A stretch of 64,000 nt of DNA from NCBI GenBank assembly GCA_003132165.1, contig PKWW01000067.1, positions 62,001-126,000 of the forward strand, given 5' to 3'. This document shows, piece after piece, positions 1-64,000 of the stretch. The stretch is from Acidimicrobiaceae bacterium (GTDB lineage: Bacteria; Actinomycetota; Acidimicrobiia; Acidimicrobiales; RAAP-2). The translations under genes were made by a program, and so were the position numbers. Each line of letters begins with the position of its first letter. Within the stretch, counting starts at the first letter, position 1. The notes under the pieces are model-generated. The model ran no database searches. It was not told where the DNA came from and saw nothing but the letters and a program-made list of their open reading frames with translations.

Positions 1-208
1 AGTTGGCGCGGTTCATGCCGGCCATGGCGCCCGTGGCGCCACGCCAGATGTTGCCGCCGCCGACGACAACGGCGAGTTCGAGTCCGCCTCGCTCCATCGC
101 ACTGGCGATCTCTCGCGCTAGAAAGTCGACGGTCGTCGCGTCGATGGTCTCATCACTCGCGGCCGAGGCGAGCGCCTCACCCGAAAGTTTTAGGACCACT
201 CGACGCAC
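1..208 (-). CDS. pyrH: UMP kinase, 5' part (cut by window edge)
   Basis: UMP kinase phosphorylates UMP to UDP with ATP in pyrimidine nucleotide synthesis. Only the first 69 codons are in the window. They carry the amino-acid-kinase-fold signatures of bacterial PyrH: VLKLSGEAL near the N-terminus and VVVGGGNIWRG about 50 residues on. The start chosen is the GTG at 208-206, nine bases after the tsf stop codon and preceded by no better candidate. It is the third gene of an rpsB-tsf-pyrH run, the usual order in bacteria, so it is probably cotranscribed. The C-terminal part lies outside the window. Confidence 0.9.
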   Translation of the reverse strand, partial: MRRVVLKLSGEALASAASDETIDATTVDFLAREIASAMERGGLELAVVVGGGNIWRGATGAMAGMNRAN

Positions 209-217
209 GGATATCGC

Positions 218-1009
218 CTAACTCCCGATTACTACTTGAGCGAATGCCGTGATCGACGCGCCGTTCAAGAACTGCTGAACCGACTGCTTCTCGTCCTTCA
301 CGTAGGGCTGCTCGAGCAGGACCCGCTCCTTGAACCAGCCGTTCAAGCGACCTTCAATGATCTTGGGCAATGCCGCTTCGGGCTTACCTTCGTTGCGCGA
401 GATCTCCTCAACGGTCTTTCGCTCAGCGGCGACTTCTTCAGCGGGAACATCTTCGCGCTTCAGGAAGAGCGGCTTCGCGAACGCGATGTGCACCGCAATC
501 TCGTGGGCCAATTCCTCGGCACCGCCTTTCACCACGACCGCCACTGCGTTGACGCCACGACCAGCCTGCTGGTGGATATAGGTATCGACGACTTCACCCT
601 CGCCCGCTTCGAGGCGGTAGACGCGGCCGAGCGAGATGTTCTCCTTCAGCGTGGTGAGCATTACTTCGATGTTCTCCTGAAACTGGGACGTGGCTCCTTC
701 GCCTTCGGCGCAAACGCGGGCCGCGATCTCGTCCACGAGCGACACAAAGTCGTCGGACTTGGCGACGAAGTCGGTTTCGCAGCGCATCTCAACAATCGCG
801 GCAACGTTTCCATTGCGCACGACGGCAACTGCACCCTCGCCCGCTTCACGGTCGGCGCGCTTGGCCGCCGAAGCAAGGCCCTGTACGCGCAACCACTGGG
901 TAGCAGCTTGCATGTCGCCGTCATTGGCTTCAAGCGCCTTCTTAGCGTCCATCATTCCAACACCGGTCGATTGGCGAAGTGTCTGTACGTCTTTGGCGGT
1001 GATACTCAC
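218..1009 (-). CDS. tsf: Translation elongation factor Ts
   Basis: EF-Ts catalyses GDP release from EF-Tu in the cytoplasm. The 263-residue protein begins with the N-terminal UBA-like module and its signature TGVGMMDAKKAL (residues about 15-27). The core follows with the conserved ETDFVAK motif (about 78-84), and the usual C-terminal end LLEQPYVKDEKQSV (about 230-243). The length is normal for an actinobacterial EF-Ts. It sits 34 bases downstream of rpsB and nine bases before pyrH, the standard operon. The long open frame on the opposite strand is a codon-bias shadow. Confidence 0.97.
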   Translation of the reverse strand: MSITAKDVQTLRQSTGVGMMDAKKALEANDGDMQAATQWLRVQGLASAAKRADREAGEGAVAVVRNGNVAAIVEMRCETDFVAKSDDFVSLVDEIAARVCAEGEGATSQFQENIEVMLTTLKENISLGRVYRLEAGEGEVVDTYIHQQAGRGVNAVAVVVKGGAEELAHEIAVHIAFAKPLFLKREDVPAEEVAAERKTVEEISRNEGKPEAALPKIIEGRLNGWFKERVLLEQPYVKDEKQSVQQFLNGASITAFAQVVIGS

Positions 1010-1043
1010 CTTGGTTCTCCTCTGTGAATCTTTTACTAGCGAA

Positions 1044-1865
1044 TTAGGCGTTGGCGGGGGTGGCGTCAGTCTCTGGTGCTGCCTCAGCGGCGGGTGCTGC
1101 CTCGACGACCTTCGGGGCCGGTGCGACGGCGGGGGCCGAAATTGGAGCTACGGCGGTCTTAGTAATGACCGGACGGTTCTGGCGAATGAAGCGACCTTCA
1201 GTGACGGCGTCGGCAATCAGGCGGCAGAGTAGCGCTCCCGATCGAATCGCATCGTCGTTGCCAGGAATGACGTAGTCAATGACATCAGGGTCGCAGTTCG
1301 TGTCCACGACCGCGACGACCGGCAGGCCCAACTTGCGGGCCTCGGTGACCGCGATGTGCTCCTTCTTCGTGTCGATGACGAAGATGGCGTCAGGAACGCG
1401 GTCGAGGTTAGCGATACCGCTCAAGTTACGGTCGAGCTTCTCGAGCTCACGGCTGTGGCGGAGGGCCTCACGCTTGGGCATGTTCTCGAAGTCACCGGCG
1501 CGCTGCATCGAGCGCAGTTCAACCATGCGCTTCACACGACCGGCGACGGTCGAGAAGTTGGTCAACATGCCACCCAGCCACCGCTGGTTGACGAACGGCA
1601 TGCCACAGGCCTGGGCGTAATCCTCGATGGGGCCTTGGGTCTGCTTCTTGGTGCCGACGAACAGAATAATGCCGCCCTCGGCGACTAGGTCACGGACGTA
1701 GGCGTAACTGGTCTCAATGCCCGCGAGGGTCTTTCGAAGATCGATCAGGTAGATCCCGTTGCGCTCGCCGAGAATGAAGCGGCGCATCTTGGGGTTCCAA
1801 CGGCGGGTCTGGTGTCCAAAGTGCACACCTGAGTCCAACAATTCCTGCAAAGTGACAAGTGCCAC
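1044..1865 (-). CDS. rpsB: 30S ribosomal protein S2
   Basis: Ribosomal protein S2 is a late-assembling component of the 30S subunit. The 273-residue sequence starts with the S2 hallmark [20 protein letters not shown] and contains LFVGTKKQ and RWLGGMLTN. The start is a GTG at 1865 preceded by GGAAGG. The last 45 residues are an Ala/Pro/Glu-rich low-complexity tail, as often seen in actinobacterial S2. It is the first gene of rpsB-tsf-pyrH. The 131 bases between it and the xerC stop should hold the operon promoter, although I could not pick one convincing pair of hexamers. Confidence 0.97.
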
Positions 1866-1996
1866 GTTCTTTTCCTTCCGTAGGGTTACTCAAGTCCTTG
1901 GGCGCACCGCAAGCGGCGACCGTACGAAACCACAAGGACATTTCGTCTGCTCACCCACTCTGGGAGAGCCAGACCATGTTAGTCGCTATCGAACCC

Positions 1997-2905
1997 TCAG
2001 CCCCTCGGATGGGTCTGGCGGTGGACCTTCTGAAGTCGGGACTTCGACACGTGCGTGTAGATCTGGGTTGTCGTAAGGCTTTCATGGCCGAGGAGTTCCT
2101 GGACGACTCTCAAGTCGGCGCCGCCCTCGAGCAGATGCGTCGCGTAGGTGTGGCGCAGGGCGTGAGGATGGATATGTCCCCTCACCACCCGATTATCGAG
2201 GATTCTGCGGACGTCGCGAGGACCGAGCCGGTTACCGCGCCGGTTGTAGAAGAGGGCCTCGCCGGGTGAGGTGGCCTTCGCGACGTCGTCGCGCGCGTCG
2301 TCAATCCACAGGCGTATCGAGTCGAGGCCCTTTTGGTGCAGGGGAACGATCCGCTCCTTACGTCCTTTTCCCATCACCCGAAGCAGCCCCTGGGAGAAAT
2401 CGACACTCTTCACGTCGAGATCGCAGAGTTCGCTCACGCGCAGTCCCGCGCCGTAGAGGACCTCGCACACGGCACGGTCAAGCGTCGCCCATTCGTCGTC
2501 ACCCCAATACTCGTCAAGTAGGTGATCGAGCTGCTCACGCACGACAATCTTGGGGAGCTGCGACGCTGGCTTCGGGGCTGAGAGCCGCGACGCGGGATTC
2601 TCGGCGATCATTTGGCGCTCGACCAGCCACGAGAAGTAACTGCGTAACGAGGCTCGTCGGCGGATGATCGAGGTCCGCTCGTCGCCCCGTTGGGTCATGA
2701 ACGCCAAATACCCGCGCAGCAAGCGGGTCGTCACTTCTCTGGGGCTCGCGACGCCGTCGTGCCGGGCCCAGTCGATGAACTGGTCCACATCACCCGTATA
2801 GGCACGAAGCGTCGCCAGCGACCGATCGGCGGCCCGAAGGGTCAAGGAGAAACCCTCGCGATGCCACGGATCACTGGTCCGAGTCTCGGCATTGTCAGCG
2901 GACAC
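1997..2905 (-). CDS. xerC: Tyrosine recombinase XerC
   Basis: Site-specific tyrosine recombinase of the XerC/XerD type, which resolves chromosome dimers at dif. It has an N-terminal SAM-like core-binding domain (about 15-100) and a C-terminal catalytic domain. All catalytic residues are visible: R156 in GAGLRVSEL, K180 in MGKGRKER, H248 and R251 in HPHALRHTYATH, H274 in LLGHES and nucleophile Y283 in IYTHVS. The 302-residue length is typical of Xer proteins rather than phage integrases. Its position next to rpsB is common in actinobacteria, which supports XerC. GTG start at 2905 with TTGAGGC upstream. It is divergent from mtrA. Confidence 0.93.
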   Translation of the reverse strand: MSADNAETRTSDPWHREGFSLTLRAADRSLATLRAYTGDVDQFIDWARHDGVASPREVTTRLLRGYLAFMTQRGDERTSIIRRRASLRSYFSWLVERQMIAENPASRLSAPKPASQLPKIVVREQLDHLLDEYWGDDEWATLDRAVCEVLYGAGLRVSELCDLDVKSVDFSQGLLRVMGKGRKERIVPLHQKGLDSIRLWIDDARDDVAKATSPGEALFYNRRGNRLGPRDVRRILDNRVVRGHIHPHALRHTYATHLLEGGADLRVVQELLGHESLTTTQIYTHVSKSRLQKVHRQTHPRG

Positions 2906-2980
2906 GCCTCAAGGCTACTGATGGCCATCGCCACTTGACGCCACCTCGGTAGTCTTAATCATGATTTCAAAGGAGACTCG

Positions 2981-3655
2981 GTGCCTCGAATACTGATCGT
3001 TGAGGATGACGACCACATTCGCACTGCCCTGCGCCTGATGTTCGAAGGCGAGGGCTTCGACGTGGACGACGCCTCCAGCGGCGAGGCGGGCATCGTGCTG
3101 TTCAATCGCATGGCCTCGGACGTGGCAATAATCGACGTGATGCTGCCGGGAATGACGGGCTTTCAAGCCTGTCAGGCCCTACGTACCTCGAGCGACCTGC
3201 CCATCGTCATCGTGTCGGCGCGCGACGAGACCGCCGACGTCGTACTCGGCCTCGAATCTGGGGCCGATGACTACGTGACCAAGCCCTTCGTGCCCGAAGA
3301 ACTCCTCGCTCGAGTCAAAGCCCACCTTCGCCGGCGTCCCGTGAAGAGTGCCCAGGCTTTCAAGTTGGGCGACCTGCACGTCGTGCCCGATGAGGGAGTC
3401 GTACGCCAACTCGACGGTAGTGAATTGCACCTCACCTCCACCGAATTCCGCCTGTTGACCGACTTGGCATCGATGAACGGCAAGGTACTGTCGCGCGAAG
3501 ACCTCCTCGAACGAGTCTGGGGCTACGACTACTTCGGCGACAGCCGTCTCGTCGATGTCCATATCCGTCGGCTGCGCACGAAGATCGAGCCCGATCCGGC
3601 CAGTCCCACATATCTCGTCACGGTTCGAGGCGCCGGTTACAAGTTGGTGTTGTAA
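2981..3655 (+). CDS. mtrA: MtrA-like response regulator (OmpR family)
   Basis: DNA-binding response regulator. The receiver domain (about 1-115) has acidic residues D9/D10, phosphoacceptor D52 in IIDVMLPGM and the signaling lysine in DDYVTKPF. The winged-helix OmpR domain (about 130-224) ends with VHIRRLRTKIEPDP and TVRGAGYKL. The VLGLESGADDYVTKPF stretch and the winged helix closely resemble actinobacterial MtrA, which controls cell-wall and division genes. The downstream kinase and GerMN lipoprotein repeat the mtrA-mtrB-lpqB order, which makes MtrA the best assignment. GTG start at 2981 behind AAGGAG at 2970-2975. Its stop overlaps the kinase start by one base (TAATG), implying coupled translation. 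Confidence 0.88.
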   Translation: MPRILIVEDDDHIRTALRLMFEGEGFDVDDASSGEAGIVLFNRMASDVAIIDVMLPGMTGFQACQALRTSSDLPIVIVSARDETADVVLGLESGADDYVTKPFVPEELLARVKAHLRRRPVKSAQAFKLGDLHVVPDEGVVRQLDGSELHLTSTEFRLLTDLASMNGKVLSREDLLERVWGYDYFGDSRLVDVHIRRLRTKIEPDPASPTYLVTVRGAGYKLVL

Positions 3656-5046
3656 TGCGACGACGCAGTCTGCGCCTTCGACTGCTCGTCACCTTCGGGC
3701 TCAGCGCCCTGATCCTCAGTTCAATGTTCGCGTCGCTCACGTACCTGGGTGTACAACACGTCCTTGTCAACGAACAGCAACAGACCGACCTGAAGCAGAG
3801 CTACGTCAACGCGGCACTCATCCGAAGCACCCTCTACTCGTCACCCCCCGAGCTCGCGAAGTTGTTGAATTCGATCGAGCGCTCCACCGCCTCGAACGTT
3901 CTGGTCCAAACGCACCACCAGTGGCTCTCCAAGAGCAACGGCGCCGCCACCAAGGACGTGTCTGACGCGATCGTCAAGGAGGTCGATGGGGGGCACGCCA
4001 CCGAGCAGACCCTCAATATTGACGGCAGGATCATCTTCGTCGTGGGCGTTCCGATTCCCGCAGTGGAAACCCAGGTCTTCGAGGTGTTCCAGCTCTCGAA
4101 TCTGGAGCACACGCTGCGCGTGCTTCTCCAGTTCATGGGCGCTGGGGCCCTCTTGACGTCACTCATCGGCATCGGCGGCGGTCTATGGGTTTCTCGTCGC
4201 GCGGTTCGTCCCCTCGAGGAGGTCTCGCAAGCCGCGGCGCTTATCGCTCAAGGAGAGTTGACGACACGGTTGGTCGTCACGAGGGCTGATGAGGAGGTCC
4301 AGCAGCTCACCGAATCCTTCAACGCCATGGTCAGCCAACTCGTCGAGCGTCTCGAGCGCGATGCTCGCTTCGCGAGCGACGTGAGTCACGAGCTGCGCTC
4401 GCCGCTCACGACCTTGGCGACCACGGCGTCGGTCCTCCAACAACACCGTGACGAACTCTCCCCCGCCGGTCAGGAGAGTCTGAACTTGCTCATTGCCGAC
4501 CTCTCCATCTTTCAAGCACTTGTCGAAGACCTCCTGGAGATGGCCCGTACCGACGCGGGGGCCGCACCACTCGTGATGGAGACGGTGCGCGCCGTCGAAC
4601 TTGTTCGCCAATCGGTTCGTTCTGGCGCCCAGCGCCACGAAATCAATGCCCCGAACGTCGAGGTGGCCACTGACGTCGGAGACCCTTTCGTGCGCGTCGA
4701 CCGACGACGTTTCGAACGCGTGATGACAAATCTGATCGACAACGCTCATCACTATGCGAATGGCGCCGTGGCTGTACGCGTCACCAACGTCGAAGGTCAG
4801 TTGGCCGTCAATGTCGACGACAACGGCGCCGGCGTCGCCGTAGAAGAGCGCGACCAGGTCTTCGAACGATTCTTTCGGGGCCGCGCGGCACACGACCGAG
4901 GCGTCGCACGTGGCACCGGACTCGGTTTGGCACTCGTGCGCGATCACGTGCATGCTTTCAGTGGCACCATCTCGATTCTCGAGAGCCCCGAAGGTGGCGC
5001 CCGCTTTCAGATACTCCTGCCCGTAGTCGAAGGGATCCACCCATGA
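3655..5046 (+). CDS. mtrB: MtrB-like sensor histidine kinase
   Basis: Membrane sensor kinase, partner of the upstream regulator. Layout: transmembrane helix 1 at about 10-33, an extracytoplasmic sensor region to about 150, transmembrane helix 2 at about 155-178, HAMP linker, then HisKA with phosphoacceptor H245 in DVSHELRSPL. The HATPase_c domain follows (N box NLIDNAHHY, G1 box DDNGAGV, G2 box GTGLGLALV). At 463 residues it is somewhat shorter than mycobacterial MtrB. It overlaps mtrA by one base and the lipoprotein gene by four bases (ATGA), so the three genes form one operon. The signal sensed is unknown. Confidence 0.87.
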   Translation: MRRRSLRLRLLVTFGLSALILSSMFASLTYLGVQHVLVNEQQQTDLKQSYVNAALIRSTLYSSPPELAKLLNSIERSTASNVLVQTHHQWLSKSNGAATKDVSDAIVKEVDGGHATEQTLNIDGRIIFVVGVPIPAVETQVFEVFQLSNLEHTLRVLLQFMGAGALLTSLIGIGGGLWVSRRAVRPLEEVSQAAALIAQGELTTRLVVTRADEEVQQLTESFNAMVSQLVERLERDARFASDVSHELRSPLTTLATTASVLQQHRDELSPAGQESLNLLIADLSIFQALVEDLLEMARTDAGAAPLVMETVRAVELVRQSVRSGAQRHEINAPNVEVATDVGDPFVRVDRRRFERVMTNLIDNAHHYANGAVAVRVTNVEGQLAVNVDDNGAGVAVEERDQVFERFFRGRAAHDRGVARGTGLGLALVRDHVHAFSGTISILESPEGGARFQILLPVVEGIHP

Positions 5047-5621
5047 GACGACTGCGCAGTCTGTTCGTGTTGCTCCTCGGAGCGATGTGTTTGAGTAGTT
5101 GCACGCTCATCCCCACCGCTCAAAACCCCGCCACGATCCCCAACTCTCAAGTTGGCTTCGAATTGCTCAGCAAGACGATTCCCGATACCAATAATGGTCG
5201 AGTTCGCTTCCGCACCCAACGGGTCTACCTCGTCGACGCTTCGGGCCACCTCGCACCATCGAGCCGGATCGTCCCGTCGCCGCCGACGCTCGATTCTGTG
5301 TTGCAAGAGCTGATTCTCGGACCGACCAAGATCGAAACGTACGTCGGGTACACCAGCCGACTACCGAGGGACTTCGTTATCCTCCAAGCGGCGCTCAAGA
5401 ACAAGATCGGCTACCTGGATATCCCCACGCCGCTCTCCACGCTTTCCTCAAGGCGCCAATTACTCGCAGTCGGTCAACTCGCACTGACAGCTCAGGCCGT
5501 CGGCGCGACGAATGGCATCGAGATCACCGTCGACGGTGTGGTCCAGTATCTTCTGCTGCCGAACGGCAAGCGGGCTCACCTCGTCACCGCCGGGGACTTC
5601 AAGAGTCTGTTGAACAACTAA
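5043..5621 (+). CDS. Short LpqB-like GerMN-domain lipoprotein
   Basis: Predicted lipoprotein of 192 residues. The N-terminus is a basic start, a hydrophobic stretch (about 7-16) and a lipobox LSSC with lipidated C20. The remainder matches a GerMN-type domain, with LVDASGHLAPSSR, SVLQELILGP and the end ITVDGVVQYLLLPNG. In mycobacteria LpqB follows mtrB, modulates the MtrAB system, and is about three times longer with a C-terminal beta-propeller. That propeller is absent here. Position and lipobox argue that this is the functional counterpart of LpqB, a GerMN-only version. It overlaps mtrB by ATGA and ends four bases into the convergent rsfS gene. Confidence 0.8.
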   Translation: MRRLRSLFVLLLGAMCLSSCTLIPTAQNPATIPNSQVGFELLSKTIPDTNNGRVRFRTQRVYLVDASGHLAPSSRIVPSPPTLDSVLQELILGPTKIETYVGYTSRLPRDFVILQAALKNKIGYLDIPTPLSTLSSRRQLLAVGQLALTAQAVGATNGIEITVDGVVQYLLLPNGKRAHLVTAGDFKSLLNN

Positions 5622-6007
5622 GCGAGGCGCTCGCGACGGAACGCCGGAGCGGCGCTCCACAGGTGCTCGAGGTCGTAGTAGTCGCGCGTCGCCTCGTCGA
5701 AAACGTGCACGATGACGTCGCCGTAGTCGAGAGCGATCCACTCACCGGTAGCCCAACCTTCCACGCGCAGCGGCTTGATGCCAATCGCGAGATCGACCAG
5801 CCGTTCGACTTCCTCGGCGATCGAGCGGACCTGACGGTCGTTGCGACCCGACGATAGAACGAGCGCGTCGAACGAGTCCACGAACTCACGTAGGTCGAGC
5901 ACCACGGTGTCGTGACCGAGCTTGTCATCGGCCCCCTGCAGGGCGGCGTCAATCAGCGCGGCGACCGACTGAGCGTACGGGTGACGAATAACCTCGCCGC
6001 GATTCAC
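5618..6007 (-). CDS. rsfS: Ribosomal silencing factor RsfS
   Basis: RsfS binds ribosomal protein uL14 and blocks 50S-30S joining under nutrient limitation. The 129-residue protein carries the family motifs VVLDLREFVDSFDALVLSSG (about 35-54), DRQVRSIAEEV and the signature EGWATGEWIALDYGDVIVHV (about 83-102) followed by ATRDYYDLEHLW. The start is a GTG at 6007. It lies downstream of a small membrane protein and nadD on the same strand, the conserved nadD-rsfS association. Its stop overlaps the end of the convergent lipoprotein gene by four bases. Confidence 0.95.
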   Translation of the reverse strand: MNRGEVIRHPYAQSVAALIDAALQGADDKLGHDTVVLDLREFVDSFDALVLSSGRNDRQVRSIAEEVERLVDLAIGIKPLRVEGWATGEWIALDYGDVIVHVFDEATRDYYDLEHLWSAAPAFRRERLA

Positions 6008-6015
6008 AGTTTCAC

Positions 6016-6195
6016 TCAGTGGGCCACCCCGAGCACAATGAGCGCGGCCGCGAACGGCGCTGCGAGCGAGATGATGCCGATGACGGCAAAGCGGTGCTTG
6101 ATGCGTCGCAAGTCTTGGCGCCGTAGGGGCGCCGACTCCAAAACCGCCAATCGCGTGGACTGCGGCTCGGTCAAGTCGAACATTCGAACTGCCAT
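6016..6195 (-). CDS. Small single-pass membrane protein between nadD and rsfS
   Basis: A 59-residue open frame read directly from the sequence: ATG at 6195-6193, TGA at 6018-6016. The N-terminal half is polar and basic (RRQDLRRIKHR at about 26-36). It is followed by one hydrophobic segment (about 37-57) and ends LGVAH, so a cytoplasm-in single-pass topology is likely. It fills the gap between nadD (12 bases) and rsfS (eight bases) on the same strand with no room for a promoter, so it should be cotranscribed. I do not recognise a family. The tight fit in a conserved operon is the main argument that it is real. Confidence 0.65.
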   Translation of the reverse strand: MAVRMFDLTEPQSTRLAVLESAPLRRQDLRRIKHRFAVIGIISLAAPFAAALIVLGVAH

Positions 6196-6207
6196 CGCGT
6201 AGAAACT

Positions 6208-6777
6208 CTACCTCTGGAAGCTTTCGTAGAGGGGAATTACCTCCTCTGGGACGTAATCCCTTAGATTCTCTGGCGAATTCGGGATCTCCCGGATGAAAGT
6301 GCTCGACAGATCGACCGGATCCATCGGGATCTCATAGCTCTCCCAGCCGTCGGGCACTTCCATTGATCCGCCCGGGCGCGGCACGACGCCGACTGCGACG
6401 AGGGTACGCAGCGTGTCACTGTCGTGCCAGGAGTCGATTCTCCCCACCAGATCGGCCCCAAGGATGAGGTCAACGTCCTCGACGTCTTCGAGCAGTTCAT
6501 AGACCGTGTCGATCGTGTACGAAGGCCCCTCGCGACGAATCTCACGGTCCGACACGCGCACAAGGTCAAGACCTTCGAAGGCGGCTCGGGCCATGGCGAG
6601 GCGCGAAGCTGCCGGATGGACCAGCCCGGTCGCGCTCTTCTGATAGGGATCGCCGGCGACGGTGACCTCAATGATGTCGAAACGACCGGTGTGCGCCGCC
6701 GCCTTGAGGGCGGCCACGTGACCGAAATGAGGCGGGTCGAAGGTGCCCCCGAAGAGACCTAGGCGCCTGACTGTCAC
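6208..6777 (-). CDS. nadD: Nicotinate-nucleotide adenylyltransferase
   Basis: NadD transfers AMP from ATP to nicotinate mononucleotide, giving deamido-NAD in NAD synthesis. The 189-residue protein has the nucleotidyltransferase motif GLFGGTFDPPHFGH (about 7-20), the DPYQK region contacting substrate (about 43-47), and the C-terminal SSTFIRE motif that takes the place of the ISSTxIR signature. GTG start at 6777 directly after GAGGGG. First gene of nadD-small membrane protein-rsfS and divergent from aroG; only 53 bases separate the two starts. Confidence 0.95.
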   Translation of the reverse strand: MTVRRLGLFGGTFDPPHFGHVAALKAAAHTGRFDIIEVTVAGDPYQKSATGLVHPAASRLAMARAAFEGLDLVRVSDREIRREGPSYTIDTVYELLEDVEDVDLILGADLVGRIDSWHDSDTLRTLVAVGVVPRPGGSMEVPDGWESYEIPMDPVDLSSTFIREIPNSPENLRDYVPEEVIPLYESFQR

Positions 6778-6797
6778 CCCTCGAGACTAGAGCGCGA

Positions 6798-6827
6798 TTG
6801 CCCCTGGATACTTTTAGCCCCTACGCT
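6798..6827 (+). promoter_or_regulatory. Candidate promoter of aroG, probably leaderless
   Basis: A TTGCCC hexamer at 6798-6803 and a TACGCT hexamer at 6822-6827 are separated by 18 bases. Initiation about seven bases after the -10 box would fall at the second of two tandem ATGs (6834). No ribosome binding site precedes either ATG. The simplest reading is a leaderless transcript. Hexamers were judged by eye only. Confidence 0.4.
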
Positions 6828-6830
6828 TGA

Positions 6831-8216
6831 ATGATGGCCTTGGCAAATAATGAATGGAATCCAACCTCATGGAGGACCCGATCGGTCGCCCAGAGCCCCA
6901 TCTGGCCCGACCTCGAACACCTGACCCGGATCGAGGCCGAACTCGCGACCAAGCCACCCCTCGTCTTCGCCGGTGAGGCTCGACGTCTCCAAAACCATCT
7001 CGGCCTCGTCGCCCAAGGCAAGGCCTTCCTACTCCAGGCGGGCGACTGCGCCGAGTCGTTCAACGAGGGCTCGGCCGACTCGATCCGCGACAAACTCAAG
7101 GTCATCTTGCAGATGGCGGTGGCGCTCACCTACGCCGCCGGTGTGCCGGTTATCAAGGTCGGCCGGATCGCCGGACAATTCGCCAAGCCCCGCTCGGAGC
7201 AGTACGAAGTCATCGACGGCGTTAGTCTCGCCGCGTTTCGCGGACACATTGTCAATGATGAGGCGTTCAACGCTGAGTCGCGCCGCCCCAATCCCGACCG
7301 CCTCCTCGCGGCGTACCACCAGAGCGTCGCGACGCTCAACCTCCTACGTGCCTTCACCACCGGAGGCTTCGCCGCTCTCTCGCGCGTGCACGCCTGGAAC
7401 CAAGAATTCGTTGCGAACTCGCTCGAGGGCAAGCGCTACGAGGTCATCGCCGACGACATCGAGCGCGCGCTTCAGTTCATGAAGGCCTGCGGCATCGACC
7501 TGCACGACGACAATGCCCTGCAGGGCGTCGATTTCTACACGAGCCACGAAGCGCTCATCCTCCCCTACGAGCAGGCTCTCACGAGGCGCGACTCGCTCAC
7601 GGGCGACTGGTACGACTGCTCGGCACACATGCTCTGGATCGGCGACCGTACGCGCCAGCTCGACGGGGCGCACGTGGAATTCCTTCGTGGTGTGTCGAAC
7701 CCGCTGGGGCTCAAGGTCGGACCCAGCGTCGACGTCGATGAACTTCGTCGGTTGGTCGATGCACTCAACCCGGACAACATCAACGGACGACTCACGCTCA
7801 TCTCTCGGATGGGCCGCGATCAGGTGAGCGAAACACTCCCCCCGCTCGTCGCGGCCATGCGCGACGAGGGACGTGCAGTGGTCTGGGCGTGCGATCCCAT
7901 GCACGGCAACACCTTCAAGGCGTCGGGCGGTCAGAAAACGCGACGTTTCGACGACGTGCTCTCCGAGGTCTCGCAGTTCTTCGCGGTGCACCAATCCCTC
8001 GGCACCTGGCCTGGCGGACTCCACATCGAATTGACCGGTGACAACGTCACCGAGTGCCTCGGGGGCGGCTCACGTCTGGGCGAAGGTGATCTCGACACCA
8101 ACTACACATCGATCTGCGACCCGAGGCTCAACGCCACCCAGAGCCTCGACATGGCCTTTCACGTGGCCGAATTCCTGCAGACCTACTCAGCCGCCAATGG
8201 CGCCCGGTCGTTGTAA
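6831..8216 (+). CDS. aroG: Class II 3-deoxy-7-phosphoheptulonate synthase
   Basis: DAHP synthase joins phosphoenolpyruvate and erythrose 4-phosphate at the entry of the shikimate pathway. The 461-residue sequence is a class II (plant/mycobacterial) enzyme: [23 protein letters not shown] (metal and PEP-binding Cys region, about 64-74), [14 protein letters not shown] (about 107-120), [38 protein letters not shown] and [15 protein letters not shown]. Two in-frame ATGs at 6831 and 6834 compete; the promoter geometry favours 6834. The 3' end overlaps the convergent phosphatase gene by 34 bases. It stands alone, not in an aro operon. Confidence 0.95.
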
Positions 8217-8866
8217 CGCAGTAGTCGCCGCACGTCGTGCTCGAATTCGATCTCGGTAATTGAGCAGTTCTCCGTGCGTAGACGAAGCCGCACCGAGGGG
8301 TCACGATTGTCGACCATCTTCATGGCCTGCTCGATGACGCCACCGTGCACCACAAGGATCACTCGCTCGCCCCGGTGACGGCCCGCGACTGCGAGCAGCG
8401 CCCGTTCGCAGCGCTCGTAGAAACCGAGCCAGGACTCGCCGCCCGGCGCGAAGGGTTGACCGGGATGCTTATCCCAGTCCGGGCCACCGAAAGTCGCGAG
8501 CATCTCCTCCCACGTCATTCCGTCAGCCTCACCGGGGTGTAGTTCGCAGAGTTCGCAGTCCTCGACCGCGACCAAGCTCGCCGGTAGTCCGGGCCTGACG
8601 ATTGCGGCGGTCTGTATCGCACGCGGCAAAACCGAGGTGTAGAGCGCCACCGCGTCGTCGAATTCCCTACTGCGCACCAATCGGTCACGAAGGGCTCGCG
8701 CCTGGGCCTCGCCGAGTTCGGTCAGTCCCCCACAGCCGATTGGTCCGCCCACGATGCCTTTGGCGTTGCAATAGGCCTCGCCGTGGCGGATGAGTACGAC
8801 GCGCGTTCCCGTGGGTTCATCCCCACGGGTGCGAAACCCGGCGGGAGGTTCGACCTTGAATTTCAC
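8183..8866 (-). CDS. Histidine phosphatase (phosphoglycerate-mutase superfamily)
   Basis: Member of the RHG-motif phosphatase superfamily, with the catalytic histidine in [12 protein letters not shown] (about 23-34), a second arginine region in [13 protein letters not shown], and the second catalytic histidine in LVVHGGVIE near residue 180. The 227-residue form starts at a GTG (8866-8864) that overlaps the TGA of the upstream VWA gene, so I reject the 15-residue longer frame. Substrate is not predictable. Mycobacterial GpgP is a relative found near rsfS, but here the gene is in another operon. Its 3' end overlaps aroG convergently. Confidence 0.82.
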
Positions 8867-10308
8867 GCCAGCTCCCCGACGAAGGCCTCGAGTTGGCGCA
8901 AGGTGCGACACTCGATGACCTTGTCGCAGTAGGGCGCGTACTGGTTGACGATGGAGTCGCCGCTGTTCCAGTAACTCGTCGGCTCGGGGTTGAGCCAGTA
9001 GACAGCCTTGGCGCGGTAACGCAGGTCTGCAATCACCTCGGCGTGCGCCTGATGGTAATTGTTTCGCGCGTCACCGAGAATCAGGATCGTCGAGCGCTTG
9101 GTGATTTGGTCGGCGAAGCGGTCGTGGAACGAGAGGAAGGCCCGACCGTAGTCCGAGTGACCATCAAAGGCGATGACGTCGGCTTCGACGTTGATCCGCG
9201 CGACGGCTTCGGCGGAATCATCTACTCCCTCAAAGAGCCGGCTCACTTCGTCGAGTCCGTCGACGAAGACGAAACTACGCACCTTGGAGAACTGCGAACT
9301 GATGGCGTGGACCAGGTGCAGCGTAAAGCGCGCGAAGGACGCGACCGACCCCGAGATGTCGGCAATGACGATGATCTCGGGCTTCGCCGGACGTGGCGGC
9401 TTGAATCGCAAGTCAATGGGCACGCCACCAGTCGAAAGACTGCGTCGAACGGTGTGGCGAAGATCGACCGGTCCGCGGTGACGTCGCCGACGCCGACGGG
9501 CAAGGCGCACAGCGAGCTTTCGACTGAGGGGGCGAAGGGCCCGTTCGAGCTGGGCCATCTCATCACGATTCGCGTGCATGACGTCCAGGTCCTCGGGCAG
9601 CGGCTTGCGCACCGACTTCGCGAGCGCCTCGGCGCCGCGGTCCTCGACGAGACGCTCCCTGATCTCGCGTTCGATCTCGGCTTTCAGCATCTCGACGCGC
9701 GCGTGCGCCTCGTCGCGCGCGAGTCGTTCGCCGAGTGAGTCCTCGGGGGCCTCACCGCTCGTGGTCACCTGGCTCAGACGCTCCTCGAGCTTCTCGAGTT
9801 CAAGATTGCGAAGGGTCCGGTAGAGGTAGTACGTTCCGCCGACCGGGCGACCGGGCTCCATCCCCGCGTAGCGGGTGACGGCCTCGTTCGCCGCCTGACG
9901 AAGCGCCTGACGATTGCCGTCGCGCAGCGCCCGAAAGAGCAGGTCCGCGAGTTCCTGGGCCGACATGGACGATGACGCACCGCCGCCCTCGCCGCGCGCC
10001 TGCCCGGGCCCCGAAGCACCGGCAGCGCCGTCGCGCGCCGAATCGGCGTCCTCACCGTTCTCTTCGTTGAGCATGTCCTCGACACTCTGGGCAGACCTCG
10101 TCGAGAAGAAGACTTCGAACGCCGTCGAGAACACCGGCATGTGGTCGCCGTCCTTCACGAGCGTCGCCGCGAGCGAACTCTTCACTAGCGAACGATCACT
10201 GAGGTCAATCACCTCCATGGCCCGGGCTGCGTCGACGTGCTCGCTCATCGAAACTGGGAGCCCGGCGGCGCGAAGCTCGCCGATGAAGTTACCGAGAAGA
10301 TTAAGCAA
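8863..10308 (-). CDS. VWA-domain protein, CoxE-like
   Basis: A 481-residue protein whose C-terminal half is a von Willebrand factor A domain of the CoxE type. The MIDAS metal-binding motif is in VIADISGSVASF, with further motif residues in FVFVDGLDEVS and GDARNNYH. The N-terminal region begins GNFIGELRAAGLPVS, typical of this family, and the middle is Arg/Glu rich and probably helical. It overlaps the MoxR ATPase gene by eight bases. MoxR-VWA pairs act as metal-dependent chaperone or maturation systems; the client here is unknown and no CO dehydrogenase genes are near. Confidence 0.85.
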   Translation of the reverse strand: MLNLLGNFIGELRAAGLPVSMSEHVDAARAMEVIDLSDRSLVKSSLAATLVKDGDHMPVFSTAFEVFFSTRSAQSVEDMLNEENGEDADSARDGAAGASGPGQARGEGGGASSSMSAQELADLLFRALRDGNRQALRQAANEAVTRYAGMEPGRPVGGTYYLYRTLRNLELEKLEERLSQVTTSGEAPEDSLGERLARDEAHARVEMLKAEIEREIRERLVEDRGAEALAKSVRKPLPEDLDVMHANRDEMAQLERALRPLSRKLAVRLARRRRRRHRGPVDLRHTVRRSLSTGGVPIDLRFKPPRPAKPEIIVIADISGSVASFARFTLHLVHAISSQFSKVRSFVFVDGLDEVSRLFEGVDDSAEAVARINVEADVIAFDGHSDYGRAFLSFHDRFADQITKRSTILILGDARNNYHQAHAEVIADLRYRAKAVYWLNPEPTSYWNSGDSIVNQYAPYCDKVIECRTLRQLEAFVGELA

Positions 10309-11245
10309 AGGGCTTCGAGCGACCGAGGAGTTCCTTGGTGGCCCGCTCTATGTCGGACTGGTACTTGAGCAGGATGTGCAGTGTTGCTGCGGCGTCCTCC
10401 GCGCCGATCTCTTCTCGTCCGAGCACGACGAGGGTGCGCGCCCAGTCGAGTGTCTCGGACACCGATGGCGCCTTCTTCAAATCGAGCGAACGCAGCGAAC
10501 GCACGACCTGGGCGATCTGCTCGGCGAGCGCCGAAGAAATCCCGGGCACGCGACTCAGGATGATGTCGCGCTCGCGCTGCACGTCGGGGTAGCCGATGTA
10601 GAGATACAAGCATCGGCGTTTGAGCGCCTCAGAGAGCTCGCGTGTGTTGTTCGACGTCAGGAACACCATCGGGATCTGCTTGGCCTTTACGGTGCCGAGT
10701 TCGGGGATCGAGACCTGGTACTCGGAGAGGATCTCGAGCAGTAACGCCTCGGTCTCGAGTTCGACGCGGTCGACCTCGTCGATGAGCAACACGACGGGAT
10801 CGGTCGCCGTGATCGCTTCAAGGAGCGGGCGCGTGAGCAGGAACTCCTCGGCAAAAATGTCATCCTCGAGGCGCGACCACTCCTCGGCGGCCCCCTCGGG
10901 TCGTCCCGCCTGGATGCGAAGCAACTGCTTGCGGTAGTTCCACTCGTAGAGGGCCTTTGATTCGTCGAGGCCCTCGTAACACTGCAAGCGGATCAGCCGA
11001 GCGCCGATTGAATCGGCAACCGCCTTCGCCAGTGCGGTCTTACCGGTGCCGGCGGGACCCTCAACGAGGATTGGTTTGGCGAGCCGGTCGGCGAGGAACG
11101 TCACCGACGCGATCGCGTCGTCGCTCAGGTAGTCGTGCTCAGCCAATTTCTCACGTAGTTCAGCGGGTGAATTGAAGCGCACCGGCGGGACGTGCAAGAG
11201 CCCCAATCGCTGGGCAAGTTCTTCTCGTGGATCGAGTGCACTCAT
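10301..11245 (-). CDS. MoxR-family AAA+ ATPase
   Basis: AAA+ ATPase of the MoxR group (314 residues). Walker A is GPAGTGKT, Walker B is VVLLIDEVDR, and the family-specific stretch YEGLDESKALYEWNYRKQ precedes them structurally; sensor 1 is in FLTSNNTREL. The start is the ATG at 11245-11243, which overlaps the proA stop as ATGA, so 13 residues of the longest frame are discarded. With the downstream VWA gene it forms a MoxR/CoxE-like two-gene chaperone unit placed behind the proline genes. The target cannot be inferred. Confidence 0.9.
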   Translation of the reverse strand: MSALDPREELAQRLGLLHVPPVRFNSPAELREKLAEHDYLSDDAIASVTFLADRLAKPILVEGPAGTGKTALAKAVADSIGARLIRLQCYEGLDESKALYEWNYRKQLLRIQAGRPEGAAEEWSRLEDDIFAEEFLLTRPLLEAITATDPVVLLIDEVDRVELETEALLLEILSEYQVSIPELGTVKAKQIPMVFLTSNNTRELSEALKRRCLYLYIGYPDVQRERDIILSRVPGISSALAEQIAQVVRSLRSLDLKKAPSVSETLDWARTLVVLGREEIGAEDAAATLHILLKYQSDIERATKELLGRSKPFA

Positions 11246-12477
11246 CGAATCTGTCCTTCTCCTCGTACTACCCATTTCAAACATGTCAATTCACGCAGCC
11301 CCATCGGGCCGCGGGCGTGCAACTTCTGAGTCGAGATGCCGACCTCGCCGCCGAGCCCGAGTTCGCCACCGTCGATGAATCTCGTCGACGCGTTCACGAG
11401 CACCGCCGCCGCGTCAACCCGGCGTACCCACGCCTCGGCGTTGGCCGGGTCCTCGGTCACGATGGCTTCGGAGTGTCCAGTACCGTACTTGGCCACGTGC
11501 GCCACCGCCTCGTCCAGCGACGCCACTGTCTTTACGGCGAGGATCAGGTCCAAGAACTCCTGCTCGTAGTCGAGCTCGACCGCGGGCTTCACGCGCGACA
11601 CCAGTCGCCTCGCGCACTCGTCACCGCGCAACTCGACGTCCGGAATGGCCGCCGCGAGCGCGGGCAGGAAGGTCCCGGCGATCTTCTCGTGAACAATGAC
11701 CGTCTCGGCAGCGTTGCAGACGCCCGGGCGCGAGGTCTTCGCGTTCTTCACGATGGCGACGGCCTTGTCGAGGTCGGCGCTCTCGTCGACGAATACGTGA
11801 CAGTTGCCGTCGCCGTCGAGCACGTAGGGCACGCGGGCATGCTCGCGCATCGCCGCGATCAAGCTGGGACCGCCTCGCGGGATCAGACAGTCGAGTACGG
11901 TCGTCATCTGCATGAACGCGGTCGCGGTCTCGTACGACGGATCCTCGACCAGGGCGACGCCATGCGCCGGCAATCCCTCGTGCTCGAGGGCTTCGTGCCA
12001 CAGTTCGACGATGAACGTGTTGGTTCGCATCGCAGAGGATGAGCCACGAAGGTACGCTGCGTTGCCGCTCTTCACGCACAGGCCCGCGACGTCACTCGTG
12101 ACGTTCGGTCGGTTCTCGTAGACCACGCCGATCACGCCGAGCGGAACGCGCACACGCTCCACTCGGAGCCCGTTCGGTCGGACATCGCGGTCGAGAATCT
12201 CGAAAAGAGGATCGGGCGCGGCGGCGATATCGCGCAGTGCACTGGCCATCCCCGCCACACGCGCAGGATTCAGCGTCAGACGGTCGCGCCCGGCACCGGA
12301 CTCCTCGTAGGCGCTGACCTCAAGCACATTGACCGCGAGAAGGTCGTCCTCGACCTCCAGTAGCCGATCGGCGACTCGCAGTAGCACGGCGTTTCGCTGG
12401 TCGAGCGACGACTGGGCTAACGCCCGCGACGCCTCGCGCACCAGGCGCCCCTGCGCCTCCAACTCACTCATCGACAT
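11242..12477 (-). CDS. proA: Gamma-glutamyl phosphate reductase
   Basis: ProA reduces gamma-glutamyl phosphate to glutamate semialdehyde with NADPH, the second step of proline synthesis. At 411 residues it has normal length and the aldehyde-dehydrogenase fold. Motifs include VIGVVYENRPNVTSD (about 113-127), LIPRGG, the catalytic cysteine in TSRPGVCNAAET and the C-terminal ARGPMGLRELT. The gene follows proB by 23 bases and overlaps the MoxR gene by four bases. Two start codons (M1 and M3) are equally possible. Confidence 0.96.
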   Translation of the reverse strand: MSMSELEAQGRLVREASRALAQSSLDQRNAVLLRVADRLLEVEDDLLAVNVLEVSAYEESGAGRDRLTLNPARVAGMASALRDIAAAPDPLFEILDRDVRPNGLRVERVRVPLGVIGVVYENRPNVTSDVAGLCVKSGNAAYLRGSSSAMRTNTFIVELWHEALEHEGLPAHGVALVEDPSYETATAFMQMTTVLDCLIPRGGPSLIAAMREHARVPYVLDGDGNCHVFVDESADLDKAVAIVKNAKTSRPGVCNAAETVIVHEKIAGTFLPALAAAIPDVELRGDECARRLVSRVKPAVELDYEQEFLDLILAVKTVASLDEAVAHVAKYGTGHSEAIVTEDPANAEAWVRRVDAAAVLVNASTRFIDGGELGLGGEVGISTQKLHARGPMGLRELTCLKWVVRGEGQIR

Positions 12478-12500
12478 ACCTTCAGCGTAATGGAGTCGAC

Positions 12501-14934
<2,434 letters not shown>

Positions 14935-14962
14935 CTACGGCTGGTCCGCGGGAAGTCGACTT

Positions 14963-16327
14963 TCAGCTCACGAGCGCAGTGATCGCGTCGTCAAAGACGC
15001 TCTGATGGTGCGCGACGTCCTCGCTCGTGGTCGCGGGACACATCAGGGCCATGTTATGGAACGGTGTCAAGAGCACGCCGCGGTTGACCCCATAGAGATG
15101 CAGGTAGTCCTCGAGGAGCGGATCGGCGCACTTGACCGACTCGCCGCCATTTCTGGGTGCCGGTGACGCGAAGCGGTATTCACAGCGCGCTCCGAGTTGG
15201 CTGATCGACCAGGGCAATCCCTGGGCGTCGATAGTCGTCTTCACACCCTGGGCGAAGGTCGTCGCGAGCGCCTCCATGTGCGCGAAGGCTTCGTCGGTCA
15301 GGACCTCGCCGAGCACCGCGCGCATGGCGGAAAAACTCATCGCGTTACCCGCCAAAGTGCCGCCGACACCGCCCACGTCAACGATGTCCGCGCCACTGGA
15401 GACCGACGCCAAGACCCGTGCCGCGAGTTGATCGCTGAGACCGTAGGCGCCACACGGCACGCCACCACCCAGGGACTTACCGATCGTGATCGCGTCGGGG
15501 CGAAGTCCGTAGCGCCGCGTTGCACCACCGGGACCCGCCGAAAACGTATGGGTCTCGTCAAGAATCAGCAGTGTGCCCGTCGCGTCGCACAACGCCCGCA
15601 CGCCTTCGAGGAAACCTGGCTCGGGCAGAACGATGCCGATGTTGGTGAGCGCTGGCTCGGTCAGGACCGCTGCGACGTCGCCGTAGGCGAGTTCGCGCCT
15701 CAGGGCTTCGAGGTCGTTGAACTCCACGACGCGGGTCGTCGTCGTGGGGTCGAGCGCCGGGGCCACGTTGCCCGGACGCGACACTGGCCGGCCGTTCTCG
15801 TCGAGCACGACGAACGTCTCGTCCACCGAGCCGTGGTACGAGTACGAGAAGACGAGGATCTTCGGACGGTTCGTCACCAGGCGCACCAGGCGCAGCAGCC
15901 AACGGTTGGCGTCAGTCGCCGAAAGGCTGAATGACCACTGCGCGAGTCCGAAACGTCGGGTCATGTCGGCCGCCACCCATTCGGCGTCCTCGGTGGGCAG
16001 CATGGTCGTAACGCCGCCTTTGTTACCGACACGGCCCGCCATGGCCCGAATGAGCGGCTCGGGCGAATGCCCGGCCATCGCGCCGGTGTCGCCGAGGGCG
16101 AAGTCGGTGAGTTCGTGTCCGTCGAGGTCCGTAATCGTGGCTCCGTGAGCCGCCGCGAAGCCCAACGGAAAGCCCCCGGCCCACTTGTTCATCCACGTCA
16201 TCGGCACGCGGGCGAACAGATGGTTCGCATCGTCGTGCAGAGCCTTGGAGTTGGGGTGCGAGAACTCGTAGAGAGAGCCCTCCTCAGCCACTAAAAGGGC
16301 CAATTTCTCTCGATTGAGGTAGTCCAT
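14963..16327 (-). CDS. Class III PLP aminotransferase (HemL-like)
   Basis: Pyridoxal-phosphate enzyme of aminotransferase class III, 454 residues. The Schiff-base lysine is in DAITIGKSLGGGVPCG (about residue 270), the PLP-binding aspartate in LLILDETHT, and SYHGSVDE is the usual phosphate/ring contact region. It resembles glutamate-1-semialdehyde 2,1-aminomutase-like transaminases. It lacks clear HemL context and is not next to other haem genes, so I do not call it hemL. It precedes obgE on the same strand by 37 bases and could be its operon partner. Substrate unknown. Confidence 0.82.
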   Translation of the reverse strand: MDYLNREKLALLVAEEGSLYEFSHPNSKALHDDANHLFARVPMTWMNKWAGGFPLGFAAAHGATITDLDGHELTDFALGDTGAMAGHSPEPLIRAMAGRVGNKGGVTTMLPTEDAEWVAADMTRRFGLAQWSFSLSATDANRWLLRLVRLVTNRPKILVFSYSYHGSVDETFVVLDENGRPVSRPGNVAPALDPTTTTRVVEFNDLEALRRELAYGDVAAVLTEPALTNIGIVLPEPGFLEGVRALCDATGTLLILDETHTFSAGPGGATRRYGLRPDAITIGKSLGGGVPCGAYGLSDQLAARVLASVSSGADIVDVGGVGGTLAGNAMSFSAMRAVLGEVLTDEAFAHMEALATTFAQGVKTTIDAQGLPWSISQLGARCEYRFASPAPRNGGESVKCADPLLEDYLHLYGVNRGVLLTPFHNMALMCPATTSEDVAHHQSVFDDAITALVS

Positions 16328-16534
16328 GCGCCCATCGTAGAGGGAGAAACGCCCTTAATTTCTTTGCCAATTGGCTTGAAAGATGTCCTCATCAGCATTT
16401 TTATGGAGAAATTGCAACCTTTAACTGTGATTATTTAACAGAAATCCCAATATTTCAACAGTTTTGCGATAAAGATGGCTGCGGTTGCTGGGAACTCTCC
16501 CAGTCCGTTTCAACGAAGAGTAAGGAGTCGACCG
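16328..16534 (+). promoter_or_regulatory. AT-rich promoter region of the HU gene
   Basis: The 207 bases between the aminotransferase start and HU are markedly richer in A and T than the surroundings, especially 16360-16475. Several TTGCAA- and TATTTA-like words occur, but spacing does not single out one promoter. Since both neighbouring genes start here, it should drive transcription in both directions. Confidence 0.4.
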
Positions 16535-16813
16535 GTGAACAAGGCCGAGTTGGTAGATGCAATTGTTGCCGAGAGTGGCGCGACGAAGAGCACGGTAGCT
16601 GAAGTTCTCAAGGCTTTTGAGGACACCGTCGTGAAGAACGTTTCAAAGGGCGAGAAGATCGTGCTTTCAGGCTTCCTCTCATTCGAGCGAGTAGACCGTA
16701 AGGCGCGCACCGCGCGTAACCCCCAGACCGGCGAAGCCATTCAGGTGAAGGCTTCGAAGGCTCCTAAGGTTTCCATTGGCTCAACCTTCAAGAAGGCAGT
16801 CAAGGGGCTGTAG
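16535..16813 (+). CDS. HU-family DNA-binding protein
   Basis: Nucleoid protein of 92 residues that bends DNA as a dimer. The sequence runs MNKAELVDAIVAESG at the N-terminus, GFLSFERVDRKARTARNPQTGE (about 46-67, the DNA-binding arm) and ends KVSIGSTFKKAVKGL, a near-canonical HU. The GTG at 16535 lies behind AAGGAG at 16521-16526; the longer frame adds 20 unlikely residues. The gene stands alone between two minus-strand operons, has an AT-rich upstream region (16328-16534), and is followed after 11 bases by a strong terminator. Mycobacterial HU has a long basic tail which is missing here. Confidence 0.94.
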   Translation: MNKAELVDAIVAESGATKSTVAEVLKAFEDTVVKNVSKGEKIVLSGFLSFERVDRKARTARNPQTGEAIQVKASKAPKVSIGSTFKKAVKGL

Positions 16814-16824
16814 TCCTTGCAATA

Positions 16825-16866
16825 AACAAGAACCCCCCGGGCGAAAGCCCGGGGGGTTCTTGTTTT
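16825..16866. terminator. Strong bidirectional intrinsic terminator
   Basis: A perfect 18-base-pair stem (16825-16842 with 16847-16864) closed by a GAAA tetraloop, GC-rich at the top and AT-rich at the base, with T residues on both flanks when read from either strand. It lies 11 bases after HU (+) and just 11 bases before the rpmA stop (-), so it terminates both converging transcripts. Confidence 0.93.
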
Positions 16867-16877
16867 AGGAGAAAAGC

Positions 16878-17129
16878 TCAGTCAACGAGAACGTCGACCA
16901 GCTTTCGGCCGCCTCGGAAACCAAACTTCACAGTTCCTTCGGCGAGCGCGAACAGTGTGTCATCCTTGCCAATGCCCACATTGCGACCCGGGTGGAACAG
17001 GGTGCCGCGCTGGCGGATGATGATGCTGCCGGTCTTTACAGCTGTTCCGTCGAAGGTCTTGACACCAAGGCGCTGGGCATTGGAATCGCGACCGTTCCTA
17101 GTAGAACCGCCACCTTTAGTCTTTGACAT
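16878..17129 (-). CDS. rpmA: 50S ribosomal protein L27
   Basis: L27 lies near the peptidyl-transferase centre of the 50S subunit. The 83-residue sequence has [37 protein letters not shown] and [11 protein letters not shown], the standard L27 blocks. The N-terminus begins [10 protein letters not shown], so no firmicute-type cleavable extension is present. It follows rplU by nine bases and ends at the bidirectional terminator, closing the rng-rplU-rpmA run. Confidence 0.97.
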
Positions 17130-17138
17130 GGATACTCC

Positions 17139-17450
17139 TTAGGCCTTCGGCGAGATCTTCGTGATCTCAACGGTTGAGTACTTCTGGCGGTGGCCCCAGC
17201 GCTTGCGCTGAATCGACTTCGCCTTGTAGGTCAGGGCACGAATCTTCGGGCCCTTCTCGTCACCAATGATCTTGGCACTCACGGTGGCACCCTTGAGAGC
17301 CGGGCCGGCGACAACACTGTCCCCGTCCACTAGCAATACGGGCTCGAACTGGACATCGGCACCAATCTCCTCAGGGCGCAGGTCAACGCGGACAACTTGG
17401 CCCTCGGTGACGCGCTCTTGGGATGTGCCTACTCGGATAACGGCGTACAT
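17139..17450 (-). CDS. rplU: 50S ribosomal protein L21
   Basis: L21 is a 50S subunit protein binding 23S rRNA. The 103-residue form begins MYAVIRVGTSQ, has VLLVDGDSVVAGPA in the middle and the RNA-binding C-terminal block YKAKSIQRKRWGHRQ (about 77-91). The start is set at ATG 17450 by alignment; the longer open frame would add 41 unrelated residues reaching into rng. It sits 43 bases after rng, and rplU is a known companion of rng/rne genes. Confidence 0.96.
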   Translation of the reverse strand: MYAVIRVGTSQERVTEGQVVRVDLRPEEIGADVQFEPVLLVDGDSVVAGPALKGATVSAKIIGDEKGPKIRALTYKAKSIQRKRWGHRQKYSTVEITKISPKA

Positions 17451-17493
17451 AGGGTTTCTATAGTAGCCGAAATGCCCAAGTACCCGCGCGACA

Positions 17494-19098
17494 CTACAAA
17501 CCGGTCGCGACGACGAAGCCTCGACCGTCACAGACCGCGCACACGCTCGACACCGACTCGAGAAGGCCTTCATTGACCCTCTTGCGGGTCATTTCGACCA
17601 GTCCGAGCTCGGAGATGTCAAAGACCTGGGTTCGGGTCTTGTCGCGAGACAGGGCCTGACGCAGCGCTGAGGCGACCGCCTCGCGGTTGGCCTTGGCCTC
17701 CATGTCGATGAAGTCGATGACGATGATGCCACCAATGTCGCGAAGCCGCAGTTGGCGGGCAACTTCTTCGGCGGCCTCGAGATTGTTGCGAAAGACCGTC
17801 TCTTCCAGGTTCGTCGTACCGACGTTCTTTCCGGTGTTGACGTCGACCACGGTCAGAGCCTCGGTCCGCTCGATGATCAGCGATCCGCCCGAGGGCAGGA
17901 ACACCTTGCGGTCAAGGGCACGGTGGAGCTGCTCGTGAACGAAATAACGCTCAAACAACGGCAACTCCTCGGTACCGCGATCGTAGAACTCGATGCGGTC
18001 GGCGAGCTCGGGGTTTACGGCCAGCACGTACTCGCGAACCTTCTCGTAGAGGTCCTTGTCGTCGATGATGACGCCGCGGTAGTCATCGTTCAATTCCTCG
18101 CGCAGCACGCGCACTGCAAGGTCGAGGTCGCGGTAGACGAGGCGGGGCTGGTTGGACTTAGCCACTTCGGCCTCGATTGCAGCCCACTTCTCCGCGAGTG
18201 ACGTCACGTCACGCGCGAGGTCCTCGGCGGTTACGCCTTCGGCGGCCGTACGGATGATGATGCCGTGACGCTCGGGCTTCACGTCATCGATGATCTTGCG
18301 CAAACGGCGGCGCTCACCATCGGGCAGGCGCTTGGAGATCCCGATCGTCGACGAGTTCGGCACGAGCACCGCGAAGCGTCCCGGAATCGAAACCTCCTGG
18401 GTCAGACGCGCACCCTTGGCCCCAATGGCGTTCTTCGTGACCTGACAAATGATGGTCTGGCCCGATCTGATCATCTGCTCGATGCGCTTGTCATTCTGCG
18501 TCGTACCTTCAACGTCTTCGTCATCAAAGGAGATGTCACCGCGATACAGCACGGCGTTCTTCGGAATTCCGATGTCGACGAACGCGAGTTCCATGCCCGG
18601 AAGCACGTTCTGGATGCGCCCGACGTAGATATTGCCGTCGATTTGGCTGACTTCGTCAGCCGCCTTGGCGACCGTGTACTCGACCATCGAGCGGCCCTCG
18701 AGGGTCGCGATGTGCGTCGCGTCACCAGTCGTGTGCACGCACATGAGATAGCGGCCCTGGGCCCTTGTACGGCGCTCAGTACCGCGTCGACGGCTTTTCT
18801 TGCCCCGCCCGCCAACGCCGTCACCGGCCTCGGGTGCCGAAGCCTCCACCGGTGCGTCGAAACTACGGCTTTGCTGGGGGACCCGCTGCTGGCCGCCCTG
18901 GCCGCCCTGGCCGCTGCGACCGCGTCCGCCACGACGACGGCGGTTGCCTCCGCCTTGACCACTCTGGCCACCGCCGGACGACGATGGTTGCGGCGTCGCG
19001 GTTCCCGGTCGGGTATCGCCTATTTGTGGAGCGGGTCGGGTGTCGCCAATACGCGGACTAGACGGTGCAGTTGACTGATTGTTGATTTCGTCGCTCAC
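17494..19098 (-). CDS. rng: Ribonuclease G/E family endoribonuclease
   Basis: RNase E/G-type endonuclease, 534 residues, for rRNA processing and mRNA decay. After a disordered N-terminus rich in Gly, Arg and Gln (about 25-115) comes the S1 domain (GNIYVGRIQNVLPGMELAFVD). The catalytic domain has GKRLPDGERR-like blocks, the metal-binding aspartates in VVDVNTG and GGIIVIDFIDM, and the Zn-link CAVCDGRG at the C-terminus. The GTG at 19098 behind AAGGAG is chosen over an upstream ATG at 19146. The long low-complexity N-terminal extension resembles that of actinobacterial RNase E and may bind RNA or protein partners. Confidence 0.93.
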   Translation of the reverse strand: MSDEINNQSTAPSSPRIGDTRPAPQIGDTRPGTATPQPSSSGGGQSGQGGGNRRRRGGRGRSGQGGQGGQQRVPQQSRSFDAPVEASAPEAGDGVGGRGKKSRRRGTERRTRAQGRYLMCVHTTGDATHIATLEGRSMVEYTVAKAADEVSQIDGNIYVGRIQNVLPGMELAFVDIGIPKNAVLYRGDISFDDEDVEGTTQNDKRIEQMIRSGQTIICQVTKNAIGAKGARLTQEVSIPGRFAVLVPNSSTIGISKRLPDGERRRLRKIIDDVKPERHGIIIRTAAEGVTAEDLARDVTSLAEKWAAIEAEVAKSNQPRLVYRDLDLAVRVLREELNDDYRGVIIDDKDLYEKVREYVLAVNPELADRIEFYDRGTEELPLFERYFVHEQLHRALDRKVFLPSGGSLIIERTEALTVVDVNTGKNVGTTNLEETVFRNNLEAAEEVARQLRLRDIGGIIVIDFIDMEAKANREAVASALRQALSRDKTRTQVFDISELGLVEMTRKRVNEGLLESVSSVCAVCDGRGFVVATGL

Positions 19099-19279
19099 GA
19101 CGGGTACTCCTTGAGTTCTTGTGGGTGTGGTCGAGGTGCGTGGCACCGTTGATGATCTGCGCGACGAACGGTGAAGATTTCACGTCATCGACTTGGTTGG
19201 TAGAAGATACGAGGTAGGCAGCGATGAAGAGAACCACGAACGATGCGATTAGTAGGGTCACTTCATTGCCGTGTACCAC
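19058..19279 (-). CDS. Possible small membrane protein between PBP2 and rng
   Basis: A 73-residue frame starting with GTG (19279-19277) behind GAGGA. The N-terminus has a convincing hydrophobic segment, VTLLIASFVVLFIAAYLV (residues 7-24), then a polar, basic tail (STRRERRNQQS). Its last 41 bases overlap the rng start in another frame. It is the only candidate gene in the 305 bases between PBP2 and rng, the place where rodA would be expected. No family recognised. The overlap with rng lowers confidence. Confidence 0.4.
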   Translation of the reverse strand: MVHGNEVTLLIASFVVLFIAAYLVSSTNQVDDVKSSPFVAQIINGATHLDHTHKNSRSTRRERRNQQSVNCTV

Positions 19280-19403
19280 GTTGCGTCCTCAATGCTTGCA
19301 AGAACGGAGTGCCATTGCACTGCGCTGCTGCTGCGTTCTTTTCGCGCACTGTACATTCTGCACAACTGCGCCCAACGGTCCTAAGGCTACTCGGCGAAGC
19401 CGC

Positions 19404-21536
19404 TCAACCGGACTTCTTCGCCGAAATCGTGGTCGTGGTGGTCTTCGAAGTCGTTGGAACACTGAGTTTCGCCCGCAGCGTTACGGGCCTGATTGGGTGG
19501 GCCACCAAATAGTTGAACGTCTCGGCAACCACCGGCGCGGCCGCATCGGCGCCGTAACCACCCTCAGCGACGACGCACAGCACGACGTACTTCGGGTGCG
19601 CCACGGGACCGAAGCCTACGAACCAGGAGTTGGGCTCGTGTCCCGGGACATTGCTCGCCGTGCCGGTCTTTCCCGCAATCGGGAATGAGGAGAGCGAGAA
19701 GTTGACGATCGAGTGGAACGTTCCGTACGCTGTCCCCTTCGGATTCATCACGACCCCCTCGAGTCCCTGCAGGATCGGATTGCGCACGCCGGCGGGAAGG
19801 CTTACGTGCCCGAGCACGCGCGGCTGGTAACGGACCACGAGTTTGTTGTGTGCGTTCACGACTGCGGCGGCAACTTCGGGCTCGTAGCGCGTGCCACCGT
19901 TCGCGAACGTGGCGTAGCCGTTGGCCATCTCGATTGGGGTGATTGCAGTCGTGCCTTGACCGAAGGCCATCTCGATGTTGTCACCGGTGTACCAACTCAC
20001 GTTGGGGAACGACTTGGGGGCTTCCGCGTGCAGGGTCTTTCGCACGCTCGGCGAGTCAACGCGCCCCTGCCCTTCGTTGGGTAGGTCGATGTTCGTGTAC
20101 TGGTCGAGTCCGTATTCACTCGCGACGTTCTGGATCGGCGTCTGGCCGTACTTGCTCTGTTGGGCCCAGAACAGATACCCGAGGTTATAGAAGTAGTAGT
20201 CCGACGAGACCGTGAGCGCCGTCGGAAGGTCGATGAGCCCCGCACCCGCAGCTTCGTCGTCATGGAACACGCACCCGTGGTAACCCTGCAGACAACCGGG
20301 CACCTTAAACGAGCCGGTGTCGTCCACGGTCTTGTCGGCCGGGAAGACCCCGGTTTGTAACTCGGCGGTGGCGGTGATCATCTTGAAAGTGCTGCCCGGG
20401 GTGTACAGGCCCTGGATGGCGTAGTTGTTGAACGCGCCTTCGCTGAGCAACTGCTTAAACGTGGTGTTCGAGAGTCCGTTGACGAATGAATTCAGGTTGT
20501 ACGACGGGTAGCTCGACATCGCGAGCACGTCACCGTTGTTGGGATCAAGCACGATCGCCGCACCGTTGATCGCCGGAGGCAACTTGCCGTTCGTCGGGTC
20601 GGGCGTGCGACGCACTCTCAGAATGTCGCTCGCGAGATAGCCGTCAAGGGCCTTTTGCAGGCCAGTGTCGATGTTGAGCACCACCGAGTCACCGACCTTG
20701 GGCTCGGTAGTGTGCACCGCGCCAAGGATATTTCCGAACGCGTCCACCTCGAGGGTGCTGGTGCCGTCGTGACCACGCAGGTACTGCTCGTAAAAGGCCT
20801 CGATGCCAGTCTTGCCAATGGTCGAATCGGTCTGATAGCCCTTGCCCGGGTTCGCCTTGATCTCAGCGCCGGTGATGGGGCCCACGTAACCGAGTACCTG
20901 CGCGCCGACACTGCCTCCGTTGGGATAGGACCTGGTCGCGACGTCGAGCACCGACACGCCGGGGAACTCCTTGGGGTGCAGTTTGATGAACTCCACGTCC
21001 TTCGCCGGAGCGTGGCTGAGGATCGGGGCTGGCTGGTAAGGGTCGTATTGCTGGTTGTTGAGGTCGGCATTGATCTGCTTGACACTGAGGCCCGTCAACG
21101 AGGCGAGCGCGCCCTTGATGGGCGGGTAGAGATTGGCCTCGGCCCTCGAAAGTCGGATCTCGGTTGTCTGTACGTTGGCCACGAGTGGCTCGCCGCTTCG
21201 ATCGAGAATCACTCCGCGGCTCGCGGGAATCGTGCTTACGCGCAGCGAATTGGCGTCTACGGCCTGTACCGAGGAGCTGTAATCGGTCACCTGCAGGGTG
21301 AAGAGGCGCACCATGAGTATGAGGAACAAGAGGATGAAGAAGCCCCCGATGACGCTCCAACGACGCGCAGGGCGGTGCTGAACTTCGTCGGGCGACGCCA
21401 CGAGGTCACGGATGCCGACGGTCTTAGGCTCATTGATCGAGCGCCCGCGACCACGAAAAGGGCTGAGCGATACCCACGGACGCCAGATCCGCGAGAACCA
21501 CGATCCGGTCGGACGATCACGCCAGGAGCCCTTCAC
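19404..21536 (-). CDS. mrdA: Penicillin-binding protein 2, elongation-specific transpeptidase
   Basis: Class B PBP that cross-links peptidoglycan during side-wall elongation. The 710-residue form has a cytoplasmic tail, one membrane anchor (about 62-80) and the PBP dimerisation domain from about residue 90. The transpeptidase domain has active-site S382 in PGSTFK, second motif S444-S-D446, and KTG at K623. The SxD variant of the second motif is normal in PBP2. The C-terminus is Ser/Thr/Lys rich. Start: GTG at 21536 overlapping the mreD stop (GTGA), so 39 upstream residues are dropped. It is the last gene of mreB-C-D-mrdA, with no rodA following. Confidence 0.94.
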   Translation of the reverse strand: MKGSWRDRPTGSWFSRIWRPWVSLSPFRGRGRSINEPKTVGIRDLVASPDEVQHRPARRWSVIGGFFILLFLILMVRLFTLQVTDYSSSVQAVDANSLRVSTIPASRGVILDRSGEPLVANVQTTEIRLSRAEANLYPPIKGALASLTGLSVKQINADLNNQQYDPYQPAPILSHAPAKDVEFIKLHPKEFPGVSVLDVATRSYPNGGSVGAQVLGYVGPITGAEIKANPGKGYQTDSTIGKTGIEAFYEQYLRGHDGTSTLEVDAFGNILGAVHTTEPKVGDSVVLNIDTGLQKALDGYLASDILRVRRTPDPTNGKLPPAINGAAIVLDPNNGDVLAMSSYPSYNLNSFVNGLSNTTFKQLLSEGAFNNYAIQGLYTPGSTFKMITATAELQTGVFPADKTVDDTGSFKVPGCLQGYHGCVFHDDEAAGAGLIDLPTALTVSSDYYFYNLGYLFWAQQSKYGQTPIQNVASEYGLDQYTNIDLPNEGQGRVDSPSVRKTLHAEAPKSFPNVSWYTGDNIEMAFGQGTTAITPIEMANGYATFANGGTRYEPEVAAAVVNAHNKLVVRYQPRVLGHVSLPAGVRNPILQGLEGVVMNPKGTAYGTFHSIVNFSLSSFPIAGKTGTASNVPGHEPNSWFVGFGPVAHPKYVVLCVVAEGGYGADAAAPVVAETFNYLVAHPIRPVTLRAKLSVPTTSKTTTTTISAKKSG

Positions 21537-22045
21537 CGACGGGCTCGATCGCCCACGTTGCTCAGGACCTTGGCGATTCTCGTGACCGGGCGGGCCAGGA
21601 GAAGGAACGCGAACGCATTGACGACCATCATCGTGAGAAGACTGCCGCGCCAAAGTCCGAAGTTGAGTGCGAAGGCGCCACCGAAGGTGTAGAGCAGCGG
21701 CGCAGCGAACCCTCCGACCGCACCGATCACGGGCGTCACCCAGATTGCGGCGGAGTCGAGGTCACCAATCCCCTCGCGTCCGAGCCGCGACGCGCCGTAG
21801 GCGAGGATTATTCCGACGATCGCTGTGAGGCCGAACGGCGTGGTCGAATGCGTGTCGAACAACACGCCGCCCACCAATGCGACCCACAGCGCGAGCGACG
21901 TGAAACCCGTGAGACCCATAGCGAGGGGCCAGAGCCACACCAGCATCACCACTACCCCGCTGAAACGCAGCGTCGAAAGGACTTCGAGTTGCAGGGCGAC
22001 GATGATCAGCGTCACGATGGTCGCGGGAATAATCGCCCGACTCAC
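21533..22045 (-). CDS. mreD: Rod shape-determining protein MreD
   Basis: Small integral membrane protein of 170 residues with about five hydrophobic segments, starting [19 protein letters not shown]. It has the MreD-type block GLTAIVGIILAYGASRLGRE in the middle. MreD sequences are poorly conserved; the assignment rests on membrane topology, size and position between mreC and PBP2. It overlaps mreC by four bases (ATGA) and mrdA by four bases. Confidence 0.9.
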   Translation of the reverse strand: MSRAIIPATIVTLIIVALQLEVLSTLRFSGVVVMLVWLWPLAMGLTGFTSLALWVALVGGVLFDTHSTTPFGLTAIVGIILAYGASRLGREGIGDLDSAAIWVTPVIGAVGGFAAPLLYTFGGAFALNFGLWRGSLLTMMVVNAFAFLLLARPVTRIAKVLSNVGDRARR

Positions 22046-22860
22046 GTAGACGGCTCCCAGAGGACCACGTCCACGTAACTCAGGTGACGCAGGTCAGCGG
22101 TCGGACGCAGGATCAAGTTGTAAGTCGCCGCTCCGGGCGTGAGCGAGACCTTGGAGACCTTGGCGACGGGTAGACCCGCCGGAAACAATCCGCCCTCAAG
22201 TCCGTCGGTAGCGATGATGGTCCCCGGGCTGATCGAGGTCGCGAGCGGAATGGCCGTGGCCGCCAAACCATTGTTGACGCCGCGTCCACTGATCAACAAT
22301 GTGGTCGTGCCGCTGCCGTACGTGACGCCGATCGACGAATTCGTGTCGGTGATCAGACGCACGGTCGCGCCGTGGGGTGTTGTCGAGATCACACTGCCGA
22401 TCAAGCCGCCGTTCGCGACGACCGGCATGCCCGCGAGCACACCGTTGTCACGACCCACCGAGATATCGACGGTGGCGGCGAAGTTCGTGGGCGACAGTGC
22501 GGTGACCTGAGCCGCGACCGTCGGCAGGGATCCGACGAAGGGTACGTGCAGCCTCGTCGAGATCTGTTGGAGCTGACGCTCGAACGACCAGCCCTCGTTG
22601 GCGCGCAACTGCGCCTGGCCGAGTTCGTAGCGCAACTTCTGATTTTGACCGACGACGTCGGAGTAGTTGATGGCACCGGCGAGGAAGTGTCCGATCGGCC
22701 TCGCCACCTGATTGACAGTCCAACTGAACGGGCTGACGACGACATTGGCGGCGCCCTTCAGACCCGACGCCACGCCACCCGTGAGGTACAAGATCACCAC
22801 TAAGGCGGTCACGCCGACGCCAGCGGTCAGCGCCCGCCGTCTCGAACGTTCGGTGGCCAC
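22042..22860 (-). CDS. mreC: Rod shape-determining protein MreC
   Basis: Bitopic membrane protein of 272 residues: a basic N-terminus, one membrane helix (about 10-30), then a coiled-coil stretch containing [19 protein letters not shown] (about 73-92). The extracytoplasmic beta-rich MreC domain follows, with [18 protein letters not shown] and [10 protein letters not shown]. MreC connects MreB inside the cell with PBP2 outside and activates the elongation machinery. It lies four bases after mreB and overlaps mreD by four bases. Confidence 0.94.
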
Positions 22861-22864
22861 GGTT

Positions 22865-23896
22865 TTAGCGCGAAGGGCTGGTCTTCAACATGCGCGAGAA
22901 GACGTCCAGCTCTTCGAGGCACATGCCGCTTCCTAGAGCCACGCAGTTCAACGGGTCGTTGGCCACGATGATCGGCATGTTGGTCTCGGCCTCGAGACGC
23001 GCGGCCATGCCATTCAGCAGGGCGCCGCCTCCAGTGAGCACGATCCCCTGTTCCATGAGGTCCGACGAGAGCTCGGGTGGCGTGCGGTCGAGTGTGACCT
23101 TCACCGCGTCCACAATGGCCTGCACGGGCTCTTCTATGGCCTTTCGAATCTGCTCGGTCGAGATGATGACGGTCTTCGGAAGGCCTGTCACGAGGTCACG
23201 GCCGCGAATCTCGGCGCGCAATTCCTCTTCGAGCGGGTACGCCGATCCGAGCTGAATCTTGATCTCTTCAGCGGTGCGCTCACCGAGCGCCAACTGGAAC
23301 TCCTTCTTCACGAACGCAACGAGTGCCTCGTCGAGCTCGTCACCACCGACTCGAATCGACTGACTCGTCACGATGCCACCCAGCGAGATCACCGCGACCT
23401 CGGTCGTGCCGCCACCGATATCGACGACCATGTTGCCGGTCGGCTCGTGGATGGGAAGGCCGGCGCCGATTGCTGCGGCCATTGGCTCTTCGATGATGTA
23501 GGCCTTGCGTGCGCCGGCGAACTCGGCTGCTTCCATGACCGCGCGCTGCTCGACGCCCGTGATGCCCGACGGCACGCAGATGACCATGCGAGGTTTCGCG
23601 AAACGACGCTGGTGCACGCGGTGGATGAAGTAGCGCAGCATCTTCTCGCAGATCTCGAAGTCGGCGATAACACCGTCCTTCAGCGGACGGATGGCCTGGA
23701 TGTTGCTCGGCGTACGGCCAATCATCCGCTTGGCCTCGGCGCCAACGGCGAGTGGCTTGCCGTCTTTCACGTCAACCGCCACCACGGACGGCTCGTTCAG
23801 GATGATGCCGCGCCCTCGCACGTACACCAAGGTGTTGGCCGTACCGAGGTCCACTGCCATGTCCCGGCCTAAAAATGAAAATCGACGATCAACCAT
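22865..23896 (-). CDS. mreB: Actin-like protein MreB
   Basis: Bacterial actin that positions lateral wall synthesis. The 343-residue sequence begins FLGRDMAVDLGTANTLVYVRGRG (phosphate-1 loop) and contains VCVPSGITGVEQRAV, the phosphate-2 block MVVDIGGGTTEVAVISLGG, and the C-terminal VLTGGGALLNG. Presence of an mre locus indicates a rod-shaped, laterally growing or sporulating ancestor, unlike mycobacteria, which lack MreB. First gene of mreBCD-mrdA; the 86 bases to ndk may carry the promoter. Confidence 0.97.
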   Translation of the reverse strand: MVDRRFSFLGRDMAVDLGTANTLVYVRGRGIILNEPSVVAVDVKDGKPLAVGAEAKRMIGRTPSNIQAIRPLKDGVIADFEICEKMLRYFIHRVHQRRFAKPRMVICVPSGITGVEQRAVMEAAEFAGARKAYIIEEPMAAAIGAGLPIHEPTGNMVVDIGGGTTEVAVISLGGIVTSQSIRVGGDELDEALVAFVKKEFQLALGERTAEEIKIQLGSAYPLEEELRAEIRGRDLVTGLPKTVIISTEQIRKAIEEPVQAIVDAVKVTLDRTPPELSSDLMEQGIVLTGGGALLNGMAARLEAETNMPIIVANDPLNCVALGSGMCLEELDVFSRMLKTSPSR

Positions 23897-23982
23897 GAGA
23901 ACCCTTTAACGAGAGCCCGACGTACGCTCTCTTTGTCATACAAGGCTAGGGCAGAACGCGAGAAGCCGACCGCAATTCTTAT

Positions 23983-24393
23983 TTAGCCCAAGTGGGGAAA
24001 GAAGATTCCAATCTCCCGTTGTGCCGACCCGAGCGAGTCCGAGCCGTGGATGAGGTTCTCCGCCATCTCGATGGCGAGGTCACCGCGGATCGTTCCGGGT
24101 GCCGCCTCCTTGGGATTCGTCGCCCCCATTAGGTTTCGAACCACCTTCCAGGTGTCGGCCGGTCCCTCGAATACAACCAGTAGCACGGGGCCCCGGGTAA
24201 TGAACGCCACGAGGTTTTCGAAGAAGGGCTTGCCGTCGTGTTCGGCGTAATGGAGCTTCGCCGTCGGCGCGTCAAGAGTGCGCAGTTCACCCGCCACCAC
24301 GCGAAGCTGCTTCGACTCGAGGCGACCGATGATCTCGCCGATTAGACCGCGCTCGACGCCGTCAGGCTTCACAATGACAAGGGTTCTATCCAC
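23983..24393 (-). CDS. ndk: Nucleoside diphosphate kinase
   Basis: Ndk transfers the gamma phosphate between nucleoside triphosphates and diphosphates through a phosphohistidine. The 136-residue enzyme has RTLVIVKPDGVERGLIG at the N-terminus, MGATNPKEAAPGTIRGD, and the active-site His in ENLIHGSDS (about residue 115). GTG start at 24393; the 82-residue upstream extension lies within folC and is discarded. It follows folC by 20 bases on the same strand. Confidence 0.96.
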   Translation of the reverse strand: MDRTLVIVKPDGVERGLIGEIIGRLESKQLRVVAGELRTLDAPTAKLHYAEHDGKPFFENLVAFITRGPVLLVVFEGPADTWKVVRNLMGATNPKEAAPGTIRGDLAIEMAENLIHGSDSLGSAQREIGIFFPHLG

Positions 24394-24413
24394 GGTCAGA
24401 AAATCTAACAGTC

Positions 24414-25742
24414 TCAACCGAGGTGGCGCGATGCGACATGAATTACCTCGCCGCGAACCTCGGCGACGAGATAGAGGCTGCCCGCGACCACAATGAGATC
24501 CTCGTCGGTGGACCGCTCTCTCGCGTGCGACAGAGCCGCCGTGGCGCTCGGGTGCTCGTAGGCGACGCCGCCATGACGACGCACCGCTTCGGCGACCTGG
24601 GACGCCGACACCGCTCTCGGTGATAGGGGGGCACAGCAATGGAACTCGGTGAAGCCGAGTGCAACGAGGGGGCTCACCATGTCGTCGACGTCGCGACCGG
24701 CCAGCATCCCAAGCACGCAGCGGCGCTGACCCTGCACGTGGAAAGCGCCATCGAGCGTGGCGACGAGCGCACGAATCCCCGCCGGGTTGTGCGCACCGTC
24801 GACGACGATCATCGGGCGCCGCGAGATGAGTTCCATCCGCCCCGGCATGCGGGCCTTCGCGAGCGTCGAGCCAACGACTTCGACACCGAGCGCGCGTCCG
24901 AGGAATGCCTCAGCGGCGACAATCGCCGTGGCCGCGTTGACACCTTGGTGGATCCCGTGGAGCGATACGAGGACGTCGGCGTAGTGCTCGTAGGGTGTCC
25001 GCAAGGTGATTGCGCGGCCGCCGACCGCCAGTTCGTTTCGTTCGATGACGAAGGAATCGTCGAGAAGCCACAATGTCGCGCCCAGTTCGGTCGCTCTTCG
25101 CTGGGCGATCTCCACCACGATTGCGTTGGTCGTCGCCACAATGGCGACGCCCTCGGTGCGGAAAATACCCACCTTGTCATTGGCGATGGCGCTGATGGTC
25201 CCACCGAGAACCGCCGTGTGGTCGAGGTCGACGTTCGTCAAGACCGCGACGTCGCTATCGATGACGTTGGTCGAATCCCACGTACCGCCCATGCCGACCT
25301 CGACGACGGCGACGTCAACGCCCTCGTCCGAGAAGTGCAGCAACGCCGCCACCGTCAAGAGCTCGAAACGGGTGAGTGCGATGCCGCTCACCGACTCGAC
25401 GTCGGCGAGCCGCGAGAACAGACCAATGAAGTCGTCGTCATCGATTGGTTCGCCGTTGACGGCGATCCGCTCATTTACCGCGTGCAGGTCGGGGCTGGTG
25501 AAGGAACCCACGCGCAGTCCGGTGGCGCTGAGCAAAGCGCTCGTGAGCGTGGTGGTCGTGCCCTTGCCATTAGTGCCCGTGATGTGAATTGTCGGATAGT
25601 CCAATTGCGGATCGGCAAGCAGACCAAGCGTGTCGACAATCGGCTGCAAGGTGGGCACCGCTTGACGATTGGGTGCGACGCGCTCGAAGTCGACGTGCGA
25701 TTCGAGCCAGGTCAACGCCTCAACGTACGAGTTGAACCGCAC
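24414..25742 (-). CDS. folC: Folylpolyglutamate synthase / dihydrofolate synthase
   Basis: Mur-ligase-family enzyme adding glutamate to dihydropteroate and/or folates. The 442-residue protein has the P-loop HITGTNGKGTTTTL (about 52-65), the TSPDLHAVNERI substrate block (about 81-92), the VEVGMGGTWDSTNVID metal-binding region (about 139-154) and the C-terminal DGAHNPAGIRAL. Length is normal. It lies three bases after clpX on the same strand and precedes ndk. The opposite-strand 461-codon frame is a shadow. Confidence 0.95.
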   Translation of the reverse strand: MRFNSYVEALTWLESHVDFERVAPNRQAVPTLQPIVDTLGLLADPQLDYPTIHITGTNGKGTTTTLTSALLSATGLRVGSFTSPDLHAVNERIAVNGEPIDDDDFIGLFSRLADVESVSGIALTRFELLTVAALLHFSDEGVDVAVVEVGMGGTWDSTNVIDSDVAVLTNVDLDHTAVLGGTISAIANDKVGIFRTEGVAIVATTNAIVVEIAQRRATELGATLWLLDDSFVIERNELAVGGRAITLRTPYEHYADVLVSLHGIHQGVNAATAIVAAEAFLGRALGVEVVGSTLAKARMPGRMELISRRPMIVVDGAHNPAGIRALVATLDGAFHVQGQRRCVLGMLAGRDVDDMVSPLVALGFTEFHCCAPLSPRAVSASQVAEAVRRHGGVAYEHPSATAALSHARERSTDEDLIVVAGSLYLVAEVRGEVIHVASRHLG

Positions 25743-25745
25743 CGA

Positions 25746-27008
<1,263 letters not shown>

Positions 27009-27068
27009 CCTCCGACACGACCACCGACCTGACCATCCTATGAGCCCCGGGGCTCAAAAAGAGGGCAC

Positions 27069-27677
27069 TTAAAGTCGAGCGGAGATAACTTCGTCGATGA
27101 GCCCGTATTCCACGGCTTCCGCGGCTCCGATTATGAAGTCACGATCGGTGTCTTTGGTGATGCGATCGACCGATTGACCGGTGTCGTGGGCCAGCATGGC
27201 ATTCAACATGTCCTTCATGCGAAGAATTTCACGGGCCTGGATCTCGATGTCCGACGCCTGGCCGCCGACCCCGCCCCACGGCTGGTGGAGTAGCACGCGC
27301 GCGTGCGGCAACGCATAACGCTTGCCCTTCGTGCCCGCACCGAGTAGCACGGCCGCAGCCGAAGCGGCCTGACCGAAGCAGAAGGTCGAGACGTCGGGCT
27401 TGATGTACTTCATCGTGTCGTAGATCGCGAGCAGTCCGGTGATGTCACCGCCGGGCGAGTTGATGTAGAGGTTGATGTCCTTATCGGGGTCCTCAGACTC
27501 GAGAAAAAGCATCTGGGCGCAAACCAGGTTGGCGATGGTGTCATCAATCGGCGTGCCGAGGAAGATGATCCTCTCACGCAGCAGACGGCTGTAGAGGTCG
27601 TAGGCACGCTCGCCGCGGTTCGACGACTCAACAACGGTTGGGACGAGGTAGTTCTGGGCTCGGTAGTTGTCGTTCAC
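27069..27677 (-). CDS. clpP: ClpP, proteolytic subunit of Clp protease
   Basis: Serine peptidase forming the tetradecameric chamber of ClpXP. The 202-residue protein has [17 protein letters not shown], the catalytic serine in [13 protein letters not shown] (about 101-113), the catalytic histidine in [15 protein letters not shown], and the aspartate in DTDRDFI (about 177-183). The short N-terminus suggests a minor propeptide at most. Many actinobacteria encode two tandem clpP genes; here only one sits between tig and clpX, nine bases after tig. Confidence 0.96.
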
Positions 27678-27686
27678 GTTCCTACC

Positions 27687-29021
27687 TTAAGCGTCAAGCT
27701 CTTCGGACTGGTCCTCACGGAGCAATCCCTTGTCAATCTCGATGCCGTTGGGGTCGATAAAGGTGACGTTCTCGTTGAGCCAGCGCGAGGCCTTCATCTT
27801 GGCGACTTCGGCGTTGAACGTGGTGACCCGTCCGGTGTCGTGCAGGTTCTTTCGCAGCACTTCGGCGTCGACTCCCATGGACTCAGCGGTCGTCTCGAGT
27901 TCCTCGTCGATCTCCTCCTGGCTCGGCTCAAGTCCTTCGGCCTTCACGAGCGCGCGCATGGCGAGGTCGATGCGTACGCCTCGAACCGCGTCCTCTCGAA
28001 GGGTCGCGAGCAACTGATCAGGCGTCTGATTGGTCACCTGCAGGAACGATTCGAGGTTCAACTGCTGTTCAGAGAGTCGGTGACCCAGGTCGTGCAGACG
28101 CTCATTGGTCTCGGCATCGACGAGAGTTTCGGGAACGAGGTCCTCACTCACGAGTTCGCCAAGGGCAATCAGCATCGCGTCACGCTGGGACATCTGCGCC
28201 TCGACGACTTTCATTCGGCGCATCTGCGCGACGATCTTGTCGCGCATCTCGTCAACCGTCGTCCAGTCCGTGTTCTCCTCGACCCACTCATCGGTGAGCT
28301 CGGGGAGTTCGCGCTCCTTCACCTGCTTGAGCTGGAGCGTGTAGGTGGCGACGACGCCTCCACCCATACTGCTGTTCAGTTTCAGTTCCTCGCCGGCTTT
28401 CAGACCAAGAATCAATTCGTCCACGCCTTCGGCGATCGAGCCCGAGCCCACGGTGTACATGAAGTCGCTCATCTCAAGGGGTTCGACGTCGGTCGCGATC
28501 TGCTGGACATGGACGTCCATGGTGACGAGGTCGCCGGTGACAATCGGGCGCTCGACGTCCTTCAGGATTGCGTCGGTCTCACGAAAACGGTCGATCTGCG
28601 CTTCGACTTCAGAGTCCAAGACGTTCGGCGAGGGGATCGTCACGCGCAGAGTGCGCTGACCGGAAATCAATACATCGGGACGAACCTCGACCTCAGCCTC
28701 GAAGGTGAGCGGACCCTCGGTCTCTCCACCGGTGACGTTGATGTCGGGCTGGCCAATCGGGTCAATCAAGGTATCGGCGACGGCGCGGGCGTAGAAGTCG
28801 GGCATCGATTCGCGAATCGCTTCGGACCTCAGCACCTCGAGGCCGCCAATGTGCGCGACAAGCACGTTCTTCGGGACTTTGCCCTTTCGAAAGCCCTTGA
28901 CGCTCACTTGCTTGGCGAGAGTCTTGGCGGCGGCGTCAAGCGCCTCGTCCATTTCGGCGTCATCGATTTCAACGATGAGTTTGATTCGATTGTTTTCTAG
29001 GGTTTCTGAAGTGGCACGCAT
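27687..29021 (-). CDS. tig: Trigger factor
   Basis: Ribosome-bound chaperone and peptidyl-prolyl isomerase. The 444-residue protein has the ribosome-binding signature in VSVKGFRKGKVPKNVL (about 38-53), the FKBP-like domain (about 155-240, with YTVGSGSIAEGVDELILGLKAGE split across it), and a helical C-terminal chaperone region. The tail contains acidic DQSEELDA. It is the first gene of the tig-clpP-clpX-folC-ndk run, a widespread arrangement. Confidence 0.95.
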   Translation of the reverse strand: MRATSETLENNRIKLIVEIDDAEMDEALDAAAKTLAKQVSVKGFRKGKVPKNVLVAHIGGLEVLRSEAIRESMPDFYARAVADTLIDPIGQPDINVTGGETEGPLTFEAEVEVRPDVLISGQRTLRVTIPSPNVLDSEVEAQIDRFRETDAILKDVERPIVTGDLVTMDVHVQQIATDVEPLEMSDFMYTVGSGSIAEGVDELILGLKAGEELKLNSSMGGGVVATYTLQLKQVKERELPELTDEWVEENTDWTTVDEMRDKIVAQMRRMKVVEAQMSQRDAMLIALGELVSEDLVPETLVDAETNERLHDLGHRLSEQQLNLESFLQVTNQTPDQLLATLREDAVRGVRIDLAMRALVKAEGLEPSQEEIDEELETTAESMGVDAEVLRKNLHDTGRVTTFNAEVAKMKASRWLNENVTFIDPNGIEIDKGLLREDQSEELDA

Positions 29022-29055
29022 AGGAGATGCCAGCCTACCGGCTCGTTTGAGCGGG

Positions 29056-29874
29056 TTAAATCATGATGCAGAGGGCCTCGGCGAGGGCCTCGGCGATGGC
29101 CCGACTGCCCCTGACGTCGGTCGCCGAAGCCCCTAGAAATGCCTGGGCACTGATCCGTCCGGCCGCGCGGCGCCAGAAAATCGCCACCGGTGTGGTGATT
29201 TCGAGCGTGGCCGGTTGCGACGAGGAGTTCACCGGCACCGCGCGCCCGTCATGCACCTCGAGCATCACCGTGCGCGCGAGACGGCCACTGAGGTTCACCT
29301 GCACGACCGTCCCTTCGGGAGCCTTCATCTTCTTGCCCACCACGAACGGTAAGGCCGCCTCAAACCGATTCACCACGATCTCCTCACCCGGTCCGTGGTC
29401 GTCCTCGGGTTGGAGCAATGCGTCACGAATGTCCTGGAGGTGGATCCAGCTGTCCAGTACCCGGGTCTCTTGGAACCGGTGATAGGGCCGCTCCCCTTCG
29501 GGGCTCCAACCAACCTTCTCCCAACCGGTGTCATCCAGTGCGCGAAGCGCCACGAGCGAGCGGACCGTGGCATCGTGGAACTCATCGAGTACCTCGATGC
29601 CCGGTTCGTTGCGGTGCGCAACGACGAACGCCTCGTTCAGTTCGCCGATCGGGTTCTTCACGTACTCGGGCCACGGCCCCTCAAACTGGGGAACGGGTGC
29701 GCCGTGCAGCATCAACTCAAAGCCCAGGAGGTGGCTGAGCACGTCGCGCACGCTCCAACCCGGACACGGTGTCGCGGCGTCGTACGCCTCGGGCGGCAAT
29801 GGACGCACCAGGCGATCGATGGCGCTCCAGGTCTGATCGAGCGCGTCGATAATCCATTCGTAGGCCACGGGCAC
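29056..29874 (-). CDS. Maleylpyruvate isomerase-family, mycothiol-dependent protein
   Basis: A 272-residue protein with an N-terminal DinB-like four-helix metal-binding domain: WIIDALDQTWSAIDRL, then PCPGWSVRDVLSHLLGFE with the first His ligand (about 37-54). A C-terminal SCP2-like domain covers about 170-272 (GTVVQVNLSGRLARTVML). This is the architecture of actinobacterial mycothiol-dependent maleylpyruvate isomerases and many paralogues of unknown substrate. Its presence supports an actinobacterial host that makes mycothiol. It stands 34 bases from the tig start but is unlikely to share its function. Confidence 0.8.
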   Translation of the reverse strand: MPVAYEWIIDALDQTWSAIDRLVRPLPPEAYDAATPCPGWSVRDVLSHLLGFELMLHGAPVPQFEGPWPEYVKNPIGELNEAFVVAHRNEPGIEVLDEFHDATVRSLVALRALDDTGWEKVGWSPEGERPYHRFQETRVLDSWIHLQDIRDALLQPEDDHGPGEEIVVNRFEAALPFVVGKKMKAPEGTVVQVNLSGRLARTVMLEVHDGRAVPVNSSSQPATLEITTPVAIFWRRAAGRISAQAFLGASATDVRGSRAIAEALAEALCIMI

Positions 29875-29955
29875 CCTCTTTCAATTCTCACCCGCAGCCT
29901 ACGAAGCCCGGTCGTAAAACCGATGCATTGGACAAAATGAGTAACGTTGGTCAGA

Positions 29956-30033
29956 CGGGAAGTAGCGCAGCTTGGTTAGCGCGCCTGGTTTGGGACCAGG
30001 AGGCCGCGGGTTCGAATCCCGCCTTCCCGACCA
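29956..30033 (+). tRNA. tRNA-Pro (TGG)
   Basis: Cloverleaf read by eye: acceptor CGGGAAG (29956-29962) pairs with CTTCCCG (30023-30029), anticodon stem CCTGG/CCAGG encloses a seven-base loop with anticodon TGG at 29991-29993, and the T arm has GGTTCGAATCC. The 3' CCA is encoded. Stand-alone gene. Confidence 0.95.
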
Positions 30034-30175
30034 CGGACTTGGTCGGAAAAGCCCATGATCACTTGGTGGAAATCGACTGATGCCGATCGTGCGAGGTGCA
30101 GACTTTCCGTATTAAAAGGTGCGAGGCGGAGGTACAGGGCGGGCTCGGGCGACACGAAACTCGCCCAGAGTTCGA

Positions 30176-31414
30176 CTAGTCGGATCCCGCGTACATGCCG
30201 GCGGTTGCTGGGAACATTGCTCTGGCGATCTTGAAGTTGGAGACGTCGGTGGTCCCGTCCGAATGCAAATTGATCAAGGCGTCGCGCATGTACTTCTCGA
30301 TGCCGACTTCGAGCATCGCCCCGTACCCTCCGTGCAACTCCATGGCGTTCTGGCACACGTTCACAATTTCGTGCGATGCGAAGACCTTGACCATGTTGCA
30401 CAGAGCGTCCGCATCAGGTGAACGTTCGTCGACGGCGAGCGCCGCGTGACGCAGTAACGCTGCAACCGCCTCCAGACGGGTGGCCATGTCGGCGATTCGC
30501 AGGGCCACCGCCTGATGCTTGATCAGGATCTTGCCGCCCTGGACTCGTTCGTGCACGAACTTGACCGTCTCTTCGTAGGCGCCCACGCCGATGCCCAGAC
30601 TCTTCGCCGCGACCAGGATCTTGCCGGGGCGGAAGTAAATGCCGGCCTTGGCGAGGGCGTCATCGCGTACGAGCAGGTGGTCAGCGGGCACTCGACAGTT
30701 CTCAAAGACGATCTCACCGTTGTTCATGAATCGACCGCCAATGGTCTCGTTGCAGTTCGTCACCTCTAGGCCCGGCGTCTCTCGTGGCACGAGGAAGCTC
30801 GACGTCCCCTTTTGCATACCGACCGCACTGTTGGTGTTGGCGTACACGACGTAGAGCGACGCGTCGAAGCCGTTGCTGATGAACTGCTTGCGGCCGTTGA
30901 TGACCCAATGATCGCCATCGAGGACCGCTTTGGTGTCCATGTTGATCTCGGGCACGTTATAAGGGAGCCACCGGTCTGAGGCACCGTGGGGTTCGGTGAG
31001 ACAGTGCGCCATGAGAAACTGCGGCTCGGCCATGTAGCGGGTGAACCAGTGCTCTTGCAATGACTCCGGAGCGAACTCGGCGATCAGCATCGAGATCTTC
31101 CAGTTCTGGACCAGTTTGTCGGCGAGTCCCGAGTCACCGCGGGCCAACTCCATGGCGATGACCGCCATGGTCTGGGACTGCGTGGCCGGGTCCAGTGTGA
31201 TGCCGCCGAATCGGTCCGGTACGCCGAGCGCGCGAAGCCCCGCCGCATCGGCCTGCTCGAGGATGTTGGGTGCGAGGCGATCCAAAGGGTCCATCTGCCA
31301 TTCACGCAAGCGATCGCTTTGAAGAAACGGGATGACGACGTGATCAACATACTGACGACAGGTGTCACGCATCATGCGTTGCTCTTCGGTCAGGTAGCGG
31401 TCCTGAAAATACAT
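30176..31414 (-). CDS. Acyl-CoA dehydrogenase family protein
   Basis: FAD enzyme of the acyl-CoA dehydrogenase fold, 412 residues from the ATG at 31414; 71 residues of the longest frame are dropped because they run through a region without family similarity. The FAD-binding block is in AHCLTEPHGASD (about 136-147), and the C-terminal helix has ELHGGYGAM (about 359-367). The Glu of the usual YEGT motif is replaced by D386 in HSDGTTD. A GAYEETVKF segment (E281/E282) sits where long-chain and isovaleryl-type enzymes carry their catalytic base. Substrate unknown. An aldehyde dehydrogenase lies upstream on the same strand. Confidence 0.86.
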   Translation of the reverse strand: MYFQDRYLTEEQRMMRDTCRQYVDHVVIPFLQSDRLREWQMDPLDRLAPNILEQADAAGLRALGVPDRFGGITLDPATQSQTMAVIAMELARGDSGLADKLVQNWKISMLIAEFAPESLQEHWFTRYMAEPQFLMAHCLTEPHGASDRWLPYNVPEINMDTKAVLDGDHWVINGRKQFISNGFDASLYVVYANTNSAVGMQKGTSSFLVPRETPGLEVTNCNETIGGRFMNNGEIVFENCRVPADHLLVRDDALAKAGIYFRPGKILVAAKSLGIGVGAYEETVKFVHERVQGGKILIKHQAVALRIADMATRLEAVAALLRHAALAVDERSPDADALCNMVKVFASHEIVNVCQNAMELHGGYGAMLEVGIEKYMRDALINLHSDGTTDVSNFKIARAMFPATAGMYAGSD

Positions 31415-31571
31415 ATGCCCCCCAGCGTTGTGCGTGACGTCATTGTCGCGAAGTGACCGTGCCACTCGAAGGTCAGCGTATTGTGGCGCGGAACTCGCCG
31501 CCGGGTAGTTGCTTGAATTCTTTTCAGCGTGTTCCGTCGATCTCCAACAAGTCCGAGACCAGCATTGTGAT

Positions 31572-33104
31572 TCAACTACGCGGTGGCCAGCCGGGTATTG
31601 CACCTCGGCCCGAGGGGAAGCGGACATTCTTCGCCCTCACGAATTCGTGCAAAGTCTCTGCTCCGTATTCGCGTCCGTAACCGCTGCCCTTCACACCTCC
31701 GAAGGGTGACCCGATGAAAGCGCGCCGGGTGTAGTTGTTAACGAACACCATGCCGACCTCGAGGCGCGGCGCCAGTTGCGCGGCCCTCACTTCGTCACGG
31801 GTGCAGATCGCCGCGGTGAGGCCGTAATCAGTGCCATTCGCGATCGCCACCGCCTCGTCGTCAGTGTCGTACCTCATGAGACAGGCCACCGGCCCGAAGA
31901 TCTCTTCCTGGGCCACGGTCATGCCCGGCTCGACGTCGCCGAGGACGACCGGCGCGACGAAGAACCCTTCGGCGAATGCCGGGTCGTCGGGTACGGTGCC
32001 TTGGTACAGCACTCGAGCTCCCTCCTCGACGCCGATCTTCGCGTACTGCATCACTCGCTCCTGCTGACGCGCGTCGACCAGAGGTCCTATATCGGTGGCG
32101 GGATCAAGGGGGTCGCCGACCACCAGTTTCGAGGTCTCCTCGACGAAGCGGCGCGCGAACTGTTCGTAAAGCGACCGGTGCACGAGGATGCGCGACGTCG
32201 ACGTGCATGCGGCACCCTGGTTGTAGAACATTCCCTCAATCGCAATAGCGATGGCCTGCTCGAGGTCGGCGTCATCGAGCACGATCAAGGCGTTCTTTCC
32301 GCCCAGCTCGAGCGTGACAAAGGTCACGTTCTTCGATGCCGTCTCCATTACCTTGCGCCCGGTGGCGGTTGCTCCGGTGAAAGAGACCCGCTCGACGCGC
32401 GGATGCGCCACCAATGCCGCTCCGGCACCGATACCGCCTACGGCGTTAATGACCCCGGGGGGCAATACTTCGTTGGCGATCTCAACGAGACGCATGACGG
32501 TGAGAGGGGCCTGCTCGCCGGGCTTGATCACCACGGTGTTGCCCGCCGCCAACGCGGGGGCGCACTTCTTCGAGAAGTGAATGGGAGGCCAGTTGAACGG
32601 AAGAATCGCCGCGACGACGCCGTAGGGCTCGTAGACGACTCGGGCCTCGACGAGACCCTGGTCGAGGATCTCTCCATGGATGTTTTCGGTGATGCCCGCG
32701 TAGTAATCGAAGCTCGAGTGGCTCGAGACCACGTCAACGCGCAGCGCATCGCGCTTGGGCTTGCCGACCTCACGCGCGCAAAGCTCAGCGAGTTCGTCGG
32801 CGTGCGCACGGATCCGCACCGCCACCTCGCGCATCAGGGCGCCGCGCTCTTTGGGGCCGACGTGGCGCCACACATCTTCGTACGCGCGACGCGAATCAAC
32901 GACGGCGCGGTCGACCATCGCGTCGTCCGCCGCGACCATCAGCGCTAGCAATTTGCCATTGACACCCTCGAGGACCTCGAATGTCGCCGCGTCGCCAGGA
33001 GCGACGAACGCTCCTCCGATGAACGCACCCCACACCGGCCGATCTCGAAGGAGCGCCGCTGACGAGCTCGGGCTCGCGCCGTCCATGTCTTGAGTCTGTG
33101 CCAT
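31572..33104 (-). CDS. Aldehyde dehydrogenase family protein
   Basis: NAD(P)-dependent aldehyde dehydrogenase, 510 residues. The nucleotide-binding block is ILPFNWPPIHF (about 167-177), FTGATATGRKV marks the Rossmann region, the general base is E266 in LELGGKN, and the nucleophile is C300 in NQGAACTSTSR. EEIFGPVACL and PFGGVKGSGYGREYG complete the pattern. It lies 157 bases upstream of the acyl-CoA dehydrogenase gene and could be cotranscribed with it, suggesting a degradative pathway that yields an acid. Specific substrate cannot be read from sequence. Confidence 0.92.
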   Translation of the reverse strand: MAQTQDMDGASPSSSAALLRDRPVWGAFIGGAFVAPGDAATFEVLEGVNGKLLALMVAADDAMVDRAVVDSRRAYEDVWRHVGPKERGALMREVAVRIRAHADELAELCAREVGKPKRDALRVDVVSSHSSFDYYAGITENIHGEILDQGLVEARVVYEPYGVVAAILPFNWPPIHFSKKCAPALAAGNTVVIKPGEQAPLTVMRLVEIANEVLPPGVINAVGGIGAGAALVAHPRVERVSFTGATATGRKVMETASKNVTFVTLELGGKNALIVLDDADLEQAIAIAIEGMFYNQGAACTSTSRILVHRSLYEQFARRFVEETSKLVVGDPLDPATDIGPLVDARQQERVMQYAKIGVEEGARVLYQGTVPDDPAFAEGFFVAPVVLGDVEPGMTVAQEEIFGPVACLMRYDTDDEAVAIANGTDYGLTAAICTRDEVRAAQLAPRLEVGMVFVNNYTRRAFIGSPFGGVKGSGYGREYGAETLHEFVRAKNVRFPSGRGAIPGWPPRS

Positions 33105-33238
33105 ACACGTCCCTTCTCACAAGGTGCGCAATCTGGCCCGGAATATTCTCCAGACCTCGATTGGGATTGGGCACATTCTAGGAATGGACCCGAGCGCCGT
33201 GGGGTCGAAAAGTTTTCACTCTCGCGGCGCCACGAGTC

Positions 33239-34150
33239 CTACTCGAGCGCACCTTCAACGACAAAACTCGGGAGCGAATCGAGGACGCTATCGAGATCGC
33301 CCGAGGGTAGGTACCGCTGACGTAACGCCAGCAGCGTCGCGATTGATGCGCGATCAACGATCCCACCGACGACAAGTCCGTTCGCTTTGTCACGCAAGCA
33401 GGCGTAATGGGCTCGTGCCTCGTCTTCGCTCAGGTCGAGGATCGACATGGCGGCGCCGACCACTTCGCTTTGCGCGCTCCCCGCCAATATTCCCTGGGAC
33501 GTTGCGAGCATGACCTCGGCGAAACGCCGCCGGGCGTCGAGAACCGTAGTCGAGTCGGAGTGCACTGCGGCGATCACGGTACCGAGATAGGGGCCCAACT
33601 CGGCCACCGAACTCACCAGCGTGCAGTTCGCCCTCACGGCGCGTAGTTCGTTTCCCGCGTTCAAGATGGTGGCCGCGCACTGGTTCGCGATGAGCGCCGT
33701 GGTGCGACGGGGTGTTGAACCTAGGGCTTCAGTCTCGTAGTCACCGCGCTGCAGCCCCGATCGTCGTAGCAATTCGTAGGCCACAAATGCGAACCCCGAA
33801 TTCGCGACATCGACTCCGACGACCCGTCCTCGAACCTCGTCGATGGCCTTCACTGAGGGCGCGAGGCAGAGTGATAGTCCAAGACCCCGGTCGACGGCGC
33901 TGATGATCTCTACAGGTATGAGCTGACCCAAGGGGTTCTGGGCCAGGAAACGATACGCAATGACGTTGTCCGGGCTGGTGATCGCGATGTCTAGCTCCCC
34001 CGCGACCAGCGAACTGAATTGGGCTGGCGACGATGTCACCGAGGACTCGCGAACATCGAGGCCGGCCTCGGCGAAAGCTCCGGACTCGTTGGCCAAGTGG
34101 ATGAGTAACGATTTTGTGAAGGTCCCGACGTGGAGCACCGTTGCGCGCAT
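33239..34150 (-). CDS. NMT1/SsuA-like solute-binding-fold protein without signal peptide
   Basis: Type II periplasmic-binding-protein fold of the NMT1/SsuA group, 303 residues from ATG 34150. The first strand is TVLHVGTFTKSLL, followed by AFAEAGLDVRE and SLVAGELDIAITSPDNVIAYR (split), the characteristic pattern of nitrate/sulfonate/thiamine-precursor binders. No hydrophobic leader or lipobox precedes it, either here or in the 32-residue longer frame. It therefore appears cytoplasmic, or the start is misread. No ABC permease of its class is adjacent; the polyamine operon upstream has its own binding protein. Function unknown. Confidence 0.65.
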   Translation of the reverse strand: MRATVLHVGTFTKSLLIHLANESGAFAEAGLDVRESSVTSSPAQFSSLVAGELDIAITSPDNVIAYRFLAQNPLGQLIPVEIISAVDRGLGLSLCLAPSVKAIDEVRGRVVGVDVANSGFAFVAYELLRRSGLQRGDYETEALGSTPRRTTALIANQCAATILNAGNELRAVRANCTLVSSVAELGPYLGTVIAAVHSDSTTVLDARRRFAEVMLATSQGILAGSAQSEVVGAAMSILDLSEDEARAHYACLRDKANGLVVGGIVDRASIATLLALRQRYLPSGDLDSVLDSLPSFVVEGALE

Positions 34151-34312
34151 CACGTCATGCTTGCACAGAAACCTCGCGCCTTGGGGCCGTACGGGGCACC
34201 ATGTCAGCCTCGACGGCCATCGACTCGTTGATCTCGCGTCGCTCACGGCGAATCACGCGCGGCACTGAGTTCTGCCCCGTTCACCGAGAACGATGTCAAC
34301 GAAACACCACGC

Positions 34313-35155
34313 TCAGTGCGTCAGTGAATCCTCGGTGTCCGCACGCTGCACGAGGTGGCGTCGGTTGAGAAACCCATTGCCAAAGGCGAGCAACAGTCCG
34401 ACCACGAAGATAAGCGTGCCGAAGCACAACACCTGGGGGGGCAGGCCAACTTTGGCGGCGCCGTAGACGAAGAGCGGGAAAGTGACCGTCGAACCCGCGA
34501 TGAACGAGGTGATGACGTAATCGTCGATCGACATGGCGAAGGCCAGTAGAAACGCCGCGAGCAGACCCGGCCACAGCAGCGGCAGCGTCACGCGATAGAA
34601 GGTCACCAGCGGATTGGCGCCGAGGTCGCGCGCCGCATCCTCAATCGACTGGTCCATGCCCGAAAGTCTCGCGCGCACCACCACGACGACGTAGGCGACA
34701 TTGAAGGCCACGTGGGCGATGAGGATCGTGAGCAGACCGGTGTTCAGGTTGATTGAGAGGAAGAACGACAGCGAGGCCGCGCCCACAACGATTGCCGGCG
34801 CGGCGATGTCGGCGAAGACGATCGCGGTGATCGAGCCCATGCCCCAGAACTTGTACCGGCCGAGTGCCATTGCGAGTGGAGTGCCGATCACGACTGATAT
34901 CAGCGACGAGATCACCGCCACCTCAATCGACACGATAAACGCATGGGTCAGTCCGTTCACCTGGCCGAGGTTGCGATACCAGTAAGTAGTGAACCCGTTC
35001 CAGGCGAACGTGATTCGACTCGTCGGCGCGTTGTTGAAGCTGTAGAGGACCATCACGAAGATCGGCACCGAGGTGACCACGATCACGAGCCAATAGAACA
35101 CCGCCAGCCACGGACTGCGCCTCGTGCGCTCAGGTTGACGGGTGACGAGCGACAT
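34313..35155 (-). CDS. potC: Polyamine ABC transporter permease PotC
   Basis: Inner-membrane permease, 280 residues with six predicted helices, the first at about 17-39. The coupling loop bears the EAA motif in IEDAARDLGANPLVTFYRVTLPLLWPG (split; about 173-199). RITFAWNGFTTYWY near the N-terminus is typical of PotC. Its start overlaps the potB stop by one base. It is the last gene of potA-potD-potB-potC. Together these import spermidine or putrescine. Confidence 0.9.
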   Translation of the reverse strand: MSLVTRQPERTRRSPWLAVFYWLVIVVTSVPIFVMVLYSFNNAPTSRITFAWNGFTTYWYRNLGQVNGLTHAFIVSIEVAVISSLISVVIGTPLAMALGRYKFWGMGSITAIVFADIAAPAIVVGAASLSFFLSINLNTGLLTILIAHVAFNVAYVVVVVRARLSGMDQSIEDAARDLGANPLVTFYRVTLPLLWPGLLAAFLLAFAMSIDDYVITSFIAGSTVTFPLFVYGAAKVGLPPQVLCFGTLIFVVGLLLAFGNGFLNRRHLVQRADTEDSLTH

Positions 35156-36072
35156 CAGACCAGGTTCTCGATGTTCTCGGTGCCGAAGATGCGCGCGTAG
35201 ATGAACATGATCACGCCGAGCATGAGCATCAGCATCGTCGACAGCGCGGCCGCGACATTGAACTGCTGGTTATTCAAGTACGCGTCCTGAATGGCCTGGC
35301 CGATCGTGTAGGTGTTGGCACCCCCCAACAGCGCCGAATTCACTGGGTCGCCCACGGTGCTGATGAAGACCAGCAGCACGCCTGCGAAGATACCCGCGCG
35401 CGACAGGGGCAGCACCGTCTTCAAAAAGGTCTGGCGACTGTTGGCGTAGAGATCGCGCGCCGCTTCAAGGATGCGAACGTCGATCCGCTCAAGCGCCACG
35501 TAGATCGGCAGCACCATAAACGCGAGGTTGTTGTAGACATCCCCGCCGATGACCGCGCCCGCGGTACCCAGGATGTGGAAGTTCGCCGACACGAGATGAA
35601 GGTGACGAAGGGTCGTGACGACGATTCCCTGATCAGCGAGCACGAACGCCCACATGTCGGTGCGGATGACGAACGAGATGAAGAACGAGATCAGCACGAG
35701 CAGCAGCAGCGAATTCTTCCAACGCGGACTCACGCGAAAAGCAATGTAGTACGCCATTGGATAGGCGATAAGGATGCAGAGAATTGTCGCCGACCCCCCG
35801 TAGATCAACGAACGGATGAAGAACGTCGTGTACGGGATGTCCGAGTGGACGAAGATCTGCGAATAGATGTGCCAGTTCCAGGTGAGCGTGTAGCCCTTTA
35901 CCGGATTGCCCGTCTCGAGCGAGACAATCAGCCCCGAGATGAGCGGAATGAGAAAGAACAACACCATCCAACCGACGCCGACCAGGCTCAGCCAGTACGG
36001 CGGACTGTGGCGCGATACCCATCGGCGAAGCGATCCGGGCTCTTTCGCAATGCGCGCCTGGATCGTGGTCAT
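35155..36072 (-). CDS. potB: Polyamine ABC transporter permease PotB
   Basis: Inner-membrane permease, 305 residues with six predicted helices beginning at about 28-50. The EAA loop is RILEAARDLYANSRQTFLKT (about 199-218), followed by VLPLSRAGI. SFFISFVIRTDMWAFVL is characteristic of PotB. It overlaps potD by four bases (ATGA) and potC by one base, so translation is coupled along the operon. Confidence 0.9.
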   Translation of the reverse strand: MTTIQARIAKEPGSLRRWVSRHSPPYWLSLVGVGWMVLFFLIPLISGLIVSLETGNPVKGYTLTWNWHIYSQIFVHSDIPYTTFFIRSLIYGGSATILCILIAYPMAYYIAFRVSPRWKNSLLLLVLISFFISFVIRTDMWAFVLADQGIVVTTLRHLHLVSANFHILGTAGAVIGGDVYNNLAFMVLPIYVALERIDVRILEAARDLYANSRQTFLKTVLPLSRAGIFAGVLLVFISTVGDPVNSALLGGANTYTIGQAIQDAYLNNQQFNVAAALSTMLMLMLGVIMFIYARIFGTENIENLV

Positions 36073-37325
36073 GACTCGATGATGGGGTTATAGGTGTCGT
36101 TCCACTGCTGGTACTCGTCATAGTCCTTGTAGACGTAGTACCCATGCGACACCGCATCGATGGACGCTGAGGGAAACACCAGCGGGCTGTTCGCGACGGT
36201 CGGGTCCTTCAGCACGTCCATGATGTACCGCTGGGCCTCTGGTACGGGGCAGACGTAGTTCACCCAGTTCTCCACGATGCCGGCGATCTTTGGCGTGTAA
36301 TAGAAGTTCATCCACTCGAGGGCGGAAACCGGGTTCTGGGCGCCGCGCAGAATCACCATGTTGTCGTGCCAGACGATCTGGCCCTCTTTGGGCACAACGA
36401 ACTTCAGGTGAGGATAACCCGACTGATTGGCTTGGAAGACGTCGCCCGACCACGCCTGGGTGATCCACGTATCGCCATTCTCCAGATGTTGGATGTAACT
36501 CTGGTCGTAGTACCCCGACACCAGTCGACGCTGCTTCTTCAGCCACTTGGTCGATTCCTGCCAGTCCTTAGGCGTCGAGACTTCGGGGTTCACTCCCATG
36601 TGCAAGAGCGCGGCGCAGCCGAGTTCAACGTTGTCGTTCATCATCCCGACGTGGCCGGAGAAGGCCGGATCGGCGAGGTCGTCGAAACTCGTTATCTCGC
36701 GATCGATGTACTTGGTGTTGTAGGCGATGCCCGTGAAACCGGTCTGCCACGTGACGCTGTGCTTGTTGCCCGGGTCGTAGTTGGGATTGCGTACGAGGTC
36801 ACTCGCGTACCTCTGGAAATTCGGCAACTTCGAGTGATCGAGTTCGACGAGGAAGTTGCTGTCGATCAGCTGCGTGAGGTTCCAGCCGTTGGTGAACACC
36901 GCCAGGTCGTAGCCCGTCGACTCGCCCGCTGCCAACTGCGGCTCGATGGTGGCGTAGAAGGGCTCGTTGTTCTGGATGACCGCCTCATAGTTGACCTTGA
37001 TGCCCGTCGCCTTGGTGAACAGCGCCAGCGACTGGGACCTGCCGTGTTCGGTGTCGATGTAGAGCGGCCAGTTCGCGAAGTTGAGCACGCCGGTCTTCCT
37101 CTGCTGCGCCCAGAAGGAATCCCAGTTGACGTCGCTGCCCTCACGGCTCGCCGAACCCGCGATGCCACAAGCGCCGAGCAGTGCGGAGAATCCGAGCAGA
37201 CCCGCACCGAGGCCCGCACTGCGGAGAAGTTCTCGACGCGGAAGACGTCGCTGGGTCAGGCCGCGAAAGAGCGCGGGGTCCATCGCGGACTCGACGCCTC
37301 GTCCGTCCGGTACTTCGCTCGTCAC
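36069..37325 (-). CDS. potD: Polyamine-binding lipoprotein PotD, Tat-type leader
   Basis: Extracytoplasmic substrate-binding protein of the PotD/PotF family, 418 residues. The leader has paired arginines (R30-R31 in LPRRELLR), a hydrophobic stretch and a lipobox LLGAC with C53, indicating a lipoprotein possibly exported by Tat. The mature part contains VLNFANWPLYIDTE, the typical beginning of PotD, and DLAVFTNGW. Acidic and aromatic residues that hold polyamines lie in the later TWQTGFTGIAYN region. Overlaps potA and potB by four bases each. Confidence 0.9.
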   Translation of the reverse strand: MTSEVPDGRGVESAMDPALFRGLTQRRLPRRELLRSAGLGAGLLGFSALLGACGIAGSASREGSDVNWDSFWAQQRKTGVLNFANWPLYIDTEHGRSQSLALFTKATGIKVNYEAVIQNNEPFYATIEPQLAAGESTGYDLAVFTNGWNLTQLIDSNFLVELDHSKLPNFQRYASDLVRNPNYDPGNKHSVTWQTGFTGIAYNTKYIDREITSFDDLADPAFSGHVGMMNDNVELGCAALLHMGVNPEVSTPKDWQESTKWLKKQRRLVSGYYDQSYIQHLENGDTWITQAWSGDVFQANQSGYPHLKFVVPKEGQIVWHDNMVILRGAQNPVSALEWMNFYYTPKIAGIVENWVNYVCPVPEAQRYIMDVLKDPTVANSPLVFPSASIDAVSHGYYVYKDYDEYQQWNDTYNPIIES

Positions 37326-38500
37326 GGGGCTTCGTCGTCCATGATGACGTCGGCGCTGGTTACCTCAGCGACGTCGCTCGGGGCGGGCAGCCAGAACCCA
37401 TGGGTCTCGCCCCACGTCACGGTCACACGATCACCCAGTCGAATATGGCGATCGTCGATGTTCTGTGCCACCACGTGAAGATGTCCACCCCAGGCGGTCT
37501 CGAACTCGTATTCCGAACTGGCGCCCAGGTAGGTAATCGTCGTCACCGTCGCGACGAGCCGGTTCGAACGAGACACGACCTCATCACCTTCAGCGTGGAT
37601 CGACATCTTCTCCGGGCGTACGCCGACCTGGGCGACCAGTTGGGGTGTTGATTCCATGGTGCCGGGTCTCGCGACGACGAGCGAGCCGTCCGGGAGTCGA
37701 AGCTCGCCGTGATCAAGGGTGACGGGCAGGAGATTGCAGGCACCCAGGAACTCGGCGACAAACTGGGTGGCCGGCTGGTCGTACACGCGCTGTGGAGCGC
37801 CGAGGTCCTCGTAACGACCCGCGCGCATGACTGCGAGGCGGTCGCCGAGGGCCATCGCTTCATCCTGATCGTGCGTCACGTAGAGAAAGGTGATGCCGAC
37901 TTCACGCTGAATCCGCTTGAGCTCGACCTGCATGGTCTTGCGAATTTTGGCGTCGAGCGCACCCATTGGCTCGTCGAGCAGCAGCACGCGCGGTCGGTTC
38001 ACGAGCGCTCTCGCCAACGCCACGCGCTGTTGCTGACCCCCCGACAATTGGGTCGAGGGGCGTCGACCGAATCCGCTGAGGCCGAGCAATTCGAGGTGTT
38101 CCTCGACCAGGCGGCCTATTTCGGACTTGTCGACGTTCTTGCGGCGCAGACCGAACGCCACGTTCTCAAAGACGTTGAGGTGGGGAAAGAGAGCGTATGA
38201 CTGGAACACCGTATTGATATCGCGCTTGTACGAAGGCGTCCACGTGATGTCCTCACCGCCGAGATAAATCTTGCCGCTCGTAGGTTTCTCGAACCCACCG
38301 AGCATGCGCAGCGTCGTCGTCTTGCCACACCCCGAGGGCCCGAGGAGAGCGAAAAATTCACCCGCAGCGAGCTCCAATGAGAGATCATCAACGGCCAACG
38401 AACCCTCAAACTCCTTCGTCAGATGCTCGAGGCGCACCGCCGCCGCGCCCTCTCCGGATTTTCTGACGCTCGAGCCTTCTTCTCTGTGCGCCGCTGCCAT
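37322..38500 (-). CDS. potA: Polyamine ABC transporter ATPase PotA
   Basis: ABC ATPase of 392 residues. Walker A GPSGCGKTT (about 54-62), Q loop QSYALFPHLNVF, signature QLSGGQQQRVALARAL, Walker B RVLLLDEPMGALD and the switch His in LYVTHDQDEA. A C-terminal TOBE domain follows (about 290-375). The first 20 residues are a poorly conserved charged tail. First gene of the potA-D-B-C operon, with a 135-base upstream space that ends in the tRNA-Arg gene. Confidence 0.92.
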   Translation of the reverse strand: MAAAHREEGSSVRKSGEGAAAVRLEHLTKEFEGSLAVDDLSLELAAGEFFALLGPSGCGKTTTLRMLGGFEKPTSGKIYLGGEDITWTPSYKRDINTVFQSYALFPHLNVFENVAFGLRRKNVDKSEIGRLVEEHLELLGLSGFGRRPSTQLSGGQQQRVALARALVNRPRVLLLDEPMGALDAKIRKTMQVELKRIQREVGITFLYVTHDQDEAMALGDRLAVMRAGRYEDLGAPQRVYDQPATQFVAEFLGACNLLPVTLDHGELRLPDGSLVVARPGTMESTPQLVAQVGVRPEKMSIHAEGDEVVSRSNRLVATVTTITYLGASSEYEFETAWGGHLHVVAQNIDDRHIRLGDRVTVTWGETHGFWLPAPSDVAEVTSADVIMDDEAP

Positions 38501-38635
38501 GATTACTCTCCCCGGTGCTCGAGTGGAACCTTATCTTCTCGCTGTCGGGGATTCCATGCCACGTGGGCAAGCGTCGCAGACGATTCAGGCGACCACATAA
38601 TCATGCCGCCAGCGCGATGGTCGTAGTCATTCCTT

Positions 38636-38712
38636 TGGTGCCCCCGGCAGGAGTCGAACCCGCAGCCTGACGGGTAGAAACCGTCTGCTCTATCCAGTTG
38701 AGCTACAGGGGC
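38636..38712 (-). tRNA. tRNA-Arg (TCT)
   Basis: Acceptor GCCCCTG (38712-38706) pairs with CGGGGGC including one G-T pair; the anticodon loop TTTCTAC gives anticodon TCT at 38678-38676; T arm GGGTTCGACTCC; encoded CCA at 38638-38636. Divergent from tRNA-His, 74 bases away. Confidence 0.94.
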
Positions 38713-38747
38713 GCACTTCCATCGTAGTGAACGAAGTCGTCGCTCTC

Positions 38748-38776
38748 TTGGAACGACTTGCTCGTTGTGCCATACT
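38748..38776 (+). promoter_or_regulatory. Promoter of tRNA-His
   Basis: TTGGAA at 38748-38753 and CATACT at 38771-38776 with a 17-base spacer, ending 10 bases before the mature tRNA 5' end. Geometry is that of a housekeeping sigma promoter; assigned by eye. Confidence 0.6.
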
Positions 38777-38786
38777 TGAAACGCTT

Positions 38787-38864
38787 GGTGGGCGTAGCTC
38801 AGTTGGTTAGAGCGCCAGGTTGTGGTCCTGGAGGTCGCGGGTTCGATCCCCGTCGCTCACCCCA
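38787..38864 (+). tRNA. tRNA-His (GTG)
   Basis: Acceptor GTGGGCG (38788-38794) pairs with CGCTCAC (38854-38860) with one G-T pair. The extra G at 38787 faces discriminator C at 38861, the hallmark of histidine tRNA. Anticodon loop TTGTGGT gives GTG. CCA is encoded at 38862-38864. Confidence 0.96.
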
Positions 38865-38982
38865 CGCAGCACCCCTCGCACTGTCCCGTGGCGGCGGTCG
38901 GCTTTGTATAGTCCGCACGACCGATTCTGCGTGACGTGTAGATTTCCACCTGTGGACGCACGCTCGTCCTAAAGGGGGACCA

Positions 38983-40407
38983 ATGTCAATTATTCGTGAT
39001 TCGTTCTACATCAACGGCGAATGGGTGAAGGCCACGTCGGGGGAAACCCTCGAAGTCACGTCGTCGGGTACCGGTGAGCTCTACGCGACCATTCCTGCGG
39101 GCACCGTCGAAGAGGCGAATCAGGCCGTCGAAGCCGCGGCCGCCGCCTTTACTGCGTGGGCCAACACGAGCCCCAAGGAGCGCGGGGAATTTCTCGTGCG
39201 GATCTCAGAGAAGCTCGCCGAGCGCAGCGACGAGATCGCGCTGACCATTGCCAACGAAGTGGGCATGCCATTGATGCTCGCCAAGGGCATCCAGGCCGGC
39301 CTGCCGACGATGACCTTCGCCGACAACGCCAAGCGGGCGGCCGAGTTCACGTGGGAGGAAGAAGTCGGGACCTCGACACTCGTACGCGAGCCCGTCGGCG
39401 TCGTTGCCGCGATCACGCCGTGGAACTACCCGCTGCACCAGATCGCCAACAAGGTCGCCGCGTCACTCGCGGCCGGTTGCACCGTCGTGTTGAAGCCGAG
39501 CGAAGTAGCTCCGGTCAACGCGTTCATCCTCGCCGAGATCATTCACGAGATCGGACTACCCAAGGGCGTCTTCAACTTGGTCACCGGACTCGGTCCCGTA
39601 GTCGGTGAAGCGATCGTCGCACACCCCAAGACTGACATGGTCTCGTTTACCGGTTCGACTCGTGCCGGCAAGCGCGTCATGCAGATTGCGGCCGAGATGG
39701 TCAAGCGCGTCTCGCTCGAACTGGGTGGCAAGTCCGCCAACATCATCCTCGAGGATGCCGATCTCGCCAAGGCCGTTGGGGACGGCGTCTTCAAGTGCTA
39801 CCTCAACTCGGGCCAGACCTGTTCGGCGCTTACCCGTATGGTGGTCCCACGTTCACGTCTCGCTGAAGTCGAGGACCTCGCGGTCGCGGCGGCTTCTGGC
39901 CTGCAGCCCGGCGACCCGATCACCGGCGCCAGCCTGCTCGGTCCGTTGGTCAGTGCCACGCAGCAACAGCGCGTACGCGACTACATCAACAAGGGGATCG
40001 ACGAGGGGGCTCGGATCATCTGCGGCGGTACGGCGGCGCCGGAGGGCCTAGAGCAGGGCTACTACATCCAGCCCACGATCTTCTCTGACGTCACTAATGA
40101 CATGACCATCGCCCAAGAGGAGATCTTCGGGCCAGTCTTGTCAATCATCCCCTACGACACCGAAGATGAGGCGATTGCCATCGCCAACGACTCCGCCTAC
40201 GGACTCGCCGGCGGCGTTTGGGCGGGGACCGACGAGAAGGCCTTTGAAGTCGCCCGAAAGATTCGCACCGGCCAGGTCGAGATCAACGGCGGTGCGTTCA
40301 ATATCCTTGCTCCGTTCGGTGGTTACAAGCAGTCTGGTATCGGCCGCGAACTCGGCCAGTACGGCTTCGAGGAATTCCTCGAAGTGAAGGCCATCCAGCA
40401 CAACTAG
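38983..40407 (+). CDS. Aldehyde dehydrogenase family protein
   Basis: NAD(P)-dependent aldehyde dehydrogenase, 474 residues, ATG at 38983 behind AAAGGGGGA. Motifs: [12 protein letters not shown] (about 142-153), [11 protein letters not shown], general base E246 in [11 protein letters not shown], nucleophile C280 in [22 protein letters not shown] and [15 protein letters not shown]. It belongs to the broad-specificity betaine/aldehyde group. It is monocistronic between tRNA-His and tRNA-Lys, so no pathway can be inferred from neighbours. Confidence 0.93.
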
Positions 40408-40438
40408 TTGCCAAGAGCTCGGCGCGTGACGGTATAGA
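40408..40438 (+). promoter_or_regulatory. Candidate promoter of tRNA-Lys
   Basis: TATAGA at 40433-40438 is a good -10 box nine bases before the tRNA 5' end; TTGCCA at 40408-40413 is the best -35 candidate but the spacer is long (19 bases). The -10 box lies in the loop of the inverted repeat 40421-40451. Confidence 0.5.
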
Positions 40439-40451
40439 CTCGTCACGCGCC
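40421..40451. repeat. Perfect inverted repeat overlapping the tRNA-Lys 5' end
   Basis: Eleven-base arms at 40421-40431 and 40441-40451 are exact reverse complements around a nine-base loop. The right arm includes the first five bases of the tRNA acceptor stem. It could act as a terminator-like hairpin for the preceding aldehyde dehydrogenase mRNA or be part of an integration site. Confidence 0.7.
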
Positions 40452-40522
40452 GGTAGCTCAATTGGCAGAGCATTTGACTCTTAATCAACAGGTTCCGGGT
40501 TCAAGTCCCGGCCGGCGCACCA
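40447..40522 (+). tRNA. tRNA-Lys (CTT), presumptive island insertion site
   Basis: Acceptor GCGCCGG (40447-40453) pairs fully with CCGGCGC (40512-40518). The anticodon loop CTCTTAA gives CTT; the T arm has GGGTTCAAGTCCC; CCA is encoded at 40520-40522. One outer pair of the anticodon stem is mismatched. The gene is intact, and its last 45 bases are repeated 11 kb downstream. Confidence 0.94.
40478..40522 (+). repeat. Left direct repeat (att-like), 3' part of tRNA-Lys
   Basis: Forty-five bases from the anticodon loop to the encoded CCA match 51482-51526 with a single difference, in the acceptor stem. This is the standard signature of an element integrated at a tRNA 3' end: the tRNA is restored at one junction and a tRNA fragment marks the other. 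Confidence 0.85.
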
Positions 40523-40525
40523 AGC

Positions 40526-40550
40526 AAAACCCAAGGGAATAAAGGGTTTT
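40526..40550 (+). terminator. Weak hairpin downstream of tRNA-Lys
   Basis: Seven-base arms AAAACCC (40526-40532) and GGGTTTT (40544-40550) followed by T-rich sequence to 40562. Plausible tRNA terminator; stem is short and loop is 11 bases. Confidence 0.4.
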
Positions 40551-40893
40551 GGTTAGTTTTTTAGTTGGTAAATACTCGCCTTTCACCGCAGTAACCCTCA
40601 TTCTGATTCTCTTCCTCTGAAATGATCAGTAACGACTTCCGTCGACGAGTTGTGGATTTCGCCTCAATCGTCTGAATGTTCGGGCACCAGTTGGTCCTCG
40701 CAGCGCTTATCCGCCAGTAGTTCAAATCAAGAAACGGCTGAGATCATGGAGCGAGTCTTGGCGGACTCGAAAAATCTTTCCTCTAACAAGCCCGCCGAAA
40801 AGGCGAAAAATCGGTGAACCCCATGAGACTTGGTGCTCACATCTTAAGAAGGTCACCGTGTCTGCCAAACGGGGTCAAGGGCACGCCCACCCT

Positions 40894-41553
40894 CTAACCA
40901 CCGAGAGTGACGTCTTGCTCTTGATACCACGCCAGTGCATCGTTGAACTGCTCAATTGAAAAGTCGGGCCACAGCTCGTCGACCACGTAAAAGTCGGCGT
41001 AGATCGACTGGATGGGTAAGAAGCCACTCAGTCGCCGCCCGCCGCCCCAGCGCACGATGAGATCGATCCTCGAGATATCGGCGGACGCGATGCCGTCGGC
41101 GACGTTGTCGCGCTTACTCGCGTCGCCGTTCTTGAGCGAGTGGTTAAGGTCCCAGCTCCAGCCGTAGTTGACGAGGAAGTTGACTTTGATGCGACCCTCA
41201 CCGAATCGGGTTCGTTTCGTGTAACGCAAAAGTTCCTTGGGAAAGAGCGTCGACTCAGTGTTGCCCACCACGAGCAGATCCGCGTCCCTTTTCTCCAACT
41301 CGGCCACGGCTTTCACGCAGGCGTCGCGAAAGGCTTCGATCTGAGCAGCGGGACGTTTCGTATTGTCAACTGTGAAGCCGTAGAAGGTGATCTCAGGAAT
41401 ACCTAGAGCCAGACACTCGTTGTACAACTCCAGACCCGGCTGCAGTCCGAAGTGATAGCCATCCTGTTTTTCGAAGCCTTGACCTTGAGCCCAACGTCGA
41501 TTGCCGTCGGGGATGATGCCCACGTGCTGAGGGAGTCGCTTGGCGTTAGCCAT
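40894..41553 (-). CDS. Divergent cis-prenyl (polyprenyl diphosphate) synthase
   Basis: Member of the UppS family, 219 residues from ATG 41553 behind GAGGAC. The catalytic Asp region IIPDGNRRWA is intact (D16), as are ITFYGFTVDN and NFLVNYGW. The normally invariant R-x-x-GE-x-R-x-SNF block reads RWGGGRRLSGF (168-178), so the Glu that helps bind Mg-diphosphate is G172 and the Asn is G177. The later Glu of AELYF is Asp (D187). It is slightly shorter than housekeeping UppS, lies in the tRNA-flanked island, and is probably a paralogue making a different chain length or substrate. Confidence 0.8.
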   Translation of the reverse strand: MANAKRLPQHVGIIPDGNRRWAQGQGFEKQDGYHFGLQPGLELYNECLALGIPEITFYGFTVDNTKRPAAQIEAFRDACVKAVAELEKRDADLLVVGNTESTLFPKELLRYTKRTRFGEGRIKVNFLVNYGWSWDLNHSLKNGDASKRDNVADGIASADISRIDLIVRWGGGRRLSGFLPIQSIYADFYVVDELWPDFSIEQFNDALAWYQEQDVTLGG

Positions 41554-41902
41554 TGCCGGCGTCCTCAACCACAGTGTCTCTCATAATGAAGTGATTCTAC
41601 TTCACGGCATTGCTCAAGATTCTTTGATTCGAGGTCACTCACTGCCTAACTTCGAGTGTCTCTTGCAAGACCTCGCGGCCACCTTCTTCGCGCCCCACCG
41701 AAGCATTCCTGAATCAACGAATGTCTCTACTACACCTTGCTCAAAGATGGTGAAACAAGTTGGACATCGTGCACGCCGTAAAATGCCTCACTAATCCTCT
41801 TTACGAGTTGCGTCCGCGGGTGTTACGCTCAGGGTTAGGACGTCAAGACCTCGCATCCGTTGTTCCCTGCCAGTTGGTCAGGGAGGCAGAAGAAGGTGTG
41901 AT
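41554..41902. other. Intergenic region, divergent promoters
   Basis: No convincing gene; the open frames here have no RBS or recognisable composition. It separates two divergent genes and so should contain both promoters. It includes the inverted repeat at 41589-41606. Confidence 0.5.
41589..41606. promoter_or_regulatory. Inverted repeat upstream of the prenyl synthase, possible operator
   Basis: Arms TGAAGT and ACTTCA around six bases, 36 bases upstream of the prenyl synthase start. The dyad suits a dimeric regulator; too short to exclude chance. Confidence 0.25.
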
Positions 41903-42166
41903 ATGGGTCTTCCAGGAATGGTGCTCAGCGCTATTGCAGCCGCGGTCGGTGCAATCATGTACTGGGCTGTTTCCTATCAAGGTACGGGATTTCGTCTCTC
42001 GACCGTCGGGGTCATCCTCATGATTGTCGGCGCATTCGGGTTTGTCGTTTCGGCAATCGTCTTTGCGGTGTCGAGAGGGCCCGTGCGTTCCACCGGACAC
42101 TCGATGGATCGTCAGGTGGTCGACTCTCAGGGAAATTCGAGTTCAGTACACGAAGATCGTAAGTAA
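41903..42166 (+). CDS. Small two-helix membrane protein, DUF6458-like
   Basis: An 87-residue protein with two hydrophobic segments (about 5-24 and 35-58) separated by a short polar turn (SYQGTGFRLSTVG), and a polar C-terminal tail rich in Ser, Asp and Arg. The pattern of a first helix, then TVGVILMIVGAFGFVVS, is that of DUF6458-like actinobacterial membrane proteins, of unknown function. ATG at 41903 behind AGAAGGTG. It starts a short plus-strand group of mini genes with the 23-residue peptide and CsbD. Confidence 0.75.
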   Translation: MGLPGMVLSAIAAAVGAIMYWAVSYQGTGFRLSTVGVILMIVGAFGFVVSAIVFAVSRGPVRSTGHSMDRQVVDSQGNSSSVHEDRK

Positions 42167-42278
42167 CGGATTCCCAACTTGCGCATTGTTGTTGGCGATT
42201 GAGCATTTATTATCGCTACTGCCCACTCGACAACCCGCTTGTGATTAATCGAAGTTTTCACAGAAAGGAGTACAAGAA

Positions 42279-42350
42279 ATGTACATAGGAGGCGGAGCAG
42301 TCGTTTTGATTCTCGTCATCGTCCTCATCGTCTTTCTCGTGAGGCGTTGA
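42279..42350 (+). CDS. 23-residue hydrophobic membrane peptide
   Basis: ATG at 42279 behind an excellent RBS (AAAGGAG at 42264-42270, eight bases upstream). The peptide is MYIGGG followed by an uninterrupted Val/Ile/Leu helix and a C-terminal FLVRR. It is too short for ordinary gene finders. The clean RBS, a complete transmembrane helix with positive C-terminal anchor, and the location between two small genes support translation. Comparable glycine-capped hydrophobic peptides occur in actinobacteria, with no known function. Confidence 0.7.
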   Translation: MYIGGGAVVLILVIVLIVFLVRR

Positions 42351-42564
42351 AATCCTGTTGACGGGCAGAGCACAAGTTTCAATACCGATTCCGAGGATGA
42401 GGTTTTAACAACGCTGATGCCGTCCTCAGTCCGGAATTGGGGCTGAATGTCAATCCAACAGGGAGGATGGCCGGTTCTCGCTCACGTTAGAGAAACCGAC
42501 CGGCAAGTTTGGAAATGTGAGAGAGCAAATTACCTCTCTTCGATATATGAGAAACGGAGTGACA

Positions 42565-42738
42565 GTGACCAACAAGGACAAAGCCAACAATATGGGCCAA
42601 GTAGCCAAGGGCAAGGTCAAAGAAGTTGCCGGGAAGACCACTGGCGACAAGAAACTCGAAGCCGGCGGCAAGGCGGACCAGATGAAGGGAAACGTCAAGC
42701 AAGCCGGTGAGAAAGTCAAGGATGCATTCAAGAAGTAG
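42565..42738 (+). CDS. CsbD-family stress protein
   Basis: A 57-residue hydrophilic protein, GTG start at 42565 with GGAG upstream. The composition is rich in Lys, Gly, Ala and Asp, with GQVAKGKVKEVAGKTTGD in the middle and repeated KADQMKGNVKQAGEKVKDAF, the CsbD pattern. CsbD was named as a sigma-B-controlled general stress protein in Bacillus; its molecular role is unknown. The 48 bases read upstream in frame lack family similarity. A perfect hairpin follows its stop. Confidence 0.85.
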   Translation: MTNKDKANNMGQVAKGKVKEVAGKTTGDKKLEAGGKADQMKGNVKQAGEKVKDAFKK

Positions 42739-42774
42739 CACGGATCGGTACGCATCGAGCGCCGAGCAATTCTC

Positions 42775-42814
42775 GTTGACGGGGACCAAGGATAGCCCCT
42801 TGGTCCCCGTCAAC
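42775..42814 (+). terminator. Perfect 17-bp hairpin after csbD-like gene
   Basis: Arms 42775-42791 and 42798-42814 are exact complements around a six-base loop, 36 bases after the CsbD stop. No T-tract follows, so termination strength is uncertain, but the stem is too long for chance. Confidence 0.65.
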
Positions 42815-42874
42815 GGCAACGAACCAACGAGTGTCGATGCGTGCACCAGCGCAGCAAGGTCGTCAGATTGGACG

Positions 42875-43864
42875 GTGTTGCCCTGGGCTCGGGGGCCGCT
42901 CAGCGCTGCGGTGATTTCTGCCCTGCAGCGCCCGCCGGGGACCTTCGGTCCCGCTCCCCCTATCTCAGGAATTGACGCATTGAGCGATGACGATTTTGCG
43001 TTGGCCCTGTATCTTTGTTACGAAGTCCACTACCGCACCGTGACCGACGCAGGCTGGGAGTGGGATCCAGGCCTCCTCACGTTTCGCGCCGAATTAGAGC
43101 GCGCGTTCGTGGAACGGCTCCGTGACGAAGTCGTCGACCCTAGATCTCGGTTTCCCTACGAAGTGATTTCGGCGCTCGACGAATTGATTCGAGCGGCGCC
43201 TGGTCCGTCACTGTCTCGGCATCTCCTCGAGTCGGGGACCTTGGAACAACTCCGCGAGTTTTGCATGCATCGATCGGCATATCAATTGAAGGAGGCCGAC
43301 CCCCATACGTTTGGCATTCCGAGGTTGACTGGCGAAGCTAAGGCCGCCATGGTGGAGATCCAATACGAAGAATACGGATCCGGCGTCGCCTCAGCCATGC
43401 ACTCCCATCTCTTTGGTGAGACAATGGACGCGTTGGGTCTCGACTCTTCCTACGGTTCGTACGTGGAAGTCTTGCCCGGCGTCACGCTCGCCACCGTCAA
43501 TTTAGTTTCAATGTTCGCCCTCCATCGACGGTGGCGCGCCGCCCTCGTTGGGCACCTCGCGGTATTCGAAATGACTTCGGTCGAACCAATGGCGCGTTAC
43601 AGTAGTGCGCTCGCCCGTTTCGGTATTGGTCCAGAGGGTCGGCGCTTCTACGACGTGCACGTAACTGCAGACGAGCGCCACGCGGCAATCGCCCGCGACC
43701 GGATGGTCGCCGGATTGATTCGCGCCGAACCGGAATTGAGTGCGGACTTGTTGTTTGGAGCTGCGGCCGTCTTGATGCTCGAACAACGATTCGCGTCGCA
43801 CCTCCTCGACGCGTGGGCAAATAGCCGTTCGTCTCTTGTCTCACGGGATCAACGTGCACGCTGA
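42875..43864 (+). CDS. Iron-containing redox enzyme family protein
   Basis: Helical protein of the haem-oxygenase-like diiron fold. The metal-binding pattern is visible: ALYLCYEVHYR, MHRSAYQLKEADPHTF, then EIQYEEYGSG and MHSHLFGETM, later GHLAVFEMTS and FYDVHVTADERHA, supplying spaced Glu, His and Asp ligands. Members act on varied substrates as oxygenases or oxidases, and the substrate here is not predictable. The frame is open to 42707, but that part contains the hairpin 42775-42814 and no family similarity. I start at GTG 42875 (329 residues), uncertain. Confidence 0.72.
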   Translation: MLPWARGPLSAAVISALQRPPGTFGPAPPISGIDALSDDDFALALYLCYEVHYRTVTDAGWEWDPGLLTFRAELERAFVERLRDEVVDPRSRFPYEVISALDELIRAAPGPSLSRHLLESGTLEQLREFCMHRSAYQLKEADPHTFGIPRLTGEAKAAMVEIQYEEYGSGVASAMHSHLFGETMDALGLDSSYGSYVEVLPGVTLATVNLVSMFALHRRWRAALVGHLAVFEMTSVEPMARYSSALARFGIGPEGRRFYDVHVTADERHAAIARDRMVAGLIRAEPELSADLLFGAAAVLMLEQRFASHLLDAWANSRSSLVSRDQRAR

Positions 43865-44082
43865 TCAGGCCGACTCTTAATGCTGATGACCACGATGTCA
43901 TCGCTGTGCGCAACAGAGGGAATCTCTTTCTAACAACTTTGCGTTACGTCGGCATTGCACCGATCATTAGAGAGGTTCGAACAGGAAAGTTTGATAGAAC
44001 TTCGTCAGATGCACCCGCGATTCGGTGGACCGTCGTGCGGTGGGCCAATCGTCCACGCTGAAGTCTGTTCTCGTCAGTTCCT

Positions 44083-44943
44083 TCAGGAAGTCACGGTCTC
44101 TCCGGCAATTTTCGCTGGAGCGCCGAATCGCAGTTGGTAACCGCCAAAGGCGATGGAGCAAAGCGCGAACCACGCCCACCCCAGCGCGAGCCCGCCGAGC
44201 ACGTCGGTGAGCCAGTGCACACCGAGCATCACCCGACAACAGGCAATGCCGGTGGCGAGACCGACGGAGAGACCAGCAAGAAGCGCCCGTACCTTTAGGG
44301 AACGCCTTCGACCGATCACCAGAGCAAATGCCGCCAAGCACGCGGCGGCGGCTACGGCGTGGCCGGACGGAAAAGACGAACCGGAGAATCCGGTCAATTG
44401 ATAAAAGTCGGGCCGACCCCGACGTACAATCGATTTGATGACGTTGGCGATAAGGAACTGTCCGCCCACCACGAGGGTGAGGAACGTGATTACTGCGACC
44501 GATCGCTGGCGTATCGTTTCGATGATTGCCACGATGACAGCGATGGGGACGATGACGACGGCGCCTCCGAGCTGAGTATAGATCCGTAAGAACCGAGTCG
44601 AGAGAGCCGTCGCGTGGTGCGCTCCGAACAAACTGGCGCTGCGATCAAGTCGCGCGAATCCAGTGTTGGTGTGGATCATAACGAGCACGATGGCCACCGA
44701 GGCGGCTCCAGCGACGAACAGAATGATGACGGCGCTCAGGAGCAGTCCAGTGGCGGAGTTGGGATCAAGCCGTGTTTGGGTGAAGGCCACCAGGCGCGGG
44801 TGTCGGCGAGCCTCGACCTTGACCTGTTCAACATTTAAGTGAGGGGCGGTCGTAGCGGCTTGGGGCCATCGGTACGCAATCAATCCGGCGGCGAGACCGG
44901 GGATGACGACCGTGAGCAGAGTGATCGAAAGAATCAGCATCAC
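44083..44943 (-). CDS. PAP2-family phosphatase
   Basis: Integral membrane phosphatase of 286 residues with about six helices. All three PAP2 motifs are present: IKSIVRRGRP (about 175-184), SSFPSGH (about 195-201) and CRVMLGVHWLTD (about 244-255), where the usual first Ser is Cys. The last gene of a five-gene operon, five bases after cardiolipin synthase. Substrate could be phosphatidate, undecaprenyl diphosphate or phosphatidylglycerophosphate. The catalytic site faces the outside in such proteins. Confidence 0.87.
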   Translation of the reverse strand: MMLILSITLLTVVIPGLAAGLIAYRWPQAATTAPHLNVEQVKVEARRHPRLVAFTQTRLDPNSATGLLLSAVIILFVAGAASVAIVLVMIHTNTGFARLDRSASLFGAHHATALSTRFLRIYTQLGGAVVIVPIAVIVAIIETIRQRSVAVITFLTLVVGGQFLIANVIKSIVRRGRPDFYQLTGFSGSSFPSGHAVAAAACLAAFALVIGRRRSLKVRALLAGLSVGLATGIACCRVMLGVHWLTDVLGGLALGWAWFALCSIAFGGYQLRFGAPAKIAGETVTS

Positions 44944-44948
44944 GTCAC

Positions 44949-46145
44949 CTACGAGACGCCGCGCAGTGGTGCGACGAGTTGTTCTTTGACGCGTTGGAAC
45001 AGTGAACGCCTCTTCCAGCGACGCGGATCGATTCGGACGCTTCGCTCGAGATCACTTTCGAAGTGGCGATCGAGGGTACGCACGACCGATGGATCAAAGA
45101 TCACCATGTCGATCTCTTCATCGAAGTTGAGGGATCGATTGTTGAAATTCGCCGATCCCACATTGGCGACGTGGCCGTCGACCGTCATGGTCTTGGCGTG
45201 CATCATCGAGGGCTGAAAGTTCCACAATTCGACACCGGACTCAATCAGGTCCTCGTAGTCCACTTCGGCCGCGAGTTGCACGAAACGTTTGTCAGCGAAT
45301 GGCCCGGGGAGAAGGATCTGTACGTGCACCCCGCGGGTTGCCGCGTCACAGAGACGCTTGGTGAGATCGTCGTCGGGAACGAAGTAGGCGGTCGTGACGC
45401 GCAACTGTCGTTGAGCTAACTGCAAGAGCGTCCGAAAAACACTGGCCATATCACTTCCGCCCGTGGCCGACGCGCCGCGCACGCACTGGATCACACTCTG
45501 GCCGGGCGCGTACTGAACTGGAAAACGATCGAATTCGTCGTCAAAGATGACGCGGTCGGTCTCGGACCAATTGTCGAGAAACGCTGCGCGCAGTCCGTCG
45601 ACGGCCGGTCCTTCGACTTTGAAATGGGTGTCGCGCCATTCGCGCTCGTTTCGAGCATCGCCTCTCCAGAGGTCTGAAATACCCACACCACCGGTAAAGG
45701 CGACTGACTCGTCAACCACGAGAATTTTTCGATGAGTTCGGTGGTTGACTTCTCCGAGGCGCATCCGACTCAGAGGACGAAACCATCGCAACTGGACTCC
45801 GGCCTCAATCATGGCGCCGACAAGATGCCTTTCGATCGGTCGCGAGCCCCATGCGTCCAAGAGCACCCGAACACGGACGCCGGCCTTGGCCCGACCACAA
45901 AGAGCCTCGGCTACCTCGGTGCCAATCTGGCCCTTCCAGTAGACAAAGGTGAGAAAGTCGATCGTGTGCTCTGCGCCACGAATGGCGCCGAGCATCGCCG
46001 GAAAGATCTCGCACCCGTTGTGCAAAGTCGTAACGCGATTACCCTCGGTCGCCGGGATTCCCACGACTCCCTCGAGCGTGCGCCTCGATCGGCTGACCTG
46101 TTCGTCCGCAGCCAACTCGGAGCGAAGAGTGTCGTCACTGGTCAT
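44949..46145 (-). CDS. Cardiolipin synthase-like phospholipase D
   Basis: PLD-superfamily enzyme, 398 residues, with two HKD motifs: HRKILVVD (about 134-141) and HAKTMTVD (about 314-321), each followed by the FTGG/GSANFNNRS element. These catalyse transphosphatidylation between two phosphatidylglycerols to cardiolipin, or related head-group exchange. The membrane helices normally at the N-terminus of ClsA are absent, which recalls ClsB/ClsC-type enzymes. Overlaps the YihY gene by 11 bases. Confidence 0.87.
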   Translation of the reverse strand: MTSDDTLRSELAADEQVSRSRRTLEGVVGIPATEGNRVTTLHNGCEIFPAMLGAIRGAEHTIDFLTFVYWKGQIGTEVAEALCGRAKAGVRVRVLLDAWGSRPIERHLVGAMIEAGVQLRWFRPLSRMRLGEVNHRTHRKILVVDESVAFTGGVGISDLWRGDARNEREWRDTHFKVEGPAVDGLRAAFLDNWSETDRVIFDDEFDRFPVQYAPGQSVIQCVRGASATGGSDMASVFRTLLQLAQRQLRVTTAYFVPDDDLTKRLCDAATRGVHVQILLPGPFADKRFVQLAAEVDYEDLIESGVELWNFQPSMMHAKTMTVDGHVANVGSANFNNRSLNFDEEIDMVIFDPSVVRTLDRHFESDLERSVRIDPRRWKRRSLFQRVKEQLVAPLRGVS

Positions 46146-47112
46146 GCGCTACTACCCTTGCTCCAGACGGATCACTCGCGGGATCTGACTCAGTGACCTT
46201 CTGCGCGTCCTGCGGCGCCGGTTCGCCGGTTCTGAGGGCTTCAAGTTGGGCCGCCACGGCGGCGCCGTAAAACAAGGAAATGCTCGACAACAAACTCCAC
46301 ACGAGCAACGCAATGACGCCCGCCAGGGGGCCGTACGTCGCGCCAAAAGAAGAACTTGACCCGTAGAACAGACCTAAGCCGATCGTGGACAACCCCCACA
46401 AGAACACGGAGATCCCGGAGCCGAACGCGAGCCACGACAATCTGGGCTGGCGGCGTCGCGGCGACCAACGGAACAACACGGTGACCGCAATCGCCGTCAA
46501 ACCTAAACCCAGGGGCCAGCGCGCCATTGACCACATCAATGTGAACGCGTGATTGTGGATGGAGAAAAATAGATCCCTGCCAAAGGCCAAGGACACGAAG
46601 GACGCCGCGACGAGCGTGCCGACACTCAGCGCGAAAATCAGCCCAAGTCCGTACTTTTTCAGCGTGGGGCGGTCCTGCTCGACTCCGTAGATGCGATTGA
46701 GCCCGCGTTCGAGTTGGCCCATCGCCGTGGTTCCTACCACGAGCGCGCCAATCACGCCAAAGAGAAGTGCGACGTAGTGATGTCCCGCGGCGACGCGGTG
46801 GGCCTGAGTCACGGCGGTGGTCAGTACGTTGCCGGCCGGTCCGGGAACGGTTCGGCGCACGGTGGCGTCGATCGTCGCGCTGACGCCGCCCTTGTGCAAC
46901 ACGCTCGCGAGTCCGACAATGCCAATCAATCCCTCGATGGCGACGAGCGAGATCATAAATGCCAAGGAACGAGCGTGACTGAAACCATCCGCTACGCGCA
47001 TCCGCTTAAAGGCGTCCTTCGCGAGGCGACCCCAACCGGAACGCTTGAGCACCGCCCACGCGTCGTCACCGGTCAGACCACGAGTCTCGGGAACGAGTGT
47101 GGCGCTACTCAT
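46135..47112 (-). CDS. YihY/BrkB-family inner membrane protein
   Basis: A 325-residue integral membrane protein with about six helices. Family features are FKRMRVADGFSHARSLAFMI near the N-terminus, GTTAMGQLERGLNRIYGVE in the centre and WGLSTIGLGLFYGSSSSFGATYGPLAGVIALLVW (split), ending in FYGAAVAAQLEA. YihY/BrkB proteins were once misnamed RNase BN; transport or lipid-related roles are suspected but not established. Its place between a diacylglycerol kinase and a cardiolipin synthase suggests a lipid-linked job here. It abuts the kinase gene without a gap. Confidence 0.88.
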   Translation of the reverse strand: MSSATLVPETRGLTGDDAWAVLKRSGWGRLAKDAFKRMRVADGFSHARSLAFMISLVAIEGLIGIVGLASVLHKGGVSATIDATVRRTVPGPAGNVLTTAVTQAHRVAAGHHYVALLFGVIGALVVGTTAMGQLERGLNRIYGVEQDRPTLKKYGLGLIFALSVGTLVAASFVSLAFGRDLFFSIHNHAFTLMWSMARWPLGLGLTAIAVTVLFRWSPRRRQPRLSWLAFGSGISVFLWGLSTIGLGLFYGSSSSFGATYGPLAGVIALLVWSLLSSISLFYGAAVAAQLEALRTGEPAPQDAQKVTESDPASDPSGARVVAHDQ

Positions 47113-47997
47113 TCATTCTCCCTTTTTGGGCACGCACACCGTGATCGCACCGGGTTCCACGCTCGCTCGAAACTTCTTCTTTGCCTTTCGGGCGCCCCCG
47201 TCTAGTTCGTACGTCGTGGGGCGATTGAGCTTGATCTCCACTTTGCGTCCTCGGCCCATTTGAGTAAGGGGTGAGTGTTTGGCGTCCTTGACCACCAGTC
47301 GACTGAGCACCCGCGTCCACTGCAGAATGTTGGCCGCCGTGACCACGCCAACCTCAAGCAGCCCGTCATCGGGTTGGGCATCAGGAAACGCAACGATGCC
47401 CGCCGCCAGCGTCCCCATCTGGCCGAGCAAGACGCACGTCGCGTTACCTTTGAACCAAGGTTTCCCGTCGATCTCGATACGGACCTTGCGACTCGTCATG
47501 TGCGTGGCGCGTACACCGGTCCACACGTAGGCCATTCGACCGAAATGACCCTTCAACTCACCGTCGGCGTCGCGCATCGTGATGGCGTCGAAGCCAACGC
47601 CCGCCATGACGGCGAAACGTTCGCCGTTCAAAACCCCGACGTCTAAACGGCGCCGGTCGCCTGAGAGACCAACATCGACGGCCGCGCTCAGATCTATCGG
47701 AACGTGCAAATTATTCGCTAGCAAATTGGCGGTACCCGCTGGCAAGATCGCCAGGTCCACGGCTTCTCCGGCCACGGCGTCGACGCAACGCTGGATCGTG
47801 CCGTCACCACCCCAAACGAAGAGCAAGTCCGCCCCCTCGGCCACGGCTTGACGAGCCCGTTCGGGTGCCAGACGGCTCTTGGATACCTCGTACCAGAGGG
47901 GATCGGGAAAACCCCTCTCGGCCAAGACCTGTCGCAACTCCTCGAGACCGCCGCCCAATGTCTTATTCTTGTGAGCTACAACGGCGACCGACGTCAC
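47113..47997 (-). CDS. Diacylglycerol kinase-family lipid kinase
   Basis: Soluble DagK/YegS-type lipid kinase of 294 residues. The nucleotide-binding signature is LFVWGGDGTIQRCVDAV (about 60-76), followed by LPAGTANLLANNL (about 88-100), and C-terminal LNRPTTYELDGG. It phosphorylates diacylglycerol or a related lipid using ATP. The start overlaps the stop of the PAP2 gene by ATGA. Pairing with PAP2 phosphatases gives opposite reactions in one operon. Confidence 0.88.
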   Translation of the reverse strand: MTSVAVVAHKNKTLGGGLEELRQVLAERGFPDPLWYEVSKSRLAPERARQAVAEGADLLFVWGGDGTIQRCVDAVAGEAVDLAILPAGTANLLANNLHVPIDLSAAVDVGLSGDRRRLDVGVLNGERFAVMAGVGFDAITMRDADGELKGHFGRMAYVWTGVRATHMTSRKVRIEIDGKPWFKGNATCVLLGQMGTLAAGIVAFPDAQPDDGLLEVGVVTAANILQWTRVLSRLVVKDAKHSPLTQMGRGRKVEIKLNRPTTYELDGGARKAKKKFRASVEPGAITVCVPKKGE

Positions 47998-48854
47998 TGC
48001 GACGCCTCGTCCAATTGGCAGTTGTCCGCGGCAGAGGATTGCTTCTCTGCACTATCAGATTTAGTGGAACGATTGACGCCGGCCACTCGAATGATGAAGA
48101 CGCCAGCGAAGAGAGATCCAATACCCAAGAGCAACCCTGCAAGGACGTCTGTCGGGTAGTGCTCTCCGCGGTAGACCCGAGACAAGCCAACGGACACCGC
48201 TAATAAAACAGCGATCGCCCACATCATGATCCCGAGCCACTGCCGCCTTGTCGCCACCGTCACAATCACCGCGATTCCTCCATAGAGAACGACGGTAGCG
48301 GCCGTGTGACCTGACGGGAAGCTGTACGTGGAGGGCGTACCCCCCAAATGACTCACGGCTGGACGAGGCCTTGCAACGATCTTGTTAGCCATTAGGAAGA
48401 CGGAGAGCTCAATGAGCAAACCGGCCACGAGTAGGAACGCGTGTCGCCCCCATCGTCGAAAGAGGAGGACGATAGTGACGACCGCGGCAACGCCGGCTAC
48501 TTCGAACGTATCGGCCATGTTGGTCACGTCGCCGGTGATCCGGTTCCAATCACCGGTGCGATGTCTGTCGAACCACTGACTGACGTGGTGGTCCCACACG
48601 CCTGTCGAACCGTGCTCGAGGACGTGGGTGATAAAGAGACCCAGAGCGACAATGAATGCTCCCATTGCGACGAATGAGGCAATTGTGGCGATCGCGATGG
48701 CAATGACGCCGTGCCCTCGAGCAACATTTTTGACCAGGCGGTGCGCCGGTCCCCCGGTCGACGGATTGAGAAGAGTCCGTCGGCTGTCCATACCATTGTC
48801 GTGCTTCGTGACAATGGAACCTGTGCCCTTCGCGTTCGCGTCGGTCATCGACAC
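47994..48854 (-). CDS. PAP2-family phosphatase, first gene of the lipid operon
   Basis: Membrane phosphatase of 286 residues: long polar N-terminus (about 1-45), then helices. The three motifs are KIVARPRP (about 153-160), SFPSGHTA (about 173-180) and SRVYRGEHYPTDV (about 219-231), all canonical. Together with the second PAP2 at 44083 it flanks the kinase, YihY and cardiolipin synthase genes. The polar tail ends KSDSAEKQSS. Overlap ATGA with the kinase gene shows coupled translation. Specificity is not predictable. Confidence 0.87.
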   Translation of the reverse strand: MSMTDANAKGTGSIVTKHDNGMDSRRTLLNPSTGGPAHRLVKNVARGHGVIAIAIATIASFVAMGAFIVALGLFITHVLEHGSTGVWDHHVSQWFDRHRTGDWNRITGDVTNMADTFEVAGVAAVVTIVLLFRRWGRHAFLLVAGLLIELSVFLMANKIVARPRPAVSHLGGTPSTYSFPSGHTAATVVLYGGIAVIVTVATRRQWLGIMMWAIAVLLAVSVGLSRVYRGEHYPTDVLAGLLLGIGSLFAGVFIIRVAGVNRSTKSDSAEKQSSAADNCQLDEASQ

Positions 48855-49810
48855 TGGCCAAGTTCGAAGTGTGTATAACGTCTGGTCAACAGTCGACGGG
48901 CGTGAACAGGGGTCACTCTTTCAGGGAACATCACGTGACGGGCCCGCGTACGAAGTACGTCAAGCACAATCCGACTGACGACGAGGGCGCACCGTGCCGA
49001 CCTGATCAAACCTTCTGAGACGGTGTCGAAATTCGCGATACGACAACAAGTTGCCAACGTGCAGTCCTCGAGATTTTTCGAAGTAACTGCGCTGACTTCA
49101 AAGTCTATTTCCACTATGCCCCTCGTCGGTAATTCTCCTCTGTCGAATTGGCCATCGGCCAAGATAGAAGGAAACGAGGTCCAAGCGCCTTCAAGAAACA
49201 CTCTAGTGCTCACGCAACTCCTTCAGGGGTGCCCCCAGATGCCCCAGCACTTCATCAACCGACTGTCGTTCGGTACACCGGTGAGATTGATGGCCGAGCC
49301 CGATGAGATTACCCGGGGCGTCCTGCGGCTATTCGACGAAGGCCTAATGAGAACCCGCACGCCGAATGGATAGAAAGAGATGCGCAATGAAGAGGCGATA
49401 TTGAGCTTCAGAACAGTCCCTCAATTTAGGCCTCATATTTCCGCAACACCACGAAACAATACCGACACAGGACAACACGATTCCTTGAAACAAACGACAA
49501 GCGCGACGAGACCGACACACCGCAACCGTTTGGCAGTTCCTTCTAATCCCAAGGCGCCGGGGTCGAGATCCAGGCGCCCACAAACTCCCTACTCAAACCC
49601 TCTTTAATATCTTCCGATTGGCCCGATCAAGCCTATCGCCGAGCGATCCATCGGGACTCGGATCATTTGTAATCCCAGAACGATGCGTGGTCAACAATTC
49701 AGTTGACTTATCTCCGAGGATCCTTCCGCATGGCATGCGGTCGCTATCCGTGTCAAACAGGCATAGCGTTAGATCCTCTTGGACAGTTTCATCGGAGAAT
49801 GTGTAAATCA
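48855..49810. other. Gene-poor, AT-richer stretch in the island
   Basis: No supported gene in 956 bases. Open frames of 116-122 codons on both strands (49023-49373 plus; 48845-49213 minus) have no RBS or family features. The base composition is clearly less GC-rich than the operon to the left. It should hold the promoters of the lipid operon and of the SGNH gene. Possibly decayed genes. Confidence 0.5.
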
Positions 49811-51205
49811 ATGCGCGAGACTACTGGCTCTATCCTGAGAGTTCTCAGACTCGTAGTTGCGTGCGGCCTCTTGGCGACAGTTCCCATGAGTCTCGGCACT
49901 GTCTCGGCTGCGCGCCTGAAAAACAACGTTTCGGCATCGTCTGCATACGTGGCGATTGGAGATTCCTACGCATCGGGCGAAGGCCTGCAGTCGAACACGG
50001 CGACGGACATCTCTCCCTCGAACAATGACGGATGTCATCGAAGCGTGACGGCATATCCCGTCTTGGTGGCGGCGAGCCTCAACGTAGATCTTGGTCAATT
50101 TGATGCGTACGGGTCCGGTGGCTTTGTGGCGTGCTCCGGCGCCACATCCAAGGACATCTTAAAAGGGGAAAACGGCGAGCCGGCCCAACTAGGTGCGCTG
50201 TCGTCAGCTACGCGTTGGGTCACGGTGACTGCCGGAGGCGATGACCTTCATTTTGCAAATGTCCTGCTCGCGTGCTTGGACCTCCGTGCGAGCGTCACAG
50301 TCCATCGGACGACGAGGAGCTACACACAATCAGGCATCGTACGCGAGAGCAAAACGTGTGATGAGTACCTGGCCAGTGCGAACTCTCTTTTCGACGTTAC
50401 GAACGGCACTTCCAAAGAAGCGGCCGCGCTGGAACACGTCTACGAGCAGATCTTTGTTCACGCACCAAATACTGAGCTGGCCGTATTGAACTACCCGAAA
50501 CTGTTCACCGAAAAATCTCCTGAGTTCTGTCCCGTCGCCCCCGGAATCAGTCTGTCCTCAGTATTCAAGGTGCGTTCCGCCCAATTGAACGTTGGCTATT
50601 CAGCGAGTCAAATCTCACAATTCAATCGCGTGGAAAATGAATTGAACGCCGCCATAGCTAGTGCAGTCAGTGAAGTGAGCGCACTGGGACACGATATTCG
50701 ACTGGTTGACGTCAACATTCTCACTAGGGACGAGGCGATTCCCTGCAATCTCGCGACCAACGGGCGATCCGACATGAATGCTCTTCGATATTCTGTGGGT
50801 TCGCCGCTGACGACAATCGTCAAGAACTGTCACCTCGACTTAGCACACCTTCTTTCACTACGGCCCTTCGTTTCGTGTCCCTCGTATGAAGGAGTTGTAT
50901 TCCTGCAGCACATTGTGGCGAACGAAACTTTTCATCCGAAACAGAATGCGCACGAGACGATGGCGCGAGCTGTTGAAGCTCTCTTCAATCAGGTTTCACC
51001 GACAACGACCACACTGAATCCGAATCTCAGCATTACAGGTGATTCAGTGACGACCGTATCGAATCCGAGCGACGCGCCAGTGGAAATCATGGAAACGAAC
51101 TCGGGATCAGGATTGCAGTCGGGACCGAAGCGCGAACTCGTCGGAGTGGATGGAGACAGTGGGCCGAATATGGTTCCTAAAACCACGTGCAATGCACAGC
51201 AGTAA
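49811..51205 (+). CDS. Secreted SGNH-fold hydrolase (GDSL lipase/esterase-like)
   Basis: Secreted 464-residue hydrolase, ATG at 49811. The signal peptide is basic start plus LRLVVACGLLATVPMSLGTV (about 12-31), probable cleavage after VSAA. Block I holds the nucleophile S52 in GDSYASGEG, the oxyanion block is TAGGDDLHFA, and block V near the C-terminus is TFHPKQNAH, with the catalytic His. Eight or so cysteines may form disulfides. A Thr-rich tail (SPTTTTLNPN) follows the domain, then a low-complexity end. The codon use is less GC-biased than core genes, consistent with transfer. Likely a lipid or glycan esterase; substrate unknown. Confidence 0.8.
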   Translation: MRETTGSILRVLRLVVACGLLATVPMSLGTVSAARLKNNVSASSAYVAIGDSYASGEGLQSNTATDISPSNNDGCHRSVTAYPVLVAASLNVDLGQFDAYGSGGFVACSGATSKDILKGENGEPAQLGALSSATRWVTVTAGGDDLHFANVLLACLDLRASVTVHRTTRSYTQSGIVRESKTCDEYLASANSLFDVTNGTSKEAAALEHVYEQIFVHAPNTELAVLNYPKLFTEKSPEFCPVAPGISLSSVFKVRSAQLNVGYSASQISQFNRVENELNAAIASAVSEVSALGHDIRLVDVNILTRDEAIPCNLATNGRSDMNALRYSVGSPLTTIVKNCHLDLAHLLSLRPFVSCPSYEGVVFLQHIVANETFHPKQNAHETMARAVEALFNQVSPTTTTLNPNLSITGDSVTTVSNPSDAPVEIMETNSGSGLQSGPKRELVGVDGDSGPNMVPKTTCNAQQ

Positions 51206-51602
51206 CGACCGATCTTGAAATTGTTCCAAAAGTTCAGTCCCGCCTGGCGAATTCAATCTGACCCGCTCAAACCCATACGTGGCGCTTGGAGGCAACGGTG
51301 AAACGGCGACGCTCGCAGATGCCATTCAACGAATCAGCGTGAAGATTTCCTTCAGAAATCCCACGCTTCATCCCACGGACTAAGCCGACAACATGCAACT
51401 GCGCCGACGTCAGCGGACGACTTTTCTCTTTGTTTAGGACGTTTCCGAGGCGGATAGCCGGCTTCGACGGGCCTTGGCCCTCTCTTAATCAACAGGTTCC
51501 GGGTTCAAGTCCCGGCCCGCGCACCAAAGAAGTGCTGATCAGAGGACTTGTTCGAGTCGCGGAAGTGACAGGAGTTAAGCCGATGTCATCAATTTGTCAA
51601 CA
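51206..51602. other. Right edge of the island, non-coding
   Basis: No supported gene. It contains the tRNA-Lys fragment at 51482-51526. The short open frames here show no RBS or recognisable product. Confidence 0.5.
51482..51526 (+). repeat. Right direct repeat (att-like), tRNA-Lys 3' fragment
   Basis: Matches 40478-40522 in 44 of 45 positions, including the T arm and the encoded CCA; the single difference is in the acceptor stem. Upstream sequence shows no D arm or 5' acceptor, so this is a fragment, not a tRNA gene. Confidence 0.88.
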
Positions 51603-51839
51603 ATGACCGAAGAGAAGCCCCCCTCTGCGTATCTCGACCCGATGAGTCCGCTGCTTGCTTTGATCGTGCGCGGAGCGCTCGAGGGTTACCAATCTGGCGA
51701 AGTTGACGTCGAAGATGCGATTCCCCACACTGCCCTGAACGGATGGTACGAGGGTCACATTGAGGGCGAAGAGTGCGGGGGCTGCCCGAAGAATCCCGAC
51801 GACGAAGACCGAAAGTATCTGCGCCAGTATCCGGGTTAA
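51603..51839 (+). CDS. Small acidic hypothetical protein
   Basis: A 78-residue frame from ATG 51603 (or TTG 51594 with nine more bases). It is acidic and contains LLALIVRGALEGYQSGEVD and then HIEGEECGGCPKNPDDEDRKY, where a CGGC motif resembles a metal or thiol site. No RBS is obvious. The amphipathic first part and the dense acidic end look like real coding sequence, but I recognise no family. It converges on the ferritin-like gene 102 bases later. Confidence 0.5.
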   Translation: MTEEKPPSAYLDPMSPLLALIVRGALEGYQSGEVDVEDAIPHTALNGWYEGHIEGEECGGCPKNPDDEDRKYLRQYPG

Positions 51840-51941
51840 TCAAGTTAGGCAACCCTCAATCGAGCAGACTCGCCGACAGCGCTGCCCCACCTTCCTCGCC
51901 CATGCGAAGGCGATCTTGGAGCTGACGCTTGCGATGACCGA

Positions 51942-52223
51942 TCAAGCGATAGGACCTTCGCCACCCAGGAACTTATCCAATTGGGTAGCGAACTCGGCGA
52001 CATTCCGCCGCAACCATTCGACCAGCATCGCAGCATGCTCCATTTCGTCGTTCATATTGTGAACAATGACTGCTTTGAGCTGAGCGTCGTCGCAGTCGTC
52101 AGCCCGTTGTCGATACCAGTCGATTGCCTGCAACTCCTCCATCAATGAGACAATCGCTTGGTGCGTGGCAATCGTCTGATCCGTCAGACGCTCTCGCGGC
52201 GCGTGTAGGTCTTCGCTGGACAT
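51942..52223 (-). CDS. Encapsulated-ferritin-like protein (EncFtn), no targeting tail
   Basis: A 93-residue two-helix protein closely resembling encapsulated ferritins: TIATHQAIVSLMEELQAIDWY (split), then HNMNDEMEHAAMLVEWLRR. The ferroxidase ligands known for the Rhodospirillum rubrum protein align with E30, E60 and H63. EncFtn forms a ring of dimers that oxidises Fe(II) inside an encapsulin shell. The sequence ends at GGEGPIA immediately after the domain, with no C-terminal encapsulin-targeting peptide, and no encapsulin gene is in the window. Start: ATG 52223 (a GTG six bases upstream is possible). Confidence 0.85.
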   Translation of the reverse strand: MSSEDLHAPRERLTDQTIATHQAIVSLMEELQAIDWYRQRADDCDDAQLKAVIVHNMNDEMEHAAMLVEWLRRNVAEFATQLDKFLGGEGPIA

Positions 52224-52319
52224 GGTCACCTGCTTCTAACTCTGAAGGCAAATTGCTTCCGTCGGAATCATACGGCTCCGCCGAGCGACAGGCAAGAATT
52301 ACCCGTGCCGCGTACAGAC

Positions 52320-53062
52320 TCATAACGAGGTTCCCCAGCCAAAGTAGACGCTGGGTGAAGCAGACTTCGCTACTTGGAGCAATGCTAATTCGTACTTGAC
52401 GGGACTGATGTTGCCAATCGTGGTGCAGCGCCGCTTGGTGTTGTACCAGTTGATATACCGCTCGATGCCGGCGCGCAGCTCATCCATGTTGGCAAAGACG
52501 TGACGGTAGAAGTACTCGTGTTTGAAGATCGACCAGAAACTTTCTGCGCTGGCGTGCTCGTAACACGTTCGCGTGCTGCCCAGGGAGCGAACGATCTTGA
52601 GGTGCACACAACGCTCCTTGATCTCGCGGTCACTGAACTGACTGCCACGGTCGGTGTGAAGTTTGGTGTCCGACACGAGGCCGCGACGCGTGCGCACGGA
52701 CTGACCTAACGCCTCAAGCACGATCTCGGTGCGCATGTGGTCTTGGACCGAGTAGCCGAGTACTCGACTCGAGCACTCATCGCGAATGGCACACAGGAGG
52801 CGCCGCCGCTCCCAATTGTCATATACGTGATATCCGAGCTCCACAACGCATCCAGCGTCTCTTGCTTGAAGTGACGCCGCGCCAGGTCGGGTGGGTAGGT
52901 GGCGCTCGGGTCCGGCACCATGGTCACCTTGAACAGCCGGGGACTCACGCCAACGATCCCCAGGGACCTCATGTGGGCGGCCACCGTGTTGTGACTGACC
53001 ATGTCGCCAGTCTCGTGCAGTTCGCAACTTGGAATGACTTCGATAGTGAGCCGTATTGGCAC
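52320..53062 (-). pseudogene. IS3-family transposase (OrfB) remnant, frameshifted
   Basis: Two overlapping frames encode consecutive pieces of one DDE transposase. The upstream piece (to about 52815) has SHNTVAAHMRSLGIVGVSP and LDALWSSDITYM with the first catalytic Asp. The downstream piece (from about 52825 to 52320) continues with LLCAIRDECSSRVLGYSV, the second Asp in LHTDRGSQFSD, the Glu in ASAESFWSIFKHEYFY and the end RRCTTIGNISPVKYE. Joining them requires one frameshift near 52810-52825. The N-terminal part of OrfB and all of OrfA are missing, so the element is dead. Terminal repeats could not be identified. Confidence 0.8.
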
Positions 53063-53186
53063 GCGTCAGTCGTCGCTTCGGTGCTTGAACGGTTCCCCGA
53101 CCTAACGGTCCTCGACGGGATTACGATCTAACTCATCGTCGCTGGGCGCAAGTGACGCCGACTTGCTAAGCGATTCCACTTGGAAC

Positions 53187-53222
53187 CGCCCCCGAAAACT
53201 GTGGCGCGTTTTGCAGGGGGCG
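53187..53222. repeat. Imperfect inverted repeat near the IS remnant
   Basis: Arms CGCCCCCGAAAAC (53187-53199) and its complement with a two-base insertion (53208-53222). May be an old IS end or a terminator; T-rich sequence follows on the right. Confidence 0.35.
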
Positions 53223-53290
53223 AAACATTTTCTTCTCATTGAAAATCACCATGCCAGCGCCAGACGATCCCTTCGGGTAATTCTCCTCGG

Positions 53291-53668
53291 TCAATTGTCA
53301 ATGCCCAAAGCTTGAAGCTCCCCATCACTGAAGACTCGAGACGTGATGATGAAATGCTGATCGCGACCGGCCGCTAGCGAGAAGCCTTCGGGTTCACCGT
53401 CACCGACGCCAAGAATGATTTGCGTATGCTTCCACACCTCGTACTGGCGGTGGTCGATATAGAACTCACAACCCGCCACGGTTCCCAGCAGGACATCGCG
53501 ACTGCCGATGACAAACTCCCCCTGGTCAAAACAGAGCGGGAGGCTTCCGTCGCAACAGCCGCCTGATTGGAAGAACATGACGGGCCCGCGCTCGGCAACC
53601 AATTCCTCGATCGCCTTGAGGGCCGCGGGTGTTGCCACGACACGCTCTGGAGCGCGGGATCCGTCCAT
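53291..53668 (-). CDS. DUF779-family protein
   Basis: A 125-residue protein with PVMFFQSGGCCDGSLPLC in the first half (about 28-46; conserved Cys cluster), then VAGCEFYIDHRQYEVWKHTQ and GEPEGFSLAAG. This is the DUF779 pattern. The family is usually encoded beside aldehyde dehydrogenases; its biochemical role is not known. ATG at 53668 behind AAGGA, 17 bases after the aldehyde dehydrogenase stop, so the pair is almost certainly cotranscribed. Confidence 0.9.
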   Translation of the reverse strand: MDGSRAPERVVATPAALKAIEELVAERGPVMFFQSGGCCDGSLPLCFDQGEFVIGSRDVLLGTVAGCEFYIDHRQYEVWKHTQIILGVGDGEPEGFSLAAGRDQHFIITSRVFSDGELQALGIDN

Positions 53669-53685
53669 ATTCCTTCATTCCCGCT

Positions 53686-55266
53686 TTAGAAGAATCCGAG
53701 CGGCTTGGTGCTGTAGCTCACGAGGAGATTCTTCGTCTGCGAATAGTGCTCCAACATCATCTGGTGGTTCTCTCGTCCCACGCCAGAGATCTTGTAACCA
53801 CCGAACGCGGCTCCCGCCGGATAGAGGTGGTAACAGTTGGTCCACACCCGACCCGCCTGGATGGCGCGGCCCATGCGATATGCGAGATTTCCGTCACGCG
53901 TCCACACGCCCGCACCGAGTCCGTAGAGCGTGTCGTTGGCAATCTCCAACGCCTCAGCCTCGTCCTTGAATGTCGTCACGGCCAGCACGGGTCCGAATAT
54001 CTCCTCCTGGAAGACTCGCATCTTGTTGTGGCCCTTCAACACCGTGGGCGCGAAGTAGTACCCGTCGGCAAACTCTCCGTCCAGGTGCACACGCTGACCT
54101 CCGATGAGACACTCAGCGCCTTCCTGGAGACCTATGTCCACGTAGGAGGTGATCTTCTCCAACTGTTGCGTCGAGACTTGGGGGCCGATCATGGTCGACG
54201 GATCAAGGGGATTGCCCTGCGTGATCTTCTTGATTCGATCGAGGCAACGCTCCATGAACTTGTCGTAGATTGACTCGGCGACGAGCGCTCGCGAAGGACA
54301 CGTGCAGACCTCGCCCTTGTTGAATGCGTAGAGCACCAATCCTTCGATGGCCTTGTCCAAGAACTCGTCGTCCTCGTTCATCACGTCGGCGAAGAAGATA
54401 TTGGGCGACTTGCCTCCGAGCTCGACGGTCGAGGGAATCAGGTTCTCCGCCGCGTACTGCATGATGAGCCGACCAGTGGTCGTCTCACCCGTGAAACCGA
54501 TCTTGGCGATTCGCGGGCTCGTCGCCAGCGCCTTGCCAATCTCTGCGCCCGGTCCCGTGATGACGTTCAGCACGCCCGCAGGAACGACGTCCTCGAGCAA
54601 CTCCGCCAACTTGAGGATCGACCACGGTGTGGGCGACGCCGGCTTGACGACGGTGCAGTTGCCCGCAGCGAGCGCCGGGGCGATCTTCCACGCCGCCATG
54701 AGCAGCGGGAAGTTGAACGGAATGATCTGACCAACGACCCCCAGGGGCTCGTGGAAGTGGTACGCCACGGTGTCCTTGTCGATCTCGGTGGAACGTCCTT
54801 CCAACGATCGGGTCGCGCCGGCGAAGTAGCGGAAGTGATCCACCGCCAGCGGTATGTCGGCCGCCAAGGTCTCGCGCACCGGCTTGCCGTTCTCCCAACT
54901 CTCGGCAACCGCCAACATCTCCAGATTCGCCTCGATGACGTCGGCGATCTTGTTGAGCACCGCCGCCCGATCGGTGAGCGACGTTTCAGCCCAAGCCTGG
55001 CGGGCGCGATGCGCGGCGTCCAGCGCCAACTCAACGTCTTCCTTGGTGGACCTCGCTACTTCACAAAAGGCCTTGCCCGTGACCGGCGAAATGTCCTTCA
55101 TGTACTCGCCTTTGACTGGCGCCACCCACTTGCCGCCGATGAAATTCTCGTAGCGAGGCTTAAGCGAAACCAGGCTGCCCGGGCGCCCCGGGGCTATAAA
55201 TACGCCCGTCGCCGAGCCGCCTTCCCGGCCGCTCTCTTCTGTCGGCTTTGTCAGTGTGTCCGTCAT
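53686..55266 (-). CDS. Acetaldehyde/aldehyde dehydrogenase (ExaC/AcoD-like)
   Basis: Aldehyde dehydrogenase of 526 residues; ATG 55266 behind CGGAGG, dropping 32 residues of the longest frame. Motifs: [14 protein letters not shown] (about 181-194), [10 protein letters not shown], general base E282 in [10 protein letters not shown], nucleophile C321 in [11 protein letters not shown]. The C-terminal [17 protein letters not shown] and STKPLGFF belong to the ExaC/AcoD acetaldehyde-oxidising group. It carries an extra ~35-residue N-terminus. Followed by DUF779, and divergent from a zinc alcohol dehydrogenase; together they suggest alcohol to acid oxidation. Confidence 0.93.
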
Positions 55267-55464
55267 AACTGCCTCCGAATCCTTACGGTAGCAACGCCAC
55301 CTATTGGTAAGTATGCAGTCACGTCTTCCAAACGATGAGTGACTTAAGTCACAATGATTCAAAGCCTATTGAGCACTTCGGCCCTACCGGATTCGACGCC
55401 GCTCGACCAGAGTGGAGGCAGCGAAATCGGCGCGAACTTAGAGCCAACAATCAGGGAGTTCGAA

Positions 55465-56481
55465 ATGCCTTCTTCAACGATGTCAGCCTGGGCGGTGAGC
55501 GTCCCGGGGCCAATCGACTCGGGTCCGCTCGTGCGTGTCGAGCGCCCGATTCCAGATCCTGGTCCGGGCCAGATTCGTCTTCGCGTAATGGCGTGCGGGG
55601 TCTGTCGCACCGATCTGCACCTCGCCGAGGGCGACCTGCCCGCACGGCGTCCCTTCGTAATCCCTGGTCACGAGGTCGTCGGTGTCGTCGATGAACTCGG
55701 CGACGGCTCGCAACGTTTCGTCAAGGGCGACCGGGTGGGGGCGGCGTGGCTCGCGCGAACCTGTGGCGAATGTCGCTACTGCCTCAGTGGTCGAGAGAAT
55801 CTCTGCACCTCGCCCACCTTCACTGGCTGGGATATAGACGGCGGTTACGCCCAGTACGTCGTAGTCGACGAGGACTACGCCTACGCGATCCCCCCTTCCT
55901 TCGACGACCTGCACGCCGCTCCCCTCTTGTGCGCCGGCATCATTGGCTACCGTGCGTTGCTGCGCTCGCAGTTGCCCCCGGGGGGCCGGCTGGGTATTTA
56001 CGGATTCGGAGGGTCCGCGCACCTCACCGCTCAGATCGCGCTGGCCAAGGGTGCGCGCGTGCACGTCATGACCCGCTCCCAGGAAGCTCGCGAGCTGGCC
56101 CTCTCGTTGGGCGCCAGCAGCGTCGGAGACGCGAGCGACCCTCCACCCGAGCCCCTCGATTCCGCCATTCTCTTCGCTCCCGTCGGCACGCTCGTCCCGC
56201 CGGCACTCGCCGCGCTCGACCGCGGGGGTACGCTCGCCGTCGCCGGCATCTACCTGAGCGACATTCCGGCACTGAGCTACGAGCGCCACCTCTTCCAAGA
56301 GCGCAACCTCTGCAGCGTGACGGCCAATACACGCGATGACGGTCGGGACTTCTTGGCGCTCGCGGCCCAAATTGGTCTACAGGTATCAGTGGACCCCTAC
56401 CCCTGGGATCAAGCCGATCGAGCCCTGCGCGATCTATGCCACGACCACGTCAACGGCGCCGCGGTCTTGATCAATCCCTGA
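55465..56481 (+). CDS. Zinc-dependent alcohol dehydrogenase
   Basis: Medium-chain dehydrogenase/reductase, 338 residues from ATG 55465 behind AGGGAG. Catalytic zinc ligands: Cys in CGVCRTDLH and GHEVVGVV for the His/Glu pair. Structural zinc cysteines lie in [15 protein letters not shown]. The cofactor-binding turn is [11 protein letters not shown] (about 202-212). It reads as an NAD(P)-dependent primary alcohol dehydrogenase. Divergent from the acetaldehyde dehydrogenase with a shared 198-base promoter region, so they are probably co-regulated. Confidence 0.92.
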
Positions 56482-56764
56482 GAGTCGAAAACGGGGCACA
56501 CCGCCCTCCAGATCACTCTTACGAACATGACCGATAGGACCACTCGTGCGAGTGCGCCAGCCACAATAGTGAAGTTGAAGCGGCACGATTGCTACTGTCC
56601 GGCCACGACCTTTGGCCCAACTGGTCCAAACCGTTGGCTCGACGAATCGACACCGGACGGCCTTGGCGGGCGCTGGATATTCCGGAATATTGACGTGCAG
56701 TGAGACGGCTGCGACATGACTTTTGACCCTTTTCCTGGGGTCGGCTGAGCACTATCGTCAGGCT

Positions 56765-57973
56765 ATGAGCATCGATGTGGCGGGCAAGATGTCTGCGTCG
56801 AGGTCGGCGGTGGCGAGCCCGGCTGCGGTGTCGCGGACCGTCGGGCGTGCACGAACGGTGGCGATGGTCGGCACGTATCCACCCACCGCCTGCGGTCTGG
56901 CCACCTTCACGAGCAACTTGTCGATCGCAATTGCCACACCCGAGTCGCGCTGGCGGGTCATCGTCGTGCGGGTACTCGATCAACCCGAGGTCGAGACGCA
57001 CGAGGAAGTGGTCGCCCAATGGATCGCTGGTGATCGCGATTCACTCACCCGTTCACTCGCCGCCATTGAGTCGTCGGACGTGGTCCTGTTGCAGCACGAG
57101 TATGGACTCTTCGGTGGACGCGACGGCCAGGACGTACTGGCGTTGGTCGGCGCTCTGTCAAAGCCCCTAATTGCCGTGTTGCACACGGTGCTGTCAAATC
57201 CGACCCCCCATCAACGTGAGATCCTCGAACAGGTGATGGCGGCTGCGTCGTTGGTCGTCGTCCAGAGCAAGGACGCCCGCCAGCGGCTGCTGACGATTTA
57301 CAGTGCGGTTCCCGACAGCGTTGTCGTCGTGCCGCACGGTGCCCAGGAGAACTTTTCGGGAGCATCCCAGTCCATCGTGGAGCATCCCTGCGTCCTCACT
57401 TGGGGGCTGCTCGGCCCGGGCAAAGGGATCGAGTACGCAATCGCCGCGATGGGGCGGCTGGGCGATCACGTACCGGCGCCGACCTACATCGTCGCCGGTC
57501 GGACCCATCCGAAGGTCCTCGCCGCCGAAGGCGAGCGCTACCGACGAAAACTGCAACAACAGTGCCGAGACCTCGGCGTGTCGACCAGGGTCCACTTCGA
57601 TGACGGATACCGCGACTGGGACTCGCTTCGAGCCCTGATCCGAAGTGCGGACGTGGTGCTACTCCCCTACGACTCGCTCGATCAGGAGAGTTCGGGGGTC
57701 CTCGTGGAGGCCCTAGCGTCGGGCAAGCCGGTGGTGGCGACCATGTTCCCGCACGCCCTGGAGCTGCTGAGCCGAGGTGCCGGAGTGCTCGTGCGCCAAG
57801 GCGACGTCGATGCGATGAGTGCTGCCCTCGAGCGGGTGCTGTACGAACCCGGCCTCGCCGAGACAATGAAGAGGTGCGCGCGCCGCGAGGCGACCGCGCT
57901 GCTCTGGCCGACCATCGGCGCCACCTACCGCTCACTGATCTCCCACGTCGTGTCCCGTCGAGAAGTGACGTGA
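56765..57973 (+). CDS. GT4-like glycosyltransferase
   Basis: GT-B fold glycosyltransferase of 402 residues, ATG at 56765. After a 30-residue variable tail comes MVGTYPPTACGLATFTSNL, the N-terminal acceptor loop. LLQHEYGLFGGRDG follows in the first domain, and VLLPYDSLDQESSGVLVEALASGKPVVAT in the second, with the EALASG nucleotide-sugar motif (split here). It is a GT4-type retaining enzyme using a nucleotide sugar. The gene overlaps the next one by four bases (GTGA). The two GH130 genes nearby suggest a mannoside or related glycan substrate, but this is inference. Confidence 0.85.
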   Translation: MSIDVAGKMSASRSAVASPAAVSRTVGRARTVAMVGTYPPTACGLATFTSNLSIAIATPESRWRVIVVRVLDQPEVETHEEVVAQWIAGDRDSLTRSLAAIESSDVVLLQHEYGLFGGRDGQDVLALVGALSKPLIAVLHTVLSNPTPHQREILEQVMAAASLVVVQSKDARQRLLTIYSAVPDSVVVVPHGAQENFSGASQSIVEHPCVLTWGLLGPGKGIEYAIAAMGRLGDHVPAPTYIVAGRTHPKVLAAEGERYRRKLQQQCRDLGVSTRVHFDDGYRDWDSLRALIRSADVVLLPYDSLDQESSGVLVEALASGKPVVATMFPHALELLSRGAGVLVRQGDVDAMSAALERVLYEPGLAETMKRCARREATALLWPTIGATYRSLISHVVSRREVT

Positions 57974-59004
57974 TTGGCGCTTCTGCACCGCTGCCGAGCC
58001 TGCGCTTCCTCGCGCGACTCTCCGACTCCAATGGAATCTTCGAGCACGCAGAGTTCGTCCGTCCCCGGCGCGAGTACGGCTACTGCACCGATGACGCAGG
58101 TCGACTGCTCGGCCTCGCGTCTCGGCTCCCCCGCGACCCCGACGCGTTCCGCTTAGCCGAACTTGCTTTGGGTTTCCTCGAGCGCGCCCATCGTCAAGGA
58201 GGTGAATTTCGCTTGCGCCAGCGAGTGGACGGCACTTGGACCGAGGACCCGTCGAGCGAGGATGCGGCTGCTCGTGCCCTCCTCGGTCTCGGGACCGCCG
58301 TCGCCTGGGCTCCGTGGCCGGAACTGAGGCTGCGAGCGCTCGCTCTCTTCGATGAGGCCTCGGTCCTTCGCTCCGAGCACCGTCGCGCCGTCGCCTGCGC
58401 GGTCTTGGGGGCCGCGGAGTTATTGAGTACCGATCCCGCGCACACTGGCGCACGCCGCTTGGTGAGTCAAGCGACGCCACTCTTGGAGGAAAGGGGGTCG
58501 AGCGACACGTGGCCGTGGCCGGAGACGCGGCTCAGTTACGCCAACGCACTTCTGCCCGAGGCTTCGCTCTCGGCGGCGATCGTGAACGACGATCCGCACC
58601 GCGCGAGCAGCGCCCTCGACCAGTTACGTTGGCTCGTCGAGCGACAGACACTCGACGGACACTTCAGTTTCACGCCGGTCGGGGGCTGCGACGCGGCGTC
58701 GAAGCCCCCGATGTTCGACCAGCAACCCATCGAGGCTTGGGCCACGGCGAGCGCCTGCGCGAAGGCCTTCGCCTACACCCGCGACCACTGGTGGGCGGAT
58801 GCAGTGCAACGAGCGGTGGCGTGGTTCCTCGGCGACAACGATGTGGGCGTCATGGTCTTCGACCCCATCACCGGTGGCGGCTTCGATGGCCTGCAGTCAA
58901 ACGGTGTCAACCGTAACGAGGGGGCGGAGTCCGGGATGGCCTTCGTCGGGACGATGCTCCACCTGCACGAGCTGAGACTGGAACTCGAAGCGACGCCGAA
59001 CTAG
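57970..59004 (+). CDS. Alpha-helical, glycosidase-like protein of unknown function
   Basis: A 344-residue protein starting at GTG 57970, which overlaps the glycosyltransferase stop. Regular helical repeats of Ala/Leu-rich segments (LALGFLERAHRQ, LDQLRWLVERQTLDGH, ACAKAFAYTRDHWW, AVAWFLGDND) suggest an alpha/alpha toroid, as in some glycosidases and lyases. Conserved-looking acidic and aromatic spots are YGYCTDDAGR and FDQQPIEAWA. No catalytic family can be named with confidence. Coupling to the glycosyltransferase implies a shared sugar pathway. Confidence 0.7.
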   Translation: MIGASAPLPSLRFLARLSDSNGIFEHAEFVRPRREYGYCTDDAGRLLGLASRLPRDPDAFRLAELALGFLERAHRQGGEFRLRQRVDGTWTEDPSSEDAAARALLGLGTAVAWAPWPELRLRALALFDEASVLRSEHRRAVACAVLGAAELLSTDPAHTGARRLVSQATPLLEERGSSDTWPWPETRLSYANALLPEASLSAAIVNDDPHRASSALDQLRWLVERQTLDGHFSFTPVGGCDAASKPPMFDQQPIEAWATASACAKAFAYTRDHWWADAVQRAVAWFLGDNDVGVMVFDPITGGGFDGLQSNGVNRNEGAESGMAFVGTMLHLHELRLELEATPN

Positions 59005-59033
59005 TCCCCACCGGCGCAAGAGCAAGTGGTACC

Positions 59034-60032
59034 TCAGGCGGCGTGGAGGAGCGCCTCGACCAGGTGGCTGACGTGGGCGGTCGCGACGCCCACACAACGA
59101 TCGGCGGCACCGTAGGTCAGATACACGATGTCGCCGTGACGGTGCGCTCCCTGGACGAACACGACGTTCTCCATATCACCCTGACACTCCCACTCGAGTT
59201 CGGGCTCGAGAAGGGGCTGATCGAGCTTGCTGACCAGTCGTCCCGTGACCTTGTCCAGCAACGCAACGTTCGCCGTATAAACACCGTCGGCGCGACGTTC
59301 GTGGAAGAACAGCAACAGCCCCGCATCTGTCTCCACCGGAGGCGCGCCCGCTCCAATGCCGAGAGAACCCGGCGTCGGCCTGATGAGGGTGTGCGCGTTG
59401 AGGTCTGACATATAGGGATCCCAATACTCCGGACCCGCGTGCCACAAGTGGTCAAGATTGTCGAAGACCGCCAATTGCATGTCGGGGTGGATACGGTGGA
59501 TCAGCGCCACGCGCTGGTCGGCCAGTGTGAACACGATGGCGTCCTTGTTGGCTATGTCGGGGGGCCCGAGGAGTTGGCCGGTCGCCTCGTCGAGATGGAA
59601 TCGGCTGCCGTCCCAGGACAGACGGTGGGCTCCGATGCGCCAGGGGCGCCCGCTCTCGTGCGGCGGAAGTGAGGTGTAGGTCATGACGATGTGCTCACCG
59701 TCGGCACCCTGCACGCGTTGCACGCGCGGATCCTCGAAGCAGTGAACTCCCGAAGTGCCCGCGCGGCCAAGGACGTACCCGAACTCGTAGGTAAGGCCGT
59801 CGCTCGACGTCAGTACCAGGACATCGGATATGTAGTTGAGGAACCGCGGGCCCGACCCCTCGTTGCGCCAGTAGCCGTCGCGAACGCCCCGCGCGAAGAG
59901 GTGATAGGTGCCGTCGTGGTAGAGCAACCCGGCATTGAACACCGAGCCGTAGCCCGGCACCGACCCCGCTTCAACAATTGGTCGGTCGTGCATTCGGTGG
60001 ACCCGAGGCGCACGTCCGGAAACCATCTCCAT
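59034..60032 (-). CDS. GH130-family glycoside phosphorylase/hydrolase (first copy)
   Basis: Five-bladed beta-propeller enzyme of glycoside hydrolase family 130, 332 residues. The general acid lies in HCFEDPRVQRV (D101), NKDAIVF carries K163, and LIHRIHP carries H179-R180; these positions bind substrate and phosphate in characterised members. Family members act on mannosides, releasing mannose 1-phosphate by phosphorolysis or mannose by hydrolysis. It is convergent with the glycosyltransferase pair and divergent from the second GH130, sharing a 115-base intergenic region with it. Confidence 0.85.
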   Translation of the reverse strand: MEMVSGRAPRVHRMHDRPIVEAGSVPGYGSVFNAGLLYHDGTYHLFARGVRDGYWRNEGSGPRFLNYISDVLVLTSSDGLTYEFGYVLGRAGTSGVHCFEDPRVQRVQGADGEHIVMTYTSLPPHESGRPWRIGAHRLSWDGSRFHLDEATGQLLGPPDIANKDAIVFTLADQRVALIHRIHPDMQLAVFDNLDHLWHAGPEYWDPYMSDLNAHTLIRPTPGSLGIGAGAPPVETDAGLLLFFHERRADGVYTANVALLDKVTGRLVSKLDQPLLEPELEWECQGDMENVVFVQGAHRHGDIVYLTYGAADRCVGVATAHVSHLVEALLHAA

Positions 60033-60147
60033 AGTCTGACCTTTTTCTCCCGACAGCCCTCAGGCGCGAACGAATTACCATAATCCAAATTCACGCGCAA
60101 GAGTAAAAGAAGTGTAGAAGTGGACTAGTTTCTGATGAGGGATACCC

Positions 60148-61128
60148 ATGAATCCACAGACCGATGTACGCGAGCTGTTCCAGCGCTTCGAGGGCAACCC
60201 CATCATCACTGCCGTCGACTTTCCCAAGATGGTGAACGCGGTATTCAACCCCGGAGCCACCGAATTCGAAGGCCGTACCCTACTGCTGATGCGAGTCGAG
60301 CACCGCACCGGCCTCTCGTCCTTGGTGGTCGCCACCAGCGACGATGGGCTCACCGGGTGGCAGATCGACCCGGCCAGAGGATTGGATCCCGATCCCGATC
60401 TCTTGGAGGAGTGCTGGGGAATCGAAGACCCGAGGATCACCCGCATCGACGACGAGTACTTCGTCGTCTACGTCGGCTACTCGGCCTACGGGCCGCTCGT
60501 GAGCCTCGCCAAGACCCGTGACTTCGTTCGCTGGGAGCGCTGCGGTGTTCTCCAGCCACCCGAGGACAAGGATGCCGCGCTCTTTCCCGTGACCTTCGAC
60601 GGTCGCTGGGCCCTCATCCACCGTCCGGTCCCGGCCGCCGCTGCCCTGGGTGCGCACGTGTGGATGTCGTACAGCCCCGACCTGAATTATTGGGGCGAAG
60701 CTCATGTGCTGCTTCCGGCGCGGCGCGGCGGATGGTGGGACGCCAACAAGGTGGGTCTGGGACCTCCGCCCCTCCTCACCAAGGCGGGCTGGCTCATCTG
60801 TTACCACGGCGTGCGGGTGACCGCCTCAGGTTCGATATATCGCCTGGGATTGGCGCTGCTCGACCGCGACGACCCCTCCAAGGTTCTCGCGAGAGGCAAC
60901 GAGTGGATATTCGGTCCCCAAGCACCCTACGAGCAGTCGGGTGACGTACCCGACGTCGTCTTTCCTTGTGGTTGGATTCTGCGCGACGATGGCGACACCC
61001 TGCATCTCTACTACGGCGCCGCGGACAGCGTGGTGTGCGTGGCGACGGCAAGTCTGGCGCAATTACTGGACCACCTTGAGGTACATCCTTTCCCGGCGGA
61101 CTCGGCCCAAACTGGTCCAGCGAAATAG
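60148..61128 (+). CDS. GH130-family glycoside phosphorylase/hydrolase (second copy)
   Basis: Second GH130 enzyme, 326 residues, ATG at 60148 behind GAGGGA. Motifs line up with the first copy: WGIEDPRITRI (D94), EDKDAALFP (K141), LIHRPVP (H158-R159), and WWDANKVGLGPPPL. The two copies are clearly diverged, so they probably have different chain-length or linkage preferences. Subfamily cannot be assigned by eye. C-terminus ends with the YYGAADSVVCVATA strand typical of the fold. Confidence 0.85.
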   Translation: MNPQTDVRELFQRFEGNPIITAVDFPKMVNAVFNPGATEFEGRTLLLMRVEHRTGLSSLVVATSDDGLTGWQIDPARGLDPDPDLLEECWGIEDPRITRIDDEYFVVYVGYSAYGPLVSLAKTRDFVRWERCGVLQPPEDKDAALFPVTFDGRWALIHRPVPAAAALGAHVWMSYSPDLNYWGEAHVLLPARRGGWWDANKVGLGPPPLLTKAGWLICYHGVRVTASGSIYRLGLALLDRDDPSKVLARGNEWIFGPQAPYEQSGDVPDVVFPCGWILRDDGDTLHLYYGAADSVVCVATASLAQLLDHLEVHPFPADSAQTGPAK

Positions 61129-61394
61129 CGAGCGACAACGTTCTTCTCTTCCTCGGCAACCACTATGGGAATCGACCTCTGACGGGGCATCACGGAACGG
61201 CGACCTCCTTTCTGCGAAGCCAACAGCACGAGCCCGCCAAAGTTGCAGGCGTACACGATTACCCACGAGCCAGATTGGGTCAACGGCACGAGGGCACTCG
61301 CGGCGGCGTCTTCACCTGACTGCGCGAAGGCGATTGAACGATCCGTAGATGACTTGTGCACGTCCTACGGCCGTAGTCCGCTACGTTCGACGTC

Positions 61395-61883
61395 ATGAAG
61401 ATCCGTCTCGCCACTCCCAGTGACATCCCCGCGATCAAGGGGTTGATCGAAGACCTCGCCGAGTACGAGCAGGCCCGCGAGGAGGCGATCGCCACTGACG
61501 ACGATCTACACCGGGCTCTCTTTGGTGAGAATCCTCACGTGTTCTGTCACGTCGCCGAGATCGACGGGGTGCTCGGCGGTCTCGCCTTGTGGTTCTTGAA
61601 CTACTCGACGTGGCACGGAGCCGCGGGCCTCTACCTCGAGGACCTCTACGTTCGAGAGAGCCACCGGGGAGAAGGCGTTGGCACCGCGCTGATGAAAGTG
61701 CTCGCGCAACTATGCGTGGAGCGCGGCTACACCCGCTTTCAATGGTGGGTGCTCGACTGGAACACCCCTTCGATCGAGTTCTACGAGTCCATCGGCGCCA
61801 TTGCGATGGATGAGTGGACTGTCTTTCGCCTCAGCGGTGACGCGCTCAACACCTTCGCTTCCGCCTCAGCGACCGGGGCGTAA
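61395..61883 (+). CDS. GNAT N-acetyltransferase, polyamine-acetyltransferase-like
   Basis: Acetyl-CoA-dependent N-acetyltransferase of 162 residues. The GNAT motif A is RGEGVGTALM (about 94-103); it is preceded by ALWFLNYSTWHGAAGLYLEDLYV (split), very similar to spermidine/spermine N1-acetyltransferase. Motif B is SIEFYESIGA. Polyamine acetylation would fit with the potA-D-B-C importer in the same window, but the genes are 23 kb apart. It is monocistronic. Confidence 0.85.
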   Translation: MKIRLATPSDIPAIKGLIEDLAEYEQAREEAIATDDDLHRALFGENPHVFCHVAEIDGVLGGLALWFLNYSTWHGAAGLYLEDLYVRESHRGEGVGTALMKVLAQLCVERGYTRFQWWVLDWNTPSIEFYESIGAIAMDEWTVFRLSGDALNTFASASATGA

Positions 61884-61911
61884 CGGCGAACACCGCCGCA
61901 CGCAGGAGACC

Positions 61912-63108
61912 TCAGCAGGATACGGTGTTGCGCGTACTCACGACCATCGCTGCGTCGCGGTTCAGCGTCGCACGCGACAGCCACCCATCGGTCACCGCCG
62001 CGACGATCGCGGTCGAGATCCCTCGGGCGAGTTCCAGCGACGCGGCCGGAGAACTGGCCAAGCCGTACAGCACGAGGTTCGCACCGGCCTCGAGGGCCTT
62101 CACGCTGGCGGCGGCGTCATCGAGGTGCAGCGCGCTAATCGCACCCGCCGAGAGCGAATCGGTGATGATGAGCCCATTGAAACCCAGATTCTGGCGCAGT
62201 TCCTGCACGACGACGGGCGACAGACTCGCCGGCAGTGACGTCAGGCCTGGCACCGACGCATTGGACAGCATGACGGCCGATGCACCTCGCGCAATCGCGT
62301 ATTCGAACGGCACGAGTCCTGTCGTCTTTAGCACCGACCACGGTTTGGTCGTCGCTGGGCCGTAGTCGGTATTGCGTGAAGACCCTCCGAGGCCGGGAAA
62401 GTGCTTCACGACCGACGTGACACCCGCGTCGGCGAGTCCCTGCATGAACGCCGTCCCGTCGACCGCGGCGATAGATGGAGTTCCACTGAATGAACGCATG
62501 CCGTCGGGATCGACTGCACCCGGCTGCACGGCGCGCCCGTCAACGTCGAGCACCGGAGCGAGGTCGGTGTTGACGCCCGCAGCCATCAAGGACGCACCGA
62601 TGCGTGAACCTTGGCCGAGTATCCGTGACGCCGAGAGGTTCTTACCCATCGTCTGAGCCCAAGGAATTGATCCGATGACGTTGGTCAGACGCTGTACGCC
62701 GCCACCCTCCTCATCGGTCATCACCAGCATCGGATACTTGCTCGGCGTGCGTGCTTGCACTCGCGCGAGAACCGCGGCCATGTTGACGGGAGCGCTGTTA
62801 CCAAAGAGCAGTAGGCCGGCGTAGCCCGATGTCGCAGCGGGCACCATGGCGCCCAGATTCGCCGCGTTCACCGGAACAACGATGGTCTCGTTGGCCACCC
62901 GGGTGAGCGGCCAACTCGACACCATTTGGATCGCACAGGCGAGACCCGGTGGGGCGGACGTCGTCGTTGACGACGTGGTGGTCGTCGTCGGGGTTGTCGT
63001 CGTGGTTGAGGCGCCCACCGCCAATGCGTTGGTTGCGACCAGCACCAGGCCTACGAGCGCCACCGCCATACCGACCTTGACCCTGATCTCGTTCATGTGG
63101 GCGTTCAC
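61912..63108 (-). CDS. GH3-family secreted beta-N-acetylhexosaminidase-like protein
   Basis: Glycoside hydrolase family 3 enzyme of NagZ type, 398 residues. A signal or anchor segment (about 13-31), then a Thr/Ser-rich linker (TTTTTPTTTTTSSTTT, about 35-50), lead into the TIM-barrel: TDEEGGGVQRL (about 135-145), TDLAPVLDVDG, KHFPGLGGSSRNTDYGP and the nucleophile in IITDSLSAGAI. It probably trims beta-N-acetylglucosaminides outside the membrane. Start: GTG 63108 behind AGAGGA; ATG 63126 and ATG 63096 are alternatives. It follows the DUF2017 gene closely. Confidence 0.85.
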   Translation of the reverse strand: MNAHMNEIRVKVGMAVALVGLVLVATNALAVGASTTTTTPTTTTTSSTTTSAPPGLACAIQMVSSWPLTRVANETIVVPVNAANLGAMVPAATSGYAGLLLFGNSAPVNMAAVLARVQARTPSKYPMLVMTDEEGGGVQRLTNVIGSIPWAQTMGKNLSASRILGQGSRIGASLMAAGVNTDLAPVLDVDGRAVQPGAVDPDGMRSFSGTPSIAAVDGTAFMQGLADAGVTSVVKHFPGLGGSSRNTDYGPATTKPWSVLKTTGLVPFEYAIARGASAVMLSNASVPGLTSLPASLSPVVVQELRQNLGFNGLIITDSLSAGAISALHLDDAAASVKALEAGANLVLYGLASSPAASLELARGISTAIVAAVTDGWLSRATLNRDAAMVVSTRNTVSC

Positions 63109-63116
63109 GTTGTCCT

Positions 63117-63551
63117 CTAAAGACATTCAGCGAGCGAAAAGAGGAATTGCTGGAGAGTGCGAATGAAATCTAAGAGATCAGGATCACAGGACAGCAGTTT
63201 CTCCTCGCTCATGAGTCCGTTGGCGACCGCCGTCGAACGCAGGGCGAGTTGGAATGTGCTCAGCCACGCCCACGCTTCGCCGTCGTTGAGGAACTGCTCG
63301 TTGAGCGTCATCACCGCTAGCTCAGCGTTGGTCGAAATATCGCTCTGGCGACTGAGGGTCGAAACCGGGTCGTCGGTGTCGCTGCTGGGGTCGATGGGGG
63401 CGTTCAGCCCCGCATGCCATTCATGGTCCGGATCACGCTCGGCGACGAGCACACGCCCGAACGCCTCGCGAGCAACGGCCCGGCCGGACTCATTGAGCCG
63501 GACCTCAATGCGAGCGTCACGGCGGCGGACGAAGAGCTTGTTACCCGCCAC
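63117..63551 (-). CDS. DUF2017-family protein, ClpS-linked
   Basis: A 144-residue protein of the DUF2017 family (EAFGRVLVAE, TLNEQFLNDGEAWAWLSTFQLALRS split) that actinobacteria encode next to clpS; function unknown. The GTG start at 63551 overlaps the clpS stop (TAGTG), so 45 residues of the longest frame are discarded. Coupled translation with clpS suggests a role in the same proteolysis pathway. Confidence 0.85.
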   Translation of the reverse strand: MAGNKLFVRRRDARIEVRLNESGRAVAREAFGRVLVAERDPDHEWHAGLNAPIDPSSDTDDPVSTLSRQSDISTNAELAVMTLNEQFLNDGEAWAWLSTFQLALRSTAVANGLMSEEKLLSCDPDLLDFIRTLQQFLFSLAECL

Positions 63552-63838
63552 TAGTCGTCCAGTTCGATCGTGGACTGCAGTCCGGCCACCTGAAGTTTGA
63601 CGCAATACGACTCGGCCCGTTCGCGCTGCCCGGACCACACAATCGCCCGGCCTTGGTGATGAACCGTCAGCATCAGTTGCGTGCACTTGTTGTTGGAATA
63701 ACCGAAAATCCGCTTGAAAATCAGGACGACAACCGACATCGGCGTCACCGGGTCATCCCAGACGACCACGTTCCACGGGCGTTCCGTAGCGACGATTTTC
63801 TCGGTCGCGACACCGGTCTCGGTCGTCATACGACGCAT
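63551..63838 (-). CDS. clpS: ClpS, adaptor of the Clp protease
   Basis: N-degron adaptor that delivers substrates to ClpA/ClpC unfoldases. The 95-residue protein has PWNVVVWDDPVTPMSVVVLI (about 21-40, N-degron pocket), KRIFGYSNNKCTQLMLTVHHQGRAIV (split) and ERAESYCVKLQVAGLQSTIE. The residues forming the pocket are conserved. Start at ATG 63838 is the best of three candidates (63856 GTG, 63838, 63829). First gene of clpS-DUF2017, followed by the GH3 gene. Confidence 0.92.
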   Translation of the reverse strand: MRRMTTETGVATEKIVATERPWNVVVWDDPVTPMSVVVLIFKRIFGYSNNKCTQLMLTVHHQGRAIVWSGQRERAESYCVKLQVAGLQSTIELDD

Positions 63839-63962
63839 TGGTTTGACGGCTCCCACTCCCCTAGTGTCGCAGACCCCCGTTCATATTGAAAGTTTCGCCT
63901 TCGGCAAACAGTGAAGATGTTGGAGTGCGGTCAATGTCACACGTCGCGCTGATACTGATCAC

Positions 63963-64000
63963 GTGCCCAGCTCAGCCACAACTCGCGTTGTCGTCATCCG
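63963..64000 (+). CDS. Possible start of a gene cut by the window edge
   Basis: GTG at 63963 opens a frame of 12 codons (MPSSATTRVVVI). A GATACT box at 63951-63956 lies about seven bases upstream, which would fit a leaderless transcript as proposed for aroG. Divergent from clpS. Too short to identify. Confidence 0.25.
   Translation, partial: MPSSATTRVVVI

Follow-up and report, generated by a model that had tools for sequence, protein, structure and literature searches.

Tandem islands at tRNA genes are already known, and the persistence and movement of those segments that have no integrase have so far mostly been inferred. The closest described systems are given here as the accessible parts of the respective reports present them. 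In fGI-2 of 'Ca. Methylopumilus', repeats of the tRNA-Lys(ctt) end recur, with variable content of 330 bp to 42 kb (PMC10872708). The ssrA islands of Dehalococcoides are tandem, bounded by repeats of the RNA-gene 3' end and strain-dependent in number, and some of them, which have no integration genes, have been proposed to be cis-mobilizable (PMC3146451). CIMEs, remnants of ICEs or IMEs, have lost their integration genes, have kept their att sites and form tandem structures by accretion (PMC5704250). Tycheposons are tRNA-bounded cargo elements with adaptive genes and a tyrosine recombinase inside (PMC10872708, PMC11389934), while the additive tRNA islands of Alteromonas receive cassettes at a conserved tRNA and have a strain-dependent length (PMC4119200). 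Finally, integrons and CALINs are cassette arrays, some of them integrase-less and reliant on an integrase elsewhere (PMC11389934, PMC4119200). A search of the literature, outside of which most subscription journals lay, turned up no account of Acidimicrobiaceae with arrays at tRNA-Lys, nor of islands that lack an integrase and have 12-bp arm repeats.

Here, we describe a locus from an Acidimicrobiaceae bacterium, analyzed as a stretch of 64,000 nucleotides (the window), that probably consists of tandem integrase-less islands at tRNA-Lys(CTT), the stretch that follows the tRNA being one segment of an additive array in which others are probably moved in trans. The array is best read as a variant form of two known kinds, additive islands and cis-mobilizable elements. 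It uses the same isoacceptor gene as fGI-2 and likewise has variable segments; the fGI-2 repeat, however, is the last 20 bases, and the available part of that report mentions no arm repeats, whereas here the repeat spans 45 bases and a second tRNA-Lys is also used (PMC10872708). As in Dehalococcoides, tandem segments lie between 3'-end repeats and some have no integrase, but those islands have a serine recombinase, an ssrA target and a 20-bp repeat in place of tRNA-Lys halves, and 16 of them keep the integration module, whereas 55 of the 58 segments considered here have no tyrosine integrase (PMC3146451). Like a CIME, the window segment has no integration gene and lies in a tandem array; its core copies and a right arm are present, and no left arm was found. 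A CIME is, however, an ICE or IME remnant, whereas movement in trans by arm type is proposed here (PMC5704250). The tRNA-bounded cargo recalls tycheposons, as these are outlined in the cited reports, but most segments, that of the window included, have no tyrosine recombinase of their own. With the Alteromonas islands the locus shares a conserved tRNA target, and the available sections of that report describe neither arm families nor a trans-acting integrase (PMC4119200). As in additive flexible genomic islands, variable segments occur at one tRNA site and differ among relatives. In terms of the Islander definition of tRNA-targeted islands, as outlined in its source, an intact tRNA, a displaced 3' fragment and an empty site (in genome G068) are present, and 40523-51481 contains no internal tyrosine integrase.

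The tRNA-Lys(CTT) Gene and Its Displaced Half

Two features define the repeated core:
40447..40522, + strand: intact tRNA-Lys(CTT) (ARAGORN), left boundary of the first segment; bases 40478-40522 are those repeated
51482..51526, + strand: displaced tRNA-Lys 3' half (44/45), junction with the next element

According to the initial annotation, the last 45 bases of this tRNA recur at 51482-51526 with one acceptor-stem mismatch, and the second copy has no 5' half. ARAGORN and a repeat search confirmed the recurrence, and the 5' half is indeed absent at 51482. Homology extends from the anticodon loop onward, with 44 of 45 bases identical between the copies; the extended repeat measures 46 nt (98%) at a spacing of 11,004, and this pair is the longest direct-repeat family within 38,000-56,000. 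The mismatch affects the 3' strand of the acceptor stem, which reads CCGGCGC in the tRNA and CCCGCGC in the copy, and disrupts one pair with the 5' acceptor strand GCGCCGG. It is best read as drift of the displaced copy, single changes being frequent among half copies. A search of all 71 contigs of the genome, allowing up to 3 mismatches, located the half three times, in the third case away from this contig, at C68:691-735; the reversed control pattern matched nowhere.

Content of the First Segment and Recent Movement of Part of It

The segment and its genes are as follows:
40523..51481, no strand: first array segment, 10,959 bp, GC 0.570; no tyrosine integrase, left arm undetected
40894..41568, - strand: cis-prenyltransferase (UppS-like)
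42517..42738, + strand: CsbD-like protein, paired with the next gene in G017:C38 too
42707..43864, + strand: haem-oxygenase-like iron enzyme (PF14518)
44083..44943, - strand: PAP2 phosphatase, within the stretch recently shared with G041
44949..46145, - strand: phospholipase D/cardiolipin-synthase-like protein
46135..47112, - strand: YihY/BrkB membrane protein
47113..47997, - strand: YegS/diacylglycerol-kinase-like lipid kinase
47994..48854, - strand: second PAP2 phosphatase
49703..51205, + strand: GDSL-like hydrolase, Pfam score slightly under the cut-off

The view that this content is accessory and AT-richer is supported. GC is 0.570 against 0.620 in 1-40446, and in the tetranucleotide comparison recommended at the outset five of the six 4-kb windows within 40-54 kb show distances of 0.23-0.31 and one shows 0.19, against 0.11-0.21 elsewhere. 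Neither Pfam PF00589 nor an HMM built from 17 hits found a tyrosine integrase in 40523-51481, so that the earlier statement that none is visible holds for these 11 kb; it does not hold for the genome, since contig C21 encodes one. As for defence cargo, among 10 proteins scanned with PADLOC models the phospholipase D protein alone matched, with 16 hits (15 DrmC and one MkoB). It scores much higher as a cardiolipin synthase, although under the cut-off of that model, and because of this far better fit no defence system is claimed.

Part of the cargo, the 3.1 kb at 44064-47136, is 96.0% identical to the corresponding DNA of G041, another species. The aligned flanks reach 80.8% on the left (8,972 bases) and 81.6% on the right (2,890 bases), alignments of up to 250 bases having been dropped and the aldehyde dehydrogenase-tRNA block (84.9% over 1,896 bases) having been kept out of the left-flank average. 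Given 96% identity against 81-85% in the aligned flanks, this stretch has moved recently. Third-codon differences are 0.112, 0.053 and 0.043 for its PAP2, phospholipase D and YihY/BrkB genes (a range of 0.043-0.112), against 0.34-0.50 for three flank genes. The recent movement covers part of the island and not all of it: identity falls to 87.1% in the stretch with the second PAP2 gene, whose third-codon difference is 0.199, and both aligned island pieces combined give 93.6% over 4,210 bases. Elsewhere in the genus, a 3.05-kb segment of G071 has a counterpart in G015 that covers 98% of its length with 93.5% identity.

Segment Ends, Second Element, and Empty Site

The right end of the segment and the DNA beyond it comprise:
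51355..51481, + strand: right-end arm of the first segment, attP-like, about 127 bp
51358..51377, + strand: direct repeat ATCCCACG, two units at 12-bp spacing, proposed arm-type integrase sites
51527..51881, + strand: left end of the second element, containing TTTGTCAACAATGA, similar to the TGTCAAC arm family
51594..51839, + strand: 81-aa ORF belonging to the second element, without a Pfam hit
51942..52229, - strand: encapsulin-associated ferritin-like (EncFtn) protein
52320..53062, - strand: transposase remnant, with an rve integrase core in 52320-53027 and an overlapping second frame to 53062
53291..63119, no strand: older variable insert with DUF779, aldehyde and alcohol dehydrogenases, glycosyltransferase, acetyltransferase and others
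63120..63551, - strand: conserved flank gene, cluster 3, in 22 fetched genomes
63554..63856, - strand: conserved flank gene, cluster 15, in 12 fetched genomes, possibly ClpS-like as judged by eye

With up to 2 mismatches allowed, no match other than the ATCCCACG pair occurs in the window, with 0.01 expected. A left arm of this first segment was looked for and not found, which may mean that the segment arose by fusion or has decayed. Beyond the displaced half, 51482-51881 is 79.9% identical to G041:C43:6735-7127, and this is a recurrent left end of an element. Because 51526 is followed by the left end of another element, chromosomal DNA does not begin again at this point, and flexible DNA extends over about 22.6 kb, to about position 63,119; several genes of 53291-63119 are common to only some of the relatives with fetched contigs. 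The placement of the right edge of the island at 51526 was therefore wrong. Insertion at the tRNA 3' end, in turn, is supported by the empty site of G068, in which tRNA-Lys(CTT) is followed after 31 bp by the cluster 3 homologue and the other genes homologous to those at 63,120-63,856. Sister genomes had been expected to show an uninterrupted tRNA-Lys followed directly by the sequence after 51526; the empty tRNA exists, but what follows it matches the genes at 63,120-63,856 and not the DNA after 51526. The first interpretation was right in kind and too small.

Recurrence of Half Copies and Arm Repeats across the Genus

At least two matches to the tRNA-Lys(CTT) half occur in 19 of 61 genus genomes, with a maximum of ten, and at least two matches to the tRNA-Lys(TTT) half in 24 of the 61; these counts and the neighborhoods are incomplete because the genomes are fragmented and many contigs end at tRNA-Lys repeats. 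Homology of the half copies begins at or near tRNA position 32, and at the threshold used no match beginning near this position was found in 12 order-level relatives. The copies are often identical across 45 bases and repeated inside one genome. On selected fetched contigs, 55 of 58 bounded segments have no tyrosine integrase and three have one, as counted with the 17-hit HMM in stop-to-stop frames no shorter than 40 aa; 12 of the 58 are under 2 kb.

Next to these halves lies a second recurrent signal. At positions -150 to -95, 48 of 61 CTT half sites have a direct repeat of at least 6 bp with a spacing of exactly 12 bp, where 1.4 were expected from 174 control windows and every other spacing reached at most 8. 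The TTT half sites replicate this result, with 31 of 43 against 1.07 expected. These repeats, which lie in an attP-like arm, are proposed to be integrase binding sites. Within segments, the left and right arm units agree in 14 of 38 cases (shuffle mean 7.9, maximum 15), an agreement so weak that it was excluded as proof.

A phage origin of the site was also considered and rejected: in viral_contigs, the 43-base core pattern has 0 exact matches and the AGGCCTCAT arm pattern has 0 matches. The AACACCACA pattern, the only other arm family covered by this search, has 2 matches, judged to be chance because they lie inside listed ORFs with no half site at up to 14 mismatches.

Integrases with Matching Arms

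Repeat units of the segments match arms that adjoin integrases at tRNA-Lys sites, one of these in this same genome; some of the matches may be due to chance. Beside integrases, the left arm contains ATCCCTAA in G062 and G063, CCCTAA in G041, TCCCAC repeats on C21 of the genome studied here, ACCACAC in G066 (ACCACA being common with the AACACCACA family), and TGTCTAGCCA or TGTAGCCA in G071, G039 and G058. The G057 unit, TTTTGGGAAC, matches no right arm seen, and for the commonest arm type, AGGCCTCAT, no integrase was identified among the arms beside integrases. PF00589 hits lie in or adjoin tRNA-Lys arrays on G066:C39, G057:C116, G040:C22, G062:C19, G063:C27 and G041:C5 among nine genomes scanned, and those on C3, C21, C26 and C35 of G051 are at least 16 kb from their tRNA-Lys sites.

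The C21 integrase has 380 aa, with Phage_integrase, SAM-like and central domains, and R204, R321, H344 and Y354 are common to all five members aligned. Its contig starts within a tRNA-Lys(TTT) half, of which the last 16 bases alone are on the contig, and the arm repeats are spaced by 11 and not by 12. The anticodon loops of the two tRNAs, CTTTTAA (TTT) and CTCTTAA (CTT), differ by one base. Relatives of this integrase at 43% identity or more and near full length are found in 9 of 61 genomes, with fragments in three more (G067, G071 and G072); G040, G051, G008 and G035, which have many half copies, contain relatives at 28-36% only. The earlier inference, that the island is no longer mobile or depends for its mobility on functions from elsewhere, can be made more specific, as the ATCCCACG pair is intact in the right arm and an integrase with a TCCCAC arm is encoded on C21, which may serve the element of the window.

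Proposed Mechanism and Alternative Explanations

Each element would consist of the tRNA 3' half, from the anticodon loop onward, and an arm of about 125 bp at its far end. A tyrosine recombinase would recombine the core of the element with its counterpart in the tRNA, or with that of a half copy that the site already contains, with crossover in the 7-base anticodon loop. The half brought by the element would rebuild the tRNA, and the old half would be displaced outward, behind the arm of the element, so that repeated insertion would generate a string of half copies. The recombinase gene is absent from most segments while the arm has been retained, and the N-terminal part of a recombinase would bind the two direct repeats that lie there 12 bp apart. 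The recombinases that would move the others in trans most likely come from a small number of more complete elements, which sit at either tRNA-Lys(CTT) or tRNA-Lys(TTT) and have matching units in their arms.

A broader version of this mechanism, which we put forward tentatively, is a two-locus cassette platform in which phage-type integrases at tRNA-Lys(TTT) or tRNA-Lys(CTT) act in trans on many integrase-less cassettes, genus-wide. Under it, the arm repeat would name the integrase and the tRNA half the place, and therefore several compatible sets could exist per genome.

Homologous recombination between the 45-base halves, with segments gained and lost and no integrase acting at present, is rather unlikely. 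It draws on halves that are often identical over 45 bases and several per genome, and on the frequent disagreement of left and right arm units within segments, as shuffling predicts, but it leaves unexplained the first insertion, the start at the anticodon loop and the conservation, some 125 bp beyond the core, of a repeat pair with 12-bp spacing. More doubtful still is the reading first given to the locus, a single ordinary tRNA island, now fixed, that has lost its own integrase. One full tRNA, one displaced and changed half, no integrase between them and no left arm all suit it; the second element beginning at 51482, the intact arm repeat pair, the recent movement of part of the cargo and the presence of the pattern in many genus genomes do not. 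A true integron with attC-type cassettes is highly improbable: small segments, an integrase mostly absent from the array and, in some genomes, an integrase adjoining tRNA-Lys(TTT) recall one, but what is repeated here is a tRNA half with an arm, and C21, the sole integrase scanned, has phage-type and SAM-like domains, so that judged from site structure and these domains both site and integrase type differ from those of integrons and CALINs as their sources outline them. Equally improbable is an ancestral duplication, tRNA decay product or assembly artefact at 51482, since, despite the one mismatch and the 71 contigs, the copy has a common-type arm where the 5' half would be, and the layout recurs in many separate genomes, with an empty site and the 48/61 arm statistic.

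Significance

At the present locus and its relatives, the putative integrase sites are legible in the sequence itself, are grouped in families and in several cases correspond to arms that adjoin integrases within this genus, and therefore the question becomes a simple test of binding and recombination. The arm repeats also offer a rule by which the borders of segments, and enzymes that may act as helpers, can be located in environmental genomes that are fragmented. If the two-locus platform were true, it would do the job of an integron with unrelated parts, throughout the genus.

Features of the tRNA-Lys(CTT) Locus

The features of the window on which the following description depends are these:

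38983-40407, aldehyde dehydrogenase gene, upstream of the tRNA
40447-40522, tRNA-Lys(CTT), called by ARAGORN
51482-51526, second copy of the last 45 bases of this tRNA (the half copy)
52320-53062, transposase remnant
63120-63551, homologue of the first post-tRNA gene of the compared genome G068 (cluster 3), 56% identity
63554-63856, homologue of the second such gene (cluster 15), 67% identity

The half copy starts where the anticodon loop starts and is identical to the tRNA at 44 of 45 positions, so that the recurrence with a single mismatch reported in the initial annotation is borne out. The content between the two copies is indeed AT-richer (GC 0.570 vs 0.620 in 1-40446), and its tetranucleotide composition also deviates. 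When the window's own genome (G000; 2,306,565 bases, 71 contigs) was searched with up to 3 mismatches, the half matched at three places, i.e., the tRNA, 51482-51526, and C68:691-735 (contig C68), and ARAGORN called no tRNA at the latter two. This third CTT half copy (L003, L004) lies behind a AGGCCTCAT-type arm, an arm being an attP-like flanking stretch with direct repeats proposed as integrase sites, and C68 has a gene of the Nramp family that shares 88% identity with one in an array of genome G041.

Regarding the extent of the variable region, the aldehyde dehydrogenase shares 88-94% protein identity with its relatives (ten best listed), and its cluster of homologues directly precedes the tRNA in most genomes with that side visible. 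In G068, a terminator-like stretch comes after the tRNA, and a gene run that recurs in other genomes (clusters 3, 15, 9, 11, 1, 4, and 7) starts 31 bp past the tRNA. Because the homologues of the G068 genes next to the tRNA sit at 63120-63856, the variable stretch of the window is 40523-63119. The tRNA 3' end originally proposed as the insertion site is upheld by the empty-site layout of G068, and the island end at 51526 has to be abandoned, as a second element begins at 51482. The sequence past 51526 is found again behind half copies of G012 and G041 and, in a looser form, behind the tRNA of G010; 51482-51881 aligns to G041:C43:6735-7127 with 79.9% identity. The far end of this element was not found. 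An encapsulin-associated ferritin-like protein is encoded at 51942-52229. The stretch 53291-63119 (DUF779, aldehyde and alcohol dehydrogenases, and others) is also present in some relatives, such as G017, G041, G063, and G035, and is probably an older layer.

Half-Copy Arrays across the Genus

The main comparison covered 61 genomes of the genus, including that of the window, sampled evenly from a larger group. With up to 3 mismatches, at least one CTT match, possibly just the full tRNA, occurs in 53 of them and at least two in 19, with 10 in G040, 8 in G051, 7 in G041, 6 in G062, 5 in G008, and 4 in G035; copies can be closely spaced, as in G008:C113 (13484, 14607, 16314, and 18738). For tRNA-Lys(TTT), 48/61 genomes have a match and 24/61 at least two, the maximum being ten. 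In addition, 88 genome_contigs stretches match the 43-base half pattern exactly, and the 80 listed are mainly MAGs labelled Acidimicrobiaceae or Actinomycetes (few are labelled otherwise), many having palsa, bog, or fen as the isolate name.

The window genome has its full tRNA-Lys(TTT) on C20 and TTT half copies on C1, C15, C21, C46, C53, and C55, of which those on C15, C46, and C53 have divergent first bases, while contig C21 begins within a half. The TTT halves of G062 include one CTT half among them (C19:404731). At C55:19111, C55:22078, and C1:208 (L289, L291), the T stem is altered yet compensated, CTGGG/CCCAG, unlike the CCGGG/CCCGG of the C20 tRNA, and this difference suggests elements coming from donors with another tRNA-Lys.

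Arm Repeats and Integrases

Conservation extends about 125 bases upstream of the half copies, and this right arm holds a direct repeat with a spacing of exactly 12. Of the 61 CTT half sites for which the examined interval is complete, 48 carry a repeat of 6 bp or more at this spacing, whereas the expectation is 1.4, derived from 174 control intervals whose starts lie 300, 400, and 500 bases upstream; the corresponding TTT figures are 31 of 43 against 1.07 (121 control intervals). The 61 sites include G012:C78, which may be a full tRNA with bases masked as N. The unit varies by family (AGGCCTCAT, AACACCACA, AATCCCAC, ACATCCCTCA, ATCCCTAA, TGTCAAC, TGTAGCCA, and others), and AGGCCTCAT, ATCCCAC, and ATCCCTAA are found at both tRNA-Lys genes. 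The window pair is ATCCCACG at 51358 and 51370, the sole match at up to 2 mismatches (0.01 expected), and the TTT half site G000:C1:208 carries the same pair. Left ends have a weaker excess: 13 of 171 sites contain a repeat of 7 bp or longer with the 12-bp spacing, vs 1.8. Several integrase genes of the genus located right after tRNA genes other than tRNA-Lys (L144, L148, L149, L150, L152) are closely preceded by repeats spaced 12 bp, hence the layout is not limited to tRNA-Lys.

The contigs fetched contain 58 segments between consecutive sites on one contig, with a median length of 3.96 kb and a range of 724 bp to 45.6 kb; 12 of them are below 2 kb. A tyrosine integrase profile built during the analysis found no integrase in 55 of them, including all 25 CTT-to-CTT segments. 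Integrases lie directly behind tRNA-Lys(CTT) in G066, directly behind tRNA-Lys(TTT) in G062, G063, and G041 (the last truncated where its contig ends), and others follow half copies in G057 and on G000:C21; the left end of G040:C7 is that of G062, and its sequence stops short of where an integrase would show. The left arms lie 41-56 bases past the tRNA end, and their repeats have a spacing of 11 or 12. By raw count, four of the five types have a unit identical to a right-arm unit on other segments or overlapping one by 6 bases or more; the G057 unit, TTTTGGGAAC, has no partner among the right arms seen. A second integrase family, oriented towards the tRNA, occurs beside TTT sites in G071, G039, and G058, where the arms bear TGTCTAGCCA or TGTAGCCA.

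Five Pfam integrase matches occur in the window genome: C63:64039 and C16:34520, both taken to be Xer-type, a pair on C21, and an incomplete match on C68. Phage_integrase, SAM-like, and central domains are recognised in the C21 protein. It was aligned with four relatives, to which it shows 43-62% identity; R204, R321, H344, and Y354, common to all five, are presumably the catalytic residues, judging by the family. Directly behind it (C21:1263-2677, L133) lie an AbiEi-like antitoxin-type gene and another frame.

Cargo and Its Recent Movement

The window cargo is chiefly related to membrane lipids (prenyltransferase, two PAP2 phosphatases, a cardiolipin-synthase-like enzyme, lipid kinase, YihY, and a GDSL-like hydrolase), with CsbD and a haem-oxygenase-like enzyme in addition. 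Just past the CsbD gene, at 42774-42815, a perfect 18-base inverted repeat with a 6-base loop falls within the called start of the haem-oxygenase-like gene (42707), which may be too early. Ten array proteins sampled from G062, G063, G035, and G041 include MFS and FtsX-type transporters, Nramp, GGDEF/EAL, a glycosidase, a luciferase-like enzyme, Fic, and a transposase. G062:C14 (L092-L094) encodes five related proteins of 835-853 aa, both within its array and past it (3369-5909, 41467-44028, 46478-49015, 49211-51718, and 51932-54475); the one scanned is an FtsX-type permease, and the group has relatives in G046, G051, and G071.

The operon at 44064-47136 (PAP2, phospholipase D, YihY) matches G041:C46 at 96.0% identity, and another aligned piece of the island, 47846-48978, matches G041:C48 at 87.1%. 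Aligned flanks average 80.8% on the left (8,972 bases) and 81.6% on the right (2,890), and the aldehyde dehydrogenase-tRNA block 84.9% (1,896 bases). Third-codon differences are 0.112 for PAP2, 0.053 for phospholipase D, 0.043 for YihY, and 0.199 for the second PAP2, versus 0.39, 0.34, and 0.50 for three flank genes. On these figures, some of the cargo is far younger than the divergence between the species of the window and that of G041. A 3,045-bp segment of G071 is present in G015 over 98% of its length, with 93.5% identity. We infer that C46 and C48 are neighbours in G041; if they adjoin, the operon lies there behind a TGTCAAC-type arm and in the window behind a ATCCCACG-type arm, so that cargo may also switch backbone.

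Interpretation and Known Parallels

Integration by a tyrosine recombinase at the anticodon loop, followed by accretion, is well supported. Since the integrase-less segments keep their arms, their units match, and their cargo was recently shared, movement in trans would be the simplest account, as far as the sequences tell; some of the shuffling may also come from homologous recombination between halves. Close parallels are the additive islands at tRNA-Lys(ctt) of 'Ca. Methylopumilus' (PMC10872708), the tandem ssrA islands of Dehalococcoides (PMC3146451), the additive tRNA islands of Alteromonas (PMC4119200), and CIMEs (PMC5704250). What seems to be new is that integrase-less segments at two tRNA-Lys genes carry readable arm families, which match the arms beside integrases.

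Follow-up and report, generated by a model that had tools for sequence, protein, structure and literature searches.

Proteins of the YihY/BrkB family are widespread in bacteria and mostly have no assigned function, and the locus described here raises the question of whether some of them work with membrane phospholipids. In the window (the whole 64,000-nucleotide stretch of Acidimicrobiaceae DNA that was analysed), a YihY gene lies in a compact row with four genes for predicted enzymes of lipid-phosphate metabolism. The minus strand carries all five ORFs, which are real, intact, and abutting; they are listed here in gene order, preceded by their leader:

48849..49215, minus strand: operon leader, with a -10-like element and a conserved dyad, TCTTGGCCGATGGCCAA, within 49141-49164
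47994..48848, minus strand: head phosphatase of the PAP2 family, 284 aa; preferred start ATG 48848, with the reading frame open from GTG 48854
47113..47997, minus strand: YegS/DgkB-type soluble lipid kinase (DAGK), 294 aa; GTG start overlapping the head PAP2 stop (GTGA)
46135..47112, minus strand: YihY/BrkB-family membrane protein of the VPET-motif subfamily, 325 aa
44949..46145, minus strand: PLD-superfamily cardiolipin-synthase-like enzyme, 398 aa, with two HKD motifs
44083..44940, minus strand: tail phosphatase of the PAP2 family, 285 aa; preferred start ATG 44940, with the reading frame open from GTG 44943

The ORFs, a Pfam match above the curated cut-off for each, and the catalytic motifs of the enzymes bear out the five genes as originally described. 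The original prediction of an operon-like lipid-phosphate set on a variable island is supported, and most of its junctions stand: the YihY ATG follows immediately after the DAGK stop (47112/47113), and YihY and the PLD gene overlap by 11 bases (46135-46145). The 4-base overlap of the head PAP2 and DAGK genes at 47994-47997, given previously as ATGA, reads GTGA. The five-base gap proposed at 44944-44948 fits a tail PAP2 start at GTG 44943, but this gene probably starts at ATG 44940, leaving a gap of 8 bases. For the head PAP2, ATG 48848 is the probable start, since relatives keep it; a GGAGG-like site is kept with it. Comparison of the coding sequence with three relatives gives dN/dS values of 0.07-0.28, a sign of purifying selection.

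The lipid kinase matches Pfam DAGK_cat (2.2e-17) and YegS_C (3.3e-17), each above its curated cut-off, and has an intact GGDGT motif, the GGDG of which is invariant in 12 relatives; these features mark it as a member of the YegS/DgkB type, with diacylglycerol kinase activity predicted. The PLD protein (Pfam PLDc_2, 2.9e-42, 144 bits) resembles the E. coli ClsB type in its superfamily, in its two HxKxxxxD motifs (HRKILVVD at 138 and HAKTMTVD at 316), and in having no N-terminal hydrophobic anchor that could be seen by eye. Unlike that type, it scores below the curated cut-offs of both the ClsB model (E 8.4e-60) and NCBIfam TIGR04265 (E 5.4e-77, but 259.8 bits against 290), and the latter shortfall is the reason we call it cardiolipin-synthase-like. 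The anchorless cardiolipin synthase originally proposed thus keeps its missing anchor and its two HKD motifs, and its enzymatic identity is probable only. Both phosphatases exceed the Pfam PAP2 gathering cut-off (65 and 73 bits; E 6.7e-18 for the head, 2.4e-20 for the tail) and have intact PSGH and [SC]RxxxxxHxxxD catalytic motifs. The tail enzyme contains all three of K(x6)RP, PSGH, and SR(x5)H(x3)D, with CR replacing SR (KSIVRRGRP, PSGH, and CRVMLGVHWLTD); the head enzyme combines PSGH and SRVYRGEHYPTD (SRxxxxxHxxxD) with a first motif that is one residue shorter (KIVARPRP). We favor, with moderate confidence, the reading that these genes form a genuine operon-like module for lipid-phosphate (phosphatidate/diacylglycerol) turnover, with a core of PAP2, DAGK, and YihY, in which YihY is the membrane partner.

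A different substrate is suggested by NCBIfam, where both PAP2s lie closer to the undecaprenyl-diphosphatase SepP than to PgpB, and by an accessory cis-prenyltransferase gene (40894-41568), 2.5 kb from the operon in the window and about 5 kb away in G017. The module might accordingly recycle polyprenyl phosphate, with the PAP2s acting on undecaprenyl diphosphate, the kinase on polyprenol, and YihY returning undecaprenyl phosphate across the membrane for the cell wall. We consider this unlikely: the SepP scores of 50.9 and 37.9 bits are far under the equivalog cut-off of 250, the kinase's relatives of solved structure (DgkB 2qv7, BmrU, and YegS) bear the names of diacylglycerol or YegS lipid kinases, and the PLD enzyme is left unexplained. 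The prenyltransferase also occurs without the operon (G009, G014, and G015) and the operon without the prenyltransferase (G003 and G007), and a link between the two was dropped because they do not co-occur consistently.

Ten additional species from the uncultured Acidimicrobiia group to which the window belongs carry the identical contiguous five-gene order, and in this group DAGK and YihY are spaced by a few bases; operon variants with four genes and with two genes also exist among the relatives. The PLD/cardiolipin-synthase gene is an optional member and PAP2-DAGK-YihY the core. The source organism of the window is a soil-type actinobacterium.

A search of 396 Actinomycetota genomes that started from YihY extended the comparison beyond this group. 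Among 20 loci of VPET-type YihY examined across the whole phylum, 11, from seven families outside the window's order, have YihY adjoining DAGK together with PAP2; the 20 control loci, which hold ordinary YihY paralogues and were drawn from the window's order, gave none (one-sided Fisher about 7e-5, calculated by hand, with loci that are not fully independent). In three loci (L156, L157, and L158), PAP2 and DAGK are fused into a single ORF immediately before YihY. The remaining 9/20 VPET-type loci have no clear DAGK beside YihY, and outside the group YihY was missing from within 5 kb of 55 of 61 DAGK loci (contig ends cut some of these stretches short), so neither gene strictly requires the other. 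From these arrangements, PAP2-DAGK-YihY would be an old, recurrent gene set of Actinomycetota, of which our literature searches found no description. Taken with the five-gene order in ten species, the recurrence of the core across the phylum excludes the idea that the genes are scattered in relatives and joined only here.

The operon does lie in a variable hotspot beside a tRNA-Lys gene, with different cargo in the relative G023, and the five genes could be chance neighbors gathered there with no common function. We regard this as very improbable given the conserved order, the core and its fusions across the phylum, and the empty paralogue control. The original prediction that the set travels as a unit fares less evenly: the homologous block (44061-49212) is flanked by non-homologous DNA in several relatives, but the four-gene and two-gene versions, and an identity profile that suggests recombination inside the operon, point to exchange of smaller pieces as well. 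No mobility gene of the operon's own was identified. VPET-type YihYs also occur on a few large actinobacterial replicons in a plasmid search, the full operon being absent from the two inspected.

In the wider neighborhood, genes for DUF1206, Nramp, PLD, and further envelope or metal functions are combined in different ways, and mycobacterial PAPs supply triacylglycerol synthesis (PMC8225852). A storage-lipid or membrane-stress cluster, in which stress or triacylglycerol supply is the reason for common regulation and YihY has no direct lipid part, would accommodate both, yet it seems rather unlikely: in most of the linked loci, which come from seven distant families, YihY immediately follows DAGK, and within the group only a few bases separate the two.

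The YihY of the operon is itself distinctive. It matches Pfam Virul_fac_BrkB (PF03631) over residues 42-291 (E 1.5e-34; 120.3 bits against a gathering cut-off of 33.7) and stays below the NCBIfam YihY cut-off (TIGR00765, 56.9 bits against 73.15), placing it, as far as profiles can tell, in a divergent clade of PF03631 and not with canonical YihY. An N-terminal MSxAxxVPETxxLxGDDA is kept across the subfamily, and the VPET motif is absent from all eight control paralogues inspected; operon-type YihYs, DAGK-linked or not, form a single clade separate from the paralogues (tree support 0.95; one misframed row, L029, was left out of the YihY profiles). Its AlphaFold2 model (pLDDT 87) has no significant Foldseek match, and no solved structure was matched by sequence. 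VIA ranked yeast Pns1 first, with Z 7.0 and an rmsd of 6.3 across 237 residues, a level that unrelated helical models also reach. Pns1 belongs to the choline-transporter-like family.

Because the core recurs across the phylum, the link between YihY and lipids is stronger than first thought; it is limited to the VPET clade, and since all 20 ordinary paralogue loci have no such neighbors, it does not alone explain YihY/BrkB proteins generally. The enzymes are ordinary, and their linkage is what is informative. In the turnover module that we favor, whose genes may be co-transcribed, the membrane PAP2s, with active sites expected at the outer leaflet, would convert phosphatidate-type lipids to diacylglycerol; the cytosolic YegS-type kinase would convert diacylglycerol reaching the inner leaflet to phosphatidate, returned to phospholipid synthesis; and the PLD-type enzyme, where present, would condense phosphatidylglycerol to cardiolipin. 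VPET-clade YihY would serve the PAP2/kinase pair as membrane partner and, most likely, carry the lipid between leaflets or hold both enzymes together. Tentatively, YihYs of this clade could be translocases or scramblases dedicated to lipids, moving diacylglycerol or phosphatidate between the PAP2 at the outer leaflet and the kinase in the cytosol; if true, a YihY clade outside Gram-negative LPS biology would gain a molecular function. A YihY clade with the same two partners phylum-wide, sometimes fused to each other, offers a concrete substrate class and tractable hosts such as Streptomyces, and is relevant to the question of how diacylglycerol made by a phosphatase gets to a kinase in the cytosol.

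E. coli YhjD, placed in the YihY/BrkB family by NCBI product names, provides one comparison. It is reported to bind LPS and to co-purify with LptB (PMC3219608), contrary to the earlier view that the family has no proven function. The operon YihY may be analogous as an inner-membrane member of the family tied to a lipid; it differs in its VPET motif and its PAP2-DAGK partners, and LPS is not expected in this actinobacterium. The two-domain PAP2-DAGK protein MSMEG_0633 (PAPalpha) of M. smegmatis raised diacylglycerol threefold when expressed in an E. coli dgk mutant, and phosphatidate phosphatase activity of MSMEG_0633 and MSMEG_0634 (PAPbeta) was inferred from a threefold to fourfold rise of diacylglycerol in E. 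coli (PMC8225852). As here, PAP2 and DAGK_cat form one functional unit there and another PAP2 lies next to it; the operon differs in keeping PAP2 and DAGK as two overlapping genes (they are fused in L156-L158) and in including YihY of the VPET clade and a PLD-type enzyme. The mcr-pap2 and mcr-dgkA colistin-resistance cassettes likewise place a PAP2 or diacylglycerol kinase gene alongside a lipid-modifying gene, with diacylglycerol recycling as the proposed reason (PMC7559476); unlike them, the operon has no phosphoethanolamine transferase, and its kinase is of the soluble YegS type, not the integral DgkA type.

Upstream of the operon, an ORF at 48845-49213 was rejected as a sixth gene, since its GC3 is low and indels disrupt its frame in relatives, and is treated as leader DNA. 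The leader has no Rfam match (Rfam gave tRNA only), and a scan found no consensus sigma-70 promoter in it. A near-invariant block occupies its upstream end in 11 species, and the dyad lies some 300 bases ahead of the head PAP2 gene; searched with one mismatch in its own genome, the dyad pattern revealed no regulon and occurs at a single site, at the operon.

We find that the minus-strand interval 44083-48854, in a source assembly of 2.3 Mb and 71 contigs, is filled by five ORFs that all match Pfam families above gathering scores. As transcribed, these are:

minus strand, head PAP2 (PAP2)
minus strand, YegS/DgkB-type kinase, DAGK (DAGK_cat and YegS_C)
minus strand, YihY (BrkB)
minus strand, PLD-superfamily protein, CLS (PLDc_2)
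minus strand, tail PAP2 (PAP2)

Inspection of the proteins shows intact catalytic motifs, and comparison with three relatives gives dN/dS values of 0.07-0.28. The overlapping or abutting junctions of the original prediction hold, except that the first overlap reads GTGA rather than ATGA and both PAP2 starts shift, probably to ATG 48848 (head) and ATG 44940 (tail). The PLD protein, predicted to be a cardiolipin synthase, does match that NCBIfam model but at 259.8 bits, below the curated cut-off of 290, and is therefore named cardiolipin synthase-like.

In protein searches over 60 relatives, 11 of the genus's 37 genomes (source genome counted) proved to encode a close relative of the kinase. In all 11 a YihY of the same kind adjoins a copy of the kinase; G018 additionally carries a second copy that stands alone. 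The kinase profile matched 80 loci in GTDB species genomes, and these together with fetched loci show PAP2-DAGK-YihY-CLS-PAP2 to be contiguous in ten species beyond the window (loci L041, L044, L046, L047, L048, L049, L050, L054, L055, and L058; the YihY frame of L050 is broken in the assembly). Three loci (L043, L051, and L053) have the order without CLS, and a few from the group of uncultured Acidimicrobiia around the source genome have DAGK-YihY without either PAP2. Those records that carry names are MAGs assigned to Acidimicrobiaceae or Acidimicrobiales, and many of their isolate names refer to palsa, bog, or fen. Because gene order is conserved, the possibility that these are chance neighbours is excluded in practice. 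A second, longer PLD-family protein (~535 aa), absent from the window, lies upstream of the head PAP2 in many relatives and also near the kinase in distant actinobacteria:

L021:8300-9910, longer PLD-family protein
L041:6879-8450, longer PLD-family protein
L114:7653-9200, longer PLD-family protein

The predicted five-gene lipid-phosphate set is thus confirmed, and a phylum-wide PAP2-DAGK-YihY core adds further weight to it. From a YihY-first search of 396 Actinomycetota genomes (E 1e-45), twenty of the matching loci were retrieved with their flanks, and the neighbouring genes were called by our own profile HMMs and tblastn maps. DAGK adjoins YihY, with PAP2 beside, in 11/20 loci from seven families, none within the window's taxonomic order; DAGK is directly upstream of YihY in ten of the 11, and in locus L165 a short PAP2-like ORF stands between them. 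The same profiles found no DAGK, PAP2, or PLD gene near ordinary YihY paralogues in 20 control loci from the window's order (mostly 7-9 kb a side, shorter in a few at contig ends); the difference (p ~7e-5) is only a guide, since the sets cover different taxonomic ranges and the loci are related. Within 5 kb of the kinase in 61 loci outside the group, we count PAP2 in 25, a PLD protein in 8, and YihY in 6; strong as the association is, it is thus not an obligatory one. PAP2 and DAGK form one ORF, ending just before YihY, in loci L156, L157, and L158. Among characterised enzymes the closest is M. smegmatis MSMEG_0633, which likewise joins PAP2 and DAGK domains in one protein; its expression in E. 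coli caused a threefold rise in DAG (PMC8225852). The operon's enzymes are themselves ordinary; what looks novel is that a distinct YihY clade is repeatedly paired with PAP2 and DAGK, an arrangement described in none of the papers that literature searches listed.

Operon-type YihYs form one clade against the paralogues (support 0.95) and share the N-terminal motif MSTAxxVPETxxLxGDDA; the VPET motif is absent from the eight control paralogues inspected. The AlphaFold2 model of YihY is confident (pLDDT 87), almost all helical, and ordered at this motif, and Foldseek and VIA searches returned no usable structural match for it.

PgpB-type PAP2 enzymes target lipid phosphates at the outer face of the membrane, and YegS/DgkB kinases are soluble and active at the inner face. 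With the phosphatase outside and the kinase inside, lipid would have to cross the membrane, making the polytopic YihY encoded with them a natural candidate for that step. We take E. coli YhjD to be a YihY-family protein. It reportedly binds LPS and co-purifies with LptB (PMC3219608). From this report and the enzyme layout we infer, tentatively, that the operon YihY might move lipid; a functional partnership of this protein with the PAP2-DAGK pair is considerably more probable. The main rival reading is polyprenyl-phosphate recycling, in keeping with SepP as the nearest named phosphatase model (NCBIfam), but scores fall far below the SepP cut-off and the operon co-occurs inconsistently with a nearby cis-prenyltransferase. 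This accessory gene (window 40894-41568) is patchy within the genus, and its product has 28% identity to a second, core-type copy in the same genome.

Around the lipid-phosphate operon, G+C falls from ~0.62 to 0.55 at about 40-44 kb and again at about 48-53 kb, with one tRNA gene just ahead of the first drop:

40447-40522, tRNA-Lys

In relative G023 the two flanks (window 38638-40523 and 55410-56481) keep their order and are separated by ~14 kb, an interval that holds other genes and no operon. Homology to several relatives is limited to ~44061-49212, the operon plus leader (the DNA upstream of the head PAP2, which holds a conserved dyad). Identity to relative G017 is ~93% in the 3' part (from ~47.1 kb down) and ~80% in the 5' part, and synonymous sites diverge by 0.18-0.22 in YihY, CLS, and tail PAP2 versus 0.56-0.59 in DAGK and head PAP2, a split of the kind expected from recombination inside the operon. 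Given this unevenness and the variable flanks, the operon occupies a variable site and appears to be exchanged, not always as one block. The prediction that it travels as a unit is therefore kept as to site and apparent exchange, but not as to integrity, and we found no mobility gene dedicated to the operon. The sharp shift of identity inside the operon (44083-48854) is seen against loci L021 and L033/L034. An rve integrase core domain fragment in the island (52320-53027) is likely a transposase remnant.

At window 49141-49215 (minus strand), some 300 bases ahead of the operon, the dyad TCTTGGCCGATGGCCAA and a -10-like block before it (TAGAGTG in the window, TATAGTG in relatives) hardly vary across 11 species, whereas the remainder of the leader shows poor conservation. 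Two small stems are predicted by RNAalifold; the element may be an operator or a structured leader.

The repeated presence of DUF1206, Nramp, and PLD genes around the kinase makes a loose stress cluster a possible alternative to a dedicated lipid operon. DUF1206 membrane proteins recur beside this kinase subfamily in loci lacking YihY, as if the two could replace each other. In several species the lipid operon is followed closely by an Nramp-type metal transporter. The window encodes an encapsulated-ferritin-like protein (EncFtn) close to the lipid kinase, and a fen MAG has a 79% identical one in a similar place; a haem-oxygenase-like iron enzyme (PF14518) occurs in the window and in three relatives, ~10 kb or less from the operon kinase:

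L061:2389-3183, DUF1206 protein beside kinase
L114:6790-7614, DUF1206 protein beside kinase
L068:9188-9979, DUF1206 protein beside kinase
L053:8861-10138, Nramp-type transporter
L056:4470-5717, Nramp-type transporter
L077:7421-8683, Nramp-type transporter
L044:14657-15823, Nramp-type transporter
Window 51942-52229, EncFtn
L088:12040-12321, EncFtn of the fen MAG
Window 42707-43864, PF14518 enzyme
L044:3-581, PF14518 enzyme
L052:4881-5423, PF14518 enzyme
L057:99-1235, PF14518 enzyme
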